Of a DNA stretch of 64,000 bases, positions 1-64,000 are shown in pieces (position 1 is the stretch's first letter; each line of letters starts with the position of its first letter). A program made the position numbers and the translations under genes. Location of the stretch: NCBI RefSeq assembly GCF_009455635.1, contig NZ_QPER01000001.1, forward strand, positions 1,612,001 to 1,676,000. Reading direction: 5' to 3'. The stretch is from Paraburkholderia agricolaris. Lineage in GTDB: Bacteria > Pseudomonadota > Gammaproteobacteria > Burkholderiales > Burkholderiaceae. The notes beneath the pieces are model-generated. The model did not search any database. It saw nothing but the letters and a program-made list of their open reading frames with translations, and was not told the origin of the DNA.

Positions 1-49
1 CGTGCCGGCCCGTCCGGTGAATTTCCACCCGGATTCCGAACAGTCCTAA
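1..49 (+). CDS. hfq: Hfq, C-terminal end (partial)
   Basis: The window opens inside the last codons of a gene. Read from base 2, the frame gives VPARPVNFHPDSEQS and then TAA at 47-49. This matches the C-terminal tail of burkholderial Hfq, the hexameric RNA chaperone that pairs small RNAs with mRNAs. The neighbour is hflX, the usual gene after hfq in this family, which supports the call. The rest of the gene lies to the left of the window. Confidence 0.85.
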   Translation, partial: VPARPVNFHPDSEQS

Positions 50-121
50 CCCCCGTCGCGGCCGGCGTAGCGTCGCCCGTTGGCGATTACTCCCGGCCGC
101 CTCATTTTGATACCGTCCAAT

Positions 122-1294
122 TTGATCAATGCAGCGCTTGTCGGCATCGACTTCGGTAAGATCGATTTCGAAGCCAGTCTCGAAGAACTCAGCCTGCTCG
201 CGCAAAGCGCGGGCGCGAATCCCATAGTCACCCTCACGGGGCGCCGGTCCAGTCCCGACGCCAAGATGTTCGTCGGTAGCGGCAAGGCCGAAGAACTGCG
301 TCTTGCCTGTGAGGCGAACGACATCGAACTCGTCATTTTCAATCACGCTCTGGCGCCTGCGCAGCAGCGCAATCTGGAGCAGGCGCTTAACCGCCGCGTG
401 ATCGATCGCACCAGTCTCATCCTCGATATTTTTGCGCAACGCGCCCGCAGCCACGAAGGCAAACTGCAGGTGGAGCTCGCGCAATTGCAGTACCTATCGA
501 CGCGGCTAATCCGCGCATGGACCCACCTCGAACGCCAGAAAGGCGGTATCGGTTTGCGCGGCCCAGGCGAAACGCAGCTCGAAACCGACCGGCGTTTGAT
601 CGGCGAGCGCATCAAGGCGCTCAAGACACGGTTGGAGAAGCTGCGCCGTCAGCATGGCACGCAGCGCCGCGCGCGCAGTCGTAACCAGACCATGTCGGTG
701 TCGCTCGTCGGCTATACGAATGCGGGCAAATCCACACTTTTCAATGCGCTGACGAAGGCCCAGGCGTACGCGGCCGACCAGCTGTTCGCCACGCTGGATA
801 CCACGTCGCGCCGCGTCTATCTGGGCGACGAAGCCGGCCAGGTGGTGGTGTCCGACACGGTCGGTTTCATCCGCGAATTGCCTCACCAACTGGTGGCGGC
901 TTTCCGCGCCACCCTCGAAGAAACCATCCACGCCGACCTGCTGCTGCATGTGGTCGACGCGTCGAGCGCCGTGCGCCTCGATCAGATCGACCAGGTGAAC
1001 GAGGTGTTGCACGCAATCGGTGCAGACACGATCCGTCAGGTGCTGGTGTTCAACAAGATCGACGCCGTGCCGGAGTTGGCGGCTCGTGGGGACGCGGTCG
1101 AGCGGGATGAGTATGGTAATATTTCGCGCGTCTTTTTGAGCGCGCGCACGGGGCAAGGGCTGGATACATTGCGCGCTGCCATCGCTGAAATCGCTACTGC
1201 CGAACCTCTCTCCGATACGCTGGTCGATCTGTCGGAAGAAGACCGGTCGGCAGCACCACGCGAGGACCGTAAGGTCTCAGAACTCGGGCACTGA
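122..1294 (+). CDS. hflX: GTPase HflX
   Basis: Ribosome-associated GTPase that splits or rescues 50S subunits under stress. The N-terminal HflX domain contains GRRSSPDAKMFVGSGKAEEL and the conserved GGIGLRGPGETQLE segment. The G domain follows, with Walker A GYTNAGKST (about residue 195), switch DTVGF, and NKID. The start is uncertain: TTG at 122 begins LINAALVGIDFG, where family members normally begin, while TTG at 80 or 107 would add up to 14 residues. No strong ribosome binding site decides it. The gene follows hfq and precedes hflKC, the conserved hfq-hflX-hflKC order. Confidence 0.93.
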   Translation: MINAALVGIDFGKIDFEASLEELSLLAQSAGANPIVTLTGRRSSPDAKMFVGSGKAEELRLACEANDIELVIFNHALAPAQQRNLEQALNRRVIDRTSLILDIFAQRARSHEGKLQVELAQLQYLSTRLIRAWTHLERQKGGIGLRGPGETQLETDRRLIGERIKALKTRLEKLRRQHGTQRRARSRNQTMSVSLVGYTNAGKSTLFNALTKAQAYAADQLFATLDTTSRRVYLGDEAGQVVVSDTVGFIRELPHQLVAAFRATLEETIHADLLLHVVDASSAVRLDQIDQVNEVLHAIGADTIRQVLVFNKIDAVPELAARGDAVERDEYGNISRVFLSARTGQGLDTLRAAIAEIATAEPLSDTLVDLSEEDRSAAPREDRKVSELGH

Positions 1295-1343
1295 CCCGCT
1301 CCAATTGCACTGACCCGCTGTCTACTCTGGTGAACGAACACAG

Positions 1344-2729
1344 GTGAACGATTACAACGAGCGGAGTATCTGGCTGCGCATGCGCGCCATGCTTTCACTG
1401 AACGATCCGCGCTGGGGCCGGGGCGACGGCAATGGCGATCGCCAACGACCCAACGAACCCAAGCGTCCGCCGACCAAGGACGGTGAAGGTCCGCCCGATC
1501 TCGACGAGATGTGGCGCGATTTCAACCGCCGTTTGAGCCGGGTGTTCGGCCGCAAAGGCGGCGGTGCGGGTGGTGGTGGCCGCCCGGACAACGGTCGCGG
1601 CGCGCGCATCGGCGTAGGCATCGTGATCGGCGTGCTGATCGCGATCTATCTCGGCAGCGGCGTGTTCGTCGTGCAGGATGGCCAGGCCGGCGTTGTGATG
1701 CAGTTCGGCAAATATCGCTACACGGCCGGGCAGGGCGTGCATTGGCGCCTGCCGTATCCGTTCGAAGCGCATGAGCTCGTCAATATCGGTCAGATCCGCC
1801 AGGTGGAGGTCGGCCGTAACAACGTGGTGCGTCTCGCTAACGTGAAGGACGCGTCGATGCTCACGCACGACGCCGATATCGTCGACGTGCGCTTTGCCGT
1901 GCAGTATCAGGTGAGCAAGCCGACCGACTATCTTTTCCGCAGCGTCGATCCCGACCAGAGCGTCATGCAGGCCGCGCAGGCGGCGGTGCGCAGCATCGTC
2001 GGCGCGCGTAGCACCAACGACATCCTCTATCAGGATCGCGAAGCAATTCGCCAGCAGCTGATGGCGTCGATTCAGCAATCCCTGGATGAATACCAGTCCG
2101 GCCTCGCCGTGACCGGCGTCACGATCCAGGGCGTGCAGGTGCCAGACCAGGTGCAAGCCGCTTTCGACGATGCCGCCAAGGTACGTCAGGACAACGAGCG
2201 CGCCAAAAACGAAGCGCAGGCCTATGCGGCCCAGTTGCTGCCGCGCGCGCAAGCCGACGTTGCGCGTCAGATCGACGAAGCGAAAACGTACAGCGACAAG
2301 ACCGTGGCCCAGGCGCAAGGCGACGCCGAACGCTTCAAGCAGGTCTACGCGCAGTACTCGAAAGCGCCCGCTGTGATTCGCGAGCGTATGTACCTGGAAA
2401 CCATGCAGCAGATCTATTCGAATACGACCAAGGTGTTTGTGGACAGCAAGAGCGGCAACAACGTGCTGTATCTGCCGCTCGACAAATTGGTCGAGCAGAC
2501 ACGCCAGCGTGTCGCCGATGCTGCGGCGGCCGCTTCGGGTGCAGCAACTGCGCCGGGTGCCGTCCCGCAAGGCACGAGCAGCGCCGCACCGTCTGTCGCC
2601 GCGCCTTCTGCCGCTGCTTCCACACCCGCCGCGGTCGCGACGCCAGCCAGCCAGGCCGCCGCCAGCAGCGACGCACTCCGTTCACGCGACTCCTTCCGCA
2701 GCCGTATGCGTGAAGACGACGTTCAATAA
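1344..2729 (+). CDS. hflK: FtsH protease modulator HflK
   Basis: SPFH/band-7 membrane protein that forms a complex with HflC around the FtsH protease. The start is GTG, 49 bp after hflX. A Gly/Arg-rich cytoplasmic N-terminus is followed by one membrane segment (about residues 90-110, IGVGIVIGVLIAIYLGSG) and the band-7 domain beginning VVQDGQAGVVMQFGKY. A charged coiled-coil region comes next, and the last ~70 residues are Ala/Pro/Ser-rich low complexity. At 461 residues it has normal family length. It lies 12 bp upstream of hflC, so they are probably one transcript. Confidence 0.95.
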   Translation: MNDYNERSIWLRMRAMLSLNDPRWGRGDGNGDRQRPNEPKRPPTKDGEGPPDLDEMWRDFNRRLSRVFGRKGGGAGGGGRPDNGRGARIGVGIVIGVLIAIYLGSGVFVVQDGQAGVVMQFGKYRYTAGQGVHWRLPYPFEAHELVNIGQIRQVEVGRNNVVRLANVKDASMLTHDADIVDVRFAVQYQVSKPTDYLFRSVDPDQSVMQAAQAAVRSIVGARSTNDILYQDREAIRQQLMASIQQSLDEYQSGLAVTGVTIQGVQVPDQVQAAFDDAAKVRQDNERAKNEAQAYAAQLLPRAQADVARQIDEAKTYSDKTVAQAQGDAERFKQVYAQYSKAPAVIRERMYLETMQQIYSNTTKVFVDSKSGNNVLYLPLDKLVEQTRQRVADAAAAASGAATAPGAVPQGTSSAAPSVAAPSAAASTPAAVATPASQAAASSDALRSRDSFRSRMREDDVQ

Positions 2730-2741
2730 GGAGCGCACATC

Positions 2742-3644
2742 ATGAACAAGATCATTGCGCTCGTCGTTGCCTTAGTCATCGTGCTGTTTGCCGCATCGTC
2801 GATGGTATTCGTGGTCGACCAGCGGCATATGGCCGTGCTGTCCTCGCATGGCGACACCGCGCCCGTATTGCTGGGGCCCGGCCTCCATGTGAAGCTGCCG
2901 CCGCCGTTGCAAACGCTCACGCTGGTCGACAACCGCATCCAGTCGCTCGACGCGCCGGATGAAGACCGCTACGTCACGTCGGACAAAACCGATCTGCTGG
3001 CTAACCCGGTCATCAAATACCGCGTGACCGATCCGCTGAAGCTGCTCGCCGAAACCAGGGGCGATGTGCAAAGTCTGTCGGACCGCCTGGCGCTACTGTC
3101 GCGCGGCGCGCTCGGCGACGCGTTCAGCAAGGTCACGCTGACCGATGCGCTGGCGAAGCAGCAAGCCGTTGCCGACGAAGCCCGCGGCGCGATGGACAAA
3201 GCCGCGGCATCGCTGGGCGTTTCGGTGCTCGACGTGCAGCTCACGCGTGTCGACTTCCCGGCGGCGATGGCCGACTCAGTCTACAAGCGGATGATCGCCG
3301 CACGCGAGCAGGTGGCGGCCGACGAACGTGCGAAGGGTACGGCCGAGGCTGACCAGATCAAGGCGGATGCGGTCGGCCAGCAACAGGCGATTCTCGCGGA
3401 CGGCTATCGTCAGGCACAGACCATCAAGGGCGAGGGCGATGCCAAGGCAGCGGAAATCGCGGCTGCGGCATACGGTAGCGACCCGCAGTTCTACCAGTTT
3501 TATCAAAGCATGCAGGCATACAAGAACACCTTCAAGCCGGGCGACGTGATCGTGGTCGACCCGAGCAGCGAGTTCTTCCGCTTCATGCGTAGCCCGACCG
3601 GCGGCGCAGCCCCGGACGCTTCCGCGGCACCGCGCAAACACTGA
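2742..3644 (+). CDS. hflC: FtsH protease modulator HflC
   Basis: Partner of HflK in the membrane complex that regulates FtsH. It has an N-terminal signal-anchor (MNKIIALVVALVIVLFAASS) followed directly by the band-7 domain (VDQRHMAVLSSHGD). The second half is an alanine- and glutamine-rich helical region (ADQIKADAVGQQQAILADG). At 300 residues it is full length. ATG at 2742 is preceded by AAGGAGCG, a good ribosome binding site. Confidence 0.95.
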   Translation: MNKIIALVVALVIVLFAASSMVFVVDQRHMAVLSSHGDTAPVLLGPGLHVKLPPPLQTLTLVDNRIQSLDAPDEDRYVTSDKTDLLANPVIKYRVTDPLKLLAETRGDVQSLSDRLALLSRGALGDAFSKVTLTDALAKQQAVADEARGAMDKAAASLGVSVLDVQLTRVDFPAAMADSVYKRMIAAREQVAADERAKGTAEADQIKADAVGQQQAILADGYRQAQTIKGEGDAKAAEIAAAAYGSDPQFYQFYQSMQAYKNTFKPGDVIVVDPSSEFFRFMRSPTGGAAPDASAAPRKH

Positions 3645-3688
3645 TAACCGGAACGCCGCGGCATCCGCATCGCGGCCCCTTGATTCGC

Positions 3689-3880
3689 ATGGACATAGCC
3701 GGCTCGTTACTGCTCGCGATCGCATTGATGCTGATTATCGAAGGGATGTTTCCCTTCGTTTTTCCGAGCGCCTGGCGCGATACGTTCCGTAAAATTGCGG
3801 AACGGCCCCCCCAACAGATTCGCATCGGCGGGCTGATCGTGATGGTGCTCGGACTGATCCTGCTGTTCATCGTGACCTGA
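3689..3880 (+). CDS. DUF2065 (YjeT-like) small membrane protein
   Basis: A 63-residue protein with two hydrophobic helices (about residues 3-22 and 46-62) joined by a short basic loop containing WRDTFRKIAE. This is the DUF2065/YjeT pattern. The gene sits 44 bp after hflC in the conserved hflK-hflC-DUF2065 order. ATG at 3689 is chosen; a TTG at 3680 would add three residues. The function of the family is unknown. Confidence 0.85.
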   Translation: MDIAGSLLLAIALMLIIEGMFPFVFPSAWRDTFRKIAERPPQQIRIGGLIVMVLGLILLFIVT

Positions 3881-4099
3881 AGGGGCGTTTGCACGGCGCG
3901 CTTCGCAGCGTACTGTTGCACTAGCGAAATGCGCTGCTGGCAGCGGCGCGGCAATAGCGAGCGCTGCGGCTGGCCGAGGGGCTGCCAAGGAAGGGTGGCC
4001 CCACGCCCGCTACAGCCGCCAAAATAGAGCCGCCGCCCGCCATTCACACTTACTTACCGGCGCCCCAGTCGCCGTGTTCAACGTCGTAGGACTGTATCG

Positions 4100-5251
4100 A
4101 TGTCGACCTGGTTACTTCCCGAGAATATCGCCGACGTGTTGCCGTCGGAAGCCCGCAAGATCGAAGAATTGCGGCGCCGTTTGCTGGATCGTTTCCGCTC
4201 GTACGGCTACGAGATGGTGATGCCGCCGCTGCTCGAATACATCGAGTCGCTGCTCACCGGCGGCGGGCACGATCTGAATCTGCGCACGTTCAAGCTCGTC
4301 GATCAGATGTCCGGGCGCACGCTCGGTCTGCGCGCGGACATTACGCCGCAGGTCGCGCGTATCGACGCACACTTGCTGAATCGTCAGGGCGTGACGCGCC
4401 TTTGCTATGCCGGCAACGTGGCGCATACGCGTCCGCGCGGCCTGCACGCCACGCGCGAGCAGATCCAGATCGGCGCGGAAATCTACGGTCACGCCGGCCT
4501 TGAGGCGGATCTGGAAATCCAGCAGTTGATGCTCGACGCGCTGCGTCTGGCCGGCCTCGCGAAAGTGCGGCTCGATTTGTGTCATGCGGGCGTGCTCGCC
4601 GCGCTGATCGAAGCGGAGCCTGCGGCGGCCGAGTTGGGTCAATCGCTCTACGACGCGTTGGCGGGCAAGGATGTGCCGCGCCTCGTCGAACTGACCGCGA
4701 ATCTCACGCCGGTCACGCGCGACGCCTTGCGCTCGCTTCCCACGCTCTACGGCGACGCCTCGGTACTCGACGAAGCCCGAGCCCGCTTGCCGAACGCACC
4801 CGCCATCGCCCGCGCGCTCGACGACCTCGCGTTCCTCGCGAGCCAGGTGGAAGGCGCCGAAGTCATGATCGATCTGGCCGATTTGCGCGGCTACGCTTAT
4901 CACAGCGGCGTGATGTTCTCGGCGTATGTCGATGGTGTGCCGAATGCGGTTGCGCGCGGCGGCCGTTACGATCACGTTGGACAGGCCTACGGTCGCGCTC
5001 GCGCGGCAACCGGTTTCTCGCTCGATCTGCGTGAAGTCGCCCGTATTTCACCTGTCGAGGCCCGTAGCAGTGCGATTCTCGCGCCGTGGCAACACGACGA
5101 CGCGCTGCGCGTGAGCGTCGCGGCGTTGCGCGATGCTGGTGAAGTCGTGATTCAGGCACTGCCTGGCCACGAGCACGATCTGGACGAGTTCGCGTGCGAC
5201 CGCGTGTTGGTCGAGCGCAACGGCGCGTGGGTGGTCGAACCGCGTCCCTGA
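4100..5251 (+). CDS. hisZ: ATP phosphoribosyltransferase regulatory subunit HisZ
   Basis: Histidyl-tRNA-synthetase-like regulatory subunit that pairs with short-form HisG to catalyse and feedback-regulate the first step of histidine biosynthesis. The class II synthetase fold is visible: motif-2-like [11 protein letters not shown] (about residue 80), an [12 protein letters not shown] segment, and a late glycine-rich [20 protein letters not shown]. At 383 residues it lacks the anticodon-binding domain of true HisS, as expected for HisZ. The position before purA is normal in Burkholderiaceae. Confidence 0.93.
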
Positions 5252-5434
5252 GTCCAAACTGAGTCCAGATAGTCAAACCGCTCGCGGGGCGACCCAAGGG
5301 CATTTCTGAAGGCGTCCAAAGCGTCGCCGGACCCGGCGCGGCCCCTCGCCGCGCTATTTTCGATATACCCACCATAACGTGCATGCCATTGAGCGGAAAC
5401 GGAAAAATTCGGAAGGTTCCGCGAACATAGGTAG

Positions 5435-6811
<1,377 letters not shown>

Positions 6812-6814
6812 GCC

Positions 6815-7399
6815 ATGGTTCAAGGTGTACCCATGATTGCGATGAAAGATCCGCGCAACGACGACAAGAACCTGTGGGTCGGCTGGGACGAGTATCACCG
6901 GCTGATCGAACTGCTGGCGTTGCAGGTGCACGAGTCGGGCTGGAAGTTCGACAAGATCCTGTGTCTCGCGCGCGGCGGTTTGCGCGTCGGCGATCAGCTT
7001 TCGCGTATTTACGATCTGCCGTTGGCGATTCTCGCCACCAGTTCGTATCGCGAAGCAGCCGGCACGGAGCAGGGCGAACTCGACATCGCGCAATACATCA
7101 CGATGACGCGCGGCGAGTTGCACGGCAACGTGCTGCTGGTCGACGACCTGGTCGATTCCGGCGTGACGCTGGCACGTGTGCAGCAACATCTGAAGGAACG
7201 CTATCCGGCGATCACCGCGGTACGCTCGGCGGTGCTCTGGTACAAGGGTTGTTCGAAAGTGAAGCCCGATTACCACGTGCAGTATCTGCCGACCAATCCG
7301 TGGATTCACCAGCCGTTCGAGGAATGGGACACGGTTCGTCCGCATAACCTCGGCGCGTGGATCAAGCGCGGTATGCAGCAGGAGTCGTCAGGCACGTGA
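6815..7399 (+). CDS. Phosphoribosyltransferase (hypoxanthine/guanine type)
   Basis: Type I phosphoribosyltransferase with the PRPP-binding loop LLVDDLVDSGVTL (about residues 107-119). The second signature is LCLARGGLRVGDQL near residue 50. At 194 residues it fits the short purine-salvage enzymes, and its position right after purA supports a role in nucleotide salvage. ATG at 6815 lies 3 bp after the purA stop; ATG at 6833 (MIAMKDPRN) is an alternative. The exact base specificity cannot be read from sequence. Confidence 0.88.
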   Translation: MVQGVPMIAMKDPRNDDKNLWVGWDEYHRLIELLALQVHESGWKFDKILCLARGGLRVGDQLSRIYDLPLAILATSSYREAAGTEQGELDIAQYITMTRGELHGNVLLVDDLVDSGVTLARVQQHLKERYPAITAVRSAVLWYKGCSKVKPDYHVQYLPTNPWIHQPFEEWDTVRPHNLGAWIKRGMQQESSGT

Positions 7400-7450
7400 T
7401 GCGAGTTACGACGCCATACCTGTTGCGTCGTCTCCCGTGCAGTAACTGCA

Positions 7451-7481
7451 AAACGGAGCCCGATCGGGCTCCGTTTTTTTT
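7451..7481 (+). terminator. Intrinsic terminator after purA-phosphoribosyltransferase
   Basis: A perfect 9-bp stem, ACGGAGCCC/GGGCTCCGT, with a GATC loop is followed directly by eight T residues. It lies ~55 bp past the phosphoribosyltransferase stop and ends the purA transcript. Confidence 0.93.
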
Positions 7482-7700
7482 GTGCGCTGCGTGTCCGTCG
7501 CATATGTTTTGCAATGGCGCTTCGCAGAACGCGCGCACCTGCCCTGGTGAAACGTCTGACGTAGCAGACGTGCCCAAATCGCAGTGCTACACTTCGCGGA
7601 CTATCCACGTGGTGTATCCACAACAAGCCGGGCGGCGCCAGGCGGGCAGTTTAAAATAGCGGTCGTTTTTTCCGCTCAGGGAACGGATTTTCTCGCGTTT

Positions 7701-9587
7701 ATGACAGATAACAATCACGTGCACAAACAGCCCCTGCCTTCCCTCGCGATTGCCGCGATTGGAGTGGTGTTCGGCGATATCGGCACGAGCCCGTTGTACT
7801 CGCTGAAAGAGGCGTTCAGCCCTTCACATGGCATTCCGCTGACCGATCAATCGATCCTGGGTGTGATCTCGCTGCTGTTCTGGGCGATCATGATCGTGGT
7901 CGGCGTCAAGTATGTGTTGTTCGTGATGCGCGCCGACAACAACGGCGAAGGCGGTGTCCTCGCGTTGATGGCGCTGGCGCTGCGCTCCATCGATCAAAAA
8001 TCGAAGATGGCCGGCTTGCTGATGATGCTGGGTATCTTCGGCGCCTGCATGTTCTATGGCGACGCGGTGATTACGCCCGCCATTTCGGTGATCTCGGCGG
8101 TCGAAGGCCTGGAGATCGCTGCGCCCAATCTGTCACATCTGGTGTTGCCGCTCACGATGGTCATCCTCGTGCTGCTGTTCTGGATTCAGCGGCACGGAAC
8201 GGCCACTGTCGGCCGCCTGTTCGGTCCGATCATGGTGCTGTGGTTCCTGGTGCTCGCCGCGCTGGGCCTATGGCATATCCTGCAGTCGCCGAACGTGATC
8301 CGCGCGCTGAACCCGTACTACGCCTATACCTTCATGGCCGCGCACGTGTTGCAGGCTTATGTGGTGCTCGGCTCGGTCGTGCTGGTGCTGACCGGCGCCG
8401 AAGCGCTGTACGCCGACATGGGCCATTTTGGCGCCAAGCCAATTCGCATGGCCTGGTATTTCCTCGTGATGCCCTCGCTGGTGCTGAACTATTTCGGGCA
8501 GGGCGCGTTGCTGATGCACGACCCGAAGGCGATCGAAAACCCGTTCTTCCTGCTCGCGCCGGATTGGGCGCTGCTGCCGCTCGTGGTGCTGTCGACTGTG
8601 GCGACTGTGATCGCGTCGCAGGCGGTGATCTCCGGCGCCTATTCGCTGACGAGTCAGGCGATCCAGCTCGGCTACGTGCCGCGCATGAAGATCCTGCACA
8701 CGTCGGAACTGGCGATCGGCCAGATCTACGTGCCGGTGGTGAACTGGATGTTGCTGTTCATCATTCTGTGCATCGTGATTGCGTTCAAGAGCTCGGATAA
8801 CCTCGCCGCCGCTTACGGTATCGCAGTGACGGCCACCATGGTGATCACCACGATCCTCGCCTGCGTCGTGATGGTGAACGTGTGGAAATGGAACAAGTTC
8901 CTCGTGGCGATGATCATTGGCGTATTCATGGCGGTCGACTTGGGCTTTTTCGGCGCCAATCTGCTCAAGGTGGCGGAGGGGGGCTGGCTGCCGCTTGGCA
9001 TCGGCGCGCTTCTGTTCTTCCTGTTGATGACCTGGTTCAAGGGCCGGATGATCGTCAAGGAACGCACGGCGGCCGACGGTATTCCGCTTATGCCGTTCCT
9101 GCAAGGCCTGCTCGCGCATCCGCCGCATCGCGTGTCGGGTACGGCGATCTATCTGACGGGCAGCGATTCCCTCGTGCCGGTGAGCTTGCTGCACAACCTG
9201 AAGCACAACAAGGTGCTGCATGAGCGCACGATTTTCCTGACCTTTGTGACGCTCGATATCCCGTATGTGAATGACGCGGAACGCGTGACGGTGAAGGACC
9301 TCGATGGCGGCTTGTTCCTCGTCAAGGCGGCATACGGTTTCAACGAAACGCCTGACGTGAAGGCTGTGTTGCTCGAAGTCGGCCGCACGCACGACATGAC
9401 GTTTGAGTTGATGGACACGTCGTTCTTCCTGGCTCGCGAAACGGTCGTGCCGACGCAGTTGCCGGGCATGTCGGTGTGGCGCGAACGTGTGTTCGCATGG
9501 ATGCATCAGAACGCCGCCAAACCGACAGATTTCTTCAGTATTCCGGCCAATCGGGTGGTGGAGTTGGGAACGAAGATCGAGATCTGA
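7701..9587 (+). CDS. kup: Low-affinity potassium transporter Kup
   Basis: Integral membrane K+ uptake protein of the Kup/HAK/KT family. The family signature GDIGTSPLY occurs about 25 residues in, and roughly twelve hydrophobic segments follow to about residue 440. A hydrophilic cytoplasmic C-terminal domain completes the 628 residues, which is normal length. ATG at 7701 ([10 protein letters not shown]) is preferred; the frame stays open upstream to 7584, but that stretch reads as untranslated leader. The gene is monocistronic, with a terminator on each side. Confidence 0.95.
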
Positions 9588-9640
9588 TCGGGCCCAGGTT
9601 CGCAAGCGCCTCGCATGCCGAGGCGCGCCAGGCGGCAAGC

Positions 9641-9676
9641 AATAAAAAAAGCCCACGCAATTGCGTGGGCTTTTTC
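9641..9676. terminator. Bidirectional intrinsic terminator between kup and tex
   Basis: A perfect 10-bp stem, GCCCACGCAA/TTGCGTGGGC (9651-9670), has seven A on its left and five T on its right. It can therefore stop both kup (plus strand) and tex (minus strand), which converge here. Confidence 0.92.
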
Positions 9677-9740
9677 ATTACAGCTCAACTGGAGCTCGTG
9701 AGCGTCAGCGCGTGATTCCATCACGCACTGACGAACCTGC

Positions 9741-12083
9741 TTACTTCTGCTTGAGCTTGGCGAACGCGGCCGCCATTGCACCGCCTGCTTCCGGTTCACG
9801 CGAGCGCTGTTGTTGCGCACTGCGTCCACCGCCGCCGGAGCGGCCACGATCCTGCTGGGCGCCGCCACCGCTGCGCGGCGCGGCTGCCGCGCCGAACTCG
9901 TCGTCCAGACGCATGGTCAGCGCGATACGCTGGCGCTTCACATCGACTTCCAGCACCTTCACCTTGACGATCTGGCCGGCCTTGACTATTTCGTGCGGGT
10001 CTTTGATGAACTTCGTCGACATTGCCGACACGTGCACCAGACCGTCCTGATGCACGCCGATGTCGATGAACGCGCCGAAGGCCGCCACGTTCGTCACGAC
10101 ACCTTCAAGCACCATGCCTGGGGTCAGGTCGCTGACCTTCTCGACGCCTTCGCGGAAGGTCGCGGTCTTGAACTCGGGGCGCGGGTCGCGGCCCGGCTTT
10201 TCGAGTTCCAGCAGAATGTCGCGCACAGTCGGCAGACCGAAACGTTCGTCGACGAATTCCGCTGGCGACAGACCACGCAGCGCGTCGCGATTGCCGAGCA
10301 CTTCGCCGACGTGCTTGCTGATTTTCGCGAGCATGCGTTCCACGACCGGATAGGCTTCCGGGTGAACCGACGAGCGATCGAGCGGATTTTCGCCATTGTT
10401 GATGCGCAGGAATCCGGCGGCCTGCTCGAAGGTCTTGTCGCCCAGACGCGGCACCTTGCGCAGATGTTCGCGCGACGGGAACGGACCGTTTGCATCGCGA
10501 TAATCGACGATGTTGCGAGCCAGCGTTGCGTTCAGACCCGACACGCGCGCCAGCAAGGCGACCGATGCCGTGTTGGCATCCACGCCGACCGCGTTCACGC
10601 AATCCTCGACCACCGCGTCGAGCGAGCGGGCGAGTTCGCGTTGATTCACGTCGTGCTGATACTGGCCGACGCCGATTGCCTTCGGCTCGATCTTCACCAG
10701 TTCCGCGAGCGGGTCCTGCAGACGGCGCGCAATCGACACGGCGCCACGCAGCGACACGTCCATGTCCGGGAATTCCTTCGCCGCGAGTTCGGAGGCCGAG
10801 TACACCGACGCGCCGGCTTCCGACACAACGATCTTCTGCAGCTTGAACTCCGGATGACGCGCGATCAGTTCGCTCGCGAGCTTGTCCGTTTCGCGCGATG
10901 CCGTGCCGTTGCCGATACTGATCAACTCAGCCTGAGTCTGTGCGCAGATACGCGCCAGTTTCGCGATCGAGCCGTCCCAGTCGCGGCGCGGCTCGTGCGG
11001 ATAGATCACGTCGGTGGCGAGCACCTTGCCGGTCCGATCGACTACCGCGACTTTCACGCCGGTGCGCATGCCCGGATCGAGGCCGATCACGGCTTTCGGC
11101 CCGGCGGGCGCGGCGAGCAGCAAATCCTTCAGATTGCGCGCAAACACACGAATTGCTTCGTGTTCGGCTTCATCGCGCAGATTGGTCAGCAGCTCGTTTT
11201 CGATGTGCGGCTGCACCTTCACGCGCCAGCACCAGCGGCACACGTCGGCGAGCCACTTGTCGGCCGGGCGGTTCTGATTGGCGATGCCGAAGTGGCGGGC
11301 GATCAACGCTTCGCCCGGATGCGGCACCTGCGCGTCGAGCTCCTCGCCGAGCCCCAGCTTGACCATCAGCACGCCTGCATTGCGGCCGCGGAACAGGGCC
11401 AGCGCGCGATGCGACGGCACGGTCCTGATGGTTTCCGCGTAGTCGTAGTAGTCGCGGAATTTCTCTTCTTCCGCGTTTTCCTTGCCTTCGACCACTTTCG
11501 ACGACACCACGCCCTGGTTGAACAGGTAGTCGCGCAGCTTGCCGAGCAGTTCGGCGGTTTCGCCGAACTGTTCCGAGAGAATGTCGCGCGCGCCGTCGAG
11601 CGCGGCCTTGAGGTCGGCAACGCCTTTTTCGGCGTCCACGTAGGCGGCGGCTTCGGTTTGCGGGTCGAGCAGCGGATTGGCCAGCAAGGCGTCGGCCAGC
11701 GGCTGCAGGCCGGCTTCGCGGGCGATCTGTGCGCGCGTGCGGCGCTTCGGCTTATACGGGAGATACAGGTCTTCCAGCACCTGCTTGCTGTCGGCGCCTT
11801 CGATCGCGGCGCGCAGCTCGTCGGTGAGCTTGCCCTGTTCGTCGATGCTGGCAATGATCGTGGCGCGCCGGTCTTCCAGTTCGCGCAGATACAGCAGGCG
11901 TTCCTCGAGATTGCGCAATTGCGTGTCGTCGAGATTGTCGGTCACTTCCTTCCGGTAGCGGGCGATGAACGGAACAGTCGCTCCTTCGTCGAGAAGTTGC
12001 ACCGCGGCCGCGACCTGGCGCGGCTGGACGGACAGTTCGGCGGCGATGCGCTGTACGATCTTGAGTGCTACGGTTTCCGTCAT
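9741..12083 (-). CDS. tex: Transcription accessory protein Tex (S1 RNA-binding)
   Basis: Nucleic-acid-binding protein of the Tex family. Visible in order are the N-terminal helical region, an YqgF-like RNase H fold with [18 protein letters not shown] (about residue 330), helix-hairpin-helix segments, and an S1 domain near residue 655 ([19 protein letters not shown]). The C-terminal tail is Gly/Arg/Gln-rich. At 780 residues it is normal length. ATG at 12081-12083 is the only sensible start. It converges with kup. Confidence 0.95.
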
Positions 12084-12410
12084 AAGGTCTTGGTGTTCCT
12101 GCTACTCAATCAAAGGTCGCGCGCTAATGCCACACGCGTCATACGCGTCACACGCCGGGCCCACGTCGGGCACGCCGGTGCACGCTGGGCGTGCGCGCTG
12201 CGACCAGGTTGCTGGAGCGGGGCATTTTGCCATAAATGCCAAAGGGCTCAACCGCAGGGTGATAGAATTTCGGGCATGTTCCGTTGACCATTTACGACGT
12301 TGCCTACCTCCTTGTCCCTCAACCGCCTGGGCTCCCGCTTGGTCTCTCGCTTGTCACAATTGCCGTTTTCTTCGTCGCCGCATTTGGCGCGCTCGCCGCT
12401 TACGTCGTTG

Positions 12411-13412
12411 ATGTCGCGCCTGTCGACTGTGTGGACGTCGCGGTTCGTGCCTGGATCAGCGCTCCCGTCCAATGGGATGTTTTTTGCTTCGTGCGCCTCG
12501 TGCCTCCTCGCCGCAACGCTAGCCGTGTCCGCGCCGGCCGCGGCACAATCGGCCACCCCGGGAGCCGCTTCGGGCGCGCGGGCAGCCAGCGCGACGCAGG
12601 CAATGGGCACCACGAGCGGCGCGGGCGCGAGCAGTGCGGACAATGCGGACAACGTGGGTAGTGCCGGCAACGCTGATAGCGCGGCATCGCTTGACAACGA
12701 ATTCGACGCGCGGCAGAAAGTGCTGGATCAGCGCACCGAGGAAAACAACTACCGTTACGCGGTTGCCGAACACGATTGCTACAGTAAGTTCTTCGTGAAC
12801 CACTGTCTGGGCAAGGCGCGCGACAGTATGCGCTCGGTGCAGGCCGACATTCGCAAGGAACAGCTCGCGCTCGACGGCGAACAACGTGTCCAGCGCGCCC
12901 GTGAGCGTGACGAGCAGGCAGCGCTCAAACGCGCACAGGACGAAGCTGGCGCGCCGCAGCGCGCCGCCGACGAAGCGCGCAACGCGCAGGCCTACGAAGA
13001 CAAGCAGCGCCAGCATCAGCTCGATCAGGCGCAGCGCGCGGCCGAGGCGCCGCAACGCGCCGCCAATGCTCAAGCGTATCAGCAGAAACAGCAACAGCAT
13101 GCGCTGGATCAGGCGCAGCGCGGCATCAGTCCGTCGCAAGCCGCTGCCAACACCCAGGCGTACGATCAGAAGCAGGACGATTTCCAGCGTAAGCTCGAGC
13201 AGGCGCGTCAGCAGGGCGCGCAAAAGGCGCAGGAGCGGGTGGAGAAGCAGCAAAGCTTCGAGAAGAAGCAGGCCGATGCGGCGCAGCACAAGGCCGACGT
13301 GGAAGCCCGTCAGAAGCAGGCGGCCGAGAAAGCCGAGCAGAAGCGTCAGGACCAGTTGAAACAGCAGCAACTTGAAGAACAGCAGAAGCAGCAACAGCAA
13401 CAACAACAGTAG
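12411..13412 (+). CDS. Secreted or periplasmic Gln/Ala-rich coiled-coil protein with 28-residue repeats
   Basis: Not a recognised enzyme. A hydrophobic signal segment (MFFASCASCLLAATLAVSAP, then AAAQS) suggests export. After a low-complexity Ala/Ser/Asn stretch comes a short conserved part with two cysteines (EHDCYSKFFVNHCLGKARD). The rest is a long charged coiled coil ending in a poly-Gln tail. Three tandem ~28-residue repeats begin NAQAYEDKQ, NAQAYQQKQ and NTQAYDQKQ, 84 bp apart. ATG at 12411 or at 12477 is possible; the latter starts at the signal segment. The frame is open back to TTG 12300. Confidence 0.7.
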   Translation: MSRLSTVWTSRFVPGSALPSNGMFFASCASCLLAATLAVSAPAAAQSATPGAASGARAASATQAMGTTSGAGASSADNADNVGSAGNADSAASLDNEFDARQKVLDQRTEENNYRYAVAEHDCYSKFFVNHCLGKARDSMRSVQADIRKEQLALDGEQRVQRARERDEQAALKRAQDEAGAPQRAADEARNAQAYEDKQRQHQLDQAQRAAEAPQRAANAQAYQQKQQQHALDQAQRGISPSQAAANTQAYDQKQDDFQRKLEQARQQGAQKAQERVEKQQSFEKKQADAAQHKADVEARQKQAAEKAEQKRQDQLKQQQLEEQQKQQQQQQQ

Positions 13413-13523
13413 ATGGGCTGTAGCGGGTTCTGGTAGGGTAGTCGTACGCGTTTTAAGCCGGACAGCAACCTCAGGCATCGGGCGGCGCCACGCAGCCCGT
13501 GCCGCTTACGAGAGGAGGCGAGC

Positions 13524-13742
13524 ATGCGCGATCAACATCACGTCATCACCGCGGACACACTTCGCGACCGTATTCTGCAACTGGAATCGGAGCATAGTGG
13601 GCTCGATCGCTTGATCGACCGAATGTCGGATGAGCCCGGCATCGACGACTTCGAGTTGCAGCGCCTGAAAAAGCGCAAACTCAAAGTCAAGGACACCATC
13701 ATCTTGCTGCAATTGCAGCTCGAACCGGACGCACGCGCCTGA
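13524..13742 (+). CDS. DUF465 (YdcH-like) small protein
   Basis: A 72-residue helical protein with the DUF465 pattern: a leucine heptad segment (LRDRILQLESEHSGLDRLID) then LKKRKLKVKDTIILLQ at the C-terminus. A strong AGAGGAGG ribosome binding site lies 7-14 bases before ATG 13524. The function is unknown. It precedes a DinG-type helicase by ~60 bp. Confidence 0.75.
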   Translation: MRDQHHVITADTLRDRILQLESEHSGLDRLIDRMSDEPGIDDFELQRLKKRKLKVKDTIILLQLQLEPDARA

Positions 13743-13805
13743 GTTCGTGGCCTGGCAGGCGCCGGGTCGCGCCGCGCGCGCCGGACTTTGCAGGAAACGC
13801 TTGCC

Positions 13806-16061
13806 TTGAATTCACCGCTTGAAACTTCACCACACGGCACGGCGGCCGACGACGCCCCCGCGGCCGGCACGCCGGTGCCGCGTCCTCCCGCGTCCGCGCT
13901 CTCCGCGTCGTTGAATCCACGCCGCGCCGCCGAACTGGACGATATCTTCGCCGACAACGGCCTGCTCGCCCGTCAGATCGACGGCTATCGCTCGCGAGCG
14001 TCGCAGATCGAGATGTCGCGCGCCGTCGCGGCCGCCATGGAAGCATCGGGCCGTGCCATGCCCGAACCGGCGATGTTCGAAGCGCAAAAACGTCCGGCGC
14101 GGCGTCTGCAAGCGCCGGGCACGGATGCGGCGGCGCAAGCCTCCGAACCGGATGAATCGAACGCTCTCGACGGCAGCGAAAACACGCTGATCGTGGAGGC
14201 GGGTACGGGCACGGGCAAGACCTATGCGTATCTCGTGCCGGCCATGTTGTGGGGCGGCAAGGTGATCGTCTCCACCGGCACCAAGCATTTGCAGGATCAG
14301 CTCTTTCAGCGCGACATTCCGACTGTGCGCGATGCACTCGCCGTGCCGGTCTCGGTGGCGATGCTCAAGGGGCGGGCGAACTATCTGTGCCATTACTACC
14401 TGCAGCGCACGGCGGATAACGGCCGTTTGCCGTCGCGCCAGGAAACCTCGTATCTGCAGGACATCATTCGTTTCGCCAAGATCACGCGCACCGGCGACAA
14501 GGCCGAACTCGCGAGCGTGCCGGAAACGGCGGCGGTGTGGCCGATGGTCACGTCCACGCGTGAAAACTGTCTCGGCCAGGAGTGCCCGCACTACAAGGAG
14601 TGCTTTGTGATGCAGGCGCGCCGCGAGGCGCAACAGGCCGACATCGTGGTGGTCAATCACCATCTGTTTTTCGCCGACATCATGTTGCGCGATACCGGCA
14701 TGGCCGAATTGCTGCCGACGGCGAACACCGTTATCTTCGACGAAGCGCATCAACTGCCGGAAACCGCGACGCTGTTTTTCGGCGAGACGCTTTCGACCAC
14801 GCAATTTCTCGAGCTCGCACGCGATTCCGTAGCGGAGGGTCTGGGCCATGCGCGCGAGTCGGTTGACTGGGTCAAGCTTGGCTCGACGCTCGAACGCGCG
14901 GCGCGTGACGTGCGGCTCGCGTTCAAGGAAGACTCGATACGCTTGTCGATCGGTCAGCTACCCGACGATCATCCGTTATTTCCCGCGCTCGAAACGCTTG
15001 AGACCGAGCTCGACGCATTGACATCCGCGTTGTCGAGCCAGGCCGAGCGTGCCGAATCGATCGGCGCCTGTTTGCGTCGCGCGCGCGAGTTGCAAGGCGT
15101 GCTGGCAGGTTGGACGACTCCGCCCACCGAGACCGAACGAGCAGCCGCTGACGCCGCTGCGGCCGATGCCAAGGCCGAGCGTGCCGATCCGAATGAAAAG
15201 GTGCGCTGGATCGAAGTCTTCGCGCATACGGTGCAGTTGCACGAAACACCGTTGTCGGTCGCGCCGATCTTCGCCAAGCAGCGTGCCGGTGTGCCGCGCG
15301 CGTGGATCTTCACGTCGGCGACATTGTCGGTGCGGGGCGATTTCACGCACTATGCGGCGCAGATGGGCCTGAACGCAAAACGTTCGATGACGCTGCCAAG
15401 CCCCTTCGACTATCCGACGCAAGGGCTGCTGTACGTGCCGCGCAACTTGCCGCAGCCTTCCTCGCCGATGTTTACGGACGCCGTGTTCGACGCTGCATTG
15501 CCGGCGATCGAAGCATCCGGCGGTGGCGTATTCATGCTGTGCACGACGTTGCGCGCGGTGGATCGCATTTCGAACAAGTTGCGCGACGTCATCGAAACGC
15601 GCGGCTGGGACTATCCGCTGCTTGTGCAGGGCGACGCGAGCCGCACCGAGTTGCTCGACCGCTTCCGTACCTATGGCAATGCGATCCTGGTGGGCAGTCA
15701 GAGCTTCTGGGAAGGCGTGGATGTGCGTGGCGATGCGCTCTCGCTGGTCGTGATCGACAAGCTGCCGTTTGCGCCACCTGATGATCCGGTGTTGTCGGCG
15801 CGTCTGGATGCGCTGACGAAGAAAGGCTTGAGCCCGTTTGCGGTCCATCAATTGCCGCAGGCCGTCATTACGCTGAAACAGGGCGCGGGCCGTCTGATTC
15901 GCGCTGAGACCGATCGCGGTGTGCTGATGATCTGCGACACGCGTCTTGTCGACAAACCGTATGGGCGCCGTATTTGGCAGAGTCTGCCGCCATTTAAGCG
16001 CACGCGTGAGATCGAAGTCGTGCGCGAGTTTTTCGAAGAAAATGCGACGCCGACTCAATAG
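13806..16061 (+). CDS. ATP-dependent DNA helicase, DinG/YoaA family
   Basis: XPD-like superfamily 2 helicase. Walker A is VEAGTGTGKTYAYLVPA (about residue 130), followed by an iron-sulfur cysteine cluster (ENCLGQECPHYKECF, about residue 255). The DEAH box is in IFDEAHQLPE, and C-terminal helicase motifs include GSQSFWEGVDVRGDAL and QGAGRLIRAETDRG. These proteins unwind structured or R-loop DNA. TTG at 13806 has AGGAAA eight bases upstream and is preferred; TTG at 13788 would add six residues. The first ~100 residues are a variable Ala/Pro-rich region. Confidence 0.92.
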   Translation: MNSPLETSPHGTAADDAPAAGTPVPRPPASALSASLNPRRAAELDDIFADNGLLARQIDGYRSRASQIEMSRAVAAAMEASGRAMPEPAMFEAQKRPARRLQAPGTDAAAQASEPDESNALDGSENTLIVEAGTGTGKTYAYLVPAMLWGGKVIVSTGTKHLQDQLFQRDIPTVRDALAVPVSVAMLKGRANYLCHYYLQRTADNGRLPSRQETSYLQDIIRFAKITRTGDKAELASVPETAAVWPMVTSTRENCLGQECPHYKECFVMQARREAQQADIVVVNHHLFFADIMLRDTGMAELLPTANTVIFDEAHQLPETATLFFGETLSTTQFLELARDSVAEGLGHARESVDWVKLGSTLERAARDVRLAFKEDSIRLSIGQLPDDHPLFPALETLETELDALTSALSSQAERAESIGACLRRARELQGVLAGWTTPPTETERAAADAAAADAKAERADPNEKVRWIEVFAHTVQLHETPLSVAPIFAKQRAGVPRAWIFTSATLSVRGDFTHYAAQMGLNAKRSMTLPSPFDYPTQGLLYVPRNLPQPSSPMFTDAVFDAALPAIEASGGGVFMLCTTLRAVDRISNKLRDVIETRGWDYPLLVQGDASRTELLDRFRTYGNAILVGSQSFWEGVDVRGDALSLVVIDKLPFAPPDDPVLSARLDALTKKGLSPFAVHQLPQAVITLKQGAGRLIRAETDRGVLMICDTRLVDKPYGRRIWQSLPPFKRTREIEVVREFFEENATPTQ

Positions 16062-16103
16062 GTGATTAAGTGAATGCCGTTGTAAAAAGCGGCGCTTAAA
16101 TGG

Positions 16104-16140
16104 CAAAACGCCACGGATGTGAATCCGTGGCGTTTTGCTT
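16104..16140 (+). terminator. Intrinsic terminator after the DinG-type helicase
   Basis: A perfect stem, CAAAACGCCACGGAT/ATCCGTGGCGTTTTG, with a GTGA loop is followed by a T-rich run. A second hairpin (GGGAAATC/GATTTCCC, 16149-16169) sits just beyond, in the 3' region of the converging lipoprotein gene. Confidence 0.9.
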
Positions 16141-16208
16141 TACTGCCCGGGAAATCGAGGTGATTTCCCGAAACAGTTTTCGCCCAGAGGCGAACCCTAT
16201 GCGACAGC

Positions 16209-16475
16209 TTACTGGCTTGCGCCCGAAGCCGGAGCAGCAGCCGAAGCTGCAGCGCCTGCGTCCGAAGCAGCGGTCGTAGCCGAAGCAGCAGCGTCGCTCG
16301 CAGCAGCAGCCGCACCCGAAGCAGCAGCTGCTGCGTCCGAAGCTGCAGCAGCCGGTGCCGAGGCAGCAGCCGATGCGTCGCTAGCTGCAGTCGTAGCTGC
16401 CTGATCGCTGCTCTTGTTGCATGCAGCCAGTGCCACAGCTGCCAACAGGGATGCTACGAGGAGGGATTTCTTCAT
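16209..16475 (-). CDS. Alanine-rich small lipoprotein
   Basis: An 88-residue protein. A signal peptide MKKSLLVASLLAAVALAAC ends in a lipobox (ALAAC), so Cys19 should be lipidated. The mature part is almost only Ala with Ser, Asp and Thr, built of ASDAAA-type units, so homology calls are unreliable. ATG 16475 has AAAGGA about eight bases upstream; a GTG two codons earlier is less likely. It is probably an outer-membrane or periplasmic helical lipoprotein of unknown role. Confidence 0.75.
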   Translation of the reverse strand: MKKSLLVASLLAAVALAACNKSSDQAATTAASDASAAASAPAAAASDAAAAASGAAAAASDAAASATTAASDAGAAASAAAPASGASQ

Positions 16476-16706
16476 GATCACGTCCTTTTATGGTTAAAGG
16501 TAAGCAACAGCGCAAAATAATACCGGTAATGTGCTCCAACACCGACCTGGGCCGCTGGTGGAGACGCTCTTTTGACGAGCTAGAATCTTCCCTACGGCTT
16601 GGGCGGAAATTATATGCACTTTCGTACTGACAATCCATAAATCCGGGGTCAATACGTTGTCTTTCTCATACAAAATTTCACAGTACGGTATAACACGCGG
16701 GCAGAG

Positions 16707-17957
16707 TTACGCAAGCTCGCCCACTTGTATCCAGCCCGCACAATACCACTCGTGCAGTAGTGCTGTCACCGACGAATCGTGCGAGAGTGTTACAAAGCGT
16801 TTCGCACTCATACACCGATGGTCGGCGAGGTCAAACAACCACTTTTTCGCACCATCAAATGGTGTTTCCTCTCCATTTACGAAGAAAAAACGGCGGTTGT
16901 ACAACAAATTAGTCTTGCGATCGAGCCGGATGCCGGACTTCGATGCCTGAGTAATGAAACGGGCTGCATTAAGCGGCCTTTGCGGCGGATCAAACACGAC
17001 ACTCGGCTTCGGTTCGCTGAGGTACGTGCCAAGGAACGACGCAATGTCCTGCTCATTCCATTTAACGCCAGCAAGGATCGCGCCAACACGTTCGATCAAT
17101 GCGGCGGGCAGTTCTGCCGGACGGTCGACGGCGGGTTGCTGGGGGTCGCGATAGAGCGCAGCGGGGCGCGCCGCCGACTCGCCGCGCTCGGCCAGATGGT
17201 AGAGGAATTGCGCGGTCAGCTCGCCCGCCGACGGAGCGCGAAAACCGATCGAGCAGGTCATGCATTCGCCTTCGGCAACACCGTCATGAGCGATATGCGG
17301 CGGCAGATACAACATGTCGCCCGGTTCGAGCAGCCATTCCTGTTCCGGCTCGAAATGCTGTAAAACTTTCAAAGGCAAACCTGCCTCTAGCGTCAGATCT
17401 TTCTGCGCGCTGATGCGCCACCGGCGCTTACCTTTTACTTGCAAAAGAAACACATCGTAGGAATCGAAATGGGGGCCTACGCCGCCGCCATCGCTCGCAT
17501 ACGAAATCATCAGGTCGTCCAGACGCGCGTCCGGCACGAAGCGGAAGCGGTCGAGCAAGGCCCGCGCGCGATCGTCGTACAGGTCCACGCCTTGCACGAG
17601 CAAGGTCCAGGCGCGCTGCTTTACCGACGGCAGTTCATCAGGCGCGAACGGGCCGTGCTCCATTTGCCACTTGTTGCGAAAGTGCGTGATCAGCCGGGCT
17701 TCGACCTCGTCCCGATCGGCCAGCTCGAAAAACTCGTCGCGTGACAGCGGCGCTTCCACGTTCGGAATCGCCTGGCGGATCAGCAAGGGCTTTTTCTGCC
17801 AATATCGGCGCATGAATTGCGACGGTGTCAGATTGCCGAGCAGGGGCGTGGGCGTGTCGGGCGACGGCGGCAGGCTGGGGAGCACCGGCTTCGACGCCGG
17901 CGAAGATTTCCGTGCCGAAGCTGCGTCGGCCGGGTGGTCAGTGGGCCGCTTGGGCAT
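16707..17957 (-). CDS. Cupin/JmjC 2-oxoglutarate oxygenase, RoxA/YcfD type (ribosomal L16 arginine hydroxylase-like)
   Basis: Fe(II)/2-oxoglutarate oxygenase of the cupin-4 family. Early landmarks are LLGNLTPSQFMRRYWQKKPLL; the metal site HFD occurs in GVGPHFDSYDVFLLQVKGK, with the distal His in LPPHIAHDG. A C-terminal winged-helix-like part follows. E. coli YcfD hydroxylates an arginine of L16, and this protein probably does the same. ATG at 17957 (MPKRPTDHP) gives 416 residues; an upstream in-frame start at 18002 would overlap slyD. It is divergent from slyD with a 32-bp gap. Confidence 0.87.
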   Translation of the reverse strand: MPKRPTDHPADAASARKSSPASKPVLPSLPPSPDTPTPLLGNLTPSQFMRRYWQKKPLLIRQAIPNVEAPLSRDEFFELADRDEVEARLITHFRNKWQMEHGPFAPDELPSVKQRAWTLLVQGVDLYDDRARALLDRFRFVPDARLDDLMISYASDGGGVGPHFDSYDVFLLQVKGKRRWRISAQKDLTLEAGLPLKVLQHFEPEQEWLLEPGDMLYLPPHIAHDGVAEGECMTCSIGFRAPSAGELTAQFLYHLAERGESAARPAALYRDPQQPAVDRPAELPAALIERVGAILAGVKWNEQDIASFLGTYLSEPKPSVVFDPPQRPLNAARFITQASKSGIRLDRKTNLLYNRRFFFVNGEETPFDGAKKWLFDLADHRCMSAKRFVTLSHDSSVTALLHEWYCAGWIQVGELA

Positions 17958-17959
17958 CG

Positions 17960-17965
17960 TATAAT
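17960..17965 (+). promoter_or_regulatory. Candidate -10 element for slyD
   Basis: TATAAT lies 24 bp before the slyD ATG, in the short gap between the divergent RoxA-like and slyD genes. No clear -35 box is seen at the right spacing, so this rests on the -10 match alone. Confidence 0.4.
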
Positions 17966-17989
17966 GTGAGTTGTATTCTGGAGAATCGA

Positions 17990-18532
17990 ATGAAAATCGC
18001 AAAGAACACCGTCGTGTCGGTCGCTTACAAGCTGTCGGATGCGCAGGGCAATCTGATTGAAGAAAGCGACGAGCCGATGGTCTATCTGCACGGCGGCTAT
18101 GATGGCACGTTCCCCAAGATCGAGGAAGAGCTCGACGGCCACGAGGCCGGCTTCGAGACCCAGATCCAGCTCGAGCCGCAAGACGCGTTCGGTGAGTATG
18201 ACCCCGATCTCGTGAAGATCGAGCCGCGCGATCGCTTCCCGGAACCGCTTGAAGTCGGCATGCAATTCGAAGGTACGCCGGAAGAAGGCGATGAGGATCT
18301 CGATTCGCTCGTCTACGTGGTGACCGACGTGGCAGAAGACAAAGTCGTGCTCGACGGCAACCATCCGCTCGCCGGCATGGCGCTGCGTTTCGCCCTGACC
18401 GTCAAGGACGTGCGTCCGGCTACTGAAGACGAAATCACGCACGAACACGCGCACGGCGCCGACGGCCTCGAAGTCCTCGATGAAGATGACGACGAAGCCG
18501 ATGACGAAAAGTCAGGGCCCACGCTGCACTGA
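17990..18532 (+). CDS. slyD: FKBP-type peptidyl-prolyl cis-trans isomerase, SlyD type
   Basis: Prolyl isomerase and chaperone. It begins MKIAKNTVVSVAYKLSD; the FKBP core has YLHGGYDGTFPKIEEELDGH and the inserted-flap region rich in acidic residues (QDAFGEYDPDLVK). A C-terminal NHPLAGMALRFALTV segment and an acidic tail with a few histidines follow. At 180 residues it fits SlyD. ATG at 17990 is preceded by GGAGAATCGA. The last 21 bp overlap the end of the converging phosphoesterase gene. Confidence 0.9.
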   Translation: MKIAKNTVVSVAYKLSDAQGNLIEESDEPMVYLHGGYDGTFPKIEEELDGHEAGFETQIQLEPQDAFGEYDPDLVKIEPRDRFPEPLEVGMQFEGTPEEGDEDLDSLVYVVTDVAEDKVVLDGNHPLAGMALRFALTVKDVRPATEDEITHEHAHGADGLEVLDEDDDEADDEKSGPTLH

Positions 18533-19900
18533 GCTTGCGGGTAGGCCGGGAGCGCCTGAGGGCGCAACCGGCGCGTGCGGCAACACGGCTGAAGCGGGCG
18601 GCCCGGACATGGCGGGTCCGTATGGGCCGTATTGTCCATACTCGCCGCTGCCGTCGTCCGCCGGTTTGTATTGCGGCTGGTCGGGTTGCTGCTGGAGCGG
18701 TTGGGGTTGCCCGGGTATCGGCAACAAGGGCGGCAACTCGGAAGCAGGGCCTAACGCAGGCACAGCCGGCATTGAAGCGGACGGCTCGTCGCGCTGCGGC
18801 AGTGACGGCGTGGTGGGCATTGGCATTTGCCTCGGCACATCGCGCACACTCACGCGGAACGGCGGTTTTTTGCCGAGATCCGCATCAATCTGAATCCACT
18901 GGTTAAGACGATCATGCGGCGCGATCGCGACACGCGTGAGATTCGTCACCAGCATCCCCTTGTCATTGCGTAGCGGCTGATCGATCACGAAGCCGCCGCT
19001 CGCGCGTTCATCGTCGCAATGAATCAGCAGCACGGGGCCGCGAAAAATCTGCGCAAGTTTGACGAGGCTGCGTTTGAATTCCAGAAAACCGTCGCGGCGC
19101 GTGTTGCGCGCAAAGCGCAGCCACGCAAAACGGTCAGGCCGTTCGTAGCGCTCGGGATCGGGGTCACCCTGAATAAAGACAACAATCGCGCGGGCATCGC
19201 GACGTTTGGCATATTCACCGGCGTGCTCGAGCCAGAATGCATTGGCAATCACGCGGTCTTCGAACTCGCCGTTGCGGCCGCCCGCAGTCAGGTAGTGATT
19301 GTTCGGACCCGGCGCGTTGAGGCCGACAAAGACAGTGTCGCCAACTTGCCAACGCACGTTTTCCCGAAACGGACGAAAGCGCGATACCTCGCTTTCGCGC
19401 GTCAATGCGATCGGGTTTTGACCCATCGACGTGGGGTCGGTGAACAGGGTCTGGCGCAACTGATCGAGCCGCTCGACCGGGTCAAAGCCGCCGGCCTCGG
19501 CCGTGCCGCAGTCGGTCCAGTCATGCTGGCCCGGAATGAAGAAGAGGGCGGGCCGCGATGTTTCAAGCAGCGCATGGCGGCGTTCATATAGCGCATCCCG
19601 GCAGGCTTCTTTCGTACCCCTCAGATTGCCGTCGTAGACAATGAACGAAATGTTGCGTTCGCGGCTGATCGCGTCGATCAGGCGTTGCGTGGGCGCTTCG
19701 TCCGCGGGACTTTGCATCGTGTTGGCGATGACCGCGAACGCATAGCGCGACGTTTCGGCGTGGGCGAGCGGGGTGAGCGCCAGTAGCGAACCCAGACACG
19801 CGAGCGACGCAAGGCTGCCCGTGCGCGTGAGGACGACGCTCAGCGCCGCGCAAAGTTTGCGCGGGCGCTGCGAGGGCCTGTGTGCGTCAATGATCTGCAT
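18512..19900 (-). CDS. Secreted metallophosphoesterase-like protein
   Basis: Calcineurin-like phosphoesterase fold, probably exported. An N-terminal signal segment ([20 protein letters not shown]) is followed by phosphoesterase-like motifs: IVYDGNL in place of GD, and [11 protein letters not shown] resembling GNHD. A late LLIHCDDE may supply another metal ligand. The last ~90 residues are Pro/Gln-rich. ATG at 19900 (MQIIDAHRP) lies inside the mutS 3' end with a 14-bp overlap, so translation is probably coupled to mutS. Substrate unknown; 463 residues. Confidence 0.72.
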
Positions 19901-22571
19901 CCGGCGCGGTGGCCAGCTCGTGCAGTTCGTACAGCAGGTCGAGCGCTTCGCGCGGCCGCAGGTCGTTCGGATCAATGGCGCGCAGGCGCTCGGCGAGTGC
20001 CTGCATCGCCGGCGATGCCGCTGCTTCCGGCTTCGCGCCGCGTTCGTCTTCGGCGTCTTCGAGGAGCATGGGCACAGGCGCCGCGAACAGATCGAGTTGC
20101 GGCGCGGGTTGCGCGGCGGACTGCTGTTCGAGATGCGCGAGATGCTTGCGGGCCGCGCGGATCACTGCGTTTGGCACCCCGGCCAGCTGCGCGACCTGCA
20201 AACCGTAGCTCTGATTCGCCGGACCTTCATTGACCGCATGCAGGAACACGATACCGTGCCCATGTTCGACCGCCGACAGATGCACATTGGCCGCGTGTGG
20301 AAACTCGGCGGGTAACTGCGTCAACTCGAAGTAGTGCGTGGCGAACAGCGTATGACAGCCGTTGTGCGAAAGCAGGTGCCGCGCGATGGCCCAGGCTAGC
20401 GCAAGGCCGTCGAATGTCGATGTGCCGCGCCCGATTTCGTCCATCAGCACGAGACTTTGCGGTGTCGCGTCGTTCAGGATCGCCGCCGCTTCGGTCATTT
20501 CCACCATGAAGGTGGAACGGCCGCCGGCCAGATCGTCCGCTGCGCCGATTCGCGTGAAAATGCGATCGATCGGGCCGAATGACGCGCGCCGTGCCGGCAC
20601 ATAGCTGCCGACGTACGCCAGCAAGGCGATCAGCGCGGTCTGCCGCATGAAGGTCGACTTACCGCCCATGTTCGGGCCGGTGATCAGCAGCAGTTTGCGC
20701 TCGGGGGTGAGCGTGCAGTCGTTGGCGATGAACTGCTCGACCTGGGCCTCGACAACCGGATGCCGGCCCTGCTCGATTTCGATGCCAGTGTCCGGCGAAA
20801 ACGTCGGTGCGACCCAATCGAGTGCGCGGGCGCGTTCGGCGAACGCGGCCAGCAGATCGAGTTCGGCGAGTGCTGCGGCAACCCGCTGGCAGTCCGGGAT
20901 AAAAGGCAGCAGCGCTTGCAGCAACGCGTCGTAAAGCGAGCGTTCGCGGGCCAGCGCGCGTTCCTGTGCGGAGAGCGCCTTGTCTTCGAACGTTTTCAGT
21001 TCCGGCGTGATGTAACGCTCGGCGTTTTTCAGCGTCTGACGGCGGCGGTAGTCGTCCGGCACCTTGTCGGTCTGGCCGCGTGTGACTTCAATATAGAAGC
21101 CGTGCACCTTGTTGTACTCGACGCGCAAATTGCCGATGCCGGTACGCGCCCGTTCGCGTGTTTCGAGGTCGATCAGGAACTGCCCGCAGTTCTCCGAAAT
21201 ATCCCGGAGTTCATCGAGTTCCGCATCGTAGCCGCGCGCGATCACGCCGCCGTCGCGCACCATGGCGGATGGCTCCTGCGCAACCGCGCGCTTGAGGAGC
21301 TCGACGCACGCTTGCGGCGGTTCCAGCGACGCGTCGATACGCGCCAGCGAATCTGCATTGGACGAAACGGCCGCGATTTGCGTGCGCAGTTCGGGCAACG
21401 CGATAAACGTATCGCGCAGGCTCGACAGATCGCGAGGCCGCGCGGACAGCAGTGCCAGACGCCCGGTAATCCGCTCGATGTCGGAAATCTGCCGCAACGC
21501 GCCGCGCAGCGTGTCGACGCTTGCCGCCAGCGGCGCGTCGAGCAATGCGCCGATGGCCTGCTGACGGGCTTGCGCCACGGCGGCTTCACGCGGCGGATGG
21601 TGCAGCCAGTGACGCAGCAGACGGCTGCCCATCGTCGTGCAACAAGTGTCGAGCAGCGAGCACAGCGTGGGCGATTCGGTGCCGCGCAGCGTTTCCGTGA
21701 GCTCAAGATTGCGGCGCGTAGCGGGGTCGAGGCCGATATATTCGGACTCGTACTCAACCTTCAGGCTGCGCACGTGGCGCAGTTGCTGGCCTTGCGTGGC
21801 CGCTGCATACAGCAGCAGCGCGCCTGCCGCTCCGCATGCGGCTGTCAGCGAATGCGCGCCGAAGCCGTCGAGGCCGGCCACTTCCAGTTGATCGCACAGA
21901 CGCTGCGTGCCCGAGGCGATATCGAAGTGCCAGACCGGTACGCGGGTGAGGGCGCCGGCGTTGACGGGCGGCGTCCAGCTCGCGGACTCGGCGGCTGTAT
22001 CCGCCACCAGAATTTCCGCGGGACGAATCCGTTCGAGCGCGGCGGCCACCTGGTCGGGCGCAACTTCAGCGAGGCGCAAGCCGCCGCTCGCCAGATTCAG
22101 CCACGCGAGCCCGACGCTCGTGACGACGCCGCGGCGGTTATGCGCGACGCACAGCGCCATCAGATAGACATCGCTCTTGTCGGACAGAAGGGCTGCGTCC
22201 GTCAGCGTGCCCGGCGTGACTACACGTACGACTTTGCGCTCGACAGGCCCTTTCGACGTAGCCGGATCGCCGATCTGCTCGCAAATCGCGACGGATTCGC
22301 CGAGCTTCACCAACTTGGCCAGATACTGTTCGACCGCATGATGCGGCACGCCCGCCATCTTGATCGGGTTGCCTGCCGACGCACCACGCTGCGTAAGTGT
22401 TAAATCGAGCAGGCGCGCGGCTTTTTCCGCATCTTCGAAAAAGAGTTCATAGAAGTCGCCCATCCGGTAGAACACCAGCGTGCCCGGATGATCCGCCTTG
22501 ATGCGTAGATATTGCTGCATCATGGGAGTGTGCGCTGACTCGGAAGATTTAACGTCCATATTCAGAGTCAT
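19887..22571 (-). CDS. mutS: DNA mismatch repair protein MutS
   Basis: Recognises mismatches and starts repair. The mismatch-wedge Phe-X-Glu is in [12 protein letters not shown] (about residue 35). The ATPase has Walker [16 protein letters not shown] (about residue 630) and Walker [17 protein letters not shown], followed by the [10 protein letters not shown] signature. At 894 residues it is full length. The start is at 22571; ATG at 22559 (MDVKSSES) is an alternative. A genomic island begins immediately upstream, so the native promoter region may have been altered. Confidence 0.96.
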
Positions 22572-22638
22572 TATCCTTTTAAATCAATCACTTGCACTGC
22601 ATTTCCTTTATTTCGTCCCGTGCTAGCTATCGGTTTTA

Positions 22639-22712
22639 TCTGGAAAAAATTCCGGAAAATTTCGCTTTTCCGGTAACATAGCTGGAAAATCTCTGGAAAT
22701 TTTCCGGCAAAG
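22639..22712. repeat. Cluster of TGGAAA/TTCCGG inverted repeats upstream of the integrase
   Basis: This 70-bp AT-rich stretch carries a perfect inverted repeat, CCGGAAAA-N6-TTTTCCGG (22652-22673). It is flanked by further copies of CTGGAAAA and GGAAATTTTCC. The position between mutS and the recombinase, before the recombinase start, fits arm-type binding sites, an operator, or part of the left attachment site. Which of these applies cannot be told without the empty site. Confidence 0.55.
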
Positions 22713-22720
22713 GTCTTCCC

Positions 22721-24115
22721 ATGTCAAAAGCTACGTTCCGAACCGAGAGCGATGTTGCGCGCCTGCCTGTACCCACTGACCGCCCCTTTGTTGAGTACTG
22801 GCATGACACTCAAAAGGGATTCGGCGTGCGCATCGCAAGAGCGCATTCTCGCACGGGCGCTGTAAAAAGAACCTACATCGTGCGGCTACCGGAAGGCTCG
22901 CCGAGGGACAAAGACAACTTGGGCTTGGTGGGCGAACTAAAGTTCGACGATGCGTGGGACCTTGTGCGCGAGAAGCGTGCGGAGGCGAAACGGGATGGCC
23001 CCGGCACCAAGCGTAAGCCGACGGTGCAGGAGGCGTTCGATGCCTACATGACTGCACGTGCGTTCAGACACAAGAGTGCCACCGTTCGCGACTACCGAAA
23101 CAAGATGAAGCGGCTTGCGTCACTAACGCACGGCGCGGACGACATTTCCATTGCAGACCTTCGCGTCGACACGCTCGATTCTGCATTCTGGGAACAGGTG
23201 CACATCCGTATCCGTGAGGGGTATGGCAAAGTAATGGCGGATGCGGTGTGCCGGCTCGTGAAATTCGTCTACCAGCGTCTCGTCGAGCTGGGTGAACTTG
23301 AGCGCAACCCGGTCATCGCCTTGAACAAGCTGGGCATCTCTAAGCGTGCGAAGCCTAAGAATACCGCCATCCTTCCGGTCGACCTGCCGGAGGTGTGGAC
23401 TTGGATGCACAGCTATGCACATCCGGCTATCCGAGATTTTATGTGCGTAGAGCTGTTTATGGGGTTCCGCGACGGTGTAGTCCAGCGACTTCGCTGGGAA
23501 AATGTCGACATGGTCAACGGGACGTATTTCTTGCCTAAGGATGAGCCTGGTAACAAGGCAAACACTGACCTTGTGGTGCCCATTCCCGATTACCTGATGG
23601 AGCACGTCTTCAAACCCCGGTATGCCGCGCGAATGGATGACAGCCCTTGGGTCATTCCCAGCAACAAAAAGATTGGAAGCCCGCTCGTGAGCATCAAGGC
23701 GAGCCTCACGACCATGTGTGCTTACACCGGCATATCCACGTCTCCGCACGATTATCGGCGGACCTTTGGCACGGCCTCCGAGTTGGCTGTAGGAAGCTTG
23801 CTGCGTGTCGCTCGCCTGATGGCACATAGCACGGCGGCAAGCCCAGACAAGTTCAGTGTCACGGCCGGATACATCAATATGACGGACGAACAACTGCGGG
23901 AAGATATGAACAAGACAGCCGAAGTCATCTTGCGGCATGCAACCCAAGTGGTGGCAAAACCCGAGACAAACGGGCATATCTCGTTGCACGAGCGCAATAA
24001 GCAGAAGCAAAAGGCTGAAGCAATCGCCTACCGCAAGAAACGCGTCGCCCGCAATACCGAGTTGCTCAAAATCCGTAAAGCCAAGGGGGCTGCCGGAATT
24101 AAAGAAACCGCTTAA
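22721..24115 (+). CDS. Tyrosine recombinase / phage-type integrase
   Basis: Site-specific recombinase of 464 residues that probably integrated the island. The N-terminal part resembles the arm-binding domain of P4-like integrases. A core-binding domain follows (about residues 100-190). Catalytic residues are recognisable: Arg in MGFRDGVVQRLRW, the His-x-x-Arg box in SPHDYRRTFGT, a LMAHS segment, and the nucleophile Tyr in VTAGYINMT. The C-terminus is Lys/Arg-rich. It reads away from mutS, 149 bp from the mutS start. The far attachment site is not in the window. Confidence 0.9.
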   Translation: MSKATFRTESDVARLPVPTDRPFVEYWHDTQKGFGVRIARAHSRTGAVKRTYIVRLPEGSPRDKDNLGLVGELKFDDAWDLVREKRAEAKRDGPGTKRKPTVQEAFDAYMTARAFRHKSATVRDYRNKMKRLASLTHGADDISIADLRVDTLDSAFWEQVHIRIREGYGKVMADAVCRLVKFVYQRLVELGELERNPVIALNKLGISKRAKPKNTAILPVDLPEVWTWMHSYAHPAIRDFMCVELFMGFRDGVVQRLRWENVDMVNGTYFLPKDEPGNKANTDLVVPIPDYLMEHVFKPRYAARMDDSPWVIPSNKKIGSPLVSIKASLTTMCAYTGISTSPHDYRRTFGTASELAVGSLLRVARLMAHSTAASPDKFSVTAGYINMTDEQLREDMNKTAEVILRHATQVVAKPETNGHISLHERNKQKQKAEAIAYRKKRVARNTELLKIRKAKGAAGIKETA

Positions 24116-24681
24116 CGGCGACCGGTCGCAGCGCGTCGCAGCTTGCGCCACCAACCCATCGCCGGCGTGTCCACAAACTTCACGCCGGAGTACGCATACA
24201 GCGCTTGTATCAGGGCGGACAGGCGCTGCTCGTTGGTCTCAATTACTTGCAGCAAATAGAGCAGCCTGTTCGCAATCTGGTCGGCATCCATCTTTTCCCG
24301 GTGCTCGGCAACAATTTGCATGCCAATTCTAAACGCGCGTAGCTGCTCGTACGCGTAGGCACACTCACCGGCCAGTTCTGGCCCAAGCACACCTACCTTC
24401 GCAGGATTGCTGTCAAAAATTGGGTCCGTTGGCATCGGCATGCTGTACAGGGGAAGGGGCTCTTTCTTTCTTGCCGTGAACACTAACCCGTGCAGCCCAG
24501 CCTTGAGCAGTTTAAAAGCGGAAGCGTGCGAGTCCAGCTCGCCGGCGAGTGCGGCCGCCCAGCTCGTGCTATCAAGGTGCCGACGATACTGCTCAGCTAG
24601 GAAATTGCTCGCGTAGGCGACAGCGAGCGCACCGCTGGCAGCAATGACTGCAGCACCGATTGTGATTACCCCGTCCGGCAT
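24112..24681 (-). CDS. Hypothetical protein with one N-terminal membrane segment
   Basis: Not recognised. 189 residues from ATG 24681 (MPDGVITIGAAVIAASGALA). One hydrophobic helix at residues 4-22 would anchor a mostly helical soluble domain of ~165 residues in the cytoplasm. The family looks like the small single-span proteins common beside integrases. Its stop overlaps the integrase stop by 4 bp in convergent orientation. The longer frame to 24762 would run through a terminator hairpin and is not favoured. Confidence 0.65.
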   Translation of the reverse strand: MPDGVITIGAAVIAASGALAVAYASNFLAEQYRRHLDSTSWAAALAGELDSHASAFKLLKAGLHGLVFTARKKEPLPLYSMPMPTDPIFDSNPAKVGVLGPELAGECAYAYEQLRAFRIGMQIVAEHREKMDADQIANRLLYLLQVIETNEQRLSALIQALYAYSGVKFVDTPAMGWWRKLRRAATGRR

Positions 24682-24728
24682 CAAATCCCCCGCAAGTTGT
24701 CGTGCCGGTAGTTTATCGGCGTCGAAAA

Positions 24729-24760
24729 CAAAAAGGGGCCATCTACGTCGATGACCCCTC
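24729..24760 (-). terminator. Intrinsic terminator on the minus strand
   Basis: Read on the minus strand, AGGGGTCATC-GACGTA-GATGGCCCCT forms a stem with one wobble pair, followed by five T. It lies just after the small gene ending at 24785 and should end the minus-strand transcript of the two coupled genes upstream. Confidence 0.75.
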
Positions 24761-24784
24761 ACAGATGCCTTCTGTGCTTCAGAA

Positions 24785-24955
24785 TCAGCTTCGCTGCGCC
24801 ACCGCGCGTTGTGTTAGCTCTGCGGCTTCAGCCAACAGTCGTGCGTAGCCGCGCAGGTCACCCTTTGCTACCAAGTCCTGCGCCGAGCTGAGCGTCAGCT
24901 GTGCTACTTCTTTTTCCGCGTCGCTCATCGCAATGAACTGCTCCTCCGTGTTCAC
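24785..24955 (-). CDS. Small hypothetical protein coupled to upstream gene
   Basis: A 56-residue frame that begins with GTG at 24955 and reads MNTEEQFIAMSDAEKEVAQL onward, ending at TGA 24785. It is rich in Ala, Glu and Leu and looks helical. The GTG overlaps the stop of the preceding gene (GTGA), a classic translational-coupling arrangement. A terminator follows. Function unknown. Confidence 0.6.
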   Translation of the reverse strand: MNTEEQFIAMSDAEKEVAQLTLSSAQDLVAKGDLRGYARLLAEAAELTQRAVAQRS

Positions 24956-25290
24956 GCGGCACCCAGGTCATCAGCGGTGATTTCTGCCAGCACGCCGTCA
25001 GAGGACAGGCCCAGCTCTTCAAATCGTTTTGCGCCGACTTCCATATAGGCGTCATCGAACGCCTGCAGCTTGTCGGTTGATTCCAGTGCCGCAGTCATTG
25101 CAGCTTGCAACGCAGCTTCGGCGCGGAAGTCGCTCTTTGCGTCCTCGCACTCCTTTACTTCATCCAGCAGTTTGATGGCAGCAGCGAGAAAGCCCATGCT
25201 GCGTACATCTTGTCCGGCCTTGTAGTTGCCAAATGCGTCACGGCACATGGCCGTGGCCAGCGACGTTGCCTTACGTGTTAGTGCGCTCAT
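24952..25290 (-). CDS. Hypothetical helical protein
   Basis: Not recognised. 112 residues from ATG 25290 (MSALTRKATSLATAMC), preceded by AGGAAGAAA as ribosome binding site. Predicted mainly helical with many Ala, Glu and Asp residues; no signal peptide. It is followed by the GTGA-coupled 56-residue gene and a terminator, forming a small minus-strand operon in the integrase-proximal part of the island. Confidence 0.65.
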   Translation of the reverse strand: MSALTRKATSLATAMCRDAFGNYKAGQDVRSMGFLAAAIKLLDEVKECEDAKSDFRAEAALQAAMTAALESTDKLQAFDDAYMEVGAKRFEELGLSSDGVLAEITADDLGAA

Positions 25291-25458
25291 TTTCTTCCTT
25301 CTGTCGTTTCCGATTGCACGGGCATCGATGCCCGGTCGGCACATGCCGGCAGGCTGGATAACGTCACGACTTACGGAAACTTTAGTGCAAAATACAGGGC
25401 CAAAACGTACTGCAGGTGCTCGCAGGTTGACACATAGCGGGTTGACAGCCGCACGCGC

Positions 25459-25860
25459 TCACGGCTTTTCGTACTTTACGATTCGTGCGCCGACCTGAAT
25501 CTTCCGGCTGATGCGTCGCTTGCCCGTGCACACAGCACCGTCCATGGGAATCTGTGTCGTCAATCCCGCGTTGTACTCGCGTGCGAGTTGTCCCGGCTGC
25601 ACGTCGATGCCCAGTTTGCGAAACGTCTCAGCGGCGATGTTTTCAAATGTGCCCGCTGGCGCTAGTTTCCCGGTGAACTTATTCACCCGCGTTTTTGCGT
25701 ACACCCCCTTGCTGACACGCACCAGCCTCCCATCGTTCACAAGCTTTGCGAGCACACGGCCAACCTGCGCGACGCTGCCCAGCGACGCAACCTCTGACCG
25801 CAGGACCACGACACCTTTTCGCTGTCGTATCGAGCGAACGATTCTGTTTTCAATGCTCAT
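25459..25860 (-). CDS. DUF6088 / AbiEi-like putative antitoxin-type regulator
   Basis: 133 residues from ATG 25860 (MSIENRIVRSIRQRKG). The N-terminal ~70 residues look like a winged helix (VASLGSVAQVGRVLAKLV followed by GRLVRVSKGVYAKT), as in AbiEi-type antitoxins. The middle part GTFENIAAETFRKLGI is typical of DUF6088 proteins. No AbiEii-type nucleotidyltransferase partner follows, so it is an orphan here. Four short repeats lie directly upstream, the last one only ~10 bp before the start, and may be its operator sites. Confidence 0.62.
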   Translation of the reverse strand: MSIENRIVRSIRQRKGVVVLRSEVASLGSVAQVGRVLAKLVNDGRLVRVSKGVYAKTRVNKFTGKLAPAGTFENIAAETFRKLGIDVQPGQLAREYNAGLTTQIPMDGAVCTGKRRISRKIQVGARIVKYEKP

Positions 25861-25868
25861 TGGGCTGC

Positions 25869-26068
25869 AATGGACTACAAGTGTGGTCAACGGCTTTGGG
25901 CCCACGCTAGCACGGCCTCTGGCACCAGTGAATGGACTACAAACGCGGGGCGTGCTTGCGGAGCCTTGCAAGCAAAGGGATGGGGCGGAAGCGAATGGAC
26001 TACAAATCTGTGTGCCAGCCTCCGAGTCGGCCCGACGGGGTGTTGGTTGCCATCAATAGACTACAAAT
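25869..26068 (-). repeat. Four direct repeats TTTGTAGTCCATT, ~62-bp period
   Basis: On the minus strand a 12-13-base core TTTGTAGTCCATT occurs four times. On the plus strand the TGGACTACAA cores start at 25871, 25933 and 25996, and the variant TAGACTACAA starts at 26057. Spacing is 61-63 bp and the intervening sequences are not conserved. The first unit overlaps the final codons of the upstream gene, and the last abuts the DUF6088 gene start. The regular spacing (about six helical turns) suggests binding sites on one face of DNA. Confidence 0.7.
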
Positions 26069-26523
26069 GTGCGAGCCACTGACCTCAGCCTGGCGGTGAC
26101 GAGCGCCTCTTCTTCCTCCACAGCCACTGCTCTCCCTGCGTACCACCGAGCGCGCCGGTACCCGGCGCCGCGGCGAAGCACCTGCACCACACTCTTGCCC
26201 CCAAGGGTCTCCCTGCATGTCGACAGAGCGTCGTACCTCAGCCATGTGGGTAGCGGAGCCAGTTGTCGGCAGATGCGATTGAGCCGCGACAGCCGGACGC
26301 CGCGCACGCTTGCAAGCATTGCAGGGTAGTAGCGCTTGCCCGCAATTGCGACGTCAAAGACGTCGCCCTGATGCATCAGACGGCGTAGTCCTTCGCGTGA
26401 AACACCTCTTTGTCGGCGAAACGCGGCTGCTGACAGGAACTCCCCACGCGCGACGGCACGCTGACGTTGCCAGCGCACGGAGCGGGAGAGGTCAGGGTCG
26501 TTGCCGAACTCAAACATCGTCAT
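26053..26523 (-). CDS. Hypothetical basic protein
   Basis: Not recognised. 156 residues, rich in Arg (for example SVRWQRQRAVARGEF, FRRQRGVSREGLRRLM), so possibly nucleic-acid binding. The middle looks like a helix-turn-helix followed by a short strand region (VAIAGKRYYPAML). The start overlaps the stop of the upstream HAD gene (ATGA), so the two are coupled. The last five codons lie within the first TTTGTAGTC repeat. Confidence 0.6.
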   Translation of the reverse strand: MTMFEFGNDPDLSRSVRWQRQRAVARGEFLSAAAFRRQRGVSREGLRRLMHQGDVFDVAIAGKRYYPAMLASVRGVRLSRLNRICRQLAPLPTWLRYDALSTCRETLGGKSVVQVLRRGAGYRRARWYAGRAVAVEEEEALVTARLRSVARTFVVY

Positions 26524-27065
26524 TCTCCGTGCATTGCGGCCAGCTTTGCTCTCAGCTCCGCCAGCACCGCCGGCTCACTGATGCCGAGAATCTCGTCTGT
26601 GCGCACAAGCCTTTCACGACACCAGGTCGGCCAATGCAGGTAATCGTCGTCCAACGCTAGCCAGTCATCGGGCATGCGGCGCAGCACGTCTGACCATATT
26701 TGTAGTCCTCGTGGTGCTTCTTTGAATAGCTGCGAATCCATCGAGCCGTGATACGTCGCACCGACAACCCTTTCCCTCAGTTCCTGCGGCAGCTTGCGCG
26801 CGATACGGCGGACACTTTTATATACGCGCACCCAGCTTGTGCTCAATACGATGCGCACGTCCGGGTATGGCGACAGCACGTCTGCTAGCAGCGGAGCGTG
26901 CTCAAATAGAGCGTGCCCTTCCGGCGATGCGATAAACGGACCACGGCCGGTTCGCATGTGAACGTCTTCCGGGTGGAGCACACCGTCAAAGTCGAGATAC
27001 AGCACAAAGCCGCCCGTTTTCACGGGCGGCGGTATTGCTGGTGGCGGCGTCGGGATAGTGCTCAT
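26520..27065 (-). CDS. HAD-superfamily protein (RNA-repair-associated HAD type)
   Basis: 181 residues from ATG 27065 (MSTIPTPPPA). The HAD core is clear: motif I LYLDFDGVLHPEDV (about residue 22) with both aspartates, motif II VLSTSWV, and a late acidic motif LALDDDYLHWP. This layout matches the HAD domain family found in 'Swiss Army Knife' RNA repair proteins and in stand-alone mobile-element genes. A phosphatase or polynucleotide phosphatase role is plausible but not shown. ATGA-coupled to the following basic protein. Confidence 0.72.
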   Translation of the reverse strand: MSTIPTPPPAIPPPVKTGGFVLYLDFDGVLHPEDVHMRTGRGPFIASPEGHALFEHAPLLADVLSPYPDVRIVLSTSWVRVYKSVRRIARKLPQELRERVVGATYHGSMDSQLFKEAPRGLQIWSDVLRRMPDDWLALDDDYLHWPTWCRERLVRTDEILGISEPAVLAELRAKLAAMHGE

Positions 27066-27069
27066 GCTG

Positions 27070-27372
27070 TCACTTCCACGGAAAAACAGGACGTTCGGGT
27101 AGCTCTTCTTTGCCCGCAAGAGCGGTCGCAATCCCGCGCGCGACCAGGTCCCACACGGTGCCCGAAAAACGGGGATATGCTGTCAGCGCTGCGGTGCCCA
27201 CCTGATGCTCGTCTTTGCCCTCATAGACGGTGACCGAATAATCGCCGTACTTCGTGATGGAGACCCCGTCATTCGCGCTCGCATCGTCACTAGAGATGTT
27301 CTCAATCTCGGCGTATCCAAGTATGCGGCTCGGGCCGTGCGGCGGGCATAGTTCCACGGTCACTTTAAGCAT
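27070..27372 (-). CDS. Hypothetical protein
   Basis: Not recognised. 100 residues from ATG 27372 (MLKVTVELCPPHG); a start two codons upstream is possible. The pattern of short strands (YAEIENISSDD, YGDYSVTVYEGKD) and a C-terminal helix (TVWDLVARGIATALAG) suggests a small alpha/beta domain. It lies 4 bp upstream of the HAD gene, so it heads a three-gene minus-strand operon. Confidence 0.6.
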   Translation of the reverse strand: MLKVTVELCPPHGPSRILGYAEIENISSDDASANDGVSITKYGDYSVTVYEGKDEHQVGTAALTAYPRFSGTVWDLVARGIATALAGKEELPERPVFPWK

Positions 27373-27522
27373 CGCCAATTAGCTCGTCGTAGGTCACTGG
27401 GCACTCGGCGTTAATTGCAATCAGCTCATGCTAGCATAGTCTTGCAACATGATTCGGACTCCAGACTTAGTTGCACGGTGCATCTAACCGTCCGTTACGT
27501 CTTATTTATAAGGGGAATCTAC

Positions 27523-27840
27523 TTGTTTGCCGATTACACCGCCTACGTTGACACGGACGTTGGAGCCTTGCAGCCAGTACGCCTTGCAGAAGCTATTAGA
27601 TTTAGTAGTGGTCGCGCGGAGTGGCTGGCTGCCCCGCTGCTTCGACTTAGAGCGTTGGACGGCTATCAGTGCATGCAGTGCGCGCGCGAATTGTTCGACT
27701 TAGCTTGCGAGTCTGACATCGACGACGGGTCGTTAAAGTATTTTCTTCGTAACGCACTGATGCTATGCCTCGATTTTCCCAAAGCGACCTTTCACGTCAC
27801 GTTGTACGCTCAAAGAAATGACGTTGCCGGCAAAGACTAA
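27523..27840 (+). CDS. Hypothetical protein
   Basis: Not recognised. 105 residues from TTG 27523 (reads MFADYTAYVDTDVG), chosen because AAGGGGA lies seven bases upstream. The frame is open back to 27415. The middle has a Cys pair (YQCMQCARELFDLAC). Divergent from the minus-strand operon at 27372; the last 23 bp overlap the next gene. Confidence 0.5.
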   Translation: MFADYTAYVDTDVGALQPVRLAEAIRFSSGRAEWLAAPLLRLRALDGYQCMQCARELFDLACESDIDDGSLKYFLRNALMLCLDFPKATFHVTLYAQRNDVAGKD

Positions 27841-28177
27841 TCGTTACAACCCAATGGTTCAGACGTTGCTACAGGAAGCACAACCTTGCTTTCACTCTCT
27901 CATGCACGCTCCCGCACGCGAACTCGCAACAAGTCTTATAGGCGCTGTACTCGGCGAACTCTTTGGTCCACTCAGCTTGCCGCCAGACGAAGACTTCGCT
28001 GACCGCCAGAGGGTGGATGCTGCAAGCGTTGCCAATGGCAACGAACGTGCGGCAGCTTTGCTAACAGCAGCAGGTCTCGACGGTGCGGACTTCACGGAGG
28101 ATGATGCTGTGGGTTTGCAGTCGGTCCTGGCAGCAGCGGTTGCGGTCGTTGAGCGGTACGAACTGGCAGCAGGGTGA
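27818..28177 (+). CDS. Hypothetical helical protein
   Basis: Not recognised. 119 residues; mostly helical and Ala-rich with an acidic middle (LSLPPDEDFADRQ). It overlaps the preceding gene by 23 bp in another frame, which suggests joint translation. No motif identifies it. Confidence 0.5.
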   Translation: MTLPAKTNRYNPMVQTLLQEAQPCFHSLMHAPARELATSLIGAVLGELFGPLSLPPDEDFADRQRVDAASVANGNERAAALLTAAGLDGADFTEDDAVGLQSVLAAAVAVVERYELAAG

Positions 28178-28506
28178 CTATCACCAACGAAATCGTGGTC
28201 TTTTGGGACCTGTTTCATCGCAGAAACGCAATGTACCTATTTTGGCGCACTCATTTTGACGTCAAAATGATTTTTGTTAAAAATGATGGCAATAGTGGGC
28301 TGTTTGTACAATTATTTGCGTATTGTTTCGATGTTTAGTGTTAATAAAGAGACTTGTTGCCGGCAAAGGCAACACGTGTTGCTCTTGAAAGCACTTCCAG
28401 CATCGATTTTTGACGCCAATTCGCTCAGTTTTGACGCTCCGTTTCATTGAACTGCAGGCTTAAAGCATTGTGCTACACAAGGCTCTGTTCCCAGTTCATC
28501 GAACCC
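28178..28506. promoter_or_regulatory. Intergenic region with 20-bp perfect palindrome and TTTTGACG repeats
   Basis: No gene is seen in these 329 bp. At 28251-28270 there is a perfect palindrome, TCATTTTGAC|GTCAAAATGA. The half-site TTTTGACG recurs in direct orientation near 28409 and 28431. The region is AT-rich and precedes the small gene at 28507. This looks like an operator for an unidentified dimeric regulator. Confidence 0.55.
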
Positions 28507-28806
28507 ATGCCGCCACGCAAACGCACCACCCCGACACCCGTTCCTGACGACACGCCGCAGGCGCTCCCTGTTCCCAAATCATCTGCATCAGTGGTCGTCA
28601 TCGACTTGCCGCCAGCTGCGCATGGCGCGCCCGTCATGGCATCAGTCGCTGCGCATTCAGCCGACGGTAGCCGTTACACCGCGGCCTTGATGCATAACGA
28701 GTGCATCGCGCGACTGGTCGCAGACATTGACGCGCTCGGTGAAGCGCTTATTGCCGCTAATCCCCGCGACCTCTGGGCATCAAATGTGTATGATTTATCA
28801 TATTAA
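28507..28806 (+). CDS. Hypothetical protein
   Basis: Not recognised. 99 residues from ATG 28507 (MPPRKRTTPTPVPDD). A basic, Pro-rich disordered N-terminus (~50 residues) precedes a helical part (ECIARLVADIDALGEALI). It is 18 bp upstream of hipB, and its last codons contain the first hip-type palindrome, so it may be cotranscribed or may simply abut the hip promoter. Confidence 0.55.
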   Translation: MPPRKRTTPTPVPDDTPQALPVPKSSASVVVIDLPPAAHGAPVMASVAAHSADGSRYTAALMHNECIARLVADIDALGEALIAANPRDLWASNVYDLSY

Positions 28807-28831
28807 GATGGCTAAAATTATGACATGTCAT
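28789..28831 (+). promoter_or_regulatory. Putative HipB operator palindromes
   Basis: Two palindromes sit at the hipB start: TATGAT-TT-ATCATA (28789-28802) and ATGACATGTCAT (28820-28831). The second includes the first possible hipB start codon. HipB antitoxins repress their own operon through such paired sites, so autoregulation is likely. Confidence 0.6.
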
Positions 28832-29115
28832 TCATGGCTCAAATCAAAGCATTACTGGCAACGCGCGCAGTATCGGCGAAAGAGCTCGCTGAATTACTGG
28901 GCATCGCGCGCTCGAATCTGTCCGCAACGCTGGCCGGTAGGCACGATGCCCGAGGTTCAACGCTCGACGCACTGGCCGCAGGGCTGGACGCGGAGTGGGT
29001 GCTTGTCCCGAAGGAGCATATGCTGTTGGTCCGACAGGTGCTGGCAGGAAAGGGCACCGGTCCCGACCTTGAGGCCAAGAGCGCTGCAGAGTTGTTCTTG
29101 AAAGGCCGGCAGTGA
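28825..29115 (+). CDS. hipB: HipB-like antitoxin (XRE helix-turn-helix)
   Basis: A 96-residue DNA-binding antitoxin. The helix-turn-helix is clear: SAKELAELLGIARSNLSATL, followed by LDALAAGLDAEWVLVPKE, the HipB-type strand that follows the domain. A C-terminal tail follows. ATG 28825 or 28834 are both possible. The stop overlaps the hipA GTG (GTGA), as in typical hipBA operons. It should neutralise HipA and repress the operon. Confidence 0.85.
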   Translation: MSFMAQIKALLATRAVSAKELAELLGIARSNLSATLAGRHDARGSTLDALAAGLDAEWVLVPKEHMLLVRQVLAGKGTGPDLEAKSAAELFLKGRQ

Positions 29116-30413
29116 GTGTCGCTGCTCGTCCTCGCTACCTAGAAGTCCAGCTGTACGACCAAATCTGCGGCTATCTGTGCGAGCTCGGCGGAAACTGCCG
29201 GTTCGTGCCCTCGGAATCATTTAAGGCAGCTGGCGGTGGGCCGACTCTCACGCTCTCGATGGCCATTCCCGGTGTTCCGGCCATTGCGGCCGAGATTTTC
29301 TCAAACGCATTCCACCCAGCCCTCTACAACACCGGCGGAAAGTTGCCTCCGTTCTTTGCCGGTCTTCTTCCGGAAAGCGAACTTCGGAAGCGTCTCGAGG
29401 CGACCCGGCACAACCCTGAGGACCGGGACGACTTTGGCGTGCTGGCCGCGGCTGGTAAAGATTTGCAGGGCGCGGTGGTCATTCAACCGCCGGAGGACCC
29501 GCATAGCATTCCGGAGTACGCGCGCACCTTTGGCGCGACGGATGGCGCCGACAATGTCGAAGTGAGCATGACCGAAGGTGCTACGGAGGGGGTGGCCTCG
29601 ATTTCCGGTGTGGAGAACAAGCTCGCGCTGTCGACCGTACACAAGGGCAAGCGGTACACCATGCCGGGACATAGGAAGCTTTCTGACCTGATTGCTAAGC
29701 TTCCTGCGCGCAACGACGACTCGCAGGTGTTCAACGAATTCGTTGCCATGCAACTCGCCAAGGCGGCGGGTGTCAACGTCGCCACTTGCGAGCCCATGCC
29801 TTTGTCAGCCATCGATATCGAGGGGCTTCAGGCGACGGTGGGCACCGCTACCTCATTTCTTGCGGTCGAACGCTATGACCGGCGCGACAACCAACGCATT
29901 CACGTCGAAGACGGGTGTCAGGTGCTTGGACTCATGCCCATCGCCAAACACGGGAAGGCGGAGCAATACCGAGTCTTCTTGATGTTGCTCACAGAGTTGA
30001 GCCCGCGTGGTGTAAAGGACGTTCGAGAGCTTTTCGTGCGTCACGCGGTGAACACACTAATTGGCAACAGCGATGCCCATCTAAAAAACCACTCGGTGCT
30101 CTACGCCGAGAAAATGTTCCCTGAACTCGCGCCGGCCTACGATATTGTTTGCGTAGCGGCGCTACCAGGTTTCTCAACATACGGCACCAACGTGACGATT
30201 GACCGGGCTCAACGGACCCAAACACTCGGAGACTACAGATTGATGGCGCGCGCAGCGGGTGTGGCCGAGCGCATAGCGACCGCTGCAGTCAAGTCGGCAG
30301 TTTCTGCGGCAAAAGACACTTGGCCCAAGATGCTTGACGAACTGCCTACGCCGCGGGGCATGAAAGACATCATCCTTGAAAGGCTCCAGAACCTGCCATT
30401 GGCAAGCGATTGA
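29112..30413 (+). CDS. hipA: HipA-family serine/threonine kinase toxin
   Basis: Toxin kinase of 433 residues. The N-subdomain has NAFHPALYNTGGKLPPFFAGLLPES-type sequence. The kinase core shows SGVENKLAL (a P-loop-like segment), the catalytic loop GNSDAHLKNHSVLY (about residue 318) with Asp, His, Lys and Asn, and PAYDIV as the metal-binding Asp motif. E. coli HipA phosphorylates glutamyl-tRNA synthetase; the target here is unknown. All key residues appear present, so it is probably active. GTG start overlapping hipB. Confidence 0.87.
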   Translation: MSVAARPRYLEVQLYDQICGYLCELGGNCRFVPSESFKAAGGGPTLTLSMAIPGVPAIAAEIFSNAFHPALYNTGGKLPPFFAGLLPESELRKRLEATRHNPEDRDDFGVLAAAGKDLQGAVVIQPPEDPHSIPEYARTFGATDGADNVEVSMTEGATEGVASISGVENKLALSTVHKGKRYTMPGHRKLSDLIAKLPARNDDSQVFNEFVAMQLAKAAGVNVATCEPMPLSAIDIEGLQATVGTATSFLAVERYDRRDNQRIHVEDGCQVLGLMPIAKHGKAEQYRVFLMLLTELSPRGVKDVRELFVRHAVNTLIGNSDAHLKNHSVLYAEKMFPELAPAYDIVCVAALPGFSTYGTNVTIDRAQRTQTLGDYRLMARAAGVAERIATAAVKSAVSAAKDTWPKMLDELPTPRGMKDIILERLQNLPLASD

Positions 30414-31364
30414 AAAGGGGGCTTAGGGATAGCCGGAACGGCGGCTCGAGTCCGAGGTTCGCTCCGCTACAGCCGCACATCGATGGCGGGATGCCTTGTT
30501 GCATAACGCGTTAAGTTAAAGGCCTGCGGCTCGCTTTGTCATCAGCATTCTGGGCGTGAAACATTCGCGGTTTTTGTCTTGAAAAACGGCCGATTCCGTT
30601 TTGCTATCAATGGGTTGGCGGCAGAGGGAAATTAGCGAAAAATTCGTAAAACAACTGGCGGCAGCATAGCGTCATTATCTTAACGTTATGCTAAGAGGGA
30701 TAAATCGGGCGAAATACACGTTGCATCAACCGCATCCGATGCCTTTCCTTGTCTACAAACCAACCCTCTCTCGTCGCAGCGATTCGCGCAGCGGCTGCTT
30801 CCACTTCCACGGAACCCGTCTTTCTCGCGGCAGTGCTGGTGCTGGACATTGACCGTAAGCGCGTTGCTCACATGGCTGAAGACAGGAGTCTTTTTAACGA
30901 AGAGTCAGAGGAGACCCTTGGGGTCACCGAGAAGACCGCCACCGCGGCGATGAAGCCACACAGGCTGCGACATGGGCGAACGCTGTCTCGGCGAGGCCGT
31001 CATCGGTCGAGCACTGCGAGCAGAAGGGGACCGCATCGTCAAACTGGCGCCACCGCTTGAGTGGGTGAAATCAAATGAGCCCGACCTTGTTTTCAGTCGC
31101 ACGTCGACACTGCCGGCACTCAGCCTTGATATCAAGTGGGCTTCGTATCGCCGAAACGGACGCAGTTCGTGGACTGTCAACAATGGCGCGCACCGGCTTC
31201 ACGGGAATGTACGGTCAGCCTCAAGTGGTTGCTGTAGATGGGCGAAGAAACGAAGACGCTTCAGAACCAAAAAAGATGTCAAAACTGACATTGTCAGGAA
31301 AGATGGTTATATTTTGTTGACATTGTCGGCAGATGGACTATGCTTACGGTGACATTGTCGGAGA
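30414..31364. other. Gene-poor 950-bp stretch, probably decayed
   Basis: No convincing gene. Frames at 30749-31060, 30972-31352 and 31075-31320 overlap one another and share no motif, which looks like a frameshifted relic. GCATAACGCGTTAAG near 30502 recurs inverted as CTTAACGTTATGC near 30680, and GCATAGCG/CGTTATGC form a local inverted repeat at 30664-30691. These could be recombination-site or regulator remnants. Confidence 0.45.
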
Positions 31365-31370
31365 GTGCTC

Positions 31371-31937
31371 ATGCGCGATGACCTGCACAAGACGGTTCCA
31401 CTGGCTCGCCCCTGGGGGCGAGTGCTTCGGCGTCTGTCGCACGACAGGTGGTCATCTGAAGAACTCGCCCCTCTAATCGTGTCGACCGTGCAGAACGACC
31501 TCGCGGCCGATGACAAACATAGTGGGCAGGCGCTTGACGACACGCTACGTGAAGGTTGCAGCGACCTCTTCGATGATGGCGAGGAAAAGATGCGTTTTGC
31601 TCTACATCGGATTCTGGATTGCTCTCTTTCCGTCGCCACCCGTACCACGTGCGAGATTGCGCTAGGCGTGTTGGCTACGTACGGGATGTCACCCAGTTTT
31701 CGACAGCAGGTAACTCAGGCTGTAGGAGAGCAGCATGCTCGCGACCAATTCGAACATATGGCTTCCCGAATCGCATGTACTTGGGGTTATGAGGAAGCGA
31801 GTCAAGTGCGAGGTGTGTTAGCGCGTGCCCTCGAGTTGTGCGATTTCACGGCGCAGGTCAGGCGTCCCGCCCGCCGCACAGAAAAGTCTAAGTCTGTTGG
31901 CGAGTTCCTATCCACGGAACTCCAGTTGGGGCAATGA
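31371..31937 (+). CDS. Hypothetical protein heading the QueC/ImmA-IrrE/PIN cassette
   Basis: Not recognised. 188 residues from ATG 31371 (MRDDLHKTVPLAR), with GGAGAG six bases upstream. It is mostly helical; a hydrophobic stretch TTCEIALGVLATYG lies in the middle. The C-terminal tail is basic (RRPARRTEKSK). Its stop overlaps the QueC-like start by 4 bp (ATGA), so it is the first gene of a four-gene coupled unit. In other QueC-containing defence operons the neighbouring small protein is a modification target, which is a guess worth testing here. Confidence 0.7.
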   Translation: MRDDLHKTVPLARPWGRVLRRLSHDRWSSEELAPLIVSTVQNDLAADDKHSGQALDDTLREGCSDLFDDGEEKMRFALHRILDCSLSVATRTTCEIALGVLATYGMSPSFRQQVTQAVGEQHARDQFEHMASRIACTWGYEEASQVRGVLARALELCDFTAQVRRPARRTEKSKSVGEFLSTELQLGQ

Positions 31938-33331
31938 ATATGTTTCGCGCTTTCGCGCCGCCAACCCAAGGCTCCGTGACGGTTGTTGAGTCCGGTGCGT
32001 TTATCGTCAAGGGCAATCACTCGCAGGTGCCTATTTGTGATGGTCTGGACATACAGACGGGACTGCTCCACGAATTCTGCTTTACCGAGATAAGCCCTCT
32101 CTCTCGCGACCTGTCTGTGCTACTAGGCGCTGTCAAGTATGTCGACAGGTCGGTTCGTCGGAAGCATGGTCGTGGCTGGGAGCGCCACCTCAGTCTGACG
32201 GTGCCCGTTTATGAGATTGCAACTTGGCGGCGCGACGACGTCGCATCGACGTTGATGGATACCCTGCAGTACTTAACCGGCGACGTTTGGCAGGTCCGCT
32301 TCGTAAAGAGACGGAGGATTTCAGCCCCCTCCGGGCAGATGTCGTTGCCGGCTTCACCTGACAGGCGACGAGTTTTCGTTCCTTTCAGCCATGGACTGGA
32401 TAGCTTCGCTCAGAGCGAGCTGCTGAGGGCAAGCGAGATTGGGTTTGATGTCATACCTGTTCATTTGCGGTCGAGTGCTGTAGAGCAGACGATGAAATCA
32501 CTTGGGCGCAGCGCTAAACGAAAGCCAACGCCAATTCCGGTGTCATCGAACGTGAACGAGCCCAAACACGCAGAGCCGAGCTTTCGTACGCGTCCATTTC
32601 TATTTGACGGATTGGCAGCTTATGCGGCGGTTCTATCCGAGGGGGGCGAAGTCGTTATTCCCGAGAACGGGCAAGGTAGTCTGGGAGGGTCTTTGGTCAG
32701 ATTGGGTGCAGAAGCTCCGCACCGGAGTTGCCACCCCGGTTTTACTACACGCCTTGCACACTTCTTCGATTGCCTGACCGGAAAGAAAGTAACGTTCGTG
32801 CATCCTGCTCTGTTCCACACTAAGGGGCAGGTGCTCCGGAGTCTGTTGCAGGTCCAACCGGATAGCGTGGCTTGGTTAGCTGAGCATCCCTCGTGTTCCT
32901 ACGATGCACGTCATGCGAACCGAGGTGGCAAGAAGGTGCATTGTGGTGTTTGTGGCAATTGCTTGCTACGACGGACGTCAATTCTTGCAGCGGGTATTGT
33001 TGATTCGACAGACTATAAAGTGAGCGATTTGCACGCGAAGTCGCTGGAAGAGGCTATCGTGGCAGACGATAAGCTGCTGACTCTCGGTTCCTACAAGGAC
33101 ATCGCACGCAACGCGGCTAGAAGCATGCAGCGGCTGGCTGACCTCTCCAGTTCCGACAAACAATACCGCGTGGCTGCTGAAGCTGAAGGTCTGGCTAGCT
33201 ATCAGCGGCGTTCGCGAAGCGAAGTGCGGGATGCGCTCGACGGAATGCTTGAACAACACAGCCACGAATGGATGGACTTCCTGGGACACTGCGGGAAGTC
33301 GTCCTGGGTGGCACTACTCGCACGAGAATGA
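31934..33331 (+). CDS. QueC-like enzyme (7-cyano-7-deazaguanine synthase family)
   Basis: 465 residues. The PP-loop ATPase motif is FVPFSHGLDSFAQSELL (about residue 150), where QueC usually has SGGLDS. Next come a conserved ENGQGSLGG-like loop and a zinc-cysteine cluster: CSYDARHANRGGKK then HCGVCGNCLLRR (about residues 320-345). QueC makes preQ0; diverged copies occur in the Qat and type IV CBASS anti-phage operons. The extra ~140-residue N-terminal region and ~90-residue C-terminal region, and the neighbours here, argue for a defence or modification role rather than queuosine synthesis. Confidence 0.8.
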   Translation: MNMFRAFAPPTQGSVTVVESGAFIVKGNHSQVPICDGLDIQTGLLHEFCFTEISPLSRDLSVLLGAVKYVDRSVRRKHGRGWERHLSLTVPVYEIATWRRDDVASTLMDTLQYLTGDVWQVRFVKRRRISAPSGQMSLPASPDRRRVFVPFSHGLDSFAQSELLRASEIGFDVIPVHLRSSAVEQTMKSLGRSAKRKPTPIPVSSNVNEPKHAEPSFRTRPFLFDGLAAYAAVLSEGGEVVIPENGQGSLGGSLVRLGAEAPHRSCHPGFTTRLAHFFDCLTGKKVTFVHPALFHTKGQVLRSLLQVQPDSVAWLAEHPSCSYDARHANRGGKKVHCGVCGNCLLRRTSILAAGIVDSTDYKVSDLHAKSLEEAIVADDKLLTLGSYKDIARNAARSMQRLADLSSSDKQYRVAAEAEGLASYQRRSRSEVRDALDGMLEQHSHEWMDFLGHCGKSSWVALLARE

Positions 33332-33332
33332 A

Positions 33333-34496
33333 ATGGAGTTTGAACCGAAAGTTCGGCCGGAAGTGCTTGGCGCACGCCTGAAGGCCGCTCGAACGATGCG
33401 TCGGCTGACGCAGGAGGTCGCTGCCAATGCGCTAGGCATCGCAAGGACCACTGTTGTTGCAATTGAGGCAGGCAAGCGTCCAGTCAGTGTGGATGAACTG
33501 CGTGCTATGGCAGGGTTGTACGACGCCTCCGAAGTTGACCTGCTCGATGACGGGGCGGCGCCAGCGGAAATGCAGGTGCAATTCCGAAGTAGCGCTCCGC
33601 AACGCGGGGCCGACGACGAGGCTCTTGTCGCCTCGACGCTGAACAGGCTGGCTACCTCGGTTGTCCAGCTGGAAGCCTTGGTGGGAATGCCTGCGCCAAG
33701 AGTCGATGTCCCGTTTGTCTCGCTGTCGCGGGAGGAGCCGATAGAGCAGCAGGCAGAGGATGCTGCTCTTGCGGTGCGGGCGAGGCTCGGTCTTGGGACG
33801 GGGCCCATCCAGGACCTGAACGCATTGCTTGAATCCGAGCTCGGCCTTCGCGTATTTGAGAGGCCTCTGCCTTCGCGCATTAGCGGAGCCATGGCGTTCT
33901 CGGAGTCGACCGGTGGTTTTGTGCTCATCAATCTTAAACACCCGATTTACCGGCGGCGCGTTACTGCCGCTCACGAACTAGCCCATGCCGTACTGAGGAG
34001 TACGGGGCTTCTGGTGCATTTCGAGGATGCCTCGTACGAAGACCGGGAAGAGCGCTTCTGTGATGTCTTTGGTAGCTGCTTGCTCATGCCGGGGGCTTCA
34101 GTGCGCAAGAAGGCTGCCGAACTAAAGAAGCTCGTGGGCCGATTCACGGTGCGAGAGTTGCTGACGATGACCCTGTATTTCAATGTGTCAATGGAAGCGC
34201 TGGTTCGCCGTATGGTGGCGCTTAAGCTGCTTCCACAAGGTACCTACGAACGACTGAAGACGGACGGACTCAGCCTGAAGCATCAAGCGGCAGTGCGCGA
34301 TGAACTCGGCCTTACGCCGGAGCCGCCTAGCTTCACTGCACGCACGATGTTGCTGGCTGCTGCTGCCCATGAGCGCGAACTGCTAACCGAGCAGCAAATT
34401 GCATCCATGCTGGAACTGGACATATTGACCGTGCGCAAAGCACTAGATGAAGACTACAACGGCGGACAGGGGGAGGCGCTTGAGCTGGTTTCGTGA
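33333..34496 (+). CDS. XRE regulator fused to ImmA/IrrE metallopeptidase
   Basis: 387 residues. The N-terminal XRE helix-turn-helix (RLKAARTMRRLTQEVAANAL, then IARTTVVAIEAGKRPVS) is followed by a linker and an ImmA/IrrE peptidase domain with the zinc site AHELAH (about residue 215) and a downstream FGSCLLMPG segment with a FCDVF lead. Such fusions cleave or sense repressors and toxins and often pair with a PIN or other toxin. ATG 33333 is 1 bp beyond the QueC-like stop, so translation is coupled. Confidence 0.87.
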   Translation: MEFEPKVRPEVLGARLKAARTMRRLTQEVAANALGIARTTVVAIEAGKRPVSVDELRAMAGLYDASEVDLLDDGAAPAEMQVQFRSSAPQRGADDEALVASTLNRLATSVVQLEALVGMPAPRVDVPFVSLSREEPIEQQAEDAALAVRARLGLGTGPIQDLNALLESELGLRVFERPLPSRISGAMAFSESTGGFVLINLKHPIYRRRVTAAHELAHAVLRSTGLLVHFEDASYEDREERFCDVFGSCLLMPGASVRKKAAELKKLVGRFTVRELLTMTLYFNVSMEALVRRMVALKLLPQGTYERLKTDGLSLKHQAAVRDELGLTPEPPSFTARTMLLAAAAHERELLTEQQIASMLELDILTVRKALDEDYNGGQGEALELVS

Positions 34497-35043
34497 CCAC
34501 CTGCCAGCAGGGCAGCTCGTTCTGGACGCAAGCGTTCTCATCAACCTGCTTGGTTGCTGCGCGGCCGATGAAGTCTTTAGTGCGCTTAATCTGCCTTGCC
34601 TCGTCGAGGAGAAGGTTTTTGGTGAGATTCTTCGGCATCCGGTTCCTGGACTGTGTCACATGAAAGAACTCCAGGCGCTACAGGATGCTGGATTTATTGA
34701 ACGGGCAAGGATGGAGGACCAAGAGTATGCGAAATTCTTGACCCTTATTCAGGCGCCGTTGGGTCAACGGTTGGGCGCAGGGGAAAGTGCGACATTAGTA
34801 GTCGCCCAACAGAGGTCCCTGTCGGTGGTCATCGATGAGAACAAGGCTCGGTCTTATGTCAGGATGCAAATGCACCAGGTCGCTATGGTAAGCACCTTGA
34901 GGCTGCTAATCTCCGCTACGGTCCGTCTCGGGCGAGATGTGTCATATCTCCAAGGTCTAGTCGCGACCGCCAGACAGAATGCCAAGATGGGCATCGCAAA
35001 AGACGAAAGGCAGCTGTTCGCCGACGTTCTTGCCTGCAGATAA
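34447..35043 (+). CDS. PIN-domain protein (putative RNase)
   Basis: 198 residues. PIN-fold acidic residues are recognisable: Asp in LVLDASVLINLLG, Glu in VEEKVFGEILRHP, Glu in LGAGESATLVVA, and Asp in SVVIDENKARSY. This fits a stand-alone VapC-like or DUF3368-like ribonuclease. The frame overlaps the ImmA/IrrE gene by 50 bp from ATG 34447; TTG 34480, after GGGGGAGG, is an alternative that shortens the overlap. In XRE-ImmA/IrrE pairs, the PIN protein is usually the toxin. Confidence 0.8.
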   Translation: MKTTTADRGRRLSWFRDHLPAGQLVLDASVLINLLGCCAADEVFSALNLPCLVEEKVFGEILRHPVPGLCHMKELQALQDAGFIERARMEDQEYAKFLTLIQAPLGQRLGAGESATLVVAQQRSLSVVIDENKARSYVRMQMHQVAMVSTLRLLISATVRLGRDVSYLQGLVATARQNAKMGIAKDERQLFADVLACR

Positions 35044-35240
35044 GCGGACAGCCTGTGTTCAATCTGCGGGCTGGGCAAAGCTCTTGTTCGTTTAACTTTC
35101 CGTCGCCGTCGTTGACATCTGGAGTGCTGTCATCTTACTAAAACAAAAGAAGGCTCTCTGGTTGCCCAAGTCGCCGCAGTCTCGGCGCTGGCCTGGAAGG
35201 ACTGTCTGTTATTCACAAGGCAGCAGCGTTGCTCTCGGCG

Positions 35241-36104
35241 CTAGTCTTGCTGAAAGGTCAGCAGTACAGCGCCTCTTTTGAGCTGTTCACCTTGTTTGAC
35301 CATGATTTCACTGACAACTCCGGGTTCGTTCGCCAGGTGCTCCGTAATAGACTTGTCGACTTCATACTCGAGCAGTACATCTCCAATCTTTACGGTGCTG
35401 CCTTTTGAAATGCGAACGCAGGTAAAAGTAGCCACCGTTTCATCACCGAGGTCATCAAGAATAACGGCCTTAGGCTGAGTTGCGATGGCATCGCTAGACA
35501 TATTCTCGACCAGCCTGAGAACGTCCTCGTTCCTTCCTTCGACAAACTCAGCGATTTTCAACCAGGGGGACCTGCCTGTTTTCAATAGTAAGTCGCGAGT
35601 GTAGTCGAGTATGTTCAGCCGGAAGGACATTGCCCCCCTGTTCAGGACGGTCATTGCCCTCTCGCCACCAGACACTGCCCGAAGCGCGGCAATCCGCACA
35701 GCCTCGGCCATTAACCATGGACCGAGCCATTCGCGCTTGTCTTCGGCAAGACGATTCTTTGCATACTCAATTTGTTCTGTGATGTGAACCAGCGACGTCG
35801 TCAATATGCCTTCATTGTCGAGCTCCAAGCCAAGCTTGACCGTCCTCACCTGTGCTGCAAGTTTCTCAAGCTGGTCCTGCTCTAGCTTCTGGGTGACCTT
35901 GCCGACAATGTCACGCGCGACAATGTCGAGCTTTTGTGACACGTCGTTGATTGCAGACAACACCTTCGCGTTGACTTCTTCACGGGCATTGGTGGTTGCG
36001 ACAGGTGTACTGTCTGTTCGCTCCTCACCTTCACGCAAATAAGATAGAACTTGTGAAGCAATTTTGTAGCTCTTTCGCAGCATGTCCAGCGTCCCAACAT
36101 ACAA
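35241..36104 (-). CDS. Coiled-coil protein with C-terminal lipoyl/biotinyl-like domain
   Basis: 287 residues from TTG 36104, preceded by GAGGAAGAGGG. The N-terminal half is a long coiled coil (KLDIVARDIVGKVTQKLEQ region). The last ~75 residues resemble a lipoyl hammerhead: EYEVDKSITEHLANEP, where EVDKS matches the ETDKA modification loop with its Lys, then GVVSEIMVKQGEQLKRGAVL. Whether the Lys is lipoylated is unknown. The frame stays open upstream with protein-like sequence (FKVFRCG, IVLSRCDYDTIEEEG) to an ATA codon at 36242, so the true start may be further up or lost. Convergent with the PIN gene. Confidence 0.7.
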   Translation of the reverse strand: MYVGTLDMLRKSYKIASQVLSYLREGEERTDSTPVATTNAREEVNAKVLSAINDVSQKLDIVARDIVGKVTQKLEQDQLEKLAAQVRTVKLGLELDNEGILTTSLVHITEQIEYAKNRLAEDKREWLGPWLMAEAVRIAALRAVSGGERAMTVLNRGAMSFRLNILDYTRDLLLKTGRSPWLKIAEFVEGRNEDVLRLVENMSSDAIATQPKAVILDDLGDETVATFTCVRISKGSTVKIGDVLLEYEVDKSITEHLANEPGVVSEIMVKQGEQLKRGAVLLTFQQD

Positions 36105-36345
36105 ACCCTCTTCCTCGATAGTATCGTAGTCGCAGCGAGACAGGACGATTCGCTGCTCGGATTGCCTAGTGGTGGGGCGGAGCTTAAGTGACCTTTGATT
36201 ATCGGCACCACATCGAAAAACTTTAAAGAATTTGTTCTCTATGCAGGAGCGAGGGTGCGTAGAGCACGTCGTACTGTCAGGTGATGAGCTTCTCGAGCGC
36301 GCATCACCCGCGGCCGCTCATAAGTTTGTGTTTCACTAGGTCGAA

Positions 36346-36633
36346 CTAGCCAACCCGCTTGCCCCGCAGGTTGATGAGCTCGAAAAGGCGCGTAGCGCCG
36401 GCAAGTGAGGGCGAAACATAAACGCTGACCTGCGCCTCAAGCAGCGTTTCATCCGCAAAATGCAGCTTTGGTCCAATCGAAGCACCGGTCCTTAACCAAG
36501 CTACTCGTTGCGTCTCGCTATTTCGAACCGCGTCGACCAAATATCGGTCGGCTGTGGTCCCATAGATAATCCTCGACAGTTTGAAGCACAATGGGACGTG
36601 CCTGTTCACTGTCAAGGATAGTCCAGTACTCAA
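36346..36633 (-). CDS. Uncertain small frame overlapping the GIY-YIG gene end
   Basis: A frame ending at 36346 and overlapping the last part of the next gene in another frame. The non-overlapping part reads like protein (PKLHFADETLLEAQVSVY, LFELINLRGKRVG). Only TTG or GTG starts exist and no ribosome binding site stands out. It could be a short coupled gene, a frameshifted extension of the GIY-YIG gene, or chance. Confidence 0.3.
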   Translation of the reverse strand: MSTGLSLTVNRHVPLCFKLSRIIYGTTADRYLVDAVRNSETQRVAWLRTGASIGPKLHFADETLLEAQVSVYVSPSLAGATRLFELINLRGKRVG

Positions 36634-37504
36634 GCACCAATGGCGTGCGAGACAGTTTTTCAGGAACCCAGCGTTTTAGATGAAGCGCATACGTCCCTTC
36701 GAATCCATAGCCAAAATGTTGCTGAAGCCTGCTTGCAAAGTTCCTTGAACTTCCGACATAGAGGGCGACTCCGTCCTCCGTCAGTTCATTCTTCCGGCTA
36801 AGCTTGTATGTGCGAGCCGAGCTCTCGGGGAATGCAGCGTGGAATTCTCCTGGTGCCTCGGTCTGGAATCGGTACACAACGAATTCGCCTTCGTCAGGGA
36901 GGCTCCATTCACCCAACCGGCGACGCAGTGCCTCGGCATTCGCAAAATCGGACAGCGAGCATTCAATTCGCTGGACTGGAGACAGGGCAAGCTTTGTCAC
37001 TTCTTCGGCAACACGCGACATCATTTTCCCAGCCTCTGTCGCCAGCGACCCACCGTCGAAACTCTCCGACAACATCGAAGGCGCTTGGGGGGACGATGTA
37101 TCCGCCCGGCCTTCGTCATTGACCTTAACGAACGAAAACCGACGACGGCTGGCGTCATATGTTCCCAAGCACAGATGCTCTAGCGCGGGAACGAGATAGC
37201 ACGCAACATTCTGGTTACCCTGTGCTTTCAGCCAGTCACCGATACTGCCAAGCGGCGGGTCCGAGAAATGGGTTCCAACAACGGCAGGGGCTGGTCTGGA
37301 GGCGAATTCTGTCAGGAGCGCATTGATAGTCTCGGGGCTAACGCGAACACGAAATGTCTGCTGCCCATTACCGAAGTGCAGTTCGATGCCCGCGTCTCTG
37401 CTTCCCGTGTATTCGAACTGTGCTTTGCCGGTTGCCGTACTAAGTTGCATCATCTCTTCCTCTTGGTCCTGACTCAAGCCTGTTAATGTCATTCGTGAAA
37501 CCAT
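36518..37504 (-). CDS. Protein with C-terminal GIY-YIG-like nuclease domain
   Basis: 328 residues from ATG 37504 (MVSRMTLTGLSQDQ). The first ~210 residues match nothing I recognise. The C-terminal ~110 residues resemble a GIY-YIG fold: GVALYVGSSRNFASRLQQH, where YVG replaces YIG and Arg and His follow at expected spacing, then a basic helix and an ending LWDHSRPIFGRRG similar to GIY-YIG proteins. The first half of the motif (VAL for GIY) is diverged. Possibly a DNA or RNA nuclease of the island's defence genes. Confidence 0.6.
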   Translation of the reverse strand: MVSRMTLTGLSQDQEEEMMQLSTATGKAQFEYTGSRDAGIELHFGNGQQTFRVRVSPETINALLTEFASRPAPAVVGTHFSDPPLGSIGDWLKAQGNQNVACYLVPALEHLCLGTYDASRRRFSFVKVNDEGRADTSSPQAPSMLSESFDGGSLATEAGKMMSRVAEEVTKLALSPVQRIECSLSDFANAEALRRRLGEWSLPDEGEFVVYRFQTEAPGEFHAAFPESSARTYKLSRKNELTEDGVALYVGSSRNFASRLQQHFGYGFEGTYALHLKRWVPEKLSRTPLVLEYWTILDSEQARPIVLQTVEDYLWDHSRPIFGRRGSK

Positions 37505-37622
37505 GATTTTTCTCAATACTTGGACGGTCGTTTTTTGCCCCTTGTCCTGCTTTCGACGCATTCCATCACATCCTCCACGGCCGTTTTAACGACCAATTCG
37601 TCTGTTTCCTTAAACGTCTGTG

Positions 37623-38450
37623 CTACGCGCTGCGGTCAAGCACCTTATCGAGTAGTTGAAGCGTTTCAAACGCCGCTCCCGAGATACCTAACCCTTTGGT
37701 TAGCGGTATCGAGTATTCGCGCGGGTTGATACGAATGACACGAGGTCCGTGGCGTTCGCTGAAACGCCTGACGGTCGGTAACGCCCGGCCAGCCCCTATT
37801 TCGACAACGACGAGTCGCTTGACAGACTCGAGCCACGTTGCAAGCCGCCTCTCTTGCCTGTCTGTGTATTTGCCGACCCATTTCCAGTCTCCGAACATCA
37901 GGATGTTCGGTCGTGCGAGCGCACCGCAGTGCGGGCAACTGGGCATCATGTTTTCGAGCAAGCAACTCGCCTCGTTGACGACAGGAGTAAAGTCGTCAGC
38001 CGGCCACGCGTCATCGGTGCAAGCCTCGACGCACTGAAGCCGATGGATGCTGCCATGGCATTCCACGATACGTTCAATATCAAAGTCAGCTTTCTGGCAC
38101 TGACCGTCGACGTTACTTGTAAACACGAATGCACCGCGCTTCATCGTTGACGCCCACTTGAGAAGAATGCCAAAACCTGCATGGGGTACGGTTGCGCGGT
38201 AGAGCGCAAGTCGGTGCCCATAAAATCCCCAGCTCAAGCGTGGATTGCTGGCAAAGCCAGCAGGGTTGGCGATGTCCTCGAACGAAAACCCCTGATGGCG
38301 CAGCGCGGGGTAGGCCTGCCAGAACCCCTCTGTTCCCCGAAAGTCGGGCAGCCCGGAATCCACACCCATGCCGGCTCCCGCAGTGATGAGCAACCCGCCC
38401 GCGTCGCGAATCCAGTCGGCTGCGTGTCTGATTGCATCGTCGTTATCCAC
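37623..38450 (-). CDS. SIR2-family NAD-dependent enzyme (sirtuin A)
   Basis: 275 residues. NAD-binding GAGMGVDSGLPDFRG (residues 25-39), TSNVDGQ (111-117), catalytic His132 in ECHGSIH, zinc cysteines at QCVEAC and CPHCG, and RPNILMFGD. All catalytic positions are intact, so it should be active as a deacetylase, deacylase or ADP-ribosyltransferase. It lies 57 bp after the WYL regulator gene on the same strand, suggesting cotranscription. A second, distinct SIR2 gene lies at 41517. Confidence 0.88.
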   Translation of the reverse strand: MDNDDAIRHAADWIRDAGGLLITAGAGMGVDSGLPDFRGTEGFWQAYPALRHQGFSFEDIANPAGFASNPRLSWGFYGHRLALYRATVPHAGFGILLKWASTMKRGAFVFTSNVDGQCQKADFDIERIVECHGSIHRLQCVEACTDDAWPADDFTPVVNEASCLLENMMPSCPHCGALARPNILMFGDWKWVGKYTDRQERRLATWLESVKRLVVVEIGAGRALPTVRRFSERHGPRVIRINPREYSIPLTKGLGISGAAFETLQLLDKVLDRSA

Positions 38451-38507
38451 CTGCTACCTCGATTACGCTGATTGACCTATGCCGTGCGGAAATATCGTTT
38501 CCGCGAT

Positions 38508-39575
38508 TTAAGCTGCCGTGCCGTAGCGCTTCGCTAACTCGGCCGCGTCGCGCGCGAATTCGTCCCGAAGCGCGGGTGGTGCCAGAATTTCCACTGCAGC
38601 GCCGAGCGAGCGAAGCCACCATCGCAGCTTCACGCTAGGAACCACCGTCCCGGTCACCTTTATGCGACCATCAGGAAGCGGCTCAGGTTTTTGGTCTTTC
38701 GACATGCGTCGCTCCTCCAGTCGCTTTGCCTCACCCGGTTCCAGCGCAAGCTCCAGTACGACAGGCTCTTCTGGCAGAAAGTCGAAAACCTGTTCATTCT
38801 CAATCGTGTCCTGCAGCCGGAAATCGCGCGGGTAAGCGAACTTGTCTCCCGAATCGACTGCCGAAACGATTCTGTCCAGCCGATACAAAAGCCGAAGCCA
38901 GTCAGGCTTGCCTTCATTGGGTCTTGGTGGGTGGTCCGGACTCTGGGCAACCACATACATGAGCCCGGCTGACTCGACAAGCGCGAGCGGCCAGAGCCGC
39001 TTCGGCTTGATGTCGTCGGCCCTGGCCTCCCTGTAAGCCTGGCGATACCGGACGAGCAGTTCGCGCTCAAAGAATGTCGCGGTCACGACCGTCTGAAAGA
39101 CCTCGGGATTGACGGCGGGGCGACTCAACACGTAGGTGGGCTCGACCGAGTCAATCTTGTTGACCCATGCCCGATACAGTCGACTGTCCTCGCGGGCTTG
39201 AGAAAGTCGCGTGTCAGCGGCCTTGAAGAGTGGCTCGATGTCCCTGGTCACTGCCGCGGGTAGCTTGTCTCCCACAAAACGTCTGAGCGCGTGAAACGCG
39301 ACAGCCTCGGAAGCGCTCATCAGACTCGCCACCTGGCCGGCGCCGTGCAGCCAGGATTTGCGTTGCCAGAGCCGATGCCGGCCAGACACGGTCGATAGGA
39401 CAAGCAGGTCCCGCTCCAGTATGGAAAGCCGTCGTCGAAGTTGCTTCGGATAGTCGACGCGGTGCCCCCGGTCTTCGAGCAACCGAAGAACCTCAGACGT
39501 GGACATCCACGATTCCAGGTCCCTGTCTGTCGGCAGGATGCGAAGAATCGCTTCATCAAGGCTTGAGGTTGTCAT
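38508..39575 (-). CDS. WYL-domain transcriptional regulator (BrxR/CapW-like), copy 1
   Basis: 355 residues from ATG 39575 ([14 protein letters not shown]). N-terminal winged helix ([20 protein letters not shown], then [11 protein letters not shown]), a WYL domain ([11 protein letters not shown], then [13 protein letters not shown]) and a C-terminal WCX-like extension ending in the [13 protein letters not shown] segment. This is the layout of BrxR/CapW regulators that repress defence operons. An inverted repeat GGGACA-N5-TGTCCC lies between this gene and the divergent operon. Paralogous to the regulator at 57022. Confidence 0.88.
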
Positions 39576-39638
39576 TCTAGGCTCTGGTCGAAGGTGAGTT
39601 GTTCGGTATCCCGTTAGCGATGATTCTACGGGATGATG

Positions 39639-39655
39639 GGGACACTTATTGTCCC
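39639..39655. promoter_or_regulatory. Putative WYL-regulator operator, site 1
   Basis: Perfect inverted repeat GGGACA-CTTAT-TGTCCC in the divergent promoter between WYL copy 1 (start 39575) and the plus-strand operon (start 39696). The identical arms and spacing recur upstream of WYL copy 2. Confidence 0.75.
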
Positions 39656-39695
39656 AGTCGTCTTGCATCATGGTGCTCGACCACAGGAGAGACCT

Positions 39696-39878
39696 ATGAC
39701 TTCGAGCACGAAAATCACCATCGCTGTCTCCGCACGAACGCTTTTTGATTTCGAGGAAGAGAACCCGTTGTTTCTGGAAAGCGACCACGTACGAAACTGC
39801 GAGTCTGCCTCGCGACTCGTGGCGACCGGACGCGTGCCGTATGGCATCAACAACGAATCCCGGCTTGTCCTTCATTGA
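39696..39878 (+). CDS. Short protein resembling the N-terminus of a 5'-nucleotidase
   Basis: 60 residues from ATG 39696, with a good CAGGAGAG ribosome binding site. The start [21 protein letters not shown] resembles the first strand and helix of the cytosolic 5'-nucleotidase family (KLVIAISSRALFDLEEE-type), which is normally ~300 residues. Only that piece is present, so this is a truncated gene or a very short relative. It is the first frame after the WYL operator and overlaps nothing upstream. Confidence 0.6.
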
Positions 39879-39892
39879 GCAGTCAACCATCG

Positions 39893-40312
39893 ATGAATCA
39901 AGAGCTCGAAAACACCTTGGTCGCGAGCTATCCGACCATCTATCGGTCATTGCAGCCACGCTTCTCTGGCGCAAGCCGGTTCGAATGTGACGATGGCTGG
40001 TACCGAATCATCCACGAGCTTTCGCGCAAGCTCGAGGCCGTGGCGTGCACGTCGGAGCTACTCGCAATTGAAGTGCGAGAGAAGCTGGGCAGTCTGCGAT
40101 TCCTTCTTTGGGCTGACGCGACGGGCGCGGCGGAAAGTTGGCTCGCCGAGGCCGCGCGTCTGAGTCAGCAAACATGCGAGCGGTGCAGCCAGCAGGCGAA
40201 GTTGCGCGGACATAAGGATGACGGGTACGCACGCTGTGCCAAACGTGTGCCGCGGCGATGGACTACGTCGTCGAATGATGCCGGCACGACGGAGCCTTCT
40301 CCCTGCAATTAA
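39893..40312 (+). CDS. Hypothetical protein with a CxxC pair
   Basis: Not recognised. 139 residues from ATG 39893 ([18 protein letters not shown]). A conserved-looking [18 protein letters not shown] segment is followed by [12 protein letters not shown] and a possible zinc-binding pair [12 protein letters not shown] with a later ARCAK. Such proteins are frequent as small genes on mobile islands and phages. Second gene of the plus-strand operon. Confidence 0.62.
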
Positions 40313-40325
40313 ACTGTGAAATCTC

Positions 40326-40733
40326 ATGCCACAAATTCTTGAACACATTGACGCAATCGCTCGGAGACTGAGGCGGGACGTGCTTTATCTCGATTTTCTG
40401 AAAGCGAAGCGGCCGCACCGCGCCGACTATCGGCGTCTCGAGAGCCGCTCCCATATTGTTCAGTGGCTTGAACGCGAGGGTGTCGAATGGAGCGAGTGCG
40501 GAGCACTTGCATCCGAGACAGCAATGCGTTCGTACGCTGGGGAGATATTCATCAACGTGCCGTTCGACGAGACCGACGCCCAGTACCGCAAGGTTCAGGC
40601 GTTTCTCGAGCATCCGGACGGCACGATGCGCTTTGACGATGTCAGGTTCTATATCGTCACGCTACAGCTTGCCATGAAGAACGCGCATCACGATGAGCCC
40701 GGCTTCTGGGACCGCTGGGCCGACAACTTCTAA
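40326..40733 (+). CDS. Hypothetical protein
   Basis: Not recognised. 135 residues; N-terminal helix (ILEHIDAIARRLRRDV), central EGVEWSECGALASE, and a strand-rich middle (GEIFINVPFD, then DVRFYIVTLQLAMKNA). No catalytic motif. It lies 13 bp after the preceding gene, in the operon led by 39696. Confidence 0.62.
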   Translation: MPQILEHIDAIARRLRRDVLYLDFLKAKRPHRADYRRLESRSHIVQWLEREGVEWSECGALASETAMRSYAGEIFINVPFDETDAQYRKVQAFLEHPDGTMRFDDVRFYIVTLQLAMKNAHHDEPGFWDRWADNF

Positions 40734-40760
40734 TTATCAAGACAATAAACTGGAGGCGTT

Positions 40761-40967
40761 GTGAACAAAACCTATATTCGTGACGGTTCGTCGAAAATCG
40801 TTGGCCGTATCCAGGCCGACAGCCAGGGGAAGCAATTCGCCTACGTGGGCGGGAGAATGGTTGGAATCTACAATCCTCAACTCGACAAGACATTGGATTC
40901 CCGTCTTCGGGTATTCGGAAACGGCAATCAACTGATGGCTTTGGTCCGTTGCGCCGATGACGATTAA
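40761..40967 (+). CDS. Small beta-rich hypothetical protein
   Basis: 68 residues from GTG 40761 with CTGGAGGC just upstream. The pattern of short strands and turns (KTYIRDGSSKIVGRIQAD, GKQFAYVGGRMVGIYNP) resembles small RHS-like or beta-hairpin repeat proteins common on plasmids. Function unknown. Confidence 0.65.
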   Translation: MNKTYIRDGSSKIVGRIQADSQGKQFAYVGGRMVGIYNPQLDKTLDSRLRVFGNGNQLMALVRCADDD

Positions 40968-41025
40968 CGTTGTTGAGCCTTGACCATTTTGCGCGCTAAC
41001 TTCTGAATCAAAAAACTGACCTGCC

Positions 41026-41388
41026 ATGCGACTACCCGCCCGAGAAAGGTGGGAGCGAAACCCTCCCGGCGCGCTATGGTTCTGTCTGGGGTACCTGCCC
41101 AGAACACCGCGGAAGTTCTACAAATACACGTGGCAGATATGGACGCCAGACTTCGAACTTGAGGGCCATGAGTTCCTTCGTTATGCGATGCGCATGTCCA
41201 CCGCTGCGTTCATGGCTCGCTACGAAGAGATGTTCCGCTCCAACCTGCCAGGTTGGATATATCGCCATGACCGCCCGCGAGAAGGTCCGGGGACGCCATT
41301 CGACAGAAACCACCTGAAATGGAAAGACGTGGAATTTGCTCCCTCATGGGACGATGACCCGGACCCGGTTTGGAATGGACACAAATGA
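41026..41388 (+). CDS. Hypothetical protein
   Basis: Not recognised. 120 residues, rich in Trp, Tyr, Arg and Pro (RFYKYTWQIW-like segment, then LPGWIYRHDRPREG). The C-terminus is acidic (APSWDDDPDP). No known motif. Positioned between the small beta-rich gene and the second SIR2 gene. Confidence 0.55.
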   Translation: MRLPARERWERNPPGALWFCLGYLPRTPRKFYKYTWQIWTPDFELEGHEFLRYAMRMSTAAFMARYEEMFRSNLPGWIYRHDRPREGPGTPFDRNHLKWKDVEFAPSWDDDPDPVWNGHK

Positions 41389-41516
41389 CGATGGTCGCAT
41401 GCCCGTCCGAACGCGGCGCTAGATGCGCTGCGGACAAGCTGAAACCGTTCGTACCTGAATCGACTTACACCCGGCGTATCCAACGCCCGACCGCTTTTAC
41501 CATCGGAGGATGAACG

Positions 41517-42263
41517 GTGTCATCTGCACAGCATGTCCTGAGCCCACGCCTGTATGTATTTTCGGGGGCCGGCCTGTCCGCCAAGAGCGGGATTTCGACG
41601 TTCCGTACCGGAAGTGGTATGTGGACCAGCGAGAGCATCGACAAAGTCTGCAACTTCCTGACCTGGCGCCAGAACCGGGAGGCAGTATTTCGCTTCTATA
41701 ACGAGCGAATCCTCGAGAAACGGGACGCACGTCCGAACGAAGCGCACCGGATTCTCTCCGCGTGGCAAAACACTTGGGGAAACGAGCGCGTCCGGCTCGT
41801 CACCCAGAACATCGACGATTTGCTTGAGCGGGCTGGCGCGCAGCATGTCACACACCTTCACGGTGACATGCATTCGATGCTTTGTACGTCGTGTGACCTC
41901 CGCTTCCCTAAAGACGGACACGAATATCACCTTGACACAGCCTGCCCGCGTTGTGGCGAGGTTGAAGCGGTCAAGCCTGGCGTCGTGTTCTTCCAGGAAG
42001 ATGCGCCCGAATATATCAAGTTGCATCGAATGCGACTCGAAATGACCGACAACGACCTCTTCGTCGCGATTGGGAGCACCTTTCACATCGTTTCGCCCGA
42101 GAGTATGCTACCTCGCGAAAGATGGCATCAGCATGAGAGGAATTTTCTGATTGACCCGGAACCGCGTCGCACGGAGTTTTTTGGATGCGTCGAACCAGAA
42201 CTTCCGACTGTCGGCCTGCGCAATCTCGAAAGTCGCGTCCATGCTTTGATGACGATGCAGTAA
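41517..42263 (+). CDS. SIR2-family NAD-dependent enzyme (sirtuin B)
   Basis: 248 residues from GTG 41517, preceded by ATCGGAGGATGAAC. NAD-binding GAGLSAKSGISTFR (residues 17-30), TQNIDDLLERAG, catalytic His115 in HLHGDMHS, zinc pairs CTSC and CPRC, and VKPGVVFFQED in place of the usual RPxVVxFGE. It is a deacetylase-type fold and clearly different from sirtuin A. It is 38 bp upstream of the AddB-like gene and on the same strand, so probably part of the same unit. Confidence 0.87.
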   Translation: MSSAQHVLSPRLYVFSGAGLSAKSGISTFRTGSGMWTSESIDKVCNFLTWRQNREAVFRFYNERILEKRDARPNEAHRILSAWQNTWGNERVRLVTQNIDDLLERAGAQHVTHLHGDMHSMLCTSCDLRFPKDGHEYHLDTACPRCGEVEAVKPGVVFFQEDAPEYIKLHRMRLEMTDNDLFVAIGSTFHIVSPESMLPRERWHQHERNFLIDPEPRRTEFFGCVEPELPTVGLRNLESRVHALMTMQ

Positions 42264-42301
42264 AGCGTGGCATTCAAGGATTGCCTTACTCGAGACCCCT
42301 T

Positions 42302-44920
42302 ATGCATATCATTCTTGGACTGAGCCTGGACAGTCGACTAGGCCCGTCCCGCAAGGACGCCCTTGACCAGCCTGTTGTCGGACCCATGGGCCTGCTCGGA
42401 TTTCTCGAAACCTGGCTGGGACTGAGCCGTCCTGAGGTGAGCGCGGCGCAGCGCGTAGCGAGCTATCTCGGGCACCTGCACAGGCAAACCGGGCAGCCGC
42501 GGTTCTATGGTCGTTCGCTAGAGGCCGATGGTGTCGGTACGAGCGCCAAACTTCTTTCGTGGCGTGACGAATGGCGTATGGGCGGCTGGGATGGAACTGC
42601 ACCCGCGGACAGTCCCAAACGGCTGCGGGAGATGGCAGAGGTGGAGCACAGTGCGATGGGCAACATCCCACCCGGAGAGGCAGAACGGCTCGCGGCTGTA
42701 CTCGCAGCGCTCGAAACTGAGCGGACGCCAATCGAATCGGTACTGCTCGTCGACCCGCTGGACAGCTTCCCGCGGTTGTGGCGCGAGGTCCTCTCGCGCC
42801 TGCCAGATGTCAGGGAGTGGCAGCCCGAGCCTCAGGGCGATGGACTGCTTCGCGCACTTCAGCAGCACGCGTTCGAGGCGGTTACGCAAGGGGAGCTTCG
42901 TCCACTCGTGAACCCGATTGCTGACGGCAGTGTTGTACTTGTTCAGGCGTCGACCCGAGAAGCCGCTGAGCACTGGCTCAGCGCACATTGCCGTCAAGCG
43001 GCCGCCGACCGGCTTCTGGTCTGCGAGTCGGACGGCGATGCTGTTGACGCCACGATGATGGCGACTGGCGGAGCCAGCTGCGGCTTTCGCAATAGCAGCA
43101 GCTTGCGCCCTGCCTTGCAAGCCTTGGGGCTGGGACTGGAAATGTGCTGGGACCCGGTCGACATCGGGCACCTCGTCGAGTTTCTGTCACATCCCATCGG
43201 ACCCTTCCGCCGGAAGGCGCGAGTCCGTCTCGCAAAAGCTGTCGCAGAGCAGCCGGGTATCGGAGGTGGCGCCTGGGAGTCAGCGAAACAGGAAATTCGT
43301 ATCGAAGAGAACGGCGATGCCGTACTTGGGGACATCGCTTTCTGGCTCGAGGGCGAGCGCTGGAATCGTGATGCCGGCGCACCGGTGGATGCGCTGCTCG
43401 CACGGGTCGAGAAGCTGACTGGCGCATTACGCAAACGGCTGGCGGACGATGGTCTGCTGAACGCGACGCTCGGCGCTGCGATAGAGCAATGCGCGGCTGT
43501 TCGGGACGGGCTGCTCGAATTGAAGAATCAGGGTGCTCCCAACATTACGCCGCGCGTGGTCGAACAGCTACTGGAACATGCTACGCCAACAGGCGCAGGG
43601 AATCCGTTCGCGCCAGCGCAGGTGAGCTGCCTTCGGGCAGAGTCGGATACCGCTGCGAGCATTGAGCCAGCCGACGAGGTCATCTGGTGGATGCCTTCGA
43701 CCCCGCAGTTGCCGCCACCACTTCACTGGACAAAGTCGGAACTTGAGGCACTCAGTAACTTTGATGTCGAGATACGAAACCCGCAGCGTGAACTGGAGCT
43801 ATTTGCGCGGCAGTGGCTGCGTCCGCTGCTGGCTGCTAGGCGGAGGTTCATCATGGTCCTCCCGCCTCCGGGGGCTGAGGAGCATCCCGTACGGCAACTG
43901 CTACTGAAACTGTGGCCAGAATTGATGAAGCACCGTGTCGACCTTGACGCACAAGTTGAAAGTGAGTTTGTCGGGACGCTCGCAGAAAACCTCAAGCACG
44001 GGGCTTTGCGTCAAACGTCTCATCCGCTCGACCTCGGTGAGTCGATTCCGCTGCCGACGAAAGAGCAGTCGTACACATCCATGTCCGAGCTGTTCAATGC
44101 GCCGGCACTCTTCGCGTTCAAGCGTATTGCGAGTCTGAGGCCGGCCACAATACTTGAGGCAACGGAGGGCAGCAGGTTCCTTGGAACGCTCGCACACCGA
44201 GTCTTTGAAAAACTGTTCCAGGAAACAGGCAGTTTGAGCTGGACCGACGAACAGGCATTGACTTGGTTCCGGGGTAACGTGGACGCTCTCCTTGCGACAG
44301 AGGGCGCGCTGCTGCTGATGCAGGGCGCAGGCGTCAACAAGCAAAGATTTGTCCGCGTATGCGAAAACGCCATTCGCTCCCTGATGCGTTTCCTGCGCGC
44401 AGCGGACGCGATGAGGGTTCAAACCGAACTGCCTGTTGCGGGCAAACTCGGTGACGTGTCGCTTATCGGCAAAATTGATTTGCTCGTAGAACTGCGTGAC
44501 GGCAGGGCTGTCGCGCTCGATATGAAATGGCGCGGGGACAGCCGCTACGCCGGCGAGTTGCTCAATGGTCAGCATCTCCAGCTGGCACTCTACTCGTTGC
44601 TTTACCAGCAGCAAACGGGCGTGACTCCGGCAGCGCTCGGATATTTCATTCTGGAGTCTGGCGCGATGTACGTGAGTGCGCCAGACGTTATCCCGACCGC
44701 CCAGGTTCGCATGCCTCCGTCCGGCACGACCATCAATCTGCTTCAGCAGGCAACGGCCAGTTGGGGTTGGCGTGCGGACCAGTTTGCCAGGGGCCAGGTC
44801 GATGTTGTTCCGGTCGACGGAGGGGACGATTTCCAGGGTCCCGATGGAACGCTGCCTGTCGCCGGGCCAAAGGCATGGGATAGGGACTACACGGTACTGC
44901 TGGGGGGCTGGGACCAATGA
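42302..44920 (+). CDS. AddB-like PD-(D/E)XK nuclease protein
   Basis: 872 residues from ATG 42302 (MHIILGLSLDSRLGP). The first ~600 residues form an inactive helicase-like scaffold, as in AddB. The C-terminal RecB-type nuclease has His in LGTLAHRVFEKLF (about residue 627), KIDLLVELRDGRAVALDMKW (Asp and Asp-x-Lys) and LQLALYSLL. An iron-sulfur Cys set as in canonical AddB is not obvious. Its stop overlaps the AddA-like start (ATGA), so the two should form a complex acting on DNA ends. Confidence 0.8.
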   Translation: MHIILGLSLDSRLGPSRKDALDQPVVGPMGLLGFLETWLGLSRPEVSAAQRVASYLGHLHRQTGQPRFYGRSLEADGVGTSAKLLSWRDEWRMGGWDGTAPADSPKRLREMAEVEHSAMGNIPPGEAERLAAVLAALETERTPIESVLLVDPLDSFPRLWREVLSRLPDVREWQPEPQGDGLLRALQQHAFEAVTQGELRPLVNPIADGSVVLVQASTREAAEHWLSAHCRQAAADRLLVCESDGDAVDATMMATGGASCGFRNSSSLRPALQALGLGLEMCWDPVDIGHLVEFLSHPIGPFRRKARVRLAKAVAEQPGIGGGAWESAKQEIRIEENGDAVLGDIAFWLEGERWNRDAGAPVDALLARVEKLTGALRKRLADDGLLNATLGAAIEQCAAVRDGLLELKNQGAPNITPRVVEQLLEHATPTGAGNPFAPAQVSCLRAESDTAASIEPADEVIWWMPSTPQLPPPLHWTKSELEALSNFDVEIRNPQRELELFARQWLRPLLAARRRFIMVLPPPGAEEHPVRQLLLKLWPELMKHRVDLDAQVESEFVGTLAENLKHGALRQTSHPLDLGESIPLPTKEQSYTSMSELFNAPALFAFKRIASLRPATILEATEGSRFLGTLAHRVFEKLFQETGSLSWTDEQALTWFRGNVDALLATEGALLLMQGAGVNKQRFVRVCENAIRSLMRFLRAADAMRVQTELPVAGKLGDVSLIGKIDLLVELRDGRAVALDMKWRGDSRYAGELLNGQHLQLALYSLLYQQQTGVTPAALGYFILESGAMYVSAPDVIPTAQVRMPPSGTTINLLQQATASWGWRADQFARGQVDVVPVDGGDDFQGPDGTLPVAGPKAWDRDYTVLLGGWDQ

Positions 44921-47900
44921 ATAACATCGAATTTGTCAGCGCCGGTGCGGGTAGCGGCAAAACGTACAAGCTAACCAAGACGCTTGCGGAGGCGCTTGAG
45001 TCAGGTGCTGCACGGCCGCACGCCATTCTGGCGACCACGTTCACGGTCAAGGCAGCGACTGAGTTGCGCGAGCGCGCCCGCTCCTGGCTGTTGAGCAAAG
45101 GCCAAATCGAGCTGGCGACGGCCATTGGTCAAGCGAGGCTCGGAACGGTCAATAGCGTTTGCGGGAAGTTGCTTAAGCGCTTCTGTTTTGAAATAGGACT
45201 GTCTCCAGACCAGACTGTCTTGAGCGAAGGTCAGGCGAAACGCTTGCTTGCAACCTCACTTGCCGAGACGCTCGATGGCGCCGGCCAGGAATGGCTAGTT
45301 ATGCTCACAGAAAAGTTCGGCATTGAGCAGGAAGAATGGTCTACGCAGATTCAGGAGGTGGTCAACGCTGCGAGAAACAATGATATTTCCGCTGAGCAGG
45401 TGCGAGCCATGGGGTCCCGAAACGCCGACCTGATGTTGGCGAACTGGCCAGCCCCCGCGACCGGTGATGACCCGACGAAAGCACTCTCTGAGGCGCTGGC
45501 GAAAGCGCTGGCGAACGTATCGTCTCACATAGAAAACATTGTGGCAGCCGGAGGAAATGTTGCACAAAACCTCAAAGACGGGCGCCACGACCTGGAACGT
45601 CTTGACCGGTGTTTTCGTGAGGGGTACTGGAACTGGCCAGACTGGATTGCTGCTTGCAGGCTGGATGCGGGGGCAAGAGTTCGGGATGCAATCAAACCTG
45701 TTACAGCAGCCGCGCAGACTCACGAGTCTCATCCCGACTTCCATAAGGACGTACGCGCCTATCTCGAGTTGGCGTTCGACCTGGCGGCGAGGACGCTCGA
45801 CACCTATGCCGAGGCCAAGCGCATGATGGGCGCTGTTGACTTTTGCGACCAGGAAGTCCTGCTGCTTGATGTCGTTCGCAAGAACGTGGACGTCCGCAAC
45901 ACATTGGCTGATGAACTCGACCTTGTGATGGTCGACGAATTTCAGGACACGAGCCCACTGCAGTTGGCGCTCTTTGTGGAACTCGCCAAGCTGGCCAGGC
46001 GCTCTGTCTGGGTTGGGGACCCGAAGCAGGCCATCTACGGATTCCGTGGCACGGATGCCCGGCTCATCGCCGGCATAATCGCGGCCGTTGAGGGTTGGGG
46101 CGGCAAACTCGGGGAGCCGCTGACTATTTCCCGGCGCTCAACACCGTCACTTGTGTCCCTGACGAACGCTGTCTTTGGCTCTGCGTTCCTGCCAGAGCTG
46201 CAACCGCCACAAGTGCATCTGCAACCGTCACGAAATGACATAAGCGGGCAGCCTGCGCTATTCCATTGGAATTTCGAGAGTAGGAACAACGAGGCTGACT
46301 ACCTGGCTCTCGGCCAGGCAGTCAGCGAGCTGCTTCAATCGAAGCTGCAGGTGGTGGACCGGGAAACCAATGAGGAACGTCCCGTGCAACCGGGAGACAT
46401 CGCGGTCCTGTGTCGCAAGAACGACCAGGTCGAGCTTGCAGTGACGTCCCTGACGAAATGGGGTGTGCCGTCCGCGAGCCCGAGAGCCGGACTTCTGGGC
46501 ACGCCCGAAGCTATCTTCGTCCTTGCATGTCTTCGACGCCTGCTCGATGCAGGCGACACTGTCGCGTCTGCGCTGATTCTGACCCTTGCGGATGGCGTTC
46601 AGGCTCAGGAGTGGCTCGGCGACCGGCTCCGGTATCTAGCCCGAGAAGACGTCGCTTCTGGCCGGTGGAAGGCCGATGGTGAATCCGCACACCCGCTTCT
46701 CGCGAGGCTTGAGGCATTGCGGCCCAATCTATCAGCCTTGACACCACGTGAGGCTCTGCGACTCGCGAAGGCGGAATCACACGTCGCCCGCGTGGCCAGC
46801 CAATGGTCGACGTCGCCCCATGACGCAAGGACCCGAATCGCTAACGTTGAAGCGCTGATGGAGCTGGGTGTGGCCTACGAAGATGAGTGCGTCGCGGCCA
46901 GACGTCCAGCCACCGTAAGCGGCCTTCTGCGCTGGCTTGACGCACTGTTCACGGCCGGCGATGACGACCGGGCGGCTAACTCTGACAATGCCGTCAGTGT
47001 AATGACGCATCATGGAGCTAAAGGACTCGAGTGGCCCGTTGTCATACTGACGTCCCTTGGAACAGAAGCGAAAAGCGCGTTGTGGAGCGTCCGTGGCCGT
47101 ACAGACGGCGATTTCAATCCTGAGTACCCACTGGAAAATCGCTTCGTGCATTTCTGGCTCAAGACGTGGGGAAAGCGGAAGCAGCCGCAGGCAGCCATCA
47201 ATGCCGAAGCAAGCGTTATCGGCCAGGCAATGGCTGCGGATGCGCTCGCTGAGAACAAACGCCTCCTGTATGTCAGCATGACCCGTGCACGCGACGCGAA
47301 CGTACTCGTCACATGCCAGCGGAGTCGAAACGTCAACCGTGCTTGGGTCGACGAGGTAGGCGCGGGCGACCTGCTTTTCGGGAATACCGGTCCAGTTGTA
47401 CTTCCGGATGAACGAACCATTCTCCGAGAGGCCCGAACCTGGACGGCCGCAGATAGTGGTCTTGCGCCGCCCGCACAGGAAGAGTCCACATGTAGCTGGT
47501 ACTCGGCCGCACCAGCGAAAGATGCCCAGCCCCTCTGGTATCGACCGAGTGACGCGGAAGGTGGTATGTACACTGTCGCCGAGTCCGAATCCATTGGCGT
47601 GCGCGTCGCAATTACCGCCGGTATCGAAATGGACGTGCTCGGAACCGCATTGCATCTGTGTATCGCCCGCGCCGGAGTAACGGGAAGCGTCGACGATGCT
47701 GATGTCGAACGCATCCTGAGCGCGTGGGAAGTGGCACACGCGGTTGACAAGGCCGCCGTCGTTGCCCAGCTGCAAGCCTTCTTTTGCTGGCTGCAACGTC
47801 GCTGGCCGGGCGGCACGGTTCGCGTTGAGGTGCCTCTCGAGGCAGACCGGGCAGACGGAACGCGACTGCGAGGCCGCATCGATTTGCTAGTGGATACGCC

Positions 47901-48399
47901 TGACGGTTGGGTTCTCATTGACCATAAAGCCAATCCGGGCGCAATCAGTCGGGACGATGCGATTGCGCAAGAACATGGTTCGCAGTTGTCTGCGTACGCG
48001 GAAGCTGTTGAAAAGTGTACGGGCAAGTTGGTCAAGGAGCAGTGGTTGTATTTGACCGTCGCCGGTCGGGCGGTAAAGATTGTTTTTGGCCGAGCTTACC
48101 GCGAGCGTGTGAGTGCAATCTGCAACATGCACGATACCGGCTGGCTGGCGGACGACAACGACCTGTCGCAAGAGGCTGAGCATGCCGTGGCGCTGCTCGC
48201 TAAAGAGAGCGGCAAGCCCGTTTCATCGGTCATAGTTGACGTGTATGAAGCGGCGCCAGGCGTAGATGCTGAGAACAGGGCCGACGACGAGGCCCGCTAC
48301 GGCCACTACGACGAATACGGCGAACCCCTGCCGCCGCTTGGCGACCTGAACAAGGGGCTCTGTGACGATGACGACTGGGATGACAGCCGCGTAGCGTAA
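44917..48399 (+). CDS. AddA-like UvrD-type helicase-nuclease
   Basis: 1160 residues. UvrD/RecB superfamily 1A helicase: Walker A SAGAGSGKTYKLT (residues 8-20), motif Ia TTFTVKAATELRERAR, motif II VMVDEFQDTSPLQ (about 337), motif III VGDPKQAIYGFRG, motif V-like TTHHGAKGLEWP-type segment, and motif VI LLYVSMTRARDANVLV. A C-terminal RecB nuclease follows: GRIDLLVDTPDGWVLIDHKA (about 985). With the AddB-like partner it resembles AddAB, but the set is accessory in a genus whose housekeeping system is normally RecBCD. A strong terminator follows. Confidence 0.87.
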   Translation: MNNIEFVSAGAGSGKTYKLTKTLAEALESGAARPHAILATTFTVKAATELRERARSWLLSKGQIELATAIGQARLGTVNSVCGKLLKRFCFEIGLSPDQTVLSEGQAKRLLATSLAETLDGAGQEWLVMLTEKFGIEQEEWSTQIQEVVNAARNNDISAEQVRAMGSRNADLMLANWPAPATGDDPTKALSEALAKALANVSSHIENIVAAGGNVAQNLKDGRHDLERLDRCFREGYWNWPDWIAACRLDAGARVRDAIKPVTAAAQTHESHPDFHKDVRAYLELAFDLAARTLDTYAEAKRMMGAVDFCDQEVLLLDVVRKNVDVRNTLADELDLVMVDEFQDTSPLQLALFVELAKLARRSVWVGDPKQAIYGFRGTDARLIAGIIAAVEGWGGKLGEPLTISRRSTPSLVSLTNAVFGSAFLPELQPPQVHLQPSRNDISGQPALFHWNFESRNNEADYLALGQAVSELLQSKLQVVDRETNEERPVQPGDIAVLCRKNDQVELAVTSLTKWGVPSASPRAGLLGTPEAIFVLACLRRLLDAGDTVASALILTLADGVQAQEWLGDRLRYLAREDVASGRWKADGESAHPLLARLEALRPNLSALTPREALRLAKAESHVARVASQWSTSPHDARTRIANVEALMELGVAYEDECVAARRPATVSGLLRWLDALFTAGDDDRAANSDNAVSVMTHHGAKGLEWPVVILTSLGTEAKSALWSVRGRTDGDFNPEYPLENRFVHFWLKTWGKRKQPQAAINAEASVIGQAMAADALAENKRLLYVSMTRARDANVLVTCQRSRNVNRAWVDEVGAGDLLFGNTGPVVLPDERTILREARTWTAADSGLAPPAQEESTCSWYSAAPAKDAQPLWYRPSDAEGGMYTVAESESIGVRVAITAGIEMDVLGTALHLCIARAGVTGSVDDADVERILSAWEVAHAVDKAAVVAQLQAFFCWLQRRWPGGTVRVEVPLEADRADGTRLRGRIDLLVDTPDGWVLIDHKANPGAISRDDAIAQEHGSQLSAYAEAVEKCTGKLVKEQWLYLTVAGRAVKIVFGRAYRERVSAICNMHDTGWLADDNDLSQEAEHAVALLAKESGKPVSSVIVDVYEAAPGVDAENRADDEARYGHYDEYGEPLPPLGDLNKGLCDDDDWDDSRVA

Positions 48400-48402
48400 G
48401 TG

Positions 48403-48452
48403 GCAAAGAGACTACCCGGGCCGAGCTAGGCCCGGGTAGTCTCTTTGCAATC
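48403..48452 (+). terminator. Intrinsic terminator after the AddA-like gene
   Basis: A perfect 20-bp stem (48403-48422 with 48429-48448; inner arms GGGCC/GGCCC) and a six-base loop GAGCTA. Only a short T-run follows, but the stem is long and GC-rich. It ends the operon that begins at 39696. Confidence 0.85.
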
Positions 48453-48553
48453 TCCCACCGTTGTGACACGCCGCCGGCGTATTTCCAAGGCTTTCTCAAT
48501 CAAACGTGTAATGCCATTGGCGCGTAGGCCTCACACGCTGAACAGCACTATCT

Positions 48554-49483
48554 ATGATGAAGACTTATCACCCGCACCCCGATGAACATGGCAAGCCTGT
48601 AGTGCTCAAGAGCCCGAGCAGGCCGACGACGCTGGACACCTGGTCGGACGCCCAAGCCGTCGCGACCGTCACGCCAGGCGGGCCGATGCCTTCTGTCCTG
48701 AATGGAGCACCTCTCGGTTCCTGGTCGGCGCCCCATACGTGGGAGGGATGGGCGTCGGTTGCGGGACAGCTGGAGTTCGATGAGCCTGCGTTCGCATGCC
48801 CTCCCGGCAAAAAAGAAGCGGCTGGTGTCGTGATTGTTGAACCGGACGGCCGTGTCTGGGTGGTGGCGCCGTCCAATGGCTATGCAGGCTATACGGTGAC
48901 ATTTCCTAAGGGACGAGTCGAGAAGGGGCTCCCGAGGCAGGCAAACGCCATCCGGGAGGCCTACGAAGAAGCTGGTCTGAAAGTGGAAATCACGGGATTT
49001 CTTGCGGACTCATCCCGCTCGATGACCTACACTCGCTACTACTTAGCCAAGCGCGTAGACGGAACGCCTGCAGACATGGGGTGGGAATCCCAGGCGGTGC
49101 ATCTGGTGCCAGTCGAGAAACTCAATGGGATGCTGAATCATCCCAACGACATGCACCTGATTGAGGCCATCAGGGCCGCCGTAAAGCGCGAAACGTCGAA
49201 GAGCAGCGAGTATCACTGGACCAATGATTCGTACTGGACGGAAGCGCTCGACCGCTATATAAAACTTCGGGAAGTCGGCACGCGCGAACTTGCTATCGAC
49301 CTCGATAGGGTTGAAACCGTCATCTTCAATGGAGACGGCCCGGCGTACAAGACAATGGATGCCATGGTATCGGTTCGTGAACGCGAAGGCTATGAGGGCT
49401 TCAAGGATGCACCGCGCATTGTGTGCGCATTGCTGGAACTGCTCGCACATCCACGTGGAAGTCAAACAGAGCGGCCCGAATGA
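48554..49483 (+). CDS. Nudix hydrolase
   Basis: 309 residues. The Nudix box is complete: G119-RVEKGLPRQANAIREAYEEAGL, matching GX5EX7REUXEEXGU with all catalytic glutamates. The preceding VVIVEPDGRVWVVAPSNGY is the usual first strand. A ~100-residue C-terminal extension with no known motif follows. Substrates of the family include ADP-ribose and NADH; the two SIR2 genes nearby make ADP-ribose derivatives a reasonable guess. It follows the terminator and has its own start. Confidence 0.85.
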   Translation: MMKTYHPHPDEHGKPVVLKSPSRPTTLDTWSDAQAVATVTPGGPMPSVLNGAPLGSWSAPHTWEGWASVAGQLEFDEPAFACPPGKKEAAGVVIVEPDGRVWVVAPSNGYAGYTVTFPKGRVEKGLPRQANAIREAYEEAGLKVEITGFLADSSRSMTYTRYYLAKRVDGTPADMGWESQAVHLVPVEKLNGMLNHPNDMHLIEAIRAAVKRETSKSSEYHWTNDSYWTEALDRYIKLREVGTRELAIDLDRVETVIFNGDGPAYKTMDAMVSVREREGYEGFKDAPRIVCALLELLAHPRGSQTERPE

Positions 49484-49653
49484 TGGCTGTACTCTTTAAG
49501 AATGACTGCTGCTGGGCAGCGAGGCTGTGATGGTCAAATCCTGGCGGCACATGGATTGTTGTTTCCGCACATGCATTCAGCTATTGAAAGGCGATGATGA
49601 GCGGGTACGCTGGGGTTGACGCGGATAATGTGGCTTCTAAATGAATCTGGCCG

Positions 49654-50520
49654 ATGAACTACAGTGACTATGAGGGCGACCGCCCTAAATTGCTCGGCGA
49701 CCCAGCCGCCAAGGCTGTTCGAATCACGCTGCTGCGCGAACCGCACATTGCGCCGCTCACGGATTTTGTGGAGGAGCTTAGGCATGAAGCGGGACCAGGA
49801 GCGGCAATTCCCGACTTTGACCCGTGGGATGCTGGGGTAACCGCTGAAGTTCTTTTTTTGCTCGAGGCGCCCGGTGCCAAAGCCGTCGCGTCCAGCTTCA
49901 TTTCACGTAACAACCCAGACGAGACCGCGAAGAACATGTTCGAGCTGAATCGCGATGTCGGCATTGCTCGTAAGCGGTCCCTGCTCTGGAACGCTGTTCC
50001 CTGGTACATCGGCGAAGAAGACAGAACGCGTATTCGAGCTGCCACGGCAAAAGACCTGGAGAGCGGACTCAAACCGCTTCCTCGCCTGATTGAAATGCTT
50101 CCGAATTTGCGTGCTGTTGTGTTCATGGGCGAAAAAGCACAGAAGGCGCGACCGCAGGTCGAGCAACTTCGCCCAGACCTTGCCCTTTTTTCGTCACCAC
50201 ATCCAAGTCCATTGTTCGTTAACAACCACCCGGGCAATCGCGACATTATTCTTGGCGTGCTGCGGGAAGTTGCGAAGCATCTCGACGGTTCTCCAAAAGC
50301 GGCGGCGATGCTGACTGCGTCGGCCAAGACTTGCCCGGCTGTGTCGGATAAGTTGCCGCAGCCTCAAACAGTCGCAGGTTGCGTCAGCGCTGTGCTTAAA
50401 TCGCTCTCGGCCCTCGCCCAGCCGTCTCAGGGGGAGGGCGAAACCTTGTCGCCTTGTTTTGCTCAGGAAATTGCAGCTCTACGGAAGCCGCTGGAGCTTC
50501 TCGGCGTGGCTCCCGAATAA
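49654..50520 (+). CDS. Uracil-DNA-glycosylase superfamily-like protein
   Basis: 288 residues. UDG-fold motifs: FLLEAPGAKAVASSF (in place of GEAPG...), SLLWNAVPWYIG (motif with Asn), LRAVVFMGEKAQKA (strand), and SPHPSPLFVNNHPG in place of HPSPLS. The C-terminal ~70 residues are an extension. The first-motif Asp/Glu differs from canonical family 4-5 enzymes, so glycosylase activity is unproven. Single gene in the spacer between Nudix and the Mrr relic. Confidence 0.72.
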   Translation: MNYSDYEGDRPKLLGDPAAKAVRITLLREPHIAPLTDFVEELRHEAGPGAAIPDFDPWDAGVTAEVLFLLEAPGAKAVASSFISRNNPDETAKNMFELNRDVGIARKRSLLWNAVPWYIGEEDRTRIRAATAKDLESGLKPLPRLIEMLPNLRAVVFMGEKAQKARPQVEQLRPDLALFSSPHPSPLFVNNHPGNRDIILGVLREVAKHLDGSPKAAAMLTASAKTCPAVSDKLPQPQTVAGCVSAVLKSLSALAQPSQGEGETLSPCFAQEIAALRKPLELLGVAPE

Positions 50521-50612
50521 GGCATTGCAAGCAAAGGGGGAGCTGCCGTACACGGGAGGTAGCGGATGGGGGCGGCCTAGCAGGCGCCCTGTCTCCAAAA
50601 CCACGGACGCGT

Positions 50613-50762
50613 CTACTCCTCGCCGAAGTAGTCGAGGTCAAATTTCTTGACCACACACCGCGTCGTAGTGGTGACGCCGACGTTGAAGTCAATCATCAGG
50701 CCGGTCATTTCTTCTTCATCGATGAGCAAGACCTTTTGTTGGAGATGCTTGACCCGGTCCAT
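50613..50762 (-). pseudogene. C-terminal relic of an Mrr-type restriction endonuclease
   Basis: About 49 residues, MDRVKHLQQKVLLIDEEEMT onward, then MIDFNVGVTTTTRC and the terminal DLDYFGEE. This matches the end of the Mrr catalytic domain (VLIDGxxLxxLMIxxNVGV...DxDYFxEE pattern). The upstream frame no longer resembles Mrr, and the ~300-residue body is missing. It is therefore a leftover of a lost restriction gene. Confidence 0.65.
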
Positions 50763-50964
50763 TGCGCCTGTGCGTAGTTCCTTATCGCACCAAGCTGACG
50801 AACTAGTTCGGCTGGCGCGTGTGGAATCGCGGATACCTTCGTTACGGCGCAAGATAACGTCATACAGCCGTTGATATCAAGGCCTACATTTCAGCGGGCC
50901 GCGTGCAAGCCCGCACTATCGGTTCCACAATTACGACGCACGGGGTTGTCAGTGCCGTCGCAAA

Positions 50965-51252
50965 TCAAAAGCGCGCTCGCTCTGCCGTAATGTTCTGTGA
51001 GGCATTACGTGGAACCGCCGGACCGTCTATTTCTTTCGACAGAACGTCTATCAGTCGGTGCAGTCGCCCTCTCTGGGTGTGTGTCAGGCCCGGTGTCGAG
51101 TGTACTTGCATCAATCGAGCGCGCCAGTACGTCTGGCCGAAAAGCGAGCGAGCTCCCTCCGCCGAAAGAACTCGCTCGAGATGAGCGATTGCTGCGTCAA
51201 CGTTTTGGGCCGTGTATGGGCTATCGGTGGGAAGTTTCATCTTGTTTTGCAT
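50965..51252 (-). CDS. Hypothetical helical protein
   Basis: Not recognised. 95 residues from ATG 51252 (MQNKMKLPTDSPYTAQN) with GAGAGAACCC just upstream. Two to three helices (DAAIAHLERVLSAEG, RARLMQVHSTPGLTHTQ). The longer frame to 51384 is less likely. A 200-bp gap with no gene separates it from the Mrr relic. Confidence 0.58.
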   Translation of the reverse strand: MQNKMKLPTDSPYTAQNVDAAIAHLERVLSAEGARSLFGQTYWRARLMQVHSTPGLTHTQRGRLHRLIDVLSKEIDGPAVPRNASQNITAERARF

Positions 51253-51441
51253 TGGGTTCTCTCTCAGGTTCTTGTGTTGTCGAGCTTTGGATTTATAGTG
51301 CTCGGGATACGCCCGGGGCACGTCTGTGGAAGTCGGTTCGAGACGTCGATAGGCTGTCCGCACAGTCCTGCGGTGGCGGTTCATTGAAGTTTGCTCGCCG
51401 TTGATGACCTATTGTCGGTGCAGGAAGCGACAACTTATGTC

Positions 51442-51777
51442 TCAAAGTTCGCCCGGAGGTCGTGCGCGATGCTGCAGGTAGGAACGTAAAAGCCCGACGA
51501 TGTTGTTTCTGCCGACGGGATTGGCGCTATGCACAGAAAATATGAATTTCTCGGGGATAAACCGGCCTTCGGCATCGAGGTCCATTTCTATGAGCCGCTT
51601 GACGACAGTCATCGCCGTATCGTCGCCTCCGAGGTCATGGTCGAAAGATATCTCGCTCGGACATCCACGGGCTTCCAGCATCGCCACGGCCTCCGCGGAC
51701 GTGCGAGCAATTACCCATGAAGATGACACGGGGTCGCGGAGGTCGTCGATGAATAGTCGATAGCAATCGTTTGTCAT
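51442..51777 (-). CDS. Cyclic-phosphate-processing receiver-domain protein
   Basis: 111 residues from ATG 51777 (MTNDCYRLFIDDLRDP). The receiver-like core is clear: LFIDDLRDP, CPSEISFDHDLGGDDTAM and a late IFSVHSANPVGRNNI. This family was described in RNA-processing and conflict systems and lacks typical two-component partners. The longer frame to 51948 adds basic residues with no resemblance. Downstream of the hypothetical gene 51973-52455. Confidence 0.72.
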   Translation of the reverse strand: MTNDCYRLFIDDLRDPVSSSWVIARTSAEAVAMLEARGCPSEISFDHDLGGDDTAMTVVKRLIEMDLDAEGRFIPEKFIFSVHSANPVGRNNIVGLLRSYLQHRARPPGEL

Positions 51778-51972
51778 TTTGTCCAGCGCCACCGTGCCCC
51801 GGCTCGATGGCCGGGTAGAGTTGCATTCGGAAGTGTGTCCACCATGAAAGCGACTTCCACTTGATGCCTCGACAAGCCGAAACCGAGGGGCGACGATTAC
51901 GGCTGTCACGTATTGGAGCGATTCAATCAAATTGGAGTCAGACGTCATTTAGCCCACCCAATACATTTCGCG

Positions 51973-52455
51973 TTACTGTATCAGGGTCACCTCAATTTGA
52001 AGCCCGCCAATCTGTAGCATCCTGTCCCAGTCTCCTCTGAGATGGTGGTCGAAAAGGTCGTGGAACAGCCAGCAGAAGTGCATATCGGAAAGTGGGTGTG
52101 GTTTGCTTTCCCAAACTTCATTCCAGTTTTGCCGGTCGAGCTTGTTCTCTTCAACCAGTAACAGGCCGGCATTGAGCGTTGCAATGATGTTGTCTCCATT
52201 CGGCTTAAATTCGGGATGCGCTTCGTTGAGGATGCAGCAAACCGTTGCGTCCAGTTCGACATCCTCATAAGTGTGCTCGTCAAGTCTAGCGCGCTTCAAT
52301 CCGCCGGCGTTGTGATAGTCGAAGAGGCACCGTGCGGCGCGCCGATGAATCCAAATTTCGGTTTGAAGCAGTTTGTCGTTGAGCAGTCGAAGGCGTGCGA
52401 GCTCATGAACGGTCATGTCCGCGAGTCGACGCCTATTGTCTAGCGAGCCGGCCAT
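51973..52455 (-). CDS. Hypothetical protein downstream of WYL operator site 3
   Basis: Not recognised. 160 residues from ATG 52455 with GGGGAAACA upstream. Helical N-terminus (LADMTVHELARLRLLNDKLL), then charged and His-rich parts (FHDLFDHHLRGDWDRML). A GGGACA-N5-TGTCCT repeat lies 100 bp upstream, so it may belong to the WYL regulon. The receiver-domain gene lies next on the same strand. Confidence 0.62.
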   Translation of the reverse strand: MAGSLDNRRRLADMTVHELARLRLLNDKLLQTEIWIHRRAARCLFDYHNAGGLKRARLDEHTYEDVELDATVCCILNEAHPEFKPNGDNIIATLNAGLLLVEENKLDRQNWNEVWESKPHPLSDMHFCWLFHDLFDHHLRGDWDRMLQIGGLQIEVTLIQ

Positions 52456-52554
52456 TTGTTTCCCCGATGTTCATTGCTTTTTGGTACCACCATGCGCTCG
52501 CCGGTCGTTTCGGCGACGGCGTCTTCGTCATCGTCGGTATCATGCCGTGATATC

Positions 52555-52571
52555 GGGACATTGCATGTCCT
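52555..52571. promoter_or_regulatory. Putative WYL-regulator operator, site 3
   Basis: GGGACA-TTGCA-TGTCCT, one base off the perfect form found at 39639 and 58085. It lies 100 bp upstream of the minus-strand gene starting at 52455. Confidence 0.5.
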
Positions 52572-52877
52572 GAAGAAAACCCGTACTAGAGAAAAGGAAT
52601 GTTCGATTTAGCAGAATGCGGTTCAACGTGTCCCTGGACTATGTAACTGACAGACATCTGAACCAGGTACGGGGCCTCATGTCGTCGTCATACATCAACT
52701 CTTTCAGTGACTGGTGGCATGCAGTCGGCGCGTTGCCTTTCCAGTCGCACGTCAGGTCGCTCCGGATTGTGCAATTGGCTGCGTTTTCCGGCGAGCAGAA
52801 CGTGTCGTCAGGCTGCGACAACATACGGCCGTACGTTCACTTTCGGTTTTTACCTAGGCGCTCTGGTCGCCGCATGC

Positions 52878-53090
52878 TCAAACGAGGTCTGCCGCCAGTG
52901 GATTGCGACGCAAAATGTCTCGATAAGAGGGTAAATTTGCGTCCGCGATGGCGCCGAATGCGATGTCTGCGGTTTCGGTAGCTTGGTATAGGTCGCCAAG
53001 CGAAGGGAATTGGTGCAACTTTGCTGAGAATTTCTCAAGTTTCGCGCCACAGTGCCGACAAAACGTTGGTGAAGGGTCACTGGGAACCTT
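52878..53090 (-). pseudogene. Start-less frame with CxxC zinc knuckle
   Basis: A stop-to-stop frame of about 70 codons that reads PTFCRHCGAKLEKFSAKLHQ, then FPSLGDLYQATETADIAFGA and a clean end at TGA 52878. It is clearly protein-like with a CxxC zinc pair, but there is no ATG, GTG or TTG before the coding part. It probably lost its 5' end or was frameshifted. The rest of 52456-53154 holds nothing else convincing. Confidence 0.45.
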
Positions 53091-53154
53091 TCATCGTGAG
53101 CATGACCACCGTTGCGTCGACGCTTTCCGCGTTGGCGCTTACTGTCGCATCGAA

Positions 53155-53865
53155 ATGAGACAACAGGCACCCCTCCATAAGGTCTTGCGCGAGCCGTTAG
53201 AGTTTGACCTCTCGCCGGCCTTTCCGCAGTGTCGCGCTGGTCCGTCATCCAATCTTAAGCGCGCGTCATTTGCGATTTATGTTGAACCGCCGGCCGCGCC
53301 CGGGTTGAGCGAGATATTGCCTGTTTTGCGAAAGAAGGTTCGGGCGGATGTCAAGCCAAGCCGTGCCTCCCTTTGCTATTCGGCGCTTGCCGGACATGGT
53401 CTGGCGCGTACAGAAGGAACCGCCGCGTGGGTTGGGGGCGAGAGTACTGACGGTGATGGTGAGCAAGACGCCACAGCTTTCCTTCGGTACAGACTAATCG
53501 TCACCGACAGGCTGGAGCCCATCGGCTACTGTACGTTTTCATTGTGCATCAACCGCGACGCCAGAATCGAGATAGAGGTCAGGGAGGTTTGGCTCGAGGC
53601 GCGGTATCGGGGCATCGCACTCGGGAGGGCTCTTGCGGCCAAGATTGCTTCAATTGTAATGACGACCCTTGAGCAGGTAGACGGTCGAGCGGGCGAGGTG
53701 GGTTTGAAGAGCCTTTACCTTTGGCCATTGGTGTGCGGCGATGTCTATTCGGACTCCGGTGCGCGGTTCGTGAAGGACGTCGCATCAGCGCTTGCCTTTG
53801 AAACTCGTTACGCAACCTGGTTTAGCATTGAGATTGGGAACATAGCCTGCGACCTGCGGTGGTGA
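53155..53865 (+). CDS. GNAT-like acetyltransferase, uncertain
   Basis: 236 residues from ATG 53155 (MRQQAPLHKVLREPLEF). The C-terminal half has a strand EIEVREVWLEARYRGIALGR that resembles the acetyl-CoA loop of GNAT enzymes (V-x-x-x-xRGxGxG/A type), followed by a helix and a strand. The N-terminal half matches nothing. The frame extends upstream to 52948 but that part overlaps the zinc-knuckle frame on the other strand. Confidence 0.55.
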   Translation: MRQQAPLHKVLREPLEFDLSPAFPQCRAGPSSNLKRASFAIYVEPPAAPGLSEILPVLRKKVRADVKPSRASLCYSALAGHGLARTEGTAAWVGGESTDGDGEQDATAFLRYRLIVTDRLEPIGYCTFSLCINRDARIEIEVREVWLEARYRGIALGRALAAKIASIVMTTLEQVDGRAGEVGLKSLYLWPLVCGDVYSDSGARFVKDVASALAFETRYATWFSIEIGNIACDLRW

Positions 53866-53996
53866 AGACGAGCAACGGACACCACCGTTCGGCGGACTTG
53901 ATGCTCGCGCGAGTGCCCTGAAGTCTAGACTCTATGCGACGCGTTCGATGAGCCATTGACCGAACAAGGTTGATTCAGTCGAGGAAAATATTCGAA

Positions 53997-54662
53997 ATGA
54001 GCGAACACTTTGACGGGATTGCAATTCCCATTGCTTTCAAGACAAACAAACTGGCTCGAGCCAGATACACGCGCAACGAGTGGAGCGGCGAGCACGAGCT
54101 GTCGAGTCCGAGAAAGCCGGTCAGCGGGTATATGGAAATATATTTTGCCGCAAAGCCCGTTACCATCAACGACGTCGACCTCATCGAGCCGGGCAAAGAC
54201 TGGAGCAAAGAGCAGCAGCTCTATATCAATCACAACGTGTACGGCGAACATCAGTTTCTTGTTCCCGGCGTTGTGAGTGAGATTCCAGGTGACCGGTATC
54301 TCAAGCCTGACGAAGACGTCATGGGGTGGAATAGGCTCAGAACCGCGTTTGCGCTTGTGAATGGAAGCCCAACGACAGCGACTGCGCGGGAGGAACTCCA
54401 GTTGCTCCCGTGCTCCAAGGAAAACCTTGGGTTGTTCGTCGAGCGCTTTCAAAGTCAGCCTTTCTACATTGAAGTAGGCGCCGATGGTTTCTGGCTGCAC
54501 ACAAAAACATCAGGTGGGGGGTATCGTCGAACGTTTGGGCAAAGCTTTTGCCCACCCTGTTGGCATGGAACGAGGCACGCTGTTATCACGACTCACGCGA
54601 GGGCGGGCTATCGACTCGGATATTCGCTTGGAGAGATTCGCTGGGACCAGTGGCGAGAGTAA
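53997..54662 (+). CDS. Hypothetical protein
   Basis: Not recognised. 221 residues from ATG 53997 (MSEHFDGIAIPIAFKTN). Alternating strands with many Asp, Tyr and Trp residues (GYMEIYFAAKPVTIND, QFLVPGVVSEIPGDRY). A C-terminal region with two Cys in SFCPPCWHG. No known domain. A 225-bp gap with no gene follows. Confidence 0.58.
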   Translation: MSEHFDGIAIPIAFKTNKLARARYTRNEWSGEHELSSPRKPVSGYMEIYFAAKPVTINDVDLIEPGKDWSKEQQLYINHNVYGEHQFLVPGVVSEIPGDRYLKPDEDVMGWNRLRTAFALVNGSPTTATAREELQLLPCSKENLGLFVERFQSQPFYIEVGADGFWLHTKTSGGGYRRTFGQSFCPPCWHGTRHAVITTHARAGYRLGYSLGEIRWDQWRE

Positions 54663-54887
54663 AGACGTCCCAAGGACTGGCGTTTAGCGAGGGCTAGCGA
54701 GCACGCCGCTGCAATTCTGGTGCTAAGGAATGGGGCAGGTCAATTCGACGGCGGTGCTCCTGCCGCGGGCCTTGCACCTTCTAAGAATAAATCGCGCGGA
54801 GCAAGTCAATGCCACCCAAAGACGTTGTTTGCCAACAGGGCGTGCAGTTGAGTTCTCTGCGCAACTAAACTCAAAAGTGAGAAGAGC

Positions 54888-55574
54888 ATGGTCAGGCTGA
54901 AGGACCTTATTGAAGGTAACTACGAGCAGTATGGGCTGTTTCATGCAACTCAAACGCCCGTGGGCGAACTTGAGAGAAGCGGACTGGTACCGAACCAGAA
55001 CGGTGCTGCCGTCCTTGATTCATTTATCAGCAATCTGACCAGCGCACTTCGTGAGCATCTCGACGCCCCCTTTGATTCGGTCCATGGTGTCAGAAATGAC
55101 TATTACCCGCTAGAGATGAGTCTCGGAGAGCAACTCGCACGTACAAGGCTCGGCTATGCGGGCGTGATTCTCGCCTTAGATGAGTGGGACGCAGTTACGT
55201 TAGCCGGTAGCTCCTCGGAGCCAGAGCGGCGCGCCAAGGCGCTGCGGTCTTTTGCCGAGGAGAAGGAGCCAGGCCTCCTTGAGCGCCTTAAGGAAGGGGC
55301 GGGCGGAGAAGACATTCGGGCCGCTCTTGAGCTTCTCGATTCAAAGTCGTTAGCGCCAATTGTATTTCTGCGACTTGTCAAATTTCCGACGGAAGGCTAC
55401 TTTGCGCTCCTGGCGCGCCCTGACAGTCCTGTGACCGATTTACTCCGTTTGACTCGGCGAGATAGTCCAAGGCCGGAGGCGCGAGCTATTTTATTCAATG
55501 GCGTCATACCGTTTTCATGTTTCGAGGTCATTCCCGGGCCATTGAAATCTCGACGCTCGAACCGAATTGTTTGA
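54888..55574 (+). CDS. Hypothetical protein upstream of GTPase
   Basis: Not recognised. 228 residues (MVRLKDLIEGNYEQYGLF). Contains an acidic helical middle and EEKEPGLLERLKEGAGGED. It lies 116 bp upstream of a GTPase gene in the same direction, and may be cotranscribed with it. No signal peptide or membrane segment. Confidence 0.6.
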   Translation: MVRLKDLIEGNYEQYGLFHATQTPVGELERSGLVPNQNGAAVLDSFISNLTSALREHLDAPFDSVHGVRNDYYPLEMSLGEQLARTRLGYAGVILALDEWDAVTLAGSSSEPERRAKALRSFAEEKEPGLLERLKEGAGGEDIRAALELLDSKSLAPIVFLRLVKFPTEGYFALLARPDSPVTDLLRLTRRDSPRPEARAILFNGVIPFSCFEVIPGPLKSRRSNRIV

Positions 55575-55690
55575 CCACGAAAGTATGCGAGCAGTGCTAT
55601 AGGGTAATTGTGTTGGTGGCCTGGCATGGCGACACATGGGTGACCTTCTCTGTCATGTTTAATGGTGCCTATTTCATAAAGGAGATAATA

Positions 55691-56563
55691 ATGCTGTCGT
55701 GGACCGAGGGGCTGGCTGAAGAAAATCAAGAGAAGCTAGTTAAAGAAATTGGTGAGCAAATCAAAAAAATTCGCTCCTACACGCCTAAGGTTGGTGTTTT
55801 TGGAAATTCGGGTGTAGGGAAGTCCAGCCTTTGTAATGCTCTTTTCGGAAAAGACGTCGCAAAAATTAGTGATGTCGAAGCCTGCACCAGAAAGCCGCAA
55901 GAAATTCTTGTTGGCAGTGAGGATGGGAAGAGTGGAATTAAGTTGATTGATGTTCCTGGTATTGGGGAGGACCCAACTCATCAAAAGGAATACACTGCCC
56001 TTTATAAAAGCCTGGTTCCAGAGTTGGACTTGGTCTTGTGGGCGATTAAGGCTGATGACAGAAACTATGCCTCTGGACTCGACGCTTATGCGGAAGTTTT
56101 CGAGCTCGAGAATTCCCCGCCAGTCATCTTTGTTATCACACAAACAGATAAGACCAACGATTTGGAGGATTGGGACCATCAGGAATACAGGCCGGGTGGA
56201 ACTCAGTTGGGGAACATTGCAATCAAGGAAAATGACGTTTCCAAGCGTTTTGATGTGTCAACGAAATGCATTATTTCTATTGCTGTATCAAAGAAAGGTA
56301 AGTCTTACAACTTGGCATCGCTTGTTAATATGGTTGTGGAGGTGCTCCCAAACGAAAAAAAGTACTCGTTTACAAGAGAGGCAAAAGAGGAAAACGTAAG
56401 CGAGGAGGCAAGAAAAAACGCTGAAAAGGGTATTTGGGATTCAGTCAAAGAGATGGCTGGTGAGGCATGGGATGTTGTAAAAGATAAGGTGATTGATGCA
56501 GTAATTGCTTCTGCGCCAAAAATTATCTCCTCCGTAGGGAGGTGGCTGAAGAGCTGGTTCTAG
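55691..56563 (+). CDS. YfjP-like GTPase with C-terminal amphipathic helix
   Basis: 290 residues from ATG 55691 after GGAGATAATA. GTPase signatures: Walker A FGNSGVGKSSLCNALFG (about residues 36-52), G3 LIDVPGIGED, G4 ITQTDKTND. The Era/YfjP/IRG-like class is suggested by the Cys-rich effector region (DVEACTRKPQEI). The last ~60 residues are Lys/Glu-rich and end in an amphipathic stretch (IISSVGRWLKSWF), perhaps membrane-binding. Base composition is much more AT-rich than the surroundings, so recent arrival is likely. Confidence 0.78.
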   Translation: MLSWTEGLAEENQEKLVKEIGEQIKKIRSYTPKVGVFGNSGVGKSSLCNALFGKDVAKISDVEACTRKPQEILVGSEDGKSGIKLIDVPGIGEDPTHQKEYTALYKSLVPELDLVLWAIKADDRNYASGLDAYAEVFELENSPPVIFVITQTDKTNDLEDWDHQEYRPGGTQLGNIAIKENDVSKRFDVSTKCIISIAVSKKGKSYNLASLVNMVVEVLPNEKKYSFTREAKEENVSEEARKNAEKGIWDSVKEMAGEAWDVVKDKVIDAVIASAPKIISSVGRWLKSWF

Positions 56564-57021
56564 TCCATGAAAGGCTGGTCATGTGACTGGCCTCCTTTGT
56601 TCTGTTGGAAGACTCGACGCGACGCCGTCTGCCACAGAGGGGGATGGGCCGTCGGGTTCGGTGCAGTTCGCGGACCTCCGTGTGGGCACATTGTGCCTCC
56701 TTGCATGGATGGTCTATCCTGGCTGCATATGAACGCTCGCGCTACTTACTGTTGGTCGAACGTCCGCCCGGCTATCGAAAATGCGGGTAACCTTCTTCGT
56801 CTCATGGGCGATAGGCATTGCTGTTGCCAAGGTTCGGCGCGTCACGCCTGCGATACTTTTAGGTACGGGAGCGCCCATTCTTAGCGGACGTCATGGGATT
56901 ATATAAAGGTATTCCATGTCTCGAGCGAAATCGGCGACTCTCGCGGTTCCTATGACAGGCACAAGCCGTAGTCCTCTGTGAGGCCTTTCACAACAGTAGC
57001 CCGACTCTCTGTCTTCGTCTC
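56564..57021. other. 458-bp stretch without a supported gene
   Basis: No supported gene. One frame reads FADLRVGTLCLLAWMVYP then a stop, and later FFVSWAIGIAVAKV with an end at 56906. This looks like a hydrophobic membrane-protein relic, but the evidence is weak. No terminator or repeat is evident. Confidence 0.35.
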
Positions 57022-58065
57022 TTACTGCGCTGCTCCGCGGGCTCCAAAGTACAGCGCATGGGCGCTCTTCGCTTCCTCGGCGAATTGTTGACGTAGTGTC
57101 GCCGGCTCAAGAACTTCGACGTACGGCCCGAACGCGCGAATCCACCAATGGAGGCGGTCGCTGAGCATTACCGTGGCACGTATCGTGACCCAGCCATCGT
57201 CGTCATTCTCGACTGTCTGGTCCGAAGATAGCGGTGTTTCGATGACGGCATGGCAGGCGTCACGTGCGAAGCGAAGAGCGACCTGAATCTCGCCTTGCGG
57301 GAAAAAATCAAAATGCCGCTCGTCCTCGATATATGTGGAAAGCGAGAAGTCCCGCGGATAGGTGAATGATTCGAGCCGGATTGCGGCGCTTTGCATGCGG
57401 TCAAGCCGATACATGGCGGCAGCGGGTTTGCCAGGCGGCTTTGCAACGAGATAGACCATCTCGCCAGCCTCTACGAGTCCGAGAGGCATGACAGCCTGGG
57501 GGACGGCCTCTCTCGTGGGATTCGACCTCGCCCGATAGCATATCTCCAGCAACTGTTCGGCGAAGAGGGCCTGGGACACGGCCTGGAACACGGTTTCCTC
57601 AATCGGCGGCCGGATGACCTGAAATCCTCCGTCGACCACAGCCACCTTTCGATGCCAGTTCGCATGACGTCGGCCTTCGTGCGTGGCACCTCGCGCCAGC
57701 CTTTCGCGGGCCGCGTCGAACAGGCCATCCAGGGATGAGCTGACCAGAGTAGGTATCTGACGCGCCGCAAATTGCTTTAGCACCTGTAGCGCAAGCGCTT
57801 CGTCGAACGTCATCATCGAGCCGGCCTTCGCTGCGATGCCACTCGCGCCTTCCTTTCTTTGCCATTCGATGGCTTTCCCAGGGCGTCGGTGCTCCACTAC
57901 ACCCTGTTCAAGCAGGACCTCAAGTCGCCTCTGCACCGTCTTGATGTGGGCGACTTCGATGCCCGCGCGCCTTAGCGCTGCCGCGACCTCCGGTGTTGTG
58001 AGCCATTGCTGCTGCGAACGCCGGGTTGGCAATACGGCAAGAATCTCGGAATCAAGCTTGGCCAT
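57022..58065 (-). CDS. WYL-domain transcriptional regulator (BrxR/CapW-like), copy 2
   Basis: 347 residues from ATG 58065 (MAKLDSEILAVLPTRR). Same layout as copy 1: N-terminal winged helix (WLTTPEVAAALRRAGIEV, then VQRRLEVLLEQG), WYL domain (MYRLDRMQSA, then FTYPRDFSLSTYI), C-terminal WCX part (WWIRAFGPYVEVL). The two copies share YPRDF, LYRLDR-like and WIR/WLR-FG/LG blocks. The operator-like repeat lies 20 bp before the ATG, so autoregulation is likely; it also rules out the longer frame to 58110. Confidence 0.88.
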   Translation of the reverse strand: MAKLDSEILAVLPTRRSQQQWLTTPEVAAALRRAGIEVAHIKTVQRRLEVLLEQGVVEHRRPGKAIEWQRKEGASGIAAKAGSMMTFDEALALQVLKQFAARQIPTLVSSSLDGLFDAARERLARGATHEGRRHANWHRKVAVVDGGFQVIRPPIEETVFQAVSQALFAEQLLEICYRARSNPTREAVPQAVMPLGLVEAGEMVYLVAKPPGKPAAAMYRLDRMQSAAIRLESFTYPRDFSLSTYIEDERHFDFFPQGEIQVALRFARDACHAVIETPLSSDQTVENDDDGWVTIRATVMLSDRLHWWIRAFGPYVEVLEPATLRQQFAEEAKSAHALYFGARGAAQ

Positions 58066-58385
58066 CGGTGTGTGAGCATTGCCTCGGGACAGGAAATGTC
58101 CCATAACCATGCGATGCTTGCAACTGAAACTCTAGTGCGTTTTGCACGCGACCTCGCCGTGAAGCGGGACCAAACCCGCTGGACAACAGCTAGGGCGCAC
58201 TTATTAGGTTCGCGTCGCCCATCGGATTTGTTGCCGTGCTGGCAGTTTGGAGGAATGTTCCGTTGAATAAGCTCAAGTTTTTCAATGCGTCGCCGATATA
58301 TTCGTTCGAGAGCCCAACTGAGTTGTAAAGGCAACGGGTCGGGTTGCTTAGATTCACTTTACCAAAAGAACTGACGCGAGAGACC
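58066..58385. other. Divergent intergenic region between WYL copy 2 and the EcsC-like gene
   Basis: Apart from the GGGACA-N5-TGTCCC site at 58085-58101 these 320 bp hold no supported gene. The EcsC-like gene start at 58386 has GAGAG acc ATG. Confidence 0.5.
58085..58101. promoter_or_regulatory. Putative WYL-regulator operator, site 2
   Basis: Perfect inverted repeat GGGACA-GGAAA-TGTCCC, 20 bp upstream of the WYL copy 2 start. Arms and spacing are the same as at 39639. Confidence 0.75.
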
Positions 58386-59036
58386 ATGTCTAAGAGTTTG
58401 ACAGAATCGAAAATTCAACAGGCGCTTGAGTGGGCTTACGATAAGGCCATGAACGGAATACCAGGAACGGGTACCGCAGAAGAGTTGGCCGAGCAATACA
58501 TGCAGAACAACGGTTCGTCGCTTGACGCAGCGAACTCGCTTATTCGTTGGCAAAACACAAAAGCGGCAACCTCGGGCTTTCTGACCGGTCTCGGTGGCTT
58601 AATCACGTTACCGGTAACGATTCCGGCGAATGTGGCAAGCGTTCTCTATGTGCAATTGCGGATGATTACTGCCATTGCCTACATCGGAGGGCATGACCCT
58701 CGCGATGACCGCGTCAAAGCATTGGCGTATGCGTGTCTGGCTGGTAGTGCCGCAAAGGACATCTTGAAGGACGCTGGAATCGCCGTCGCTCAAAAAGTGG
58801 CCATCAACTCCATCAAAAGCATTAGCGGAGCAACGATAACCAAGATTAACCAGGCTGTCGGTTTCCGTTTGCTGACCAAGTTTGGCAGCTCGGGCGTCAT
58901 TAACCTTGGAAAGGCCGTCCCCCTTCTTGGGGGCCTGGTGGGTGCGACGTTTGACTCGGTGACTACGAACATTGTCGGCAATGTTGCGCGCGATACGTTT
59001 ATCGATTCGGCCAGTACGGTTATAGCAACGCCCTGA
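58386..59036 (+). CDS. EcsC-family protein
   Basis: 216 residues from ATG 58386 (MSKSLTESKIQQALEW). The EcsC-family hydrophobic segment is GLGGLITLPVTIPANVASVL with VQLRMITAIAYIGGHD following, then many Ala/Gly-rich helices. The family is often found beside stress and defence genes, but its biochemical role is unknown. It faces WYL copy 2 across a 320-bp gap. Confidence 0.75.
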   Translation: MSKSLTESKIQQALEWAYDKAMNGIPGTGTAEELAEQYMQNNGSSLDAANSLIRWQNTKAATSGFLTGLGGLITLPVTIPANVASVLYVQLRMITAIAYIGGHDPRDDRVKALAYACLAGSAAKDILKDAGIAVAQKVAINSIKSISGATITKINQAVGFRLLTKFGSSGVINLGKAVPLLGGLVGATFDSVTTNIVGNVARDTFIDSASTVIATP

Positions 59037-59325
59037 CTCCGGTGGGCCGCAGCGCTAGTTGTGTTGCATGTGACGATGTTCGACATAAAGCGCTATAAGT
59101 CCGGCTACTAGGGGGATTCAGCATAAAGGGCCGAGCTCATGGTTTTCCTTTGAGGGCCTTGTCGCCTTTGAACACTATGCAGCGACATAGCATTGTCGAG
59201 AGGCTTCGGGGCGTAATGACATTAAACCTGCCGCCCTTAGTTGAACGGTAACACCCGAGACCTTCGTTCGTCGGGATGTGGGGCGGCGGGTGCAGGTCTG
59301 CGTGGCGCCGGTGGTCGTGTGTTTT

Positions 59326-59883
59326 ATGAGCAAAACAACGAAGGAACGAATGAACAATGTAATCCGCGCCATCGCGTTCGCAGCAGACAGGCATCGCAAC
59401 CAGCGGCGCAAGGACGCGGATGCGTCGCCGTATGTCAATCATCCTATCGCGCTGGCAAATGTGTTGGCGAACGAAGGCGAAATTGAGGACGAGGACGTGC
59501 TCGTCGCCGCCATTCTTCACGACACAATCGAAGACACGGAAACCACGGAGCACGAGCTTGTTCATCTGTTCGGACAACGTGTCGCCAATATCGTGTCGGA
59601 GGTCACGGACGACAAGTCCTTGCTGAAGGCTGAGCGCAAGCGCCTGCAGGTCGAACACGCCGCTCATATCAGCAGCCGTGCCAAGCTTGTCAAGCTGGCC
59701 GACAAGATTTGCAACCTGCGGGACGTCGCGCAGAATCCTCCGGCGGATTGGCCTCTTGAGCGGAAGCAGGAATATTTCGATTGGGCGAAGGCTGTCGTCG
59801 ATGGGCTGCGCGGCGCTCATCCGGGGCTGGAAACACTGTTCGACGAGTCGTATCGTTCCGGCAAAGAGGCGCTGGCCAAGTAA
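59326..59883 (+). CDS. MESH1/SpoT-like HD-domain hydrolase (putative alarmone hydrolase)
   Basis: 185 residues from ATG 59326 (MSKTTKERMNNVIRA). Metal and catalytic residues are in place: AFAADRHRNQRRKD, H39-P40 in YVNHPIAL, the HD doublet H65-D66 in AILHDTIEDTE, and a later KLADKICNLRDV. This matches the small HD hydrolases of the MESH1/SAH type, which cleave (p)ppGpp or NADPH. The enzyme is free-standing, without synthetase or TGS domains. Confidence 0.83.
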   Translation: MSKTTKERMNNVIRAIAFAADRHRNQRRKDADASPYVNHPIALANVLANEGEIEDEDVLVAAILHDTIEDTETTEHELVHLFGQRVANIVSEVTDDKSLLKAERKRLQVEHAAHISSRAKLVKLADKICNLRDVAQNPPADWPLERKQEYFDWAKAVVDGLRGAHPGLETLFDESYRSGKEALAK

Positions 59884-59916
59884 GTTCGTGCCCACCGCAG
59901 CCAACAGCAGACAAAG

Positions 59917-60258
59917 ATGGTTGAGAGAACTGACTGCAAGTGCATGACTTTGCCTCTTGATTACGGCATCAGAATGCTGCTGCCCGAAGGCGACAGATTG
60001 AATACTGACGTGACGGCTGGCGACGTTGAGCTGTCCCGCTGCTCATGGTGTGGCATGAAATGGCTGCGGCATTAGAACGATTGTCCTGCATTTAGCGAGC
60101 ACGGCTGTTGGCGTCTGGCGCCGGTGACTGACGCTGAGCTTGCTGAGCTTCATTCAACCAAGGATATTTTGGAGTTCCTTCATTCACGGCCGTGGCACTT
60201 CTATGGCGGGAGCTATTTCAGGACCGCTGGAGCCCTTGCTAAGCAGGGAATAAGGTAA
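59917..60258 (+). pseudogene. Cys-rich gene interrupted by an in-frame amber codon
   Basis: Frame from ATG 59917 (MVERTDCKCMTLPLDYG) with CKC and CSWC motifs, broken by TAG at 60073 directly after GMKWLRH. The same frame then continues for 60 codons (NDCPAFSEHGCWRLAP, then LHSRPWHFYGGSYFR) to TAA 60256. The sequence before and after the stop looks equally protein-like, so a single point mutation is the simplest reading. Readthrough cannot be excluded. Confidence 0.6.
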
Positions 60259-60262
60259 AGCC

Positions 60263-60745
60263 ATGCAACTAGGCCATTGCCGCGTTTGCGAGGAGAAACT
60301 GGGCTCTCCAACTCGCGAGTTCTACAGCCGTACTCAGAAGGTGTCTTTCGACGGAGAGACGAAAACCATTACTGTGCTGTATGAACTACAGGAGATGACC
60401 TTCTGCGGAAAAGATTGCTGGGAAGCCATGGAGGAGTCGATTACAGCGGGGCTCCATCCGCTTTATCAGCCGCTGCACTTGGTCGCAACGTGCTGTGATT
60501 GCCGGAAGCCGGTGGACCGAACTCAGCCGCATTACACGCTCTATATTGGCGAGCTGGAGGATGTGTCGCAGCCGTGGCTGGCATCAATGCGCATCCTCGA
60601 TGAGAAGGAAATCGCTGTCTTTTGTCCGGAGTGTCGGGTGCCGGAAGGGGATTTGGCAGCAGGGTTGGGACTGCTTGAGCACGACGGCGATAGCGTAGCG
60701 GTTGCTGAGCCGGAAAGGATGAGGGAGATTGAGCCCCAGTCGTAG
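60263..60745 (+). CDS. Cys-rich putative zinc-ribbon protein
   Basis: 160 residues (MQLGHCRVCEEKLGSP). Several Cys pairs, CRVC, FCGKDCW, CCDC and FCPEC, suggest two zinc ribbons. The acidic C-terminus has no motif. It starts 4 bp after the interrupted gene and may have been translated with it. Function unknown. Confidence 0.65.
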   Translation: MQLGHCRVCEEKLGSPTREFYSRTQKVSFDGETKTITVLYELQEMTFCGKDCWEAMEESITAGLHPLYQPLHLVATCCDCRKPVDRTQPHYTLYIGELEDVSQPWLASMRILDEKEIAVFCPECRVPEGDLAAGLGLLEHDGDSVAVAEPERMREIEPQS

Positions 60746-60782
60746 TACCTGAAGTAACCATGATATAGACACAAGAGGCCAC

Positions 60783-61445
60783 ATGACGGTACCACTGTAC
60801 TTGCTAGAAAAAATTGCCCGCCACGGGTCGGCCGCTCAACGGTTGATTGACGAACGTAAGCGTGGGGAAGGGGAACATTCCGGGAAGGACGATGGTGACG
60901 CTATCGCATTCGACGCCGCTGATTTCGTTTTGACCTTCCTTGGACTTTGCGGGGATGAGGCGGTATTGGAGACGCGTGAACTTCGTAACAACGTTGCGCA
61001 GCTTATCGGCAGTGCGATTCAGGAGCACAAGCTTCGCCAAGAGTCCCAAGGACGGTTCGCACTTTTCGAGAACGACGGGAGTCGTCTGACGGCAAGCGAG
61101 TACGACGGGACGCGAGATATCCTTGAGGACGGAGGCAAGTCTCTTTCGAAGAGCGACATCGAGGCCTATGTCCGAGACACCGGAAGCGAGAAATTCCTGT
61201 CAGTTTACGTGCCGGAAGGTCTTCGGCGTTCGTTCGTTGACTGCCTTCAAAAGGGAGAATTCAACCCGAGCAGGTTCAACTCGTCGTTCGCCTTGGAATT
61301 GTCGGTCCAGCCGGACTGGATTACTGACGGCAAGCAGCGTGCTGCTGCCAAACGTCGTATTGAGAACCTGCACATCCGTGTCCCGCTTGATGCAATCAAG
61401 GTGACCTACCTCAATGAGGGATTGAGCGGGGCGGAGCTCGGCTAG
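60783..61445 (+). CDS. Hypothetical protein
   Basis: Not recognised. 220 residues (MTVPLYLLEKIARHGSAAQ). Mostly helical; a strand-rich part GSEKFLSVYVPEGL sits before a basic C-terminal stretch (RAAAKRRIENLHIRV). No catalytic motif. It is 37 bp downstream of the zinc-ribbon gene and probably cotranscribed. Confidence 0.58.
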   Translation: MTVPLYLLEKIARHGSAAQRLIDERKRGEGEHSGKDDGDAIAFDAADFVLTFLGLCGDEAVLETRELRNNVAQLIGSAIQEHKLRQESQGRFALFENDGSRLTASEYDGTRDILEDGGKSLSKSDIEAYVRDTGSEKFLSVYVPEGLRRSFVDCLQKGEFNPSRFNSSFALELSVQPDWITDGKQRAAAKRRIENLHIRVPLDAIKVTYLNEGLSGAELG

Positions 61446-61529
61446 GAATGGGCGCGGCGTCCTCAAGGGAGGCGTCACGTCGATAGACACAGTCTGTTGA
61501 CATGTAATCGTTGAATGGCGGGGGATAAC

Positions 61530-62480
61530 ATGACCAATCGTAATCTCGAGCGTGCCGAACGTATTCGCGGCGGACTGTACGGCCTCCTGGTCGGCGACGC
61601 GCTCGGCGTACCATACGAGTTTCACGACGCGTCAGAGATACCTGCTGAGCACGAAATCGAGATGGAGCCACCGAAAGGGTTTCGACGTGCGCATTCAGGT
61701 GTTCCCATTGGTACCTGGAGTGATGACGGCGCGCAAGCATTGTGTTTGTTGGACAGCCTGCGCCGGGATGCATCCTTGAACCTCGCCGATTTCGCCAGTC
61801 AACTGCTCGCATGGTACGAGACTGGCCACATGACCCCTGATGGCAAGGTGTTCGACGTGGGCATTCAGACACGGCGAGCCCTCAGCGCGTTGCAAAGGGG
61901 CGTCGATGCTAGCCGGGCCGGTCCGGACGGGGAGCGGGACAACGGAAACGGTGCGCTCATGCGATGCTTGCCCGTCATATTCGCTGCTAGCTCGCTTGAT
62001 GAGGTCGTCGAGTTGGCGATGCGTCAGGGCGTGGTGACACACGGACATATACGTTCGCAGCTGTGTTGTGCGCTCTATGCTGTCGTTGGCGCCGGCATCC
62101 TCGGGGGCCTGTCTGCAATGGAAGCAGTAGGTCGCGCGGAGCGTGAGGTGTATCGACGGTTCGCTAAGGCTGAACACGACGACGAAGTGCGGCTAGTCTT
62201 GGGCGCTCGCTCCGAACCGTCTCGCGGGTCGGGCTACGTTGTGGACAGCCTGTGGTCAGCGATAGATTGCTTGCTGACAACGACCGATTACGAAGCATGC
62301 GTGCGCCGGGCAGTGATGCTCGGCAACGATACGGACACCACGGCATGCATAGCCGGAGGCCTGGCAGGGATGCTTTACGGGGATGAATCCATCCCCGAGC
62401 GATGGCGAGAGCGATTGAAGGGCAAAGAACTTGTGGAACGAGCACTTGCGGCTATCAGCAGCGGACGATTACCGAAATGA
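61530..62480 (+). CDS. ADP-ribosylglycohydrolase (DraG/ARH) family protein
   Basis: 316 residues from ATG 61530 after GGGGGATAAC; ATG 61515 is an alternative. Family motifs: RIRGGLYGLLVGDALGVPYE, IGTWSDDGAQALCLL (metal-binding Ser-Asp-Asp), DNGNGALMRCLP, and GNDTDTTACIAGGLAG near the C-terminus. These bind the two metal ions that remove ADP-ribose from protein or nucleic acid. All residues look intact, so activity is likely. It is the third kind of NAD/ADP-ribose enzyme in the island. Confidence 0.85.
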   Translation: MTNRNLERAERIRGGLYGLLVGDALGVPYEFHDASEIPAEHEIEMEPPKGFRRAHSGVPIGTWSDDGAQALCLLDSLRRDASLNLADFASQLLAWYETGHMTPDGKVFDVGIQTRRALSALQRGVDASRAGPDGERDNGNGALMRCLPVIFAASSLDEVVELAMRQGVVTHGHIRSQLCCALYAVVGAGILGGLSAMEAVGRAEREVYRRFAKAEHDDEVRLVLGARSEPSRGSGYVVDSLWSAIDCLLTTTDYEACVRRAVMLGNDTDTTACIAGGLAGMLYGDESIPERWRERLKGKELVERALAAISSGRLPK

Positions 62481-62661
62481 ACCGCGGCGTTTCTGGGGTA
62501 CAGAGACTGCCGCCTCGTTGCAGGTTCAACAGTAGAATCCTTGTAACGCACGACGCGTGGTGCATACGAACTATCTGCCTGTAGGGCGCACCGCGAATAG
62601 GCCGTATTAGAGCAATCATTGAAGATACCACTGGCGCGTCCGCGCCGAAACCGGGGAAGAA

Positions 62662-64000
62662 ATGCCGAATCTACTTGCAGACACTGGCGCGTTGCGCGCA
62701 AGCTTGGAGACCGTGCTAGCGGGACCTGCGAAAACACCTGGGACCAACAAATGGTACGCCGAGCTGAAGTCTTTCCTGACCGAAACCAGAGGTGCAGATG
62801 AGCAGAAGCTGAGGGACAGAAGTTTTCTTCGACGCTTGTGGGACGAAAATCCGGTGTCGGCGGTCGGAAACGGCAGGGTCAAGATTGCGCCGGCGTTAGA
62901 AAGTGACGAATTCGTTGACTGGTTCGCTCAAAATGCTTCGATTGCCCTACCCGCGGACCCGCTGCAGGCGGAAGCGGCGCTTACAACACTCTATAGTGAA
63001 TTGGTCCTTCGTCTGGGAAAGCTGTGTGACCGAATTCCCCGCCTTAAGCTAAACCGCGTGCTATGCGCGCTTTATCCTCAGTATTTCACCACGGTCGCCG
63101 ATGTCGGAAAGCTGCTCTATCTCAATCGGGAAATGGGCGGCTCGCAAAAAGACCACCCGGTACATGCACATGTGACTGTGCGACGTCGTATTGACGAAAT
63201 TCTGGGTTCCGTCTCGACAAGCGACCCCTTAGAAGAAGTCCGAAGAATGTGTTTGCCGTGGATGCTGTATGAGCGTCTCACCACAGAGCAGATTACCGAT
63301 GTGCAGGGTCCAGTCGAGGCGACGCCAAACCAGTTGTCGCCGTTGCCGGCTGCGTTGCGCCGCAAGGGACTCACGGCGATGAAAGGCGGCTACCAGACTT
63401 TACTGGGATTTTTGCCAGCACTGGACGATGGCGTCACGCGCGAGGAGTTTGGTGACCTTGTTCGCCAGGCCAATCCGGAGTTGGCGCCACAAAGCATCGG
63501 GCCGTCCATCAATGTGGTTATGCGAGAGTTCGACCTCTGCAAACGTGAGGGCGACGTGTATCGATTGAGCGCTCGCGGCATTAACTTGCTCGAATCTCAG
63601 GACCCTCACGAGCTTGCGGACCATCTGTTGACCCGGGTTTTGGGTGTTGACCATGTTATTCGGGCCCTTTCCGAAGGACCAAAAAGCAAGACCGAGCTGG
63701 TTCCACTACTTCAGAAGGTAAACCCAGGATGGACGACCGAATTTGCACCCACAGCGCTTCTAGGGTGGTTGACGAGCATCGGCGCCACTACTGCCAAAGC
63801 TGCACGTTACGAGTTGACGGAACTCGGTCAGAGGTGGAGCGAGATGGTTACTTGGGAGCCGGAGTTCTTGCCCAAGCCGGCCGCGACCGCCGAGGAGCTG
63901 AAAGCTACAGTCGATGAACAGGTCAAGCTGTTGCCTTGGCAGACGCTGCACTCGTATCTTTCTGACGCTGTGAAGGGACGATTGAGTCTGGATGAAAGTC
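62662..64000 (+). CDS. Large protein, partial, possibly McrB-like restriction subunit N-terminus
   Basis: Open from ATG 62662 (GGGGAAGA upstream) to the window edge, 446 residues so far. N-terminal WYAELKSFLTETRG, LRDRSFLRRLWDENPVSA and a following WF segment look like the N-terminal domain of McrB-type AAA proteins. Repeated winged-helix-like parts follow (TAMKGGYQTLLGFLPALDDG, REEFGDLVRQANPEL). No AAA motif is inside the window, so the call is tentative; a Walker A downstream would settle it. Confidence 0.5.
   Translation, partial: MPNLLADTGALRASLETVLAGPAKTPGTNKWYAELKSFLTETRGADEQKLRDRSFLRRLWDENPVSAVGNGRVKIAPALESDEFVDWFAQNASIALPADPLQAEAALTTLYSELVLRLGKLCDRIPRLKLNRVLCALYPQYFTTVADVGKLLYLNREMGGSQKDHPVHAHVTVRRRIDEILGSVSTSDPLEEVRRMCLPWMLYERLTTEQITDVQGPVEATPNQLSPLPAALRRKGLTAMKGGYQTLLGFLPALDDGVTREEFGDLVRQANPELAPQSIGPSINVVMREFDLCKREGDVYRLSARGINLLESQDPHELADHLLTRVLGVDHVIRALSEGPKSKTELVPLLQKVNPGWTTEFAPTALLGWLTSIGATTAKAARYELTELGQRWSEMVTWEPEFLPKPAATAEELKATVDEQVKLLPWQTLHSYLSDAVKGRLSLDES

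Follow-up and report, generated by a model that had tools for sequence, protein, structure and literature searches.

A four-gene QueC-family, XRE-ImmA/IrrE and PIN cassette of Paraburkholderia agricolaris that looks like a bacterial defence system

What might four tightly packed genes do together when they combine a QueC-type enzyme, an XRE-ImmA/IrrE protein and a PIN protein? The locus lies in a window of 64,000 nucleotides of Paraburkholderia agricolaris DNA, by which we mean the whole stretch analysed, and its genes are here called g1 to g4 (Table 1). An earlier note had described them as touching or overlapping genes for these protein types and read them as plausibly an undescribed defence system. 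Recomputing the junctions gives the same packing (an ATGA overlap between g1 and g2, a 1-bp gap between g2 and g3, a 50-bp overlap between g3 and g4), motifs and family matches agree with the predicted protein types, and we found no named system that matches the four-gene cassette. This small mobile gene set, shared by diverse bacteria, resembles a bacterial defence system of a make-up that we did not find described, the closest known systems being Qat, type IV CBASS and RosmerTA.

Table 1. Cassette genes, upstream elements and protein motifs, in positions of the window
Feature	Position	Strand	Remarks
Operator-like repeat 1	31286..31295	+	TGACATTGTC; here full palindrome TGACATTGTCA
Predicted sigma-70-like promoter	31317..31344	+	TTGACA-16-TATGCT; TTGACA at 31317-31322
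Operator-like repeat 2	31318..31327	+	overlaps the -35 box; similar sites in relatives
Operator-like repeat 3	31350..31359	+	between the -10 box and the start codon
g1	31371..31937	+	188 aa, helical; family unassigned by models
Conserved g1 N-terminus	31371..31403	+	MRDDLHKTVPL; M[ST]DGPx[RK] in sister clade
g2	31934..33331	+	465 aa, QatC-like QueC-family enzyme
Altered pyrophosphate loop of g2	32387..32404	+	SHGLDS, residues 152-157
Predicted substrate-pocket loop of g2	32714..32737	+	APHRSCHP, from alignment
Putative zinc cysteines of g2	32891..32962	+	C321, C337, C340, C343; conserved
g3	33333..34496	+	387 aa, XRE HTH fused to ImmA/IrrE (M78) metalloprotease
HELAH motif of g3	33972-33986		
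g4	34447..35043	+	198 aa, PIN-like RNase, candidate toxin

Recurrence of the cassette and its upstream repeats

A neighbourhood search across genomes disposed of the possibility that the genes occur together only here, since the cassette recurs widely. The same four genes stand in the same order in all 22 loci examined (the window and L048, whose g2 is split, included), in varied surroundings. Because this synteny holds over 22 loci with g2 identity down to about 28%, the cassette is not due to chance; it is real and conserved. Besides the window, it is carried by P. silviterrae, by four further genomes of the same family and by three others of the phylum. Among 25 plasmid records with this g2 clade, g3 and g4 are adjacent in every one, and g1 was detected by tblastn in 16. 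The four genes diverge in parallel: over 21 loci the inter-gene distance correlations range from r 0.85 to 0.96, and in none of the six pairs did any of 2000 permutations reach the observed value.

Some cassette neighbours, picked by eye, match models for Shedu, type I RM, HEC-06, GajB and Lit.

The region before g1 holds three operator-like repeats with a 32-bp period. The 8.7-Mb genome has 3 exact copies of the 11-mer of repeat 1. Of the 22 loci, 19 have the palindrome TGACATTGTCA, with 0-1 mismatch, no more than 150 bp before g1, compared to 19 of 4085 control windows. This conserved repeat suggests self-control of the operon. In the window none of the repeats lies before g3; all lie before g1, and g3 may thus control g1 and g2. 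The promoter pattern has 2 sites in 221 bases against a mean of 0.1 in shuffles, and the predicted site probably acts as the promoter.

A QatC relative and its candidate partner

The QueC-like label that g2 had received stands as far as the family is concerned, but the protein is, by sequence, a QatC relative, with QueC standing further away. It matches the PADLOC QatC model at 1.9e-40 (g2 residues 54-438 on model positions 57-448 of 453) and the PDB structures of QatC (9zee/9vlk) at about 9e-20. Against the equivalog-level QatC model NF041925 it scores 142.6 bits, under the cut-off of 280, and in a tree without outgroup a 100/100 branch separates the g2 clade from 18 QatC rows. Canonical QueC differs further, with about 220 aa, SGGxDS and YPDC compared to 465 aa, SHGLDS and APHRSCHP in g2.

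The likeness to Qat extends to a similar enzyme length, zinc cysteines, a QueC core with N- and C-terminal extensions, a patchy distribution and gene order: as QatC follows QatB, so g2 comes immediately after the gene of a helical partner whose N-terminus is conserved. By analogy, the g2 cysteines probably bind zinc.

The differences lie first in the loops. All 21 cassette rows carry S[HNDEK]G[LM]DS and none has the SGGxDS of QatC, which is present in 17 of 18 QatC rows (WGG replaces SGG in one); SGGLDS appears in 2 of the 120 listed database matches of window g2. The invariant residues T278/T280 of QatC (STRTTHP) are missing: ST[RK]T is found in 18/18 QatC rows and 0/21 cassette rows, 15 of which read Y-x-D-[YH]-R instead. 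By hhalign this motif aligns to the YPDCR of canonical QueC, and the starts of the Pfam matches agree with that register in 3 of 4 cases, both being comparisons of sequence only. In this register, most of the sampled clade would keep the base-recognition motif of QueC, and QatC would have lost it.

Pfam, PADLOC and NCBIfam returned no match for window g1, whose ATG start is fixed by comparison with relatives. Its N-terminus follows MRD[DG]x[HW][KRT] in 28 of the 29 matches of window g1 (itself included; 1 of them internal), and M[ST]DGPx[RK] occurs in 116 of the 120 profile matches listed out of 223 (10 internal). The protein thus begins MRDD (MRDDLHKT in the window) or M[ST]DGP, whereas QatB begins MGTS, and hhalign gave 0.5% for g1 against QatB. 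In the window's branch, R2 replaces S/T2 of g1 and A or P replaces Y in the g2 pocket, the two changing together, as expected if g1 and g2 touch. We regard g1 as a candidate substrate or partner of g2 and a possible counterpart of QatB, whose N-terminus is reported as essential (PMC13279940). The QatC reaction is unresolved according to the same source, in vitro reconstitution having failed (PMC13279940).

The cassette is also set apart from Qat by its coupling to XRE-ImmA and PIN genes and to the repeat. Neither a QatA NTPase nor a QatD TatD nuclease was found in the window (Pfam, PADLOC) or in 11 plasmid loci (annotation). By comparison, 16 of 17 loci with qatC have H[CSA]HLDLYP after it, which by eye resembles the start of a TatD protein, and the gene is annotated as qatD in L050. 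The NF041925 score, the lack of SGGxDS and TxT, the missing MGTS and the missing QatA and QatD speak against membership in Qat.

Type IV CBASS (Cap9-Cap10-CdnD), in which a QueC-like ligase is reported to target the N-terminal end of its protein partner (PMC11996544), would share that idea with the cassette. Nevertheless, g2 with its 465 aa is far from the about 185 of Cap9 (PMC13329287), the Tyr-x-Asp base-recognition motif of QueC and Cap9 is absent from window g2 (its putative counterpart Y-x-D-[YH]-R stands in 15 of 21 cassette enzymes), and no CD-NTase or Cap10-like gene was found among the 10 window proteins scanned (28.8-38.5 kb).

A putative XRE-ImmA/IrrE regulator and PIN toxin

From their sequences, g3 seems to be a regulator of the XRE-ImmA/IrrE type and g4 its PIN toxin, as in RosmerTA (RmrA-RmrT). 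The g3 protein matches HTH_31 (1.6e-11) and Peptidase_M78 (5e-15) in Pfam and RmrA in PADLOC (1e-33), with weaker matches to capP and capH, and HExxH is found in 21 of 21 loci scanned. Window g4 has no match in the Pfam scan. Across 20 aligned family members (L027 and L048 left out), PADLOC PDC-S70 matches all 20 and Pfam PIN 7, and the acidic quartet D27, E60, E113 and D130 is invariant in every row.

An XRE-ImmA/IrrE fusion followed by an overlapping PIN-like gene is what the pair seems to share with RosmerTA and Xre-COG2856/PIN modules, and ImmA antitoxins paired with PIN-like domains are described in NetFlax (PMC10440598). The cassette differs in that g2 precedes the pair in 25 of 25 plasmid records and that the window repeats stand before g1. 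It also resembles CapH/CapP and IrrE-DdrO in the logic of an XRE repressor and an M78 protease, but both domains are in one g3 polypeptide, beside a PIN gene. PprI and CapP are reportedly activated by ssDNA (PMC10904395).

A tentative mechanism and its rivals

A defence role may be proposed for the cassette by analogy. We tentatively favour, as close to an even call but short of probable, a conserved, mobile and self-repressed defence operon in which g2 modifies g1 and g3 restrains the PIN RNase. As judged from QatB/QatC and Cap9, g2 would bind g1 and attach a nucleobase-type group to its N-terminus in an ATP-driven reaction, leaving g1 as an armed sensor or partner. The XRE domain of g3, sitting on the observed TGACATTGTCA repeats, would keep the operon low while g3 checks g4. 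Upon infection or DNA damage, the ImmA/IrrE part of g3 would cut the repressor (itself or in trans) and induce the operon. The freed PIN RNase would then cut RNA, and the resulting growth arrest would halt phage growth.

A somewhat unlikely alternative is that g1 and g2 form a QatBC-like effector pair that g3 and g4 only regulate and guard, g3 as repressor and the PIN protein killing or arresting cells after loss of the cassette or an attack on its repressor. QatBC without QatA and QatD is reported to be enough for defence against lambda vir (PMC13279940), which speaks for it, as does the place of the repeats before g1. A g3 relative is present in 35 plasmid records, and in 10 of them, which fall outside the 25 with the g2 clade, it is more distant (26-32% identity); each of the 4 viewed among these 10 has an XRE protein, then one gene of 167-202 aa, and no annotated g2, which also speaks for this alternative. 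At the similarity of the 25 records, however, neither half is found alone, with an orphan PIN in Microvirga as the one exception, so that the cassette appears to act as one unit.

Less likely still, the cassette would be a selfish addiction module of plasmids and islands with no anti-phage role, made of an XRE-ImmA antitoxin, a PIN toxin and g1-g2 as toxin modifier. Such a module would fit the 20 of 25 plasmid records typed conjugative or mobilizable, the TA-type gene order and overlap, and the Xre-COG2856 fusions that Makarova et al. place next to PIN or RelE toxins (PMC2701414). In our judgement, the strict keeping of a QatC-like enzyme and its partner is odd for a simple TA pair; defence genes in several flanks also speak against it, though with little weight.

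That g2 serves as a house-keeping enzyme for nucleobases (base salvage or an alternative preQ0 enzyme) hitched to a TA pair is highly improbable: its QueC family and zinc site would fit, as would the cassette enzymes of 4 of 9 carrier genomes, part of whose sequence scores above the Pfam QueC cut-off, but all 9 carrier genomes searched have their own canonical QueC (at C1:112024 in this genome), g2 has 465 aa and altered loops, and queD/queE are annotated in 0 of 11 annotated plasmid cassette loci, although L051 has a radical SAM protein with no gene name 2.8 kb upstream.

A bolder reading, possible but doubtful as a whole, is a third QueC-based immunity, in which the enzyme would conjugate a 7-deazaguanine-type base to the N-terminal end of a small helical protein, and the protein so modified would gate a PIN RNase under ImmA control. 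The g2 clade, most of whose members seem to keep the Tyr-Asp motif of QueC, could offer a more tractable enzyme for testing nucleobase-protein conjugation outside CBASS. The cassette places a QueC-family pair and a protease-toxin module in one operon, and such coupling, if true, would bring together the modification of a protein, the cleavage of a repressor and the cutting of RNA.

A conserved four-gene cassette

The earlier note described four coupled genes joined by an ATGA overlap, a 1-bp gap and a 50-bp overlap, and the coordinates agree with both place and junctions. The genes encode a helical protein (g1), a QatC-like enzyme of the QueC family (g2), an XRE-ImmA/IrrE protein (g3) and a PIN-like protein (g4). 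The cassette lies in a lower-G+C region of the 8.72-Mb genome and is preceded by an integrase gene. G+C falls from about this gene onward, and it is likely the entry end of an island. The vicinity also holds a HipA gene, two SIR2 genes and UvrD/PD-(D/E)XK genes.

Coordinates of the cassette and associated features (window positions unless a locus is named)
Feature	Position	Strand	Remark
g1	31371-31937	+	ORF
g2	31934-33331	+	ORF
g3	33333-34496	+	ORF
g4	34447-35043	+	ORF
TGACATTGTC repeats	31286, 31318, 31350		period 32 bp
Fourth TGACATTGTC copy	35904-35913	-	within lipoyl-domain gene
Gene adjoining integrase	19887-22571		presumably mutS
Phage-integrase-family gene	22721-24115		likely entry end of island
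HTH gene and HipA-like gene	28825-30413		immediately 5' of cassette; HipA_C 3.6e-42
GIY-YIG-like protein and SIR2 protein	36518-38450	-	GIY-YIG just below Pfam cut-off; lipoyl-domain protein between these genes and cassette
SIR2 gene, then PD-(D/E)XK and UvrD helicase-nuclease genes	41517-48399		possibly a further defence cluster
PDC-M65A/B homologues (PADLOC candidate system)	L025, 1724-5141		adjoining the cassette copy
Mesorhizobium huakuii plasmid cassette	L048, 4381-5767		g2 in two frames; IS66 genes adjoining

The note had proposed a search for the four-gene neighbourhood across genomes, and the cassette does recur. We examined 22 loci: the window, genomic loci (L001, L025, L027-L029, L033-L035; L026 duplicates the L001 record and was left out) and 13 of the 25 plasmid records with a g2 match (L038-L049, L051). 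All share the order g1-g2-g3-g4, except that g2 of L048 is broken. By coordinates, g3 and g4 matches adjoin g2 in 25/25 plasmid records, and g1 is matched in 16 of them, always adjacent. The plasmid search with g3 returned 35 records, the best 25 being those with g2, and its score falls from 278 to 123 bits after the 25th. The g4 search returned 26; the additional record is an orphan PIN from Microvirga, with g1-g3 matches absent from the 10.6 kb around it. Pairwise distances among the four proteins correlate at 0.85-0.96 (21 loci), a level reached in none of 2000 permutations. The cassette is real and conserved, and it is one unit.

Flanking genes vary from locus to locus. Among them, ten that looked to the eye like probable defence genes match models of Shedu (2 loci), type I restriction-modification, PDC-M65, HEC-06, GajB and Lit. 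AbiE genes are annotated beside some other cassette loci. In four further loci (L053-L056) the XRE-ImmA protein is a more distant one, and the product of the next gene (167-202 aa) gives no Pfam PIN match; a DUF2188 gene lies upstream in L053 and L055.

Protein families and separation from Qat

Database matches bear out the QueC-family, XRE-ImmA/IrrE and PIN assignments first made from the sequence alone. The g2 protein matches QatC in PADLOC (1.9e-40), the PDB (chains at about 9e-20) and NCBIfam (142.6 bits; cut-off 280), and Pfam QueC at just 15 bits (cut-off 22). Pfam finds HTH and Peptidase_M78 domains in g3, whose top PADLOC families are RmrA and also capP and capH. The g4 family is classed as PIN-like: PADLOC PDC-S70 is matched by 20/20 aligned members and Pfam PIN by 7/20, with D27, E60, E113 and D130 invariant. 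No family from Pfam, PADLOC or NCBIfam was found for g1, and 22 g1 members gave single weak matches at most. AlphaFold2 models its body as all-helical (mean pLDDT 81), with low confidence in the C-terminal tail and middling confidence over the first ten residues.

Some match was found in 21 of 299 genomes of a family sample. Six of these carry the cassette (own genome included), one of them together with a qatC-type locus; the remaining 15 have qatC-type loci alone. In the 17 qatC-type loci (L008-L024, about 4 kb each), a QatB-like frame starting GTS lies upstream in 15, and on the downstream side 16 have a frame that contains H[CSA]H(LDLYP) and was judged TatD-like by eye; g3/g4 matches are absent from all. 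In a tree of these rows alone, with no outgroup, one 100/100 branch splits 21 cassette g2 from 18 QatC, and the tree program warns that long branches meet. S[HNDEK]G[LM]DS and E[NS]GQG occur in 21/21 cassette g2 rows, while QatC has SGG in 17/18 and ENG[LF]I in 18/18; as a counter-example, SGGLDS occurs in 2 of the best 120 of 215 database matches to window g2. Cassette g2 also lacks the T278/T280 pair reported as required of QatC for Qat defence (PMC13279940). By these features the cassette is distinct from Qat.

The base-pocket loop of g2 reads Y-x-D-[YH]-R in 15/21 cassette rows. In hhalign this motif falls on YPDCR in the canonical QueC that the genome itself encodes (probability 85%, E 5.8e-6), against 2.7% for the QatC profile and 2.3% for the window's branch. 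Tyr and Asp of this motif are reported to touch deazaguanine in QueC and Cap9 (PMC13279940). Four Y-x-D enzymes exceed the Pfam QueC cut-off; three matches start 1-5 residues before the motif and the fourth past it. Anchoring the alignment on the following His-Pro, common to QatC, gives another register. The cassette Y-x-D is a candidate for the QueC base-recognition Tyr/Asp, two registers being conceivable from sequence. The window's branch has APHRSCHP here, and HRS[CA][HY]P occurs in 116 of the best 120 database matches, window g2 included.

Both ends of g1 are conserved. Among the best 120 of 223 profile matches, 116 carry M[ST]DGPx[RK], and 28/29 matches to window g1 (window protein included) carry MRD[DG]x[HW][KRT]; a [DN]xG[PV] C-terminus is found in 116 of the same best 120 compared to 0/29. 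Residue 2 is S/T in the 15 Y-x-D loci and R in the 6 loci without Tyr, a covariation with the g2 loop that amounts to about one change on the tree. We found no sequence link between g1 and QatB.

Upstream repeats and predicted function

The second TGACATTGTC copy before g1 overlaps a promoter-like site, TTGACA-16-TATGCT. We scanned both strands within 150 bp of g1 for 11-mers that differ from TGACATTGTCA at no more than one position. Such a repeat occurs in 19/22 loci (13 exact; absent from the plasmid loci L038, L041 and L042) compared to 19/4085 control windows from the same loci, a contrast somewhat flattered by the largely coding controls and by the bases that every TTGACA promoter has in common with the repeat. 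The exact 11-mer occurs at 3 places genome-wide. The repeats are most naturally read as a putative operator that the XRE domain of g3 would recognise.

The relatives suggest how the cassette might act. QatBC protects from some phages by itself, and QatB has an essential N-terminus (PMC13279940); Cap9 participates in attaching deazaguanine to the CD-NTase N-terminus (PMC11996544, PMC13279940); ImmA-type antitoxins partner PIN-like and other toxins, and one RosmerTA protects against phage (PMC10440598); ssDNA stimulates PprI and CapP (PMC10904395). By analogy with these known steps in Qat, CBASS, ImmA-toxin and PprI/CapP relatives, g1 would be modified by g2, g3 would repress the operon and restrain g4, infection or ssDNA would trip the protease, and the PIN RNase would then arrest the cell. 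Canonical QueC is present in all 9 carrier genomes searched, as is a QueE-like gene scoring under the curated cut-off (adjoining queC in 7), and therefore the base precursor should exist; QueC presence is non-discriminating, since QueC is common.

The literature covered on QatB/QatC, QueC-CBASS, XRE/ImmA/PIN, RosmerTA, PDC-S70 and deazaguanylation does not describe this gene set; supplements, preprints and most subscription papers lay outside this coverage, and the set may already have been described in print. In a QueC-family survey, qatA adjoins about 34% of the QatC cluster, and the main text makes no mention of peptidase, XRE or toxin (PMC13329287). The cassette couples a RosmerTA-like pair, g3-g4, to the QueC-family pair g1-g2, a new combination, and its predicted function is probably that of a defence operon.
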